Source of the DNA: a virus
Direction: 5' to 3' (one strand)
Length of the DNA stretch: 23,877 nucleotides
Virus record (IMG/VR): IMGVR_UViG_3300015372_000028
Span: 1-23,877 of that record
Shown: positions 1-23,877 of the stretch, piece after piece
Layout: each line of letters opens with the position of its first letter
Numbering within the stretch: position 1 is the first letter of the stretch
Made by a program: the position numbers and the translations under genes
The notes under the pieces: model-generated
Database searches by the model: none
What the model saw: the letters and a program-made list of their open reading frames with translations, nothing else
Told to the model about the DNA's origin: nothing

Positions 1-258
1 AGGAAGTCCACCCGGTTTGCCACCGAGGAGGAAGCCAAGGCCTTTATGAAGGACCGTGGGATCTTCCGCGGGATGGCGGTCCAAGTCGGATCCGGCAACC
101 CGCTTACTCCGCCCGCCGCCCGGACCATACGAACGTTCGCTACAAAGGAAGAGGCCGATGCCTTCCGGGCCCAGGCCGGCGGGATCAGCGTCCGTTACAA
201 CAACGGATCCTCCTGCGGGAACCCGTGGACCGTCGAAGTGGACTCTTTCCCAAAATGA
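1..258 (+). CDS. Small protein with internal duplication (5' partial)
   Basis: Frame 1 is open from the first base of the window, so the gene starts upstream; the ATG at 46 is internal. The visible part has two copies of a roughly 37-residue unit: one begins TRFATEEEAKAF, the other RTFATKEEADAF, and each ends near a GNP-x-T motif. This looks like a duplicated small alpha/beta domain. The stop at 256-258 lies in the loop of a CCCA/TGGG inverted repeat that opens the next promoter-like element. There is no signal peptide or membrane segment. I do not recognise the family. Judging by position it is one of the early accessory proteins. Confidence 0.7.
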   Translation, partial: RKSTRFATEEEAKAFMKDRGIFRGMAVQVGSGNPLTPPAARTIRTFATKEEADAFRAQAGGISVRYNNGSSCGNPWTVEVDSFPK

Positions 259-289
259 ATGGGCCTGCGACCCGCTTATATCATCTCGT
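249..289 (+). promoter_or_regulatory. Promoter-like repeat element, copy 1
   Basis: CCCA (249-252), a 7-base loop with the upstream TGA, TGGGCC (260-265), TGCGA, CCCGC (271-275), then TTATAT (276-281) and 8 bases to the ATG at 290. It is the first of nine copies. The TTATAT reads as a -10 box, which would put the transcript start within a few bases of the ATG. Confidence 0.7.
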
Positions 290-550
290 ATGAAGAACAT
301 GAACAAAAACGAAACAACGGGCCGGGACGCGACCCTCCTCGGGATCGCCCGCGAAACCCTCCATTTGGAAACCCTCGACACCCGCCGTTCCGACGGGCTC
401 GACTTTAGCGATCAAGCAGTTTGGCAGATCAAAGCCGCGCTCGAGGCCGCCTACGAAGCGGGCCGGGCCTCGGTGGTCCACGAAACGCACGGGCGCACCT
501 ACTCCGCCCAACTCGACGCCAAGCAAGTTCTCAAACGGAAACGGGCCTGA
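290..550 (+). CDS. Small hypothetical protein (86 aa)
   Basis: The start ATG at 290 was chosen because it lies 8 bases after the -10-like TTATAT of repeat copy 1 and begins an AT-rich codon run (MKNMNKNETT) like the neighbouring genes. A longer in-frame ORF reaches back to 56, but it would read through the preceding gene and the promoter-like element. The protein is charged, mostly helical in appearance, and ends in a basic tail (KQVLKRKRA). The stop TGA is embedded in the next repeat copy. No Shine-Dalgarno is present. The family is not recognised and no function can be assigned. Confidence 0.65.
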   Translation: MKNMNKNETTGRDATLLGIARETLHLETLDTRRSDGLDFSDQAVWQIKAALEAAYEAGRASVVHETHGRTYSAQLDAKQVLKRKRA

Positions 551-563
551 CACCCGCTTATAC
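543..563 (+). promoter_or_regulatory. Promoter-like repeat element, copy 2
   Basis: GGGCC (543-547), TGACA, CCCGC (553-557), TTATAC (558-563). The upstream gene's stop codon lies inside the element. Unlike the other copies there is no ATG right after it. The position where ATG would fall reads ACG, and the next gene starts at 599, giving about 30 bases of leader. Confidence 0.6.
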
Positions 564-598
564 ATACCCGACGGTAAACAATTAACACAAACGAGAAT

Positions 599-886
599 AT
601 GGGCGCAACGAACATCGGAGGATTCAAAGTAACCAAGGGCACCGACCTCACCAAGTGGTATCGGGCCGCCGTGGACGGGGCAACCCGCGAATACGGGCAG
701 GACCAATACAACGGGACCATCTCCACAACCCGCGGGATCAAAACGTCCTCCCAGGTTTTCAAGGACCGGGACGCCGCCGAGGATTACATTTGGGAAAACA
801 CCGAGAAGTGGGGCCCGGTCCTCGCCGTTACCGTTAAAACGGCCACCGAGGAGTATTGGCTTGTGGGCGGATGGGCCGCGGAGTGA
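599..886 (+). CDS. Small hypothetical protein (95 aa)
   Basis: This gene starts at ATG 599, 35 bases after the -10-like box of repeat copy 2, a longer leader than its neighbours have. The sequence before the ATG (ACGAGAAT) is at best a weak ribosome site. The product is soluble-looking with an aromatic C-terminal half (EEYWLVGGWAAE). It carries a segment QVFKDRDAAEDYI that resembles the F-x-x-x-EEA-x-x-F segments of the first protein in the window, so it may share that small fold. No catalytic motif is visible and I do not recognise the family. Confidence 0.65.
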   Translation: MGATNIGGFKVTKGTDLTKWYRAAVDGATREYGQDQYNGTISTTRGIKTSSQVFKDRDAAEDYIWENTEKWGPVLAVTVKTATEEYWLVGGWAAE

Positions 887-900
887 TTCTCAAACCTGGT

Positions 901-927
901 GGGCCTACGACCCGCTAATACATACCC
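901..927 (+). promoter_or_regulatory. Promoter-like repeat element, copy 3
   Basis: GGGCC (901-905), TACGA, CCCGC (911-915), TAATAC (916-921), then 6 bases to the ATG at 928. The variant -10 box TAATAC is shared with copy 9. Confidence 0.7.
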
Positions 928-1149
928 ATGAGTAAGAACACGAAAAACGTCGGGCCGGCCGGATACAGGTGGGACCGTATGAGCAAAGCCGAGCGCCTTG
1001 CCCTGATCCGGACGGATGCAACAATGAGACATCCCCATTGGACCGCCTTGGCGGACCGTTGGGCTTCCGCCGATTGGGGGCAGCTCACCGGGCTCCAACG
1101 GGACGCGACGATGGACCTCTTCAAGTCCCAAGGACTTTCCCACCTTTGA
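928..1149 (+). CDS. Small hypothetical protein (73 aa)
   Basis: The gene starts 6 bases after the TAATAC box of repeat copy 3 and has no Shine-Dalgarno, so a nearly leaderless message is likely. The product is a short soluble protein with two probable helices (around SKAERLALIRTDATM and LTGLQRDATMDLFKS). The stop TGA sits in the loop of the CCCA/TGGG inverted repeat of copy 4. No known motif is visible. It belongs to the early small-gene series only by position and promoter. Confidence 0.65.
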   Translation: MSKNTKNVGPAGYRWDRMSKAERLALIRTDATMRHPHWTALADRWASADWGQLTGLQRDATMDLFKSQGLSHL

Positions 1150-1178
1150 TGGGCCAGCAACCCGCTTAACCAACCCAT
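1139..1178 (+). promoter_or_regulatory. Promoter-like repeat element, copy 4
   Basis: CCCA (1139-1142), 7-base loop with the upstream TGA, TGGGCC (1150-1155), AGCAA, CCCGC (1161-1165), TTAACC (1166-1171), 7 bases, ATG at 1179. The -10-like box is the most diverged of the nine. The element and the first codons (ATGTCAAATATGAA) match copy 5. Confidence 0.65.
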
Positions 1179-3494
1179 ATGTCAAATATGAATATCAACC
1201 TCGAAACAATCCTCCCGTGGACGGCACCCGTCCGGGTCGCCACGAAGAACGGCGACCGAATGCTCCGCAAGGCCCCGGCCGAGCGGGGGCACTCCTTTTG
1301 GGACACCTGGAACGCAAACCGGGAAGCCCTCCGGTCCGCCGGGATCACCGTCAAATACGTCAAGCACGACGACGCCGGGTTGCCCGTGTATGAAATCCTT
1401 TGGTGGCTCCCGCTGGATCCCGCCGTGGTCGAAGCCGAGCGGCTCCGCCGGGAAGAGGAACGGCTCGAGCTCAAGGAAGCCCTCGAGGGTAAGCACGCCA
1501 AGCTCACGGCCGAGCAGTACGCCCGGTTCAAGCTCATCGAGAAGAAACTCCTCCCGTTCCAGATCCCTTCGGTCCGCCGGCTCGTCAAAGCCCTCTCGAC
1601 CTATAACGGGGCCCTCGACGCGTCCGACACGGGAACCGGGAAGACTTACGCGAGTCTCGCCGCCGCCTTCATCCTTAATCGCCCGGTGTACGTCGTTTGC
1701 CCGAAGGCCGTCCGGCCGAGCTGGAAACGGGCCGCCGCTCATTTCGGGATGAGCATTTTCGTTTGCAACTACGAGCTCCTCCGCCGGGGTGAGCAAGCCG
1801 CCGTCCGGATCGTCGGCGAGGGCAAGAACGAGGACTTCCAATGGCACTTGGATCCGACCACGATCATCATCTTCGACGAGTGCCACCGGCTGAAGGATCA
1901 CCGGACTTGGAATTGTGCCCTCGGCCTTTCCGCCATCCGCCAGAAGTACATGGTGATCGGGCTTTCGGCCACGGCTGCGGACAACCCGCTCCAGATGAAG
2001 TTCAGCGGGTTCCTGACGGGTTGCTTCCCGGAGAAGCGATTCTGGGCGTGGGCCCAATCGCACGCTTGCAAGAAGGGTCGTTGGGGCATGAGCTTTGAAG
2101 GCGGGGTGGAGGAACTCAACCACATCCACCGGGAGATCTTTCCGCTCCACGGGACCCGCGTTCGGATCGCCGACCTCGGCAACGCTTTCCCGGAGACTCA
2201 AATCACGGCGGAGTGTTACGACACGAACGGGAACGAGTCCAAGATCAATGCGGTGTACGACGAGATGAAGGACGAGATCGCCCGCCTCCAGGAACGGATG
2301 AACGCGGACACCGGGGCCTGCATCCTGGTCGCAATGCTCCGGGCCCGCCAGAAGGCCGAGATCCTCAAGGTCCCGGCGATCGCCGCGATGGCGCAAGATG
2401 CCGTCGAGGAAGGGATGTCCGTGGCGATCTTCGTGAACTTTGATGAGTCGGCCGACGCGCTCGTGGCCAAGCTCAAAACCGAGTGTGTGATCCGGGGCGG
2501 GCAATCCGATACGGTCCGCGAGAACAACATCCAAGGGTTCCAAGAGGACCGGGAGAAGATCATCATCTGCAACATCAAGGCCGGCGGCGTCGGAGTATCC
2601 CTCCACGGCTCACCCGGGAAACGGATGCGCCTCGCAATCATTTGTCCGACCTGGAGTGGCCAGGACCTCAAGCAAGCCCTCGGCCGGGTCCACCGGGCCG
2701 GCGGGGTCAAATCCCTCCAACGGATTTTCTTCGCCGCGAAGACCATCGAGGAGCGGATCTGCGATCAAGTCCGGGAGAAGATCGGCCGCATCGACTTGCT
2801 GAACGACGGGGACCTGAAGCTCAACGAGAACCGGCCGGAGGAAATCATCAAGGACATCCCGGAGCCGCAACCGCAACCCGCGGCCGGATCGCCCATCATC
2901 CCGGTCGTCCACCCGGAGGAAGAAGGCGGACCGAAGGAACCCGGTATGAAGCCGCGGAAGGATCCGGCCCTACCCGCTGAGGTCATTACCGACACCCACC
3001 AAGCCCTCAAGATCCTGGCCGGGATGTGCGACGGGGCCCGTCGGAAGGATGAAGCCGGGTTCAACGCTATGGACACCGCCTACGGAAAGTCCTTGGCCGC
3101 TCAAGCCACCCTCACGCCCCGCCAAGTGGCCGTGGCGCTGAAGATGCTCCGCAAGTATTACCGGCAGCTCCCGGTGGATCTCCGGACCCGCTTGGGCCTC
3201 ACCCCGTCCAAGTCGGGCAAGGAAGCCAAGGGCACACCCGGTCCGTTGAAGCGGACCCGCTCGACGCCGGCCGCCTTCGGGGGACACTCCGCCGTGGCAA
3301 TCATCCGGGCCTGTGGAGTAGCCGGGTGGGACTTCAAGCGGACCCGGGCCGTCCTCAACCGGATCGGGGCAACGGTGGCGGACAATACGATCCGGATCCA
3401 GCTCAATGCCGGCCGGAAAGGATTGGCTCCCGCCGCCCCGGTGGATGTGGCCGGGCTGGAGAAGGCCCCGGCCGGGAACCCGGTGGTCCAGTAA
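1179..3494 (+). CDS. SNF2-type (superfamily 2) DNA helicase/ATPase with C-terminal DNA-binding tail
   Basis: An ATP-driven DNA translocase or helicase, probably acting in phage replication or recombination. Superfamily 2 motifs appear in order: Walker A DTGTGKT at residues 150-156, DECH at 233-236, SAT at 263-265, then CNIKAGGVGVSLH (motif V) and GRVHRAGG at 502-509 with arginines 503 and 506 (motif VI). A Pro/Glu-rich linker near residue 570-600 leads to two extra segments. Residues about 605-660 (DTHQALKILAG...DGA...GKSLA...LTPRQ) resemble a short domain I recall in other phage helicases. Residues about 700-747 (FGGHSAVAIIRA...AGRKG) look like a winged helix. Start at 1179 follows repeat copy 4; ATG 1188 is an alternative. 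This is the only large gene in the early small-gene region. Confidence 0.9.
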   Translation: MSNMNINLETILPWTAPVRVATKNGDRMLRKAPAERGHSFWDTWNANREALRSAGITVKYVKHDDAGLPVYEILWWLPLDPAVVEAERLRREEERLELKEALEGKHAKLTAEQYARFKLIEKKLLPFQIPSVRRLVKALSTYNGALDASDTGTGKTYASLAAAFILNRPVYVVCPKAVRPSWKRAAAHFGMSIFVCNYELLRRGEQAAVRIVGEGKNEDFQWHLDPTTIIIFDECHRLKDHRTWNCALGLSAIRQKYMVIGLSATAADNPLQMKFSGFLTGCFPEKRFWAWAQSHACKKGRWGMSFEGGVEELNHIHREIFPLHGTRVRIADLGNAFPETQITAECYDTNGNESKINAVYDEMKDEIARLQERMNADTGACILVAMLRARQKAEILKVPAIAAMAQDAVEEGMSVAIFVNFDESADALVAKLKTECVIRGGQSDTVRENNIQGFQEDREKIIICNIKAGGVGVSLHGSPGKRMRLAIICPTWSGQDLKQALGRVHRAGGVKSLQRIFFAAKTIEERICDQVREKIGRIDLLNDGDLKLNENRPEEIIKDIPEPQPQPAAGSPIIPVVHPEEEGGPKEPGMKPRKDPALPAEVITDTHQALKILAGMCDGARRKDEAGFNAMDTAYGKSLAAQATLTPRQVAVALKMLRKYYRQLPVDLRTRLGLTPSKSGKEAKGTPGPLKRTRSTPAAFGGHSAVAIIRACGVAGWDFKRTRAVLNRIGATVADNTIRIQLNAGRKGLAPAAPVDVAGLEKAPAGNPVVQ

Positions 3495-3580
3495 GATGGT
3501 CCACCGGCGGCTTGGAAATGGCACTACGATGGCATGGCCAAGAATCCGGCCCGGCGGTCCACCGGGATGGTCCAGAAGAT

Positions 3581-3600
3581 AATTCTAAAAATATAGAATT
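3581..3600. repeat. AT-rich perfect palindrome
   Basis: AATTCTA, a 6-base AT spacer, then TAGAATT: a perfect 7-bp inverted repeat. It is strikingly AT-rich for this GC-rich window and lies just upstream of the sigma70-like promoter at 3607, the usual place for an operator. There is no T-run after it, so a terminator is less likely. Confidence 0.5.
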
Positions 3601-3606
3601 GGGACG

Positions 3607-3634
3607 TTGACGGGATCCAGGACCGGGTTATATT
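3607..3634 (+). promoter_or_regulatory. Sigma70-like promoter
   Basis: TTGACG (3607-3612), 16-base spacer, TATATT (3629-3634). This is the best -35/-10 pair I found in the window. Transcription would start near 3640, where an in-frame ATG pair (3640, 3643) occurs, and would run through repeat copy 5 into the small-gene block at 3700-5137. Confidence 0.55.
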
Positions 3635-3671
3635 ACGGCATGATGGTAAACGAACGATTCGCAAGAACGAT

Positions 3672-3699
3672 GGGCCAACGACCCGCTTATAGAACCCGT
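3672..3699 (+). promoter_or_regulatory. Promoter-like repeat element, copy 5
   Basis: GGGCC (3672-3676), AACGA, CCCGC (3682-3686), TTATAG (3687-3692), 7 bases, ATG at 3700. The similarity to copy 4 continues into the coding sequence (ATGTCAAATATGAA). Confidence 0.7.
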
Positions 3700-4164
3700 A
3701 TGTCAAATATGAAACAAAATGCAACGCTGTTAATGACGGGGCACTCCTTGACCCTCCTGGTCGGGAACGAGCCGGTGAACTTCCTCCTGGCGGATTACGG
3801 TGCGGGCCGGCCCGGTCCTAAGCGCCAGGTGGCCTTGCTCAAGGATTACATCCGCCGCCGCCGGGACACCCTCCAGTTTACCCCTAACAATATCAAGACG
3901 TTCCCGTGGCTCCGGGAAGTCCTCGGCCTCCCGATGGGCCCGGAGGACTTCGCCCGGGACGGGGCCCTCGCCGCCGCCCGCAAGATCGGGAACGAGATGG
4001 TCACCGGACTTCCCAGAAGTAATGGGCCTGCGACCCGCTTATATCACGAGTATGAAGAAAACGATCACAACAATGAGAAGGACATGGACGGTCCGTATGC
4101 ACGCAGATCCGGCCGGACGGGGGATGTGGATGTCGGTGGATGTGGAAGCCAGCGACCGGAGTGA
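3700..4164 (+). CDS. Small hypothetical protein with probable read-through 3' end
   Basis: Start ATG 3700 follows repeat copy 5 and begins MSNMKQNATL, like the helicase start. In-frame ATGs at 3640/3643 would add about 20 residues. About the first 106 residues look like a normal protein (a charged RRRRD segment, then FPWLREVLGLPMGPEDFARDG). The frame then passes straight through repeat copy 6 and the start of the next gene, ending only at 4164. The block CTTCCCAGAAGTAATGGGCC here carries a TAA out of frame, whereas the near-identical block at 4720 supplies the in-frame stop of another gene. I suspect a small indel or cassette shuffle has cost this gene its stop. The function is not recognised. 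Confidence 0.5.
   Translation: MSNMKQNATLLMTGHSLTLLVGNEPVNFLLADYGAGRPGPKRQVALLKDYIRRRRDTLQFTPNNIKTFPWLREVLGLPMGPEDFARDGALAAARKIGNEMVTGLPRSNGPATRLYHEYEENDHNNEKDMDGPYARRSGRTGDVDVGGCGSQRPE
4012..4051 (+). promoter_or_regulatory. Promoter-like repeat element, copy 6
   Basis: CCCA (4012-4015), 7-base loop, TGGGCC (4023-4028), TGCGA, CCCGC (4034-4038), TTATAT (4039-4044), 7 bases, ATG at 4052. From TGGGCC to the -10 box it is identical to copy 1. It lies inside the open frame of the preceding gene. Confidence 0.7.
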
Positions 4165-4243
4165 AGCCCTCGAGGCCGCCACAAAACTGGGTAAAGGAAC
4201 GGATTACCCGTATGCGGGACGGGCCTCCTGGAAAGGGTGCTGA
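4052..4243 (+). CDS. Small hypothetical protein (63 aa)
   Basis: Start ATG 4052 is 7 bases after the TTATAT of repeat copy 6 and has no Shine-Dalgarno. A longer in-frame ORF extends back to 3800 but would overlap the preceding gene for 250 bases. The product starts with a basic strand (MKKTITTMRRTWTVRM). It then has an acidic, helical segment (SVDVEASDRSEALEAA) and a short Gly/Tyr-rich end. The strand-then-helix pattern resembles the small-domain pattern of the first gene. No function is recognised. It overlaps the over-extended end of the preceding ORF in another frame. Confidence 0.6.
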   Translation: MKKTITTMRRTWTVRMHADPAGRGMWMSVDVEASDRSEALEAATKLGKGTDYPYAGRASWKGC

Positions 4244-4255
4244 TCAATTTTGAGT

Positions 4256-4283
4256 GGGCCTTTAACCCGCTTATATCACAAGT
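4256..4283 (+). promoter_or_regulatory. Promoter-like repeat element, copy 7
   Basis: GGGCC (4256-4260), TTTAA, CCCGC (4266-4270), TTATAT (4271-4276), 7 bases, ATG at 4284. It lacks the upstream CCCA half of the larger inverted repeat. Confidence 0.7.
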
Positions 4284-4490
4284 ATGAAGACAATGACACA
4301 AGCAAGTTTGGCCCGGGCGATCCGGGAAGGCCGGGTGGAGGTCGTTAGCGAAGCCACCCGATCGGGTTACACCGAGATCCGCCGGACGGCGACGGGCAAA
4401 CGGGAGATGGTCCAAGTCATCACCCCGGAGGACCGTCTCGACCGACTCACCGCGATCGCGGGTGCGATCGCCGCCCTGAGACGGGCCTAA
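4284..4490 (+). CDS. Small hypothetical protein (68 aa)
   Basis: Begins 7 bases after repeat copy 7; no Shine-Dalgarno. The product has an N-terminal helix (QASLARAIREGRVEVV), a short central strand region and an alanine-rich C-terminal helix ending ALRRA. The first 15 residues could pass for part of a helix-turn-helix, but the match is too short to claim DNA binding. The stop TAA is embedded in repeat copy 8. Family unknown. Confidence 0.65.
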   Translation: MKTMTQASLARAIREGRVEVVSEATRSGYTEIRRTATGKREMVQVITPEDRLDRLTAIAGAIAALRRA

Positions 4491-4510
4491 CATCCGCTTA
4501 TAGGAACCAT
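4483..4510 (+). promoter_or_regulatory. Promoter-like repeat element, copy 8
   Basis: GGGCC (4483-4487), TAACA, TCCGC (4493-4497, one change from CCCGC), TTATAG (4498-4503), 7 bases, ATG at 4511. The upstream gene stops inside the element. Confidence 0.65.
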
Positions 4511-4732
4511 ATGAACAAAACCGAAATCAAATACGAAGTGCTGACCTGGGAAACGTCCCCGGACATCCACACCCTTAACATGGCCCTCAAACGGTTCAAC
4601 CGTCCGTTGCTGGTCCCGGTTGTGGGTGTTTACCCCGTCGGCCACACGGTCGTGATCGTGGAAACCCGCGACCGGTCCAAGGCCCAAGAACTTTACAACA
4701 AACACGTCGGAGCCACCGCTTCCCAGAAGTGA
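4511..4732 (+). CDS. Small hypothetical protein (73 aa)
   Basis: Starts 7 bases after repeat copy 8, without a Shine-Dalgarno. The protein shows alternating strand and helix: a first strand (EIKYEVLTW), a helix (TLNMALKRFN), two strands (PLLVPVVGVYPV and TVVIVETRD) and a last helix (DRSKAQELYNKH). This is compatible with a compact alpha/beta domain. The stop lies in the shared block CTTCCCAGAAGTGATGGGCC. I do not recognise the family. Confidence 0.65.
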   Translation: MNKTEIKYEVLTWETSPDIHTLNMALKRFNRPLLVPVVGVYPVGHTVVIVETRDRSKAQELYNKHVGATASQK

Positions 4733-4762
4733 TGGGCCTATAACCCGCTAATACATACCCAT
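4722..4762 (+). promoter_or_regulatory. Promoter-like repeat element, copy 9
   Basis: CCCA (4722-4725), 7-base loop with the upstream TGA, TGGGCC (4733-4738), TATAA, CCCGC (4744-4748), TAATAC (4749-4754), 8 bases, ATG at 4763. It is the last copy. Downstream genes are coupled by stop-start overlaps instead. Confidence 0.7.
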
Positions 4763-5137
4763 ATGAGCAACATTGCATCAAAAAAACAAGCGGTGGAGTT
4801 GATCCGCCGCGCCGTAGCTGCGGGCTGGACCCGCGAAGTCACCGCCCAACGCCTTGGTGTTCCGGGCGCCCGTCCGTTCTCGGTCCTGGTTTGCCTGTCC
4901 AAGACGGTCGAGATGCACCGGGGTGCGGTTATCCGATACGCCCACGTCTTCGTGAGCTTCCGGAACACCGACCGGCGCTTCGGCCGGATGACCGTTTCGA
5001 TCAACACCCGGATGGACTACGACCGCAAGGGCAAAGGATCCCGCGGGTTGTGGTCCGCCAACTATGCGATCGCCGATTTGAAGAAGGAAGAAGCGTCCGA
5101 ATATGCCGTGAAACCCTCCACCCCTGCCGTCCAATGA
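4763..5137 (+). CDS. Hypothetical protein (124 aa), first gene of a coupled run
   Basis: Starts 8 bases after repeat copy 9. The N-terminal 35 residues are helical (KKQAVELIRRAVAAGWTREVTAQRLG) and could form a helix-turn-helix-like unit. The middle is strand-rich (FSVLVCLSKTVEMH and YAHVFVSFRN), and the C-terminus is charged. The stop overlaps the next start as ATGA, and from here on genes are translationally coupled. There is no recognised catalytic motif or family. It probably shares a transcript with the coupled genes that follow. Confidence 0.7.
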   Translation: MSNIASKKQAVELIRRAVAAGWTREVTAQRLGVPGARPFSVLVCLSKTVEMHRGAVIRYAHVFVSFRNTDRRFGRMTVSINTRMDYDRKGKGSRGLWSANYAIADLKKEEASEYAVKPSTPAVQ

Positions 5138-5541
5138 TCCCGCTCAAACAATTCGCCCTCATGGGCAATGCCACGTTCACCGTCCGGTCCTGCAAGACGG
5201 GAACCCGGTTCACCTTCCGGGTTCGCCAACCCAAGGACGACGCCCCGCATTTCGTCTCGGTCCTCAACGGGCCGGACAACGAATCGAACTACGCGTTCCT
5301 GGGAACCATCTTCAACGGGGAGAAGTTCGTCCACGGGCGCAAGTCCCGGATCACCCCGGAGGCCCCGTCCGCCGTCGCCTTCAATTGGGTGTGGGCCCAC
5401 ATCGGGAACGGGCTCGAGGGCAAGGTGGAGATCTTCCACGAAGGTAAGTGCTGCCGGTGCGGGCGCAAGCTCACGACGCCGGAGTCCGTCGAGGCGGGTA
5501 TCGGGCCGGAGTGCATCAAGCACTTGGGAGGTGGGCTGTGA
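5134..5541 (+). CDS. DUF6011-like zinc-finger protein
   Basis: Start ATG 5134 overlaps the previous stop (ATGA); the frame is open further upstream, but that part shadows the preceding gene. The product has 135 residues. The N-terminal hundred residues are strand-rich (FTVRSCKTGTRFTFRVRQP and NYAFLGTIFNGEKF). The C-terminus carries a zinc-knuckle-like motif, CCRCGRKLTTPESVEAGIGP followed by EC, which matches my memory of the DUF6011 pattern found in phage proteins. Function in that family is unknown; the four-cysteine arrangement suggests zinc binding. The stop overlaps the following GTG start. Confidence 0.75.
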   Translation: MIPLKQFALMGNATFTVRSCKTGTRFTFRVRQPKDDAPHFVSVLNGPDNESNYAFLGTIFNGEKFVHGRKSRITPEAPSAVAFNWVWAHIGNGLEGKVEIFHEGKCCRCGRKLTTPESVEAGIGPECIKHLGGGL

Positions 5542-5753
5542 TCGTCAAGGTTGAAAGAGTGGGCGGGCGTCGTCGCCTCGTCCAACTAATGATCGGCTCA
5601 CCCGCCATGCGATTCGAGCTAACCAAGGAGGAAGCCCGCAAGCTGGCCCACGGCCTTCGGAAGGCGACGGCCGCCATTGAGTATTCGGAGTTGACCTCCC
5701 GTATTGGAGCGGCATTCCGACGGCTCGAGAAGAAGCACGGAGGTGTCCAATGA
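5538..5753 (+). CDS. Small hypothetical protein (71 aa), GTG start
   Basis: I place the start at GTG 5538. It overlaps the previous stop (GTGA) and is preceded by a good ribosome site (GGGAGG, 5526-5531). The frame is open back to an ATG at 5448, but that extension duplicates the zinc-finger gene in another frame. The product has an N-terminal strand pair (VIVKVERVGGRRRLVQLMI) and a long helix (LTKEEARKLAHGLRKATAAI) reminiscent of small phage proteins with one beta hairpin and one helix. The function is not recognised. Confidence 0.65.
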   Translation: MIVKVERVGGRRRLVQLMIGSPAMRFELTKEEARKLAHGLRKATAAIEYSELTSRIGAAFRRLEKKHGGVQ

Positions 5754-6025
5754 TCGCCTCCACCAACCTATTCAATTACGACAAGGAAACCCGGACGTTC
5801 TCGCAGGAGATCTCTACCCTCGAAGGATCCACCGGAGGGCATTGGGCCACGGCTTACATGACGCTGAAGTCCCACCGGACCGGGGCTGAGGTCGAGTATG
5901 AGGTGGAGCGGGTGGAGCGGGACGGCGAGGGAGACGTGGAGTATTGGGTCCTCAAGCCTACCCGCCGGGGCGTGGTCCGATGCCCGGCGGCCAAGGGAAC
6001 TAAGGTGGTAATTTACAACGACTAA
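5750..6025 (+). CDS. Small hypothetical protein (91 aa)
   Basis: ATG 5750 overlaps the previous stop as ATGA, with a strong GGAGG just upstream (5740-5744). The protein is strand-rich with an acidic middle (EVEYEVERVERDGEGDVEYW) and a basic C-terminal third, and looks like a small beta-barrel-type domain. No cysteine cluster, signal peptide or membrane segment is seen. The family is unknown; it is coupled to both neighbours or nearly so, since the next gene starts 6 bases after its stop. Confidence 0.7.
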   Translation: MIASTNLFNYDKETRTFSQEISTLEGSTGGHWATAYMTLKSHRTGAEVEYEVERVERDGEGDVEYWVLKPTRRGVVRCPAAKGTKVVIYND

Positions 6026-6030
6026 CAACC

Positions 6031-6255
6031 ATGAAAATCGACATCATTATCAACGCGCACAACGCCCCGCCGGTCACGCTGACCCCGGAGCAAGTCACCC
6101 TCCTGAAGGATGCCCTCGCCGGGTTCCTGAAACTTTCCGACCGTTGGGATCTTCCGTCCCTCGAGAAGATAATGGGACGACGGGCGGCCAACAACACCCA
6201 CCTGGACCGGGCCAAGCTCGAGGCATTGGTCAAGGCAATCGGAGGATCCCGATGA
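6031..6255 (+). CDS. Small hypothetical protein (74 aa)
   Basis: Starts 5 bases after the previous stop, with no good ribosome site, so translational coupling is likely. After a short strand (MKIDIIINAHN) it is mainly helical (LTPEQVTLLKDALAGFLKLS, then a basic helix near RRAANNTHLDRAKLEALVKA). It ends in GGSR, where the coding sequence GGAGGATCC provides the ribosome site for the next gene. No known family. Confidence 0.7.
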   Translation: MKIDIIINAHNAPPVTLTPEQVTLLKDALAGFLKLSDRWDLPSLEKIMGRRAANNTHLDRAKLEALVKAIGGSR

Positions 6256-6461
6256 ACCGGGCTTGCGCAGATTGCCAGCAGGAGGCGGGAACCCTCAACC
6301 GGGCGGACGCCAACACGTCCCACGGCCAATGCCTCCGACACTTTGTGACCACGTTGCTCCAAGGCGGGGCGGCGTGGTCGGACATACGGGATGCGGTCAA
6401 ACACGTCCGGTCCACCCCGAAAGGGTTTTGCCCGGACCTCAAGCAGAAAGGAAAAGTATGA
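6252..6461 (+). CDS. Small cysteine-containing hypothetical protein (69 aa)
   Basis: ATG 6252 overlaps the previous stop and has GGAGG 6-10 bases upstream; the ORF is open further back but only as a shadow. Cysteines are at CADC near the N-terminus, one at GQCLRHF and one at KGFCPD. This could form one zinc site (CxxC plus C/H), though no specific fold is recognised. The C-terminus is basic. The stop overlaps the next start as ATGA. Confidence 0.65.
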   Translation: MNRACADCQQEAGTLNRADANTSHGQCLRHFVTTLLQGGAAWSDIRDAVKHVRSTPKGFCPDLKQKGKV

Positions 6462-7417
6462 CATTGCAGGATCGATTGGTGCGGGGCCTATTGGCCATGG
6501 GTTATCGGGATGCGGGAGTCCGCGGGAAGTACCGACACTTCAAGAAGGATGTCGCCGGGGCGTCGGACGGTTCAGTCGTCGGTGGAGGATATACCAGCCT
6601 CTTCATCGGGAAGGCCGGGGCCCTACGCTACGGGCCGTCGCCGTCCCGGTCCTCCGCCGTCAACGGCGGGGATCGCGAGGGTGCTTTGTACAAGGCGATC
6701 CTCGCACTCGGAGATAAACAATCAAACCAAATGAAAGACACAACAGAAATCGAAATCAAAACGGTCACCGACCAGAAGCGCGGGTGCGGCTGGAGGAAAC
6801 CCGGTGGCCTCTATCTCATATCCAAGGCGGTGTTCACGAGCTGTGGACTCCTCCCGCTCCCGCTATCGGTTTGTCCATGCTGCGGGGAAGGCGTCAAGCC
6901 GGCCCGCGGGTGGACGTGGATCAACCCGGCCCTCATGTTTAAGGACCGGGAGTGCTCCACCCCGTCGAAGTGCGGACGGTGCTCGCTCAAGAAGTTGCCG
7001 GAGCAGGCCGGCCTCCTGTGGGTTGGAGAGATGTATTACGAGACCCCGGCGGACTTCCTGAAAGAGGTCCGGCAGCAGGGTGTCTCCCGGAGGATCCACA
7101 GCCTCCCTCACGGGTTTGAGCTCGGCAAGACTCAGGTGTTCGTGGCCCACGCCAAGGCGATCCAGAAGGAATGCCCGGCCAAGTGTCGCCTCCCGGAGAA
7201 CTTCACCGGGGCCTGCAAGGTGTGCGGAGGATCGGGTGTCGCCTACGGGCCGGGGATCTTCCAGGTGTTCCGTCCCACCGAGATCCAATACGTGGTCAAG
7301 GGCGACGAGGAGATGGCCGAGCTGGAGGCTATGGTCAAGCGGGGCATTACCCTGGTGGAAGTCAACCGGGAAGGTGTTCTCGGTGGGGACGGCAACGGGG
7401 AAGAGGACGACGCGTAG
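6458..7417 (+). CDS. Zinc-ribbon phage protein, apparent fusion of two small-protein families
   Basis: The 319-residue frame has two parts. Residues 1-91 (MTLQDRLVRGLLAMGYRDAG, then GKYRHF and LFIGKAGALRYG) match a short stand-alone phage protein family I recall, of unknown function. From an internal in-frame ATG at 6731, the rest (KRGCGWRKPGGLYLIS, CPCCGEGVKP, GRCSLKK, CKVCGG, PHGFELGK) matches another recurrent phage family of unknown function with two CxxC zinc sites. The junction is an AT-rich stretch (AAACAATCAAACCAAATG) that looks like an intergenic leader without a stop. Either a true fusion has formed, or a stop codon was lost and the second part still starts at 6731. Start 6458 overlaps the previous stop (ATGA). 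Confidence 0.7.
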   Translation: MTLQDRLVRGLLAMGYRDAGVRGKYRHFKKDVAGASDGSVVGGGYTSLFIGKAGALRYGPSPSRSSAVNGGDREGALYKAILALGDKQSNQMKDTTEIEIKTVTDQKRGCGWRKPGGLYLISKAVFTSCGLLPLPLSVCPCCGEGVKPARGWTWINPALMFKDRECSTPSKCGRCSLKKLPEQAGLLWVGEMYYETPADFLKEVRQQGVSRRIHSLPHGFELGKTQVFVAHAKAIQKECPAKCRLPENFTGACKVCGGSGVAYGPGIFQVFRPTEIQYVVKGDEEMAELEAMVKRGITLVEVNREGVLGGDGNGEEDDA

Positions 7418-7434
7418 ATTTAATAAGGAGCAAT

Positions 7435-8187
7435 ATGGTCAACCAAGAAGTCATAGAGAAGTTACAGAAGATCCTGGCCCTAGCTGCCGACTCGGCAGCA
7501 ACGGCCGGCGAGGTGGAGGCCGCGATGGGAAAGGCTAAGGAGCTCGCGCTCCGCTACGGGGTCAGTCTCGCCTCCGTCCCGCCGAAGGCCGGATCGAAGT
7601 CCGGTCCGGCCCTCAACGTCGAGACTAACAGCAACCTCGTGCCGAAGACTCGGTTCAAACACGCCTATCACGACCCGATCTTCGCGGTCCTTCAGGAGGC
7701 GTTCGGGGTGAAGATCCTGATACGCAAACACCGGGGCCACTCGTCCACCCACGTCAGCATCTCACACATCTTCGTGATCGGGGAAGAGACGGACGTGGCG
7801 CTGGTCCTCGTAGTTTACCCGTGGTTGGAGAAGCTGTTCCCACGGTTGTTCTCCGTCGGGATCCGCCAAGGGAAGGTGGCCGGCCGGGATCGTGCCAGCC
7901 AGAACGGGTTCTTCTGGGGCCTCGCCCGGGGAATCATCGCCGTGAACAAGCGGGAGGAGGAGAAGCTGACTCAAGCCCAAGCCACTTGCTGGGCCCTCGT
8001 CGTCCGGTCCAAGGAGGCATTGATCAAGCAGAAGATGGAACAGGACTTCCCCAACGCGACGGAGGGGAAAGCCAAGAAGCTGGCCATGGATTACCGGGCC
8101 CACGCCCACGGGCAACGGGAGGGTGAGAAGATAAACCTCCGCCAAACAACCGGCGGAGATAATGGAAAGGAACAGATCGAAGCATGA
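7435..8187 (+). CDS. DUF2786-like protein
   Basis: Start ATG 7435 has a clear AAGGAG ribosome site (7425-7430); the frame extends upstream only as a shadow. Of 250 residues, the first 45 (EKLQKILALAADSAATAGEV, then AKELALRYGVSL) fit the DUF2786 pattern found in many phage and bacterial proteins. The middle part (PIFAVLQEAFGVKI, then FVIGEETDVALVLVVYPWLE) fits the companion domain that often follows it. The C-terminus is basic and helical. The biochemical role of DUF2786 is not established. The stop overlaps the next gene as ATGA. Confidence 0.75.
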   Translation: MVNQEVIEKLQKILALAADSAATAGEVEAAMGKAKELALRYGVSLASVPPKAGSKSGPALNVETNSNLVPKTRFKHAYHDPIFAVLQEAFGVKILIRKHRGHSSTHVSISHIFVIGEETDVALVLVVYPWLEKLFPRLFSVGIRQGKVAGRDRASQNGFFWGLARGIIAVNKREEEKLTQAQATCWALVVRSKEALIKQKMEQDFPNATEGKAKKLAMDYRAHAHGQREGEKINLRQTTGGDNGKEQIEA

Positions 8188-8588
8188 AAACGATAAACGA
8201 TTGGATGCAGGAGTTTTTCACCCAGATTGGCCTCACGGCCAAGCGCCTAGGGTTGGATTACAAGCGGGTGGAGGAGCTCGACGACGCTACGGGCGGAGAC
8301 TTCGGGTTCAACGTGGACGGGATCGACTTCCTCCTCACCGGGTGGAAGGCCGGCCGGGAAGGTTTAGTCTTCCAGCTCCACACTATGCAACACTTCCCCG
8401 GCTCCACCCGGATGGGAGAGGTCATTGAGCCACCTTCCTCCGAGCCCGTCGAGGTGCCGAACGGGAAGTACACCGTCAATCCGTTCCCGCTGATCGGCCG
8501 GGTGTTCGAGGTCGTGTACAAAGAGCGGATCCAAGCCGCCTTGGAGGCGGTCACCGAGGATCTCTACCGGGACGAGGAGGAAGCATGA
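8184..8588 (+). CDS. Hypothetical protein (134 aa)
   Basis: ATG 8184 overlaps the preceding stop. The protein is soluble with an N-terminal helix (DWMQEFFTQIGLTAKRLGLD), a strand-rich middle (FNVDGIDFLLTGWKAGREGL) and an acidic C-terminus (DLYRDEEEA) whose codons GAGGAGGAAGC form the ribosome site of the next gene. No catalytic or metal motif is evident, and the family is unknown. Confidence 0.7.
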   Translation: MKTINDWMQEFFTQIGLTAKRLGLDYKRVEELDDATGGDFGFNVDGIDFLLTGWKAGREGLVFQLHTMQHFPGSTRMGEVIEPPSSEPVEVPNGKYTVNPFPLIGRVFEVVYKERIQAALEAVTEDLYRDEEEA

Positions 8589-8821
8589 ACGCAAACTACA
8601 ACTTCAACAACGACCCTCAGCTCCTCCGCCGGGCGGCGGAGAGTTACCGGGCGAGGAACATCTTCCTCATAGTCGCGGAGGGACATGTGGTCGCCGGGAC
8701 GGACGGGATCATTGCCCGGTTCGACAACGACGCGGCGGCGGTGAAAGGCCTCGAGGAGGCCGGCTACATCCGGGAGAAGCTTTGTCACAACCTAATCTTC
8801 CGACCGCCGGAGGCTCCATGA
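8585..8821 (+). CDS. Small hypothetical protein (78 aa)
   Basis: ATG 8585 overlaps the previous stop (ATGA), with GAGGAGG upstream. The sequence suggests a helix (DPQLLRRAAESYRARN), two strands (IFLIVAEGHVVAG and GIIARF) and a second helix (NDAAAVKGLEEAGYI). That compact alpha/beta outline resembles several of the small early proteins. The C-terminal codons for PPEAP contain GGAGG for the next start. No function recognised. Confidence 0.7.
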   Translation: MNANYNFNNDPQLLRRAAESYRARNIFLIVAEGHVVAGTDGIIARFDNDAAAVKGLEEAGYIREKLCHNLIFRPPEAP

Positions 8822-9141
8822 AAGGAAACCTAGTTGGTAAGTTCGTATCCATCTGGACCCGGCCTACCCGCCGGCATAAGTGGAAGGTGGAGTACACCTT
8901 CGTCCTCGTCTGTCATCACAAGAGGAATGATAAAGGCAAATGGTATCGCAACCAACCTGTAATTGAGATTGGTTGGCAGACCTCGAGTAGCGGCGGGCCC
9001 ACGGGAACCAGCTGGTCGCTGGCCTACTTGAGCGACCTCCGGAAGGTGGGCCCGCCATTGTTCGATGTTAAAGCCCGACTCGACAAGCCCAAGAAAAAGC
9101 GGATTCCGTATCACGAATACACCGGAGGATTCAAACCATGA
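8818..9141 (+). CDS. Hypothetical basic protein (107 aa)
   Basis: I chose ATG 8818 (start-stop overlap, GGAGG at 8809-8813) over the in-frame position 8782, which lies inside the previous gene. The product is basic and strand-rich: FVSIWTRPTRRHKWKVEYTF, then KWYRNQPVIEIGWQ and a Gly/Ser/Thr loop. It ends in a Lys-rich stretch (DKPKKKRIPYHEY). It could bind nucleic acid by charge alone, but no motif supports this. Confidence 0.65.
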   Translation: MKGNLVGKFVSIWTRPTRRHKWKVEYTFVLVCHHKRNDKGKWYRNQPVIEIGWQTSSSGGPTGTSWSLAYLSDLRKVGPPLFDVKARLDKPKKKRIPYHEYTGGFKP

Positions 9142-9596
9142 TCACCGAAGAAATCGAAAGCCTTCCACGCAAAGCCAACTTCCACGTCCACCCGCGCTAC
9201 ACCTGCGGGTCGGGAGCCATGGTGGATATGATGACCTGTATGCACGTCGCCGCGCAGGAGAAGGAATCTTACCAACATATCTTGGAGGGAGCAGAAGGGG
9301 AGGAGCGACAAGCCCTCGCCCAAGAGGTCGGGCTCGAGGGTATCTGTTACGCCCGGTGGGAGAAGGGGCGGAGGGTTTTCCGCTACGACCTCCTCACCGG
9401 GAGAACCTTCCAGGAACCCAAGCGCCTCGAGTATGAGGAGCTGGAGCGGTGGAAAGTCCTCGAGAGTCACGTCAGGATCCTAGCCCGGTTCGGCTCCAGG
9501 GTCCCAGGCGAGGTCGGGATGAACGACAAGGACAAGCGGGAGCTCGAAGCCTTGCGGGAGCGGGCTAAGATCCACCGGCAGGAGATCAAACCATGA
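9138..9596 (+). CDS. Hypothetical protein with His/Cys-rich start (152 aa)
   Basis: ATG 9138 overlaps the previous stop. The first 35 residues contain FHVHPRYTCGSGAMVDMMTC, with histidines and cysteines that might bind a metal. The rest is highly charged and helical (ILEGAEGEERQALAQEVG, later KRLEYEELERWKVLE and KDKRELEALRERAK), partly coiled-coil-like. The family is not recognised. The stop overlaps the ATG at 9593 of the interrupted gene that follows. Confidence 0.7.
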   Translation: MITEEIESLPRKANFHVHPRYTCGSGAMVDMMTCMHVAAQEKESYQHILEGAEGEERQALAQEVGLEGICYARWEKGRRVFRYDLLTGRTFQEPKRLEYEELERWKVLESHVRILARFGSRVPGEVGMNDKDKRELEALRERAKIHRQEIKP

Positions 9597-9676
9597 AAGC
9601 CGATAGACTGAAAAAGCCGATCAAGATCTTCTGAGCAGTCGTCGTAGGCTACGGTCGTAGCATCCCAGAAGGATCC
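9593..9676 (+). pseudogene. 5' part of an interrupted gene: 13 codons, then in-frame TGA
   Basis: ATG 9593 overlaps the previous stop exactly as in the neighbouring coupled genes, and encodes MKADRLKKPIKIF before a TGA at 9632-9634. The same frame then continues without a stop through AVVVGYGRSIPEGS into the intact ORF at 9677-9895. The whole reads as one gene of about 100 codons broken by a single TGA. TGA ends many other genes here, so it is not reassigned genome-wide. A perfect stem GCTAC-GGTC-GTAGC begins 14 bases after the TGA. Either a nonsense mutation, a sequencing error or programmed read-through could explain it. Confidence 0.55.
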
Positions 9677-9895
9677 TTGCCCGTCTTCTCCGTGGATACG
9701 GAGGAGGAGGCAAGGATGTTGATCACGCTCACCTGCCCGACGGACATTGACGGAGTCCACTTCGCCCGGGAGCTGGCCGTCGAGCAGTCGTTGAAGAACC
9801 TCTACGCCTTCTCCGACCGCCTGGCGAAGGCGTGGGCCCTCTGGCAAAAGAAGTCCAAACGCCGGCCGGCCCCGCCCAAAAAGTCCCGCAGATAA
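9677..9895 (+). CDS. Small phage protein, 3' part of the TGA-interrupted gene
   Basis: The intact part begins at a possible TTG start (9677) with AGAAGG just upstream; ATG 9716 is another restart. The product (LPVFSVDTEEEARMLITLT, CPTDIDGVHFARELAVEQSL, YAFSDRLAKAW) looks like a conserved small phage protein of unknown function, followed by a basic tail rich in Lys, Arg and Pro. Because the upstream codons in the same frame also look coding, I regard 9593-9895 as the ancestral gene. The protein may now be made only by re-initiation or read-through. Confidence 0.6.
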   Translation: MPVFSVDTEEEARMLITLTCPTDIDGVHFARELAVEQSLKNLYAFSDRLAKAWALWQKKSKRRPAPPKKSRR

Positions 9896-9920
9896 TATAG
9901 GTGGCGGGACCGTTCACCGC

Positions 9921-9948
9921 CGGAGGATCCGTTGCGTCGGGTCCTCCG
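9921..9948 (+). other. Strong hairpin between modules
   Basis: CGGAGGATCC (9921-9930), 8-base loop, GGGTCCTCCG (9939-9948): a 10-bp stem with a single G-T wobble. An 8-bp palindrome CTACGTAG follows (9951-9958). There is no T-run, so a classical intrinsic terminator is doubtful. The hairpin holds the only GGAGG near the next gene, so it could hide or expose a ribosome site. It marks the border between the small-gene run and the replication genes. Confidence 0.5.
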
Positions 9949-9963
9949 ACCTACGTAGTCTTA

Positions 9964-10857
9964 ATGCCTATGGACATTCAAGAGAAGTACTCGCGGATCT
10001 TTGCTCGGCCGGTGGCTTTCCATCGGGTTTTCGTAGATTGGACCGGAAGTGTCCACGCCGCCCTAATGCTCTCCCAACTTGTGTATTGGAGCAGTCGGAC
10101 CAGCAACAAGGAAGGTTGGGTGTATAAGACGGCGGAGGATTGGGAAAGGGAGACAGGATTGTCCTACAAGAACCAACGTACTGCGAGGTTACAATTGAGG
10201 AGACTCCAGCTGATGAAGGAGCTCCTGTGCGGAGTACCGGCCAAGTTGTACTTCCGTGTTGTTTGGTCGGAATTTGATAGGCGATGCCGATTGGGAAAGC
10301 CTAGCCATGCCGAAGGGGAAAGGCTAGTTGGACCGGAGGTGTCTGACAAGCCATGCCGAATCGGCAGAACTAATACAGAGAGTACCCCAGAGAATACCCC
10401 GGAGGGGAAACTAAAGTTTCCCCCGCACGCCCCTGCCGGGGCGGCGAAGGACACCGGGTTGGGCATCCTTGTTAATGGAGAGATATCAACAATCCTCCAA
10501 GGCTTCTTCAAGCTGTGGAGACGGACCGGTAGTACCCGCTATTCCTCCCAAGACAACTTCCAGGTCCTCGCCCCCAAGTGGAGGAATAGGGTTGAACGCC
10601 TCCTCGAGTCCGGCGTCAGCTTGGAAGAGTTCCGCACCGTCGCCAACTGGTATCTTGAACATGTGGATGACGACTGGACTCCCAAGTGGAACGGTGTTAA
10701 TCACTTTTGTGACTCGTTCTTTGAGATCAGGAAGGCTATGCGTCGGGCCGGGGCCAAGAAGAACGGGCACAGCCGGGACGAGGACCCGGAGGAGATTATT
10801 GATCCAGAAACAGTCGGTAGCTCAATCGTCGAAGTGATAAGACATAGGAAAGGATAG
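9964..10857 (+). CDS. Winged-helix replication initiator / helicase loader-like protein
   Basis: The frame is open from GTG 9901, but that stretch contains the hairpin at 9921-9948, so I prefer ATG 9964 (or ATG 9970). The N-terminal 100 residues contain HAALMLSQLVYWSSRTSN, YKTAEDWERETGLSYKNQRT and LRRLQLMKELL, the winged-helix pattern typical of phage replication initiation proteins that bind the origin. A disordered linker rich in Pro, Glu and Thr follows, then a C-terminal helical domain (RYSSQDNFQVLAPKWRNRVE) that may contact the helicase. It sits directly upstream of a DnaB-like helicase, the usual arrangement for initiator and helicase. Family assignment is from pattern, not alignment. 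Confidence 0.75.
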   Translation: MPMDIQEKYSRIFARPVAFHRVFVDWTGSVHAALMLSQLVYWSSRTSNKEGWVYKTAEDWERETGLSYKNQRTARLQLRRLQLMKELLCGVPAKLYFRVVWSEFDRRCRLGKPSHAEGERLVGPEVSDKPCRIGRTNTESTPENTPEGKLKFPPHAPAGAAKDTGLGILVNGEISTILQGFFKLWRRTGSTRYSSQDNFQVLAPKWRNRVERLLESGVSLEEFRTVANWYLEHVDDDWTPKWNGVNHFCDSFFEIRKAMRRAGAKKNGHSRDEDPEEIIDPETVGSSIVEVIRHRKG

Positions 10858-10858
10858 T

Positions 10859-12256
10859 ATGCCAATAATAGTCAGGGACTACTCGGGTAAGGAAAGTCGG
10901 CCAGTGTTAATAGCTATGATGATTCATAGCGGGGTGTTGGGTCGGATCGCCTCCATTACCAAGGGCCACGAGAACTTGTTTGGAGGCAAGTGGGCGGATC
11001 TCATAGCGGGATGGTGCTTGGATTACTGGCGGAAGTATGGGAAGGCTCCGGGCAAGGCTCTTCTCCCCATCTTTCAGGATTGGGCCTTACAGTGTAAGGA
11101 CAACGGGGCGGTGGAGTTGGTGGAATCTATGTTGGAGGGATTGGGTAAGGAGGCCAGCCGGTCGGAGGATCTGAACGAGGACTTCATTGTGGATTTGGCC
11201 GCCCGTTATTTCGACGGGGCCCAGTTGAACCGGATCCAAGGGGAGATGGACGAAGCCCTCCGACAAAAGGACATCGACCAGGCGAGGGAGGTTCTCCTGT
11301 CCTACAAGAGGATCCAGTTGGGTAGTAGTGGCGAGATCCAAGTGGATGCGGAGTCCATAGCCCGGTCCTTGCTGAACCGGGAGAAGAACCAAGTGGTGAT
11401 ATGGCCTAAGGATTTGGGCAAGTTCCTCTCGCCCCACTTTTCGCGGGATCGGTTCATCTCGTTTGTGGGCCCGGAGAAGCGGGGCAAGAGCTACTGGCTC
11501 CAGGAAACCGTTTGGCAGGCCTTACGCCAACGCCGGCGGGTCCGTTACTATGTGGTCGGGGATATGAGCGAGGACGAGGTGATCCAACGATTGATGGTGA
11601 GATCCTCCCGACGTCCGTTGGATGCCAAGTCCATAAAGATTCCTAGGGACCTTCAAATCATCAAGGAGGGGGCGGACCGGAAGCCGAAGGTCGAGTCGGA
11701 GGTTTATGATAGTGGGGAGGTCACCTTGAAGGGACGGATCCTAGATTGGGAGAAGATCGCCGGGAAAAGAGGAGGGCTCCTGTCATTACAATGTCGATCC
11801 GCCCATTCTATCACGGCCGGGGAGATCGAGAATGAACTACGACACTTGGACCCGGAGGATGTACCGGACGTGGTGGTGATCGACTATGCCGACCTGTTGG
11901 CCCCGGAACCGCACACGGTGAAGATGGACTTCCGTCACCAAGTCAATATGACGTGGGCTTTGCTCCGGAGCATCTCGCAGAAGTATCACCTCCTGCTTGT
12001 GACTGCTACCCAGGCCGCCGCTACATCCTACGACCGGAAGTTGATCACGAAGAAGGATTTCTCCGAGGACAAGAGGAAGAATGCCCATGTGACGGGTATG
12101 ATCGGGATCAACCAGACGGCCGAGGAGAAGGTGCACGGCATCTACCGATTGAACTGGGTGTTCCTCCGGGACGGGAAGTGGGCGGACTTCCAAGTAGTCT
12201 GGACGGCGGGGAACCTGGCCGTCGGATGCCCTTGCTTCGTTTCCAAATTGCCGTAG
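10859..12256 (+). CDS. DnaB-like replicative DNA helicase
   Basis: A RecF-fold ATPase expected to form a ring that unwinds the fork. Walker A is GPEKRGKS (residues 204-211). Walker B is PDVVVIDYADLL with Asp342, and the sensor strand LLVTATQAA carries Gln385. The N-terminal 170 residues are helical, as expected for the DnaB N-terminal domain, including a start (RPVLIAMMIHSGVLGRI) like the DnaB N-domain. At 465 residues it is full length. The start at 10859 is one base after the initiator stop, with AGGAAAGG upstream. Its place after the initiator supports a role as the phage replicative helicase. Confidence 0.88.
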   Translation: MPIIVRDYSGKESRPVLIAMMIHSGVLGRIASITKGHENLFGGKWADLIAGWCLDYWRKYGKAPGKALLPIFQDWALQCKDNGAVELVESMLEGLGKEASRSEDLNEDFIVDLAARYFDGAQLNRIQGEMDEALRQKDIDQAREVLLSYKRIQLGSSGEIQVDAESIARSLLNREKNQVVIWPKDLGKFLSPHFSRDRFISFVGPEKRGKSYWLQETVWQALRQRRRVRYYVVGDMSEDEVIQRLMVRSSRRPLDAKSIKIPRDLQIIKEGADRKPKVESEVYDSGEVTLKGRILDWEKIAGKRGGLLSLQCRSAHSITAGEIENELRHLDPEDVPDVVVIDYADLLAPEPHTVKMDFRHQVNMTWALLRSISQKYHLLLVTATQAAATSYDRKLITKKDFSEDKRKNAHVTGMIGINQTAEEKVHGIYRLNWVFLRDGKWADFQVVWTAGNLAVGCPCFVSKLP

Positions 12257-12264
12257 ATAATAGG

Positions 12265-12528
12265 ATGAAGAAGAAGATGAACCAAGCAGTTAACAACCTA
12301 GGGCGGCGGCAGGGTATGAGCTGGAGGCTGTTGGAATTGCTCCAGCAGCGGGAAGGTTGGTGGCACGACCATGAGGTGTCCAAACTCACCGGCTTGCCCC
12401 TCTCCGTCGTCCGGCCGGCGCTCCACTACTTGCGGAGGGTCGGGGCCGTGAAGTACCGGAAGCAAATCCAGTATCGCCTCGACGGTCGGAAGTCCTTGGA
12501 TCGTCTGCTCAAGAGAAAGAAGAAATGA
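12265..12528 (+). CDS. Small winged-helix DNA-binding protein (87 aa)
   Basis: Start ATG 12265 lies 8 bases after the helicase stop; ATG 12277 is an alternative, and the longer upstream frame is a shadow of the helicase. The middle (WRLLELLQQREGWWHDHEVS, then LTGLPLSVVRPALHYLRRVGAVKYR) fits a MarR/ArsR-like winged helix: a helix, a turn with a recognition helix, and a strand pair. The tail is strongly basic (RLLKRKKK). It may be a transcription regulator or a replication accessory protein. The stop overlaps the QueD start as ATGA, so it is co-transcribed with the base-modification genes. Confidence 0.7.
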   Translation: MKKKMNQAVNNLGRRQGMSWRLLELLQQREGWWHDHEVSKLTGLPLSVVRPALHYLRRVGAVKYRKQIQYRLDGRKSLDRLLKRKKK

Positions 12529-13028
12529 ACACAGTAACCAAATCCTACCGGGACTTACCAGCAGCTCATAGACAACCCAATCACGATGGCCACTGCCGAC
12601 TCATTCATGGTCATAATTTCGCCTTCGATATAACCTTCGGGTGTAATTTCCTAGATGAGAATGGCTTCGTGGTGGACGTGGGCAAGTTGGAGGAAGTGAA
12701 GGCCTTCCTCGTGGAGAGCTTCGACCACACCCTTCTCCTCAACTCGGACGATCCGCGGTTGGAATATCTTGTCGCCGGGCTCACATCGGAGCTCAAGGTT
12801 ACGCCCGGCGGGGTAGGGGAGGAGGATACTGAGACGGTGCAGTCTCCGGTCGCAAAGATAGTGTTCGTCCCCAACTGCGGGATGGAGGGATTGGCGAAGT
12901 GGGTGTTTGAGGAAGTTCAAGGGATCGTGACCAAGCAGGTCCCCGGAGCAAAGGAGCGGGGCCTGCTTGTGGTGGAGGTCGTTTGTTGGGAGGACTCCAA
13001 GAACCGGGCAACCTATCGACACGAATGA
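12525..13028 (+). CDS. queD: 6-carboxy-tetrahydropterin synthase (QueD-like)
   Basis: QueD converts 7,8-dihydroneopterin triphosphate to 6-carboxy-tetrahydropterin, the second step of 7-deazaguanine synthesis. Zinc ligands are His15 (PAAHR) and the HGH at residues 28-30, and the catalytic Cys24 lies in GHCRLIHGH. FDHTLLLN with Asp67/His68 supplies the charge relay, and the end (EVVCWEDSKN) carries the late Glu. At 167 residues it is somewhat longer than typical, because of an acidic Gly/Glu insert (about residues 88-105). It overlaps the genes on both sides. With QueE, GTP cyclohydrolase and a DpdA-like enzyme next door, it most likely serves DNA modification rather than tRNA queuosine. Confidence 0.9.
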   Translation: MNTVTKSYRDLPAAHRQPNHDGHCRLIHGHNFAFDITFGCNFLDENGFVVDVGKLEEVKAFLVESFDHTLLLNSDDPRLEYLVAGLTSELKVTPGGVGEEDTETVQSPVAKIVFVPNCGMEGLAKWVFEEVQGIVTKQVPGAKERGLLVVEVVCWEDSKNRATYRHE

Positions 13029-13720
13029 GCTTCCCACTTCCCATCCACGAACGGTTCCACACCTTCCAAGGGGAGGGTGTGTATATGGGTTGCCCGGCCT
13101 TCTTCATCCGCACCTTCGGGTGTCCGGTCCAATGCCCTTGGTGTGATAGCGCCGGGACTTGGCATCCTTCCTGGGTCCCGCAACACGTCGAGCGGATACC
13201 CGTGGCGCAGCTCGTCCAGGAGCACCGGGACGGGCCGGAGGTGGACTTCGTCGTCATCACCGGGGGTGAGCCGGCCGTCCATGACCTGACCGAGCTGACT
13301 GAGGAGTTGGCGTGCCGGATCCACCTCGAGACGAGCGGGACGTTCCCGATCAGGGGGACTATTGATTGGATTACCCTGTCCCCGAAGAAGTGGAGGATGC
13401 CGCTGAGGGAGAACGTCCAGAGGGCCCACGAGTTCAAGGTGATCGTTGAACAGCCGTCGGACATCAAGTACTACTCCGATGCTATTGGAGAAGTGTTCAG
13501 TATGAAGGAGGGGAAGCTACACGCCCCGATTTGGCTCCACCCTGAGTGGGGACACCGGGAGGATCCCGTGACGCTTGGAGCGATCAGTGACGCGGTCAAG
13601 GAAGGCCGGGGACGGTTCCGGGCCGGGTGGCAGATTCACAAACCTTACCGGGTGGATAGTCGGGACGCCCGCACGCAAGTCTTAGTTCCCCTCGGCGGGG
13701 ACCTGAGGAAGGGATACTAA
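13025..13720 (+). CDS. queE: 7-carboxy-7-deazaguanine synthase (QueE-like radical SAM enzyme)
   Basis: QueE turns 6-carboxy-tetrahydropterin into 7-carboxy-7-deazaguanine (CDG). The FeS-binding CxxxCxxC is at Cys33, Cys37 and Cys40 (CPVQCPWCDS). The start ERFHTFQGEGVYMGCPAFFI is the classical QueE N-terminus. The SAM-binding ITGGEP has its glycines at residues 80-81, and later segments (IHLETSGT, then DWITLSPKK) fit the core. It has 231 residues, a normal length. ATG 13025 overlaps the QueD stop (ATGA); the longer upstream frame is a shadow. No QueC follows, so the pathway in this window stops at CDG. Confidence 0.92.
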   Translation: MSFPLPIHERFHTFQGEGVYMGCPAFFIRTFGCPVQCPWCDSAGTWHPSWVPQHVERIPVAQLVQEHRDGPEVDFVVITGGEPAVHDLTELTEELACRIHLETSGTFPIRGTIDWITLSPKKWRMPLRENVQRAHEFKVIVEQPSDIKYYSDAIGEVFSMKEGKLHAPIWLHPEWGHREDPVTLGAISDAVKEGRGRFRAGWQIHKPYRVDSRDARTQVLVPLGGDLRKGY

Positions 13721-13732
13721 ACGCCGGAAAAG

Positions 13733-13763
13733 CGAAGACAAACGCGGTTTTGAACGAAGACAA
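13733..13763 (+). repeat. 9-bp direct repeat before the GTP cyclohydrolase fusion gene
   Basis: CGAAGACAA occurs at 13733-13741 and again at 13755-13763, two helical turns apart (22 bases start to start), in the only gap of the base-modification cluster. The second copy ends 2 bases before the ATG at 13766. Two copies on one face of the DNA just before a start suggest an operator or an RNA-binding site. Confidence 0.35.
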
Positions 13764-13765
13764 TT

Positions 13766-14689
13766 ATGGATAAAAGGATTCTAAGCCAAGCGGATTGCAT
13801 GAAGGCCGTCCACCGGCTGATTAAGGACGAGGAGATCTTCAACGGGTTTCGTGTGTATGGTGTCCCGCGTGGAGGCACCGAGGTGGCCAGACTTTGCGGC
13901 AAGGCGAGCAATAAGTTAATGGAGGTGGAGCACGCATCGGAGGCGGACTTCATTGTTGATGATATTGTGGACAGTGGGGCGACACGGGATCGCTACCGGC
14001 AGCGGTTCCCGAAGGCTCCCTTTCTAGCCCTCACCGACTATCTGGATCCTCCCCACGTCCACGGTCAATGGATTGTTTTCCCGTGGGAGGTGACGGAGGA
14101 CGGGGAGGATCGCTCGGCCGACGATATCGTGGTCCGGCTTCTCCAGTACATCGGGGAGGATCCCAAGCGGGAGGGTTTGGTTGGCACTCCGCAGCGGGTG
14201 TTGAAGGCGTGGAAGGAGTTGACGGTCGGGTATGGACAGGACCCGGCGGCGATCCTGTCCCGGGACTTCGCGGCTGACAAGTATGACGAGATCATAGCTT
14301 GCCCGTTCATCGAGTTCTTTAGTTGCTGCGAGCATCACCTCCTCCCCTTCTTCGGTGTCGCCCACGTCGCCTACCTTCCCTCGGCCGAGAAGCCGCGGAT
14401 CGTCGGGTTGTCGAAGATGGCCCGGCTCGTCGATTGCTTCGCCCGCCGCCTCCAGATCCAAGAGCAGATGACCATTCAGATTGCCGACGCAATGGAGGAA
14501 CACCTGGACCCGAAGGGAGTGGCGGTGATCATCCAAGCCAAGCACTTGTGTATGGCCTGCCGGGGAGTATCCAAGCGGGAGAGTGTGATGGTGACGAGTG
14601 CGATGCGGGGAGTCTTCCGTGACAACGATCCGGCCCGGTCGGAGCTCTTCAAGTTGATCGAATTGGCATCCCATAGTAACGGGAGATAA
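13766..14689 (+). CDS. folE: Phosphoribosyltransferase-like domain fused to GTP cyclohydrolase I
   Basis: The C-terminal 200 residues are GTP cyclohydrolase I, which makes 7,8-dihydroneopterin triphosphate from GTP, the first step of 7-deazaguanine synthesis. Zinc ligands are Cys188 and His191 in CCEHH and Cys262 in [29 protein letters not shown] is the conserved core. The first 105 residues are not part of the normal enzyme: VYGVPRGG (30-37) and [12 protein letters not shown] (62-73) form a type I phosphoribosyltransferase PRPP loop. The domain is shorter than usual for that fold. My inference is that it might salvage guanine released from DNA by the DpdA-like enzyme into GMP, and so supply GTP. 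Start 13766 has only a weak ribosome site. Confidence 0.88.
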
Positions 14690-14695
14690 TACGGC

Positions 14696-14995
14696 ATGAA
14701 TGCCTACCAAGAACCGAAGTATGAAGTCAAAGGCGGGAAGCTGGTCAACCGGCAGTCCGGTGAAGCTATCCCGGACGACGAGCCTGTGTTTATCCTCCGG
14801 GCTAGGGACAAGTATGCCGCCCACACCATCATCAGTTACTGTCAGGCCGTCCAAGACTCCCAACACCGGGAGGCCTCCCGGCTGAGGGCTGCTCAGTTCT
14901 CCAACTGGGCGGCACTCCACCCGGAGAGGATGAAGGAACCCGATAGTCAAATGGACACCGGTTGGACTTCCGCCGGGAACCCTCCGACGACATGA
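14696..14995 (+). CDS. Hypothetical protein (99 aa) of the modification cluster
   Basis: Starts 6 bases after the cyclohydrolase stop, with GGGAG upstream. The conserved-looking core is GEAIPDDEPVFILRARDKYA followed by a helical segment (IISYCQAVQDSQHREAS) and HPERMKEPD. I recall similar short proteins in other phage nucleotide-metabolism clusters, with no known function. It overlaps the DpdA-like start as ATGA, so its level is probably tied to the transglycosylase. Confidence 0.7.
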   Translation: MNAYQEPKYEVKGGKLVNRQSGEAIPDDEPVFILRARDKYAAHTIISYCQAVQDSQHREASRLRAAQFSNWAALHPERMKEPDSQMDTGWTSAGNPPTT

Positions 14996-15996
14996 TTGAC
15001 GTCGAGGGTATATTCATGGACTCGGGTGCGTGGGGTCTCTTCACGCAACAAGTCCTGAAACGTGGCAAGTCGGCGGAGAGGATCGGGAAGCACGGACGGA
15101 TCCTCGAGCCTCCGCCGATAGCGAACAGCTCCTTGGACTTCTCCTACTTCAACCTGACCAAAGGTTCCCCGTTCCGGGAGTACTGTGACAACTACGCCAA
15201 GTTCATGAAGGCGATGGCCGGCCGTCTCGACTTCTGCGCCAACGTGGATGTGATCGGGAACCCGGAGTTGACGATGGAAACCCAACGCTACTTCGAGGAG
15301 GAACACGGGCTCCGCCCTGTCCCGGTGATCCACCAAGGATCCTCCATGAAATACGTCGAGCATTACCTGGGCCGGAACTACGACATGATTGGCTTAGGTG
15401 GGTTTGCATCGGGAGTAGGAGGGTGGGAAACGATGCGACCCTGGTGCGACGATGTCTTCATGATAGTCTGCCCCGCCTCCAACAAACACCTCCCGGTCTG
15501 CAAGGTTCATGGGTTCGCAATGACGGGCCTGAAAGGGATTTGGAGGTGGCCGTGGTTCAGTGTGGACTCGACCTCGTGGTTGATTTGGCCCGCCAACGGG
15601 TGGATCCCTGTGCCGAGATGGTCGGAGACTAAAGGGTGGATGTACGATCGCCAGCCAATGGTGATCAATGCCTGCCCGGCATCCTCCACGACGAGGCGCC
15701 GGGAACGCCACATGCTCAACATCTCCGAGCGGGTCCGCGGATTGTTCCTCCAGTACATGAAGGAGGCCGGGGTGCCAATCGGGGAGGCGGTGTTGGAGAG
15801 TGTGAAGGTGAAAGGGGAGTGGGTGGAGAAGTGGAAGATGGTAGAGTGGGGTATCGTCTCGCATCACCGGGCCCGGATGGAGGCGAACCTTTACTACTTC
15901 AAGGAACTGCAGAACAACCTACCCGCTTGGCCTTGGCCGTTGAACCCTAAGATAATGCATAGGCGCCGGGCGATCCCGGCCGGCTTTGGACTATGA
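14992..15996 (+). CDS. dpdA: DpdA/TGT-like DNA 7-deazaguanine transglycosylase
   Basis: Expected to exchange guanine in phage DNA for a 7-deazaguanine base, as DpdA proteins related to tRNA-guanine transglycosylase do. MDSGAW puts Asp10 where the TGT general-base Asp sits, and FSVDSTSW puts Asp192 where the nucleophile sits. VPVIHQGSS, IGLGGFAS and VHGFAMTG match barrel strands between them. The tRNA-type CxCxxC zinc site is absent, as expected for a DNA enzyme. I chose ATG 14992 (ATGA overlap) over TTG 14962. The protein starts only 9 residues before DSGAW, so the first barrel strand usual in this family is missing; a matching segment lies in the next ORF. The family call is from motifs. Confidence 0.78.
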   Translation: MIDVEGIFMDSGAWGLFTQQVLKRGKSAERIGKHGRILEPPPIANSSLDFSYFNLTKGSPFREYCDNYAKFMKAMAGRLDFCANVDVIGNPELTMETQRYFEEEHGLRPVPVIHQGSSMKYVEHYLGRNYDMIGLGGFASGVGGWETMRPWCDDVFMIVCPASNKHLPVCKVHGFAMTGLKGIWRWPWFSVDSTSWLIWPANGWIPVPRWSETKGWMYDRQPMVINACPASSTTRRRERHMLNISERVRGLFLQYMKEAGVPIGEAVLESVKVKGEWVEKWKMVEWGIVSHHRARMEANLYYFKELQNNLPAWPWPLNPKIMHRRRAIPAGFGL

Positions 15997-16181
15997 GAAT
16001 CTACTTCAGCGGCGGCACCGGGATTGAGGGCGTGGACGAGAAGTGCTTCGACAAGTGGAAGCCCAAGCCCTATGTAATGTTGAGCTTCTTCGAGCTCAAG
16101 ACGTCGAAGTCCAAAGCAACGGTCCGTATGATTAAGGCTCACCTAAAGAGAAAGAAAAACGATGCGCATAAACCGCGATGA
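15993..16181 (+). CDS. 62-aa ORF resembling the missing N-terminus of the DpdA-like enzyme
   Basis: ATG 15993 overlaps the DpdA-like stop (ATGA). The product opens MRIYFSGGTG and continues YVMLSFFELK, then a basic tail (RMIKAHLKRKK). Phage DpdA-like proteins that I recall begin with a strand of the type M-x-I-Y-F-S/A-G followed by an L-x-S-F/Y-F/Y segment, before DSGA. This ORF has that pattern but lies downstream as a separate gene. It may complement the shortened transglycosylase in trans, completing the barrel, or be a relic. It overlaps the sliding clamp start by 20 bases. Confidence 0.6.
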   Translation: MRIYFSGGTGIEGVDEKCFDKWKPKPYVMLSFFELKTSKSKATVRMIKAHLKRKKNDAHKPR

Positions 16182-17217
16182 ACTGATTAAGGATTTGGTA
16201 ATGGTGAAGGCCGGCGTCTCGCCGCGGGAGTTTATTGAACAGAGCTCCTGCTTCGTATTCAACGAGGGCGAGGTCATGACCTTCAACGACGAGGTGGCCT
16301 GTCGGAAGAAGACGGTGATACAAGTCCGCGGGGCCGTCCAGGCCGCCACCCTGATGGCTATCCTAGAGAAGATGAACGACCCGGAGCTGGAGGTGAAAGA
16401 GAACGAGAAAGGCGAGTTAGAGTTCCGGGGCAAGCGGAAAGCCTTCGGAGTTACCATGGACGCGGAGATCTTTCTCCCGATCGACCGGGTAGAGATCCCG
16501 GAGAAGTGGAGGAAGCTACCGGAGGCGTTCACCGAGGCGGCGGATCTGGCCCAGCATTGCGTCAGCTCCGACGAGAGTAAGTTCATCCTAACCTGCGTCC
16601 ACCTTCACCCCGAATGGATTGAGAGCTGTGACAACCTCCAAGCCATTCGGGTGAAGGTGGACACCGGGCTTAAGCGATCCTGTTTGATCCGCGGGACCTC
16701 GCTCCAGCACATCAAGGACTTGGCGATGGATGAACTCGCCGTGTCCCCGTCCTGGGTCCACTTCCGTAACAAGGCCGGGTTGATCTTCTCCTGCCGGCGC
16801 TACTCGGAGGACTACCCGGACCTGTCCAAGATCTTCCTCGTCAAAGGGCACTCCATCAAGGTTCCCCGGACGTTGGCCGAGGCGAGCGACCGGGCGGCGG
16901 TGTTTGCAACCGACAAGGCTGGCGACCCGCTAGTCACCGTCACCCTAGAGACGGGCCGGGTTTGCCTGAAAGGAGAGGGGATCACCGGGTGGTATAAGGA
17001 GATCAAGAAGCTCGCCTACGACGGACCGCCAATGGAGTTCTCCATCTCCCCGACCTTGCTCAAGCATGTTTCGGAGGAGTACTCGGATGCGAGGATCTCC
17101 CCGGACAAGATGCGGGCGGAGGGTGACAAGGAGGGTAGGAGTTGGCAATACGTTACTGTCCTTGGAAATAACAACGGGAAGAAGAAAGAGGAGACGGTTA
17201 AGCCCAAGGAGAAATGA
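16162..17217 (+). CDS. DNA polymerase sliding clamp (DnaN-like beta clamp)
   Basis: A ring-forming processivity factor that tethers the polymerase to DNA. At 351 residues it fits a three-domain bacterial-type clamp. The N-terminus (KAGVSPREFIEQSSCFVFNE) matches the phage clamp family I recall, with repeated strand-helix patterns (VRGAVQAATLMAILEKM, later FSISPTLLKHVSEEY). The tail is Lys/Glu-rich. The start overlaps the preceding small ORF, with AGAGAAAG upstream, and the stop overlaps the next gene. The clamp loader at 20295 and polymerase at 18812 are the expected partners. No single catalytic motif exists for clamps, so this rests on length, fold pattern and context. Confidence 0.75.
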   Translation: MRINRDELIKDLVMVKAGVSPREFIEQSSCFVFNEGEVMTFNDEVACRKKTVIQVRGAVQAATLMAILEKMNDPELEVKENEKGELEFRGKRKAFGVTMDAEIFLPIDRVEIPEKWRKLPEAFTEAADLAQHCVSSDESKFILTCVHLHPEWIESCDNLQAIRVKVDTGLKRSCLIRGTSLQHIKDLAMDELAVSPSWVHFRNKAGLIFSCRRYSEDYPDLSKIFLVKGHSIKVPRTLAEASDRAAVFATDKAGDPLVTVTLETGRVCLKGEGITGWYKEIKKLAYDGPPMEFSISPTLLKHVSEEYSDARISPDKMRAEGDKEGRSWQYVTVLGNNNGKKKEETVKPKEK

Positions 17218-18398
17218 AAGGCTTCTTCGCAGTCGATGAGTTCGTGGAGAGGCCGGAGGTCGGGCTCGTCCCGAAGTGTGGGGCCTGCGGACTACTCAAG
17301 ACTTGTCAGACTCCGAAGATGCCTCCCTACGGGAAGGGCAAGCGGGGTGTCCTGATCGTCGGCGAGGCCCCGGGCCAATCGGAGGACGAGCAAGGCCGGC
17401 CGTTCGTCGGGAAGTCCGGGCAGTTCCTCCGCGGGACCCTCGAGGGCTTGGGTTTCGATATGGACCGATACGCTTGGGTAACCAACGCCTTGATCTGCCG
17501 GCCGCCGGGCAATGCGACCCCGGACGACAAACGGATCTCCTACTGCCGGCCGAACTTGATCCAAGCGATCCAAAGACTCCAGCCCAAGGTCATCATCGCC
17601 TTGGGACGGTCAGCACTGAGCAGTGTGTTGGGTCCCTTCTGGACCGGGGACATAGGGACAATGGATCGCTGGACCGGGTGGACGATTCCGTTGGAGACGT
17701 ATTGGGTTTGTCCCACCTGGCATCCCGCCTACCTACTGCGGATGAAATCCAATTTGATGGATCGCTTGTTCCGGGGACACCTCGAGCAGGCCCTCTCCCT
17801 CGCCTCCGAGCCCGTCCCGGTGAACGTGATGAAAGACTTCCAGCCCCGCCTTCTCTACGAGGACCGGGAGATTTATGAAGCCATCCGGGACCTCAACCGG
17901 GCCGGAGGATGGGCGGCAGTGGATGTCGAAACGAATTGCATCAAGCCAGAGTGGCCGAAAGGTAGGATCGTGTCCTGTTCCATCTCCAACGGGGCGGATA
18001 CAATCTCCTATCCATGGACTCCGACGGCCAGGGAGTACACCGGGATGTTCATCAACTCCAAAGCGACGAGGAAGATCAGCTCCAACCTGAAGATGGAAGA
18101 GAGATGGTTCCTCAAAGAGTTTGGTCACGGGGTGGTCAATTGGGGACATGACACGATGTTAGCTGCCCACTGCCTCGACAACCGGACCGGGATCTGTTCG
18201 CTCAAGTTCCAAGCCTTCGTCCGCTTGGGCGTCCCGTCCTACAACGACAAGCAGGCCGCCTACCTCGAGGCGGTCAAAGGCCAACCTTACAATCGGATCG
18301 CCGAGTTGGACATACACCGCCTCCTTTACTACGGGGCCACCGACTCTTACTTGGAATGGCATCTCGCCAAGTTACAACGGAAGGAACTACATGCCTGA
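17214..18398 (+). CDS. Family 4 uracil-DNA glycosylase fused to DnaQ-like 3'-5' exonuclease
   Basis: Residues 1-200 are an FeS uracil-DNA glycosylase: Cys22/Cys25 (CGAC), Cys95 and Cys166 as cluster ligands, motif GEAPGQSEDEQGRPF (50-64), and HPAYLLR with His170. Residues about 225-394 are the proofreading exonuclease of a family A polymerase: DVET with Asp237/Glu239, NWGHDTMLAA with Asp313, and YGATD with Tyr373/Asp377. The polymerase domain itself is absent and is encoded separately at 18812. So this gene carries uracil excision plus proofreading, and must partner with that polymerase. Start overlaps the clamp stop (ATGA). All key residues are present, so both activities look intact. Confidence 0.9.
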   Translation: MKGFFAVDEFVERPEVGLVPKCGACGLLKTCQTPKMPPYGKGKRGVLIVGEAPGQSEDEQGRPFVGKSGQFLRGTLEGLGFDMDRYAWVTNALICRPPGNATPDDKRISYCRPNLIQAIQRLQPKVIIALGRSALSSVLGPFWTGDIGTMDRWTGWTIPLETYWVCPTWHPAYLLRMKSNLMDRLFRGHLEQALSLASEPVPVNVMKDFQPRLLYEDREIYEAIRDLNRAGGWAAVDVETNCIKPEWPKGRIVSCSISNGADTISYPWTPTAREYTGMFINSKATRKISSNLKMEERWFLKEFGHGVVNWGHDTMLAAHCLDNRTGICSLKFQAFVRLGVPSYNDKQAAYLEAVKGQPYNRIAELDIHRLLYYGATDSYLEWHLAKLQRKELHA

Positions 18399-18810
18399 TC
18401 TACCCAAGCCAACCCTCCGCCGGCTCCTCGACGCTGCCGCCCAAGTCGGCGCAGACCGGCTCGCTATGGTGAGGAGTTCAACTCCCTGCCGGGAGTCTGG
18501 TCTATTCGTGCTCATGATCGGGGCCAAGGCCGTCCGGGACCTCGGCCCAATCTGTATTGAGGCGGCGGCCAAGGTTACCGATGAACACGGACTCCCGGTG
18601 CACAAGGGTGATCTCCAACCGGATGATAACCTGGACGAGTGGTTCGACAAAATGGTGGCGGAGAAGACTTACTTCGCATGGGGTAAGAAGGACGACCCTT
18701 ACGTTATGTTCACCTTCTTCGTCGGCCAGGAGCTCGTGGACTACTTGGCCCCCAGGTTGACGGAACAAGGGTGTTGGTGTGAAGGCGGCGGACCGCCGAA
18801 GAGATATTAA
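18391..18810 (+). CDS. Hypothetical protein between exonuclease and polymerase genes (139 aa)
   Basis: ATG 18391 overlaps the exonuclease gene's stop by 8 bases, and the stop is 1 base before the polymerase ATG. The protein is soluble: a helical start (TLRRLLDAAAQVGADRLAMV), a middle with FVLMIGAKAVRDLG and DDNLDEWFDKMV, and an aromatic segment (YVMFTFFVGQELVDYL). It ends in a Cys/Gly-rich tail (GCWCEGGGPP). I do not recognise the family. Its place between the two halves of the polymerase suggests it was inserted there or arose from the linker, and it may be a replication accessory factor. Confidence 0.65.
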   Translation: MPDLPKPTLRRLLDAAAQVGADRLAMVRSSTPCRESGLFVLMIGAKAVRDLGPICIEAAAKVTDEHGLPVHKGDLQPDDNLDEWFDKMVAEKTYFAWGKKDDPYVMFTFFVGQELVDYLAPRLTEQGCWCEGGGPPKRY

Positions 18811-18811
18811 A

Positions 18812-20305
18812 ATGTCGGGCATTTGGGACAACAACTCACGGATGAAAGTACAAGCCAATAGGCAGGAAGGATATCAACTCCTTCAGGACGGATTGCACGA
18901 GCTCTCTTGGGTGGAGAGTGTCGGCATCCGTATCGACACCCGGCGCCTCGCCTGGACCAAGGAGAAGCTTCAGGGTTTGACACGCGACCTCCGGCGGGAG
19001 CTGGAGGAGGATAAGACGTGGACCCGGTGGAGGAGGCGGTTTGGAGCCAAGGCGAACCTCAACTCGAGAGATCAGCTGGCGGTTATATTACACGACGAGC
19101 TAGGGCACGAGGTCAAGAAGACCACGGAGAACGGCCGGCCGATGATGGACGAGGAGAGTCTGGCCGACTTGAATCACCCCTTCGTAGATCGTCTCTCCAA
19201 GCTGTACAAATACGACAAGGCCCTCAAGACGTTCCTCACCGGCATCGAACGGGAGGTTATCGGGGACCGCCTCCACCCGATCTTCAACTTGCACATTGCC
19301 CGGTCCTATCGTTCCTCGTCGGACAGCCCCAACTTCCAGAACTTTCCGGTGAGGGATAAGATCATATCAAAGATCATCCGCTCGGTGTTCATCGCCTCGC
19401 CGGGGTGCATCCTAGTAGAGAACGACTTCAAAGGGATAGAGGTGGGCGTGAGTGCCTGTTACCACAAGGACCGGAACTTCATCTCCTACATCACGACACC
19501 GGGCAAGGACATGCACAAGGATATGGCCGCCCAAATCTACAAGCTCAAACCGGAGCAGGTGGACAAGGACATCCGCTACGGGGCCAAGAACAAATTTGTC
19601 TTCCCCCAATTTTACGGTGACTTCTACGTGTCTTGCGCCCGGAACCTCTGGGAGTGGATCCGACAAGGGAAGCTGAAGGGACCCGATGGCGGATCGCTCC
19701 GGGACCACCTAGCGGAACAAGGGATAGAGGAGCTGGGAGCCTGCGACCCGGACTCTCCGCCCGTCCCGGGAACCTTCGAGCACCATCTCAAGAGGGTGGA
19801 GCAGGACTTCTGGGACAGGCGCTTCCAACAATACGGCCGGTGGCGGAAGGAGTGGTACACCGCCTATCAGGAGCGGGGCTACTTTGACCTCCTGTCCGGG
19901 TTCCGGATCCACGGCATGTTCACCCGCAATCAGGTTATCAACCTCCCGGTTCAAGGGAGTGCATTCCATTGTCTGCTCTGGTCCCTGATCCAGGTCAACC
20001 GGAAGCTGCGGGCGGCGGACATGAAGAGTCGGGTCGTTGGGCAGATCCACGACAGTATGATTGGGGATGTGCCGGAGGAGGAACTCACCGACTATTTGGA
20101 GATCGTAGCCTCCGTCGTAAAAGAGTTGCGGACCCACTATAAGTGGCTCATCATCCCGTTGGAAATTGAGTGTGAGATCTCGCCGCCGGGCAAGAGTTGG
20201 TTTGCCAAGCGGGAGGTGAAGTACAAAGATGGAAAGTTCGAGCACGAAGGGAAGGCGGTGTCCGCCTCCCGGTTCTTGAAGATAATGGATCAAAATGGAA
20301 ACTAG
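18812..20305 (+). CDS. Family A DNA polymerase, polymerase domain only
   Basis: Expected to be the replicative polymerase. Motif A is LVENDFKGIEVGVSA with Asp205. The O-helix is RYGAKNKFVFPQFYG (255-269), and motif C is QIHDSM with His413/Asp414. At 497 residues it has thumb, palm and fingers but no exonuclease, which is encoded in the gene at 17214. The O-helix has one residue more between Lys259 and the Tyr-Gly than the E. coli Pol I pattern. The insert after FYG (to about residue 345) is also larger. I chose ATG 18812, just after the preceding stop; the frame is open back to 18779. Clamp and loader genes flank it. Confidence 0.92.
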   Translation: MSGIWDNNSRMKVQANRQEGYQLLQDGLHELSWVESVGIRIDTRRLAWTKEKLQGLTRDLRRELEEDKTWTRWRRRFGAKANLNSRDQLAVILHDELGHEVKKTTENGRPMMDEESLADLNHPFVDRLSKLYKYDKALKTFLTGIEREVIGDRLHPIFNLHIARSYRSSSDSPNFQNFPVRDKIISKIIRSVFIASPGCILVENDFKGIEVGVSACYHKDRNFISYITTPGKDMHKDMAAQIYKLKPEQVDKDIRYGAKNKFVFPQFYGDFYVSCARNLWEWIRQGKLKGPDGGSLRDHLAEQGIEELGACDPDSPPVPGTFEHHLKRVEQDFWDRRFQQYGRWRKEWYTAYQERGYFDLLSGFRIHGMFTRNQVINLPVQGSAFHCLLWSLIQVNRKLRAADMKSRVVGQIHDSMIGDVPEEELTDYLEIVASVVKELRTHYKWLIIPLEIECEISPPGKSWFAKREVKYKDGKFEHEGKAVSASRFLKIMDQNGN

Positions 20306-21221
20306 TCTTTACAAGAAGTACCGGCCTCGCCGGCTATCGGACTTACTAGGTCAGGACGGGGCCGTCTCCAGCTTGAAGCTGCTCGTTCAGGAAAATCGGG
20401 TTCCACAGACCATCCTGCTGGCCGGCCCGTCGGGATGCGGTAAGACGACCATTGGAAGGATTCTCAAGGAGAAGCTCGGCTGCGGCGACCCGGACTACTT
20501 CGAGATCAACTGTGCGGACTTCCGCGGGATTGATACGGTCAGGGACATCCGCCGGGCTGTTAACCTCCGGCCGATGGCGGGTGAGTGTCGGATTTGGTTG
20601 ATCGACGAATGCCATAAACTTACCAACGACGCCCAGAACGGCTTGCTCAAGGTCCTCGAGGACACTCCGCCCAAAGTTTACTTCATGTTAGCAACGACGG
20701 ATCCTCACAAGTTGATCAAGGGCATCGTCACCCGGAGCACCCAAATCTCTGTCGTTCCTCTGTCCCTAAAATACCTGGCGGTGTTGGTCCGGGATATCGC
20801 CGCGAAGGAGAAGTACAAACTCACCGAGGATGTGGTGGACGCCCTCGTGGAGGCCGCCGACGGATCCGCTCGCAAGGCCTTGGTTATCCTGGAACAGATT
20901 GGAGGGTTGGCTTCGGAGGACGAACAACTCTCCGCCCTCAAAGGGGCTACGCTCGACAAGATCGTAGTGAAGAAGCTGGTTCAGGTTCTACTCTACGGAC
21001 GGAACAACTGGAGCGAGGCGGCGGGTTGTTTGCGGGCCTTGGAAGAGGAGGACCCGGAGCACATCCGTTACATGATCTTGGGATACTGTCGGAAGGTTCT
21101 GTTAGGCGGTGGCAAGTTGGCTCCACGGGCCTACATCATACTGGATGTCATGGCCGACAATTTCTTTAACAGCAAACAAGCAGGACTCGCCGCAGCCTGC
21201 TGGGAGATAATGAATCAATAA
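20295..21221 (+). CDS. Clamp loader ATPase (DnaX/RFC-like AAA+ protein)
   Basis: Opens and loads the sliding clamp using ATP. The start LYKKYRPRRLSDLLGQD is the classical DnaX/RFC N-terminus. Walker A is GPSGCGKT (44-51), Walker B LIDECH with Asp104/Glu105, and a TRS at 146-148 takes the place of the SRC arginine-finger motif. At 308 residues it is an RFC-small-subunit-sized loader without the tau extension. It overlaps the polymerase by 11 bases. No second loader subunit is in the window, so it may form a homo-oligomer or have a partner gene elsewhere. Confidence 0.92.
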   Translation: METSLYKKYRPRRLSDLLGQDGAVSSLKLLVQENRVPQTILLAGPSGCGKTTIGRILKEKLGCGDPDYFEINCADFRGIDTVRDIRRAVNLRPMAGECRIWLIDECHKLTNDAQNGLLKVLEDTPPKVYFMLATTDPHKLIKGIVTRSTQISVVPLSLKYLAVLVRDIAAKEKYKLTEDVVDALVEAADGSARKALVILEQIGGLASEDEQLSALKGATLDKIVVKKLVQVLLYGRNNWSEAAGCLRALEEEDPEHIRYMILGYCRKVLLGGGKLAPRAYIILDVMADNFFNSKQAGLAAACWEIMNQ

Positions 21222-21227
21222 AGCTAT

Positions 21228-21620
21228 ATGCAACTCATCGAACAACAACACAAACAGATGGTGAAGTCGTTAGTCAAGAACCCGGCGGAGATCTTGGCCG
21301 CCTTGGATCCGGTCAAGGTGGACCTACTCCACGCTATGCTCGGTATTGCGAGCGAGGCCGGGGAATTGTTGGACGCCGTAAAGGCCCACGTCATCTACAA
21401 CAAACCATTGGATAGGGTGAACGTGAAGGAGGAGCTCGGCGACCTTGAGTTCTACTTGGAACAATTCCGGACCAATCCATACATGGACGTTGGTCGCGAG
21501 GAAGTCCTAAGGGGTAACATCGAGAAGCTGGCCAAACGTTACAAGGACTTCAAGTACACCGACAAGCAGGCCGTCGAACGGGCCGACAAACAAGCCGGCG
21601 CCGCCGGATCCATGTCATGA
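21228..21620 (+). CDS. MazG-like nucleoside triphosphate pyrophosphohydrolase
   Basis: An all-alpha NTP pyrophosphohydrolase that removes unwanted nucleotides or alters host alarmone levels. The metal site is E43-x-x-E46 in SEAGELLDAVK and E69-x-x-D72 in EELGDLEFYL, with the phage-typical segment HVIYNKPLDR between. Its 130 residues are a single-domain length. Start 21228 is 6 bases after the loader stop, without a clear ribosome site. In this context it may clean the dNTP pool during replication. The stop overlaps the next gene. Confidence 0.85.
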   Translation: MQLIEQQHKQMVKSLVKNPAEILAALDPVKVDLLHAMLGIASEAGELLDAVKAHVIYNKPLDRVNVKEELGDLEFYLEQFRTNPYMDVGREEVLRGNIEKLAKRYKDFKYTDKQAVERADKQAGAAGSMS

Positions 21621-22138
21621 AAAGCGGGAACGAGGAAAAGACGACCCGGCGGGAACGGGCGGAGATCACCGTCCAGATCGACGAGCTCCGCCTCGGTGAC
21701 GAATGCGTCAACCTCCCGCACAATTACCTACAGGCCGCCCACCAAGCTGCGGACTCCCGGCGGGATGTGGAGTATGCTAAGAACGAGCTGGAGGTGGTGG
21801 ACGCCGACCTCTGCAAGCACATCCGGTCCACACCGGGCAAGTATGGGTTGGAGAAGGTCACCGAGTCGGCGATCAAAGAGATCGTAGTCCTCCAACCACC
21901 TTACAAGGAAGCCCAATCCCGGTTGATCAAGTCCAAGCACCGGCAGGACTTGGATCAGGCCCTCGTGAGTGCCCTCGAGCACAAGAAGAGGGCCCTCGCG
22001 ATGCTGGTGGATTTGCACACCTCCGGTTACTTCTCCGAAGTCAAACCGACCACGGCGGAGGGTCGGCAGTCCATGGAACAGAAGATGAAGGAACGGATAC
22101 GGACCCGCGGGCAACGGAGAGAGGAAGAGGAGGAGTGA
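21617..22138 (+). CDS. Helical protein, possible recombination mediator
   Basis: The 173 residues are charged and nearly all helical: HQAADSRRDVEYAKNELEVV, then KVTESAIKEIVVLQPPYKEA, KSKHRQDLDQALVSALEHKK and ALAMLVDLHTSGYFSEVKP, with an acidic tail (RREEEEE). The central pattern resembles phage UvsY-like mediators that load recombinase on SSB-coated DNA. Its position before an SSB and a RecA-like gene fits that, but this is pattern memory, and a plain coiled-coil protein is possible. The start overlaps the MazG stop (ATGA). The Glu-rich end codes the GGAGGAG ribosome site of the next small gene. Confidence 0.6.
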   Translation: MKSGNEEKTTRRERAEITVQIDELRLGDECVNLPHNYLQAAHQAADSRRDVEYAKNELEVVDADLCKHIRSTPGKYGLEKVTESAIKEIVVLQPPYKEAQSRLIKSKHRQDLDQALVSALEHKKRALAMLVDLHTSGYFSEVKPTTAEGRQSMEQKMKERIRTRGQRREEEEE

Positions 22139-22257
22139 TCATTCTTTACATTTTGCTTGGAGTGTTGCTGCTACCAATAGTCGCCTACTTGGTGATGAAG
22201 TTTGGAACGGCGGGCTACCTTCGGGCGAAGGAACAGTACAACAACCGAAAACCATAA
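22135..22257 (+). CDS. 40-residue single-span membrane protein, GTG start
   Basis: GTG 22135 overlaps the previous stop (GTGA) and has a strong GGAAGAGGAGG ribosome site. The 41 codons, stop included, encode a product with an N-terminal membrane helix (IILYILLGVLLLPIVAYLVM) and a short basic tail (KFGTAGYLRAKEQYNNRKP), so the tail is probably cytoplasmic. It is too short for most gene finders. The overlap, ribosome site and coherent membrane helix support it as real. It sits between the mediator-like and SSB genes; its function is unknown and could be to attach replication proteins to the membrane. Confidence 0.65.
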   Translation: MIILYILLGVLLLPIVAYLVMKFGTAGYLRAKEQYNNRKP

Positions 22258-22270
22258 ACAAAAGGACATT

Positions 22271-23479
22271 ATGTCTAGAACGCAAGAGCGGGAGGAGCGG
22301 CGCCTCAAGTACACGTCAGGCCGCGATCGGGCGAAGAAGAAGGAACAAGGGATGGGCTTTTCAGCCACCTACCTCAAACTACCACAAGGGGCCACATTGT
22401 TCCGGCCGAAGGTTGGCATCTACTTGTTGGATGTCCTCCCTTACCGGGTCGGGAAACACAATCCGTTCGCCCAAGAGGGTTCGCTCCACTACGAGCGGAC
22501 TTACCACCTTCACGGCCGGGTCGGGGCGGATCAGAACGCCTACCTGTGCCCCCGGATGACGAGGAAGAAGCCCTGCCCCATCTGCGAACACCGCCAACGC
22601 CTCATGCGGGACGACGCGGCCGAGAACGAGGCTATGATCAAGGACATCTCCCCGCGGGAGCGCCAGCTCTTCAACATCCGTAACCTCAAGGAGCCAGACA
22701 AGGGCATCCAGTTGTTCGACATCTCCTACCACCTCTTCGGCCGGCTGCTCGACGCCCGGATTAGGGACTCGGACGAGGAGGACGAGTGGGACTTGTTCTA
22801 TCGGCTGGAAGGTGGGCTCACCCTCAAGGTCGGGTTTGCGGAGAAGTCCTTCGGCGGTCGGTCCTTCGTGGAGGCGGAGACGATCGACTTCAAAACCCGG
22901 AAGGAAGACTACGATAACGAGTTCCTCGACCAGGTGTTCAACTTGGATGAGCTCCTGAAGATGGAGGAATACGACGTCCTGAAGGAACGGTTCCTGGAAT
23001 CGGCCGAGGAGAAGGACGACAAGGAAGAGGACGACGAGGTTGAAGACGCCCGCAAGAAGGGCAAACGGACTCCGGCGGACTCCGACGAGGATGATGACGA
23101 CGATGACGGGGACGACAAACCCAAGAAGAAGGCTCGGGTGGAAGTGGACGATGACGACGATGACGAGCCTGCTCCTAAGGCTAAGAAAAAGCGGGTGGAG
23201 GATGACGAGACGCCACCCGACGATGACGACGACGACGAGCCGGCCCCGAAGGGCAAGAAGAAAGCCAAAGGTGAGGACGAGAACTGGGATGACTTCGACG
23301 AGGATGACAAGCCCAAGGGCAAGAAGTCTAAGGACGAGGACGAGGACGAGGACGACGATGATGATGAGCCGGCCCCGAAGAAAAAGCGGGTCGAGGACTC
23401 GGATGATGACGACGACGAGCCGGCACCCAAGAAGAAGAAGGTAAAGGCCGAAGTCAACGGGGACGACGACGATGATTGA
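22271..23479 (+). CDS. Single-stranded DNA-binding protein, gp32-like, with long charged repeat tail
   Basis: Coats single-stranded DNA during replication and recombination. Residues 30-240 form the core, with a zinc site like T4 gp32: His79/His81, Cys93, Cys102 and Cys105 (YLCPRMTRKKPCPICEHR). The N-terminus is basic (REERRLKY) as in gp32 cooperativity arms. From about residue 240 the last 160 residues alternate acidic blocks (runs of Asp) and basic blocks, with EPAPK plus a Lys run repeated four times and weaker copies before. Such tails recruit partners, but this one is much longer and more mixed-charge than gp32's. Start 22271 has AAAGGA upstream; the earlier in-frame region is the membrane protein gene. 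The next gene overlaps its end. Confidence 0.85.
   Translation: MSRTQEREERRLKYTSGRDRAKKKEQGMGFSATYLKLPQGATLFRPKVGIYLLDVLPYRVGKHNPFAQEGSLHYERTYHLHGRVGADQNAYLCPRMTRKKPCPICEHRQRLMRDDAAENEAMIKDISPRERQLFNIRNLKEPDKGIQLFDISYHLFGRLLDARIRDSDEEDEWDLFYRLEGGLTLKVGFAEKSFGGRSFVEAETIDFKTRKEDYDNEFLDQVFNLDELLKMEEYDVLKERFLESAEEKDDKEEDDEVEDARKKGKRTPADSDEDDDDDDGDDKPKKKARVEVDDDDDDEPAPKAKKKRVEDDETPPDDDDDDEPAPKGKKKAKGEDENWDDFDEDDKPKGKKSKDEDEDEDDDDDEPAPKKKRVEDSDDDDDEPAPKKKKVKAEVNGDDDDD
23080..23475 (+). repeat. Degenerate coding repeat in the SSB tail
   Basis: Tandem GAC/GAT runs alternate with GAGCC(G/T)GC(T/C/A)CC-type units coding EPAPK followed by Lys codons. Four clear units and two weaker ones occur. The opposite strand reads as a serine-rich open frame, which is only the shadow of the aspartate codons. 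Such repeats can gain or lose units by slippage. Confidence 0.7.
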
Positions 23480-23877
23480 TTCCCGCAAACTGTTACTGGC
23501 CCGTCGTAAGAAGCTCACCCCGTCCCTCAAGAACGGGGTGAGCAGCGGGTCCACCCTATTGAACCTGGCCTGCGCCGACAACCCGGCCGTCGCCTTCCTC
23601 AAGGGAGGTTACTACTACTTGGTCGGGGACTCGGCCAGCGGGAAGACATGGCTGTCCTTGTCCTGCTTTGCGGAGGCTTGTCAGAACCCCGCCTTCGACA
23701 ACTACGATCTAGTCTTCGATGACGTCGAGGGCGGGGCCCTAATGGACATTGAGCATTACTTCGGCAAGGAGGTTGCCCGACGGCTCGAGCCTCCGACGTT
23801 GGACAAACACGGTGCTTGGAGTAACAGCACCTCCATTGAAACCTTCTATAACAACCTGGACCGGAGGATTGCCAAAG
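23472..23877 (+). CDS. RecA/RadA-like recombinase ATPase (3' partial)
   Basis: The frame runs from ATG 23472, overlapping the SSB stop by 8 bases, to the window edge, giving 135 residues. Walker A is GDSASGKT (52-59) in the context YYYLVGDSASGKTWLSLS, as in phage RecA/UvsX-type and RadA-like ATPases. VFDDVEGGALMDIEHYFG follows where these proteins have the Walker A-proximal acidic loop. It would promote strand exchange during phage recombination, with the SSB and perhaps the mediator-like protein as partners. The C-terminal half, needed to tell RecA from RadA or a helicase, is outside the window. Confidence 0.75.
   Translation, partial: MIDSRKLLLARRKKLTPSLKNGVSSGSTLLNLACADNPAVAFLKGGYYYLVGDSASGKTWLSLSCFAEACQNPAFDNYDLVFDDVEGGALMDIEHYFGKEVARRLEPPTLDKHGAWSNSTSIETFYNNLDRRIAK

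Follow-up and report, generated by a model that had tools for sequence, protein, structure and literature searches.

A start-proximal element repeated in a soil phage is probably a phage-specific promoter for near-leaderless small genes

The late promoters of phage T4 (TATAAATA) are used by a phage sigma-like factor, gp55, and have no −35 element. Phages phiEco32 and 7-11 encode their own sigma factors with promoters of their own, and in 7-11 promoters of both kinds, host and phage, precede the sigma gene (PMC4331800). The late promoters of AR9, a phage that has multisubunit polymerases of its own and mRNA leaders of 26 nt or more, carry the motif AACA-6N-TA/G (PMC5312081). In cluster K mycobacteriophages, the start-associated sequence GGGATAGGAGCCC contains a Shine–Dalgarno core and is located 3–7 bp from the start codon (PMC3203893). 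The locus described here lies in a window of 23,877 nt, the whole of the stretch analysed (IMG/VR record IMGVR_UViG_3300015372_000028), which represents part of a soil phage. It harbours a repeated element that, judging by its sequence context, is probably a phage-specific promoter with messages beginning almost exactly at the start codon.

The element has the consensus GGGCC-N4-A-CCCGC-TWATA, and all nine copies reported in a first-pass annotation of this DNA are present, each on the plus strand, compared with 0.25 expected from dinucleotide shuffles (nine were reached in 0 of 100). Its finer details were also correctly described, in that the N5 spacer always ends in A, the copy at 4483 carries TCCGC and that at 1151 ends in TTAAC. 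Copy 1 (GGGCCTGCGACCCGCTTATA, 261–280) precedes an ATG at 290, which opens a gene for an 86 aa DUF6900 protein (290–550), whilst the next ATG after copy 2 (GGGCCTGACACCCGCTTATA, 543–562) is found 36 nt downstream at 599, at the head of a 95 aa gene (599–886). Copy 3 (GGGCCTACGACCCGCTAATA, 901–920; ATG at 928) is followed by a 73 aa gene (928–1149), and copy 4 (GGGCCAGCAACCCGCTTAAC, 1151–1170; ATG at 1179), which has the deviating last box, by a helicase gene of 771 aa with ResIII/DEAD and Helicase_C domains (1179–3494). Copy 5 (GGGCCAACGACCCGCTTATA, 3672–3691; ATG at 3700) follows a host-type promoter at a distance of 37 bp and opens a frame of 154 aa (3700–4164), the 3′ end of which is doubtful because the frame runs into both copy 6 and the gene after it. 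Copy 6 (again GGGCCTGCGACCCGCTTATA, 4024–4043; ATG at 4052) precedes a 63 aa gene (4052–4243), and copy 7 (GGGCCTTTAACCCGCTTATA, 4256–4275; ATG at 4284) a 68 aa gene (4284–4490) whose stop codon falls within copy 8. The latter, the TCCGC variant (GGGCCTAACATCCGCTTATA, 4483–4502; ATG at 4511), is followed by a gene of 73 aa (4511–4732), and copy 9 (GGGCCTATAACCCGCTAATA, 4734–4753; ATG at 4763) by one of 124 aa (4763–5137). The products behind copies 2, 3 and 6–9 belong to no family; all of these genes lie on the plus strand.

The ATG is located 7–9 nt past the last box in eight of the nine copies (p about 6e-10), the exception being the copy at 543; the close association with ATGs noted at first pass therefore stands, with the gap corrected from the 6–8 nt given there. 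A purine occupies the position 2 nt before the ATG in seven of the eight copies with a close ATG, and the element begins 27–29 nt upstream of it. The small genes are closely packed, and the copies occupy the gaps of some tens of bases that separate them; the stop codons of several preceding ORFs abut or overlap an element. The open frame 3700–4164, which crosses copy 6, is the exception to this intergenic placement. Some copies, together with flanking codons, share 45–76 bp at 81–93 % identity, resembling recent duplication. Such identity would suit a DNA site of another role, either a repressor or silencer site or a recombination boundary for cassette shuffling, but the fixed ATG spacing and the −10-like half of the element favour a promoter, and shuffling could be a by-product; we consider this alternative extremely unlikely.

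None of the 11 element genes pairs with the anti-Shine–Dalgarno sequence at −5 kcal/mol or better, compared with 8 of 18 other genes (p 0.0003), bearing out an earlier remark that they lack a Shine–Dalgarno. The array resembles the cluster K start-associated sequences in being a short asymmetric repeat, in one orientation, before the ATGs of small non-structural genes, and the cluster K outline GGG-N7-CCC is common to most of the window copies (PMC3203893, PMC11373665). These likenesses of placement and outline could speak for a translation-level or RNA element of the cluster K kind, which is nonetheless very improbable. The element has no anti-Shine–Dalgarno complementarity and no conserved hairpin (mean folding energy not below that of shuffled sequences, and no covariation), its start is too far from the ATG for a ribosome site, and most relatives lose GGG-N7-CCC whilst retaining GG-N10-GCTNAT. 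That its sequence differs from the cluster K one had already been recognised, and comparison with GGGATAGGAGCCC agrees: the element is without the Shine–Dalgarno core and possesses a −10-like box.

Overlapping contigs extend the locus. IMGVR_UViG_3300000440_000090 is identical over window positions 1–862 and contains four further copies upstream, giving 13 in the joined locus, whilst a third contig, identical over 9041–23877, has no further copies. The first of these two contigs, from the same phage, also encodes a sigma70-family factor of 203 aa, its gene upstream of the array. This protein matches Pfam Sigma70_r2 above the cut-off (E 4e-8), and its AlphaFold model (pLDDT 84) matches the fold of sigma region 2 (Z about 10) and aligns, through the C-terminal domain, with sigma4. 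Where such sigma genes are found there is one per phage, and SNF2 adjoins the sigma gene in about 40 related contigs. Taken together, all 26 sigma sequences were too diverse for one profile in a scan of the collection.

Comparison of related phages places the element in a broader family, GG-N10-GC-T-N-A-T-[AC], located 6–10 nt before an ATG. Gene-linked copies number 34 in 0.43 Mb of the sigma-encoding phage group, a contig set that includes a few fragments without the sigma gene, compared with 1 in 0.41 Mb of sigma-minus relatives. Because the sigma-minus contigs may have different hosts, this apparent association with sigma may be an association with clade. Enrichment is confined to a gap of 10 between GG and GC (and to 11, on account of the GGG); variants with a single mismatch occur at background level. 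In four relatives (L061, L062, L064 and L130) an element precedes the sigma gene or its operon; L061 additionally carries element arrays after sigma-SNF2-primase, and L130 has several copies. No recognisable element is present in the sigma-plus relatives G006, L065, L067, L069 and L080, and L046, the closest relative with sequence past SNF2, has no array there. The G006 sigma is nearer in sequence to that of the window phage than is the L061 sigma, yet G006 is without the element. The original proposal of a promoter for near-leaderless genes, read by a phage-specific sigma, gains support from the sigma70-family gene beside the array and from the near-restriction of the element to one group; the factor that reads it and the position of the start are what we infer.

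In known sigma54 promoters the base before GC, at −14, is a near-invariant T. It had been pointed out that GG-N10-GC has the spacing of such −24/−12 promoters, and this spacing is indeed exact and conserved in relatives, with elements in L050 (GGCACG-N4-CTTGCT region) and L054 (TGGCAT-N5-CTTGCT region) closely matching the consensus. Host sigma54 (RpoN) could accordingly be pictured as reading GG at −25/−24 and GC at −13/−12, with a start at or just before the ATG. The −14 T, however, is found in 0 of 9 window copies and in 19 of 28 elements of relatives, and L125 alone carries both CC and TT versions before the GC. Furthermore, T-N-A-T[AC] is fixed after the GC, whereas sigma54 has no need of T-N-A-T, and the arrays, in which elements are fitted into intergenic spaces of some tens of bases, show no conserved enhancer site. 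The phage contigs, which are incomplete, yielded no gene for sigma54 or for an enhancer-binding activator, and a host activator could serve. Matches to Sigma54_activat proved partial, covering the P-loop part only (model positions about 5–62 of 168), and where checked (G003, G006, G007 and G004) fall in a clamp-loader gene. Given the missing or variable −14 T and the lack of any such gene among these contigs, membership of the sigma54 class is not supported, and we judge this alternative improbable.

Host housekeeping sigma70 most needs bases A−11 and T−7. An equally improbable reading is that the elements are host promoters without a −35, with TWATA(T) or CGC-TWATAT acting as an extended −10. 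The position relative to the ATG suits a −10 box, and L046 contains TTGAAG-N16-TAATAT with its −10 within CCCGCTAATAT; against this, A−11 and T−7 are not conserved in that register, whilst the upstream GG-N10 and GCTNAT are fixed. Within window 1–6000 a consensus scan found no element copy with a −35 hexamer 16–18 nt upstream of the −10. Moreover, a separate host-type promoter that does have a −35 is present. This promoter, P1 (3607–3634, plus strand), reads TTGACG-N16-TATATT, matches 10 of 12 consensus bases and is followed 5 nt on by an ATG at 3640. Its score alone is near chance level in the same scan; it stands in tandem with element copy 5, a matching arrangement is seen in the overlapping contig L001, and L130 twice places a host-type promoter and an element in tandem. 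We read P1 as an immediate-early host promoter. Directly upstream is an AT-rich palindrome (AATTCTAAAAATATAGAATT, 3581–3600, plus strand), near-identical copies of which occur upstream of sigma and sbcC genes in relatives, and which is possibly an operator or UP-like element.

A second start-proximal motif, AGATAATA, is found at 14684–14691 on the plus strand, 4 nt before the ATG at 14696, with further copies at 9890 and 12255. It has 76 copies in the sigma-encoding group as opposed to 3 in sigma-minus contigs, and tracks sigma more evenly than the GG element does. A start codon follows 2–8 nt downstream in 67 % of cases, compared with 18 % at random, and the −35 is not conserved. This motif is what T4 late promoters resemble best; the GG element differs from them in possessing, at a constant spacing, one more box (GG) further upstream. 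The phage sigma might consequently read AGATAATA alone, leaving GG-N10-GCTNAT to be recognised by the host polymerase together with either another protein of the phage or an alternative sigma of the host. Such a division is favoured by the more regular company that AGATAATA keeps with the sigma gene, its start-codon placement and T4-like want of a −35, and by the lack of the GG element in several sigma-plus phages. On the other side stand the four relatives with an element ahead of the sigma gene or its operon, and the fact that one sigma could read both motifs, because G−12, T−10, A−8 and T−7 are common to them in one register. On balance this alternative seems unlikely.

We return to the preferred reading, in which the elements are phage-specific promoters for near-leaderless genes, used by host RNA polymerase with the phage sigma; as a whole, we hold this to be an evenly balanced call. 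From the spacing, transcription would start 0–4 nt upstream of the ATG at each element, with GCTNAT of the core GG-N10-GCTNAT[AC] at −12 to −7 and GG at about −24, and each small gene would form a self-contained cassette of promoter and near-leaderless ORF. The reader would be the core RNA polymerase of the host with the two-domain sigma of the phage bound to it; the sigma gene is found a short way upstream of the array. Immediate-early expression would start from host-type promoters such as P1, after which sigma would turn on the element promoters and, in the four relatives named above, would reinforce its own expression. Counting against the pairing with sigma are the sigma-plus relatives without the element, the better tracking of sigma by AGATAATA and the GG at −24, whereas a sigma4 domain normally binds the −35. 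It is a tentative and somewhat doubtful suggestion that a sigma70-family phage sigma reads a promoter of sigma54-like geometry without a −35, and that an entire soil phage clade employs this promoter to run arrays of near-leaderless single-gene cassettes.

The likeness to phiEco32 and 7-11 comprises a sigma70-family factor of the phage's own, short and well-conserved promoters for it, and a sigma gene behind both promoter types (PMC4331800). The core motif of 7-11 is, however, TGATGT followed by TATA, at low copy number (PMC4331800), as opposed to a dense array of GG-N10-GCTNAT, and each element here almost touches its ATG, unlike the promoters of those two phages. With AR9 the element shares a bipartite, phage-specific motif of fixed spacing that ends at the start site (PMC5312081). 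If the preferred reading is true, a clade of uncultured phages possesses a promoter language of its own, in which a bipartite element with a spacing known from sigma54 is, it would seem, recognised by a short sigma of the phage, and every small gene, perhaps serving host takeover, forms a portable near-leaderless cassette. It would also offer a clean system in which to ask how a sigma makes another contact at −24 when it does not have the customary one at −35, and the motif could be used to find early-gene arrays in metagenomes.

No T7-type RNA polymerase (PF00940) match was seen in 14 records, although control genomes also returned no positive and the contigs are fragments. With regard to the origin of the phage, phage records contain no similar DNA at megablast level and no sigma relative by tblastn, and no sigma relative was found in reference genome contigs. 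The best match of SNF2, at 29 %, is to an Opitutia MAG contig, and a pilin-like protein, which we take to look verrucomicrobial, points weakly to a host in Verrucomicrobiota.

The first-pass annotation placed nine copies of the element GGGCC-N4-A-CCCGC-TWATA in the window, and all nine are found where it placed them and on a single strand, against an expectation of 0.25 copies in shuffled sequence. The copies occupy intergenic gaps among small genes, and for eight of the nine an ATG lies 7–9 nt past the last box, with seven of these eight displaying a purine 2 nt 5′ of the ATG. The genes that follow had also been described as devoid of a Shine–Dalgarno sequence, and this description holds, as pairing with the anti-Shine–Dalgarno is absent from them; many other genes of the window do pair. 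A search for a conserved RNA hairpin within the element found none. With good confidence, the element is predicted to work as a promoter and, given that it does so, near-leaderless starts are predicted with only slightly less assurance. At one of these sites an ORF (window 3700–4164) crosses copy 6 (at 4024) and enters the next gene; a neighbouring frame would finish in an SQK-stop tail, as seen before other copies, and a frameshift or sequence error here is possible.

The window makes up a single IMG/VR record, and overlapping contigs extend this locus. The second contig (IMGVR_UViG_3300000440_000090; handles L001, L017 and L018) shares 862 identical bases with the window (positions 1–862), whilst a third matches the window without a difference across 14,837 bases (window 9041–23877). 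As these overlaps are identical, the contigs are taken to derive from the same phage or from near-identical strains. The second contig contributes four further copies of the element, extending the array, and upstream of the array encodes a sigma70-family protein of 203 aa together with a primase and an SNF2 helicase. The third contig contains no copies, and the elements are therefore limited to approximately 7 kb adjoining the sigma operon, within the approximately 54 kb seen.

Related phage contigs were gathered using the sigma and SNF2 proteins as queries, and in approximately 40 of these the sigma gene adjoins SNF2. Approximately 12 of these phages carry a wider form of the element, GG-N10-GC-T-N-A-T-[AC] with an ATG after it, which forms an array in contig L061 and occurs in several copies in L130 and singly or in small numbers in others. 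Perfect, gene-linked elements number 34 in the 0.43 Mb of the sigma-encoding group, a set that takes in the window phage, versus one in 0.41 Mb of relatives not encoding the factor, and one-change variants are near background. In four contigs (L061, L062, L064 and L130) a copy lies 5′ of the sigma gene or its operon. A leadered version also occurs, in which a conserved GGGGTCGGAGGGGGCCCGTGAC-like leader bearing a strong Shine–Dalgarno sequence comes after the element (L061 5971, L063 4186, L064 8925, L074 3619 and L126 3374). Elements of the form TCGGCATGARTCTTGCTCATA are found in L040 (4514, 8131 and 15273) and L030 (4199 and 10418, minus), several of them followed by a TTGCAN4TGCAA palindrome, a possible operator, and by longer leaders.

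With regard to the earlier remark that the element has the spacing of a sigma54 promoter, its spacing is indeed that of sigma54, and only the 10 nt gap between GG and GC is enriched (counts at a gap of 11 reflect GGG), with the elements of some relatives even matching the sigma54 consensus. Membership of the class, however, is opposed by the base preceding GC (−14), which is invariably C in the window and varies among relatives, with CC and TT versions side by side in one phage, as well as by the fixed TNAT downstream of GC. Furthermore, a search of the phage contigs for a gene encoding sigma54 or its activator found none. The likeness is thus treated as one of shared geometry, and the element as a putative promoter outside the sigma54 class.

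A second start-proximal motif, the 8 bp AGATAATA, is found at window 9890, 12255 and 14684 and at many places in relatives, directly before start codons and without a conserved −35, and is possibly a second phage promoter class. It occurs 76 times in the sigma-encoding group versus three times in relatives without the factor, tracking the sigma gene more evenly than does the element, and the two share G-12, T-10, A-8 and T-7. Either the phage sigma reads both sequences, or it reads AGATAATA whilst another factor reads the element. Certain sigma-encoding phages harbour no recognisable element (G006, L065, L067, L069 and L080), which keeps both options in play. The phage sigma is predicted as the reader of the element with about even confidence. 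In the structure model of this protein, region 2 is a good match to the sigma fold and the C-terminal domain aligns with sigma4, and profile alignment with RpoD suggests changes at what we take to be the −10-reading positions, which would be compatible with, albeit no proof of, a different specificity.

A host-type promoter, TTGACG-N16-TATATT, lies at window 3607–3634, 37 bp upstream of copy 5 (at 3672), and two such tandems of host-type promoter and element occur in L130. In phages phiEco32 and 7-11, the sigma gene has promoters of both types (PMC4331800), and by analogy the tandems here would fit an early-to-middle switch of that type. An AT-rich palindrome, AATTCTAAAATTTTAGAATT or near it, is found 5′ of host-type promoters and also between sigma and sbcC genes (window 3581–3600; L001 near 3140, minus; L020 2385–2405; L046 1905–1930).

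Elsewhere in the window, positions 12525–15996 encode a QueD-like (PTPS) protein, a radical SAM protein, an N-terminally extended GTP cyclohydrolase I and a queuine tRNA-ribosyltransferase-like protein, a set that suggests 7-deazaguanine DNA modification. At 17214–18398, adjoining a family A DNA polymerase, a uracil-DNA glycosylase domain is fused to a weak 3′–5′ exonuclease match. A phage-encoded type IV pilin-like protein (L017 9667–10044, minus; L046 4371–4778, minus) is a possible clue to the host, and a protein amid the tail genes of L018 (4736–6226, minus) resembles, by eye, a receiver–histidine kinase–receiver arrangement.
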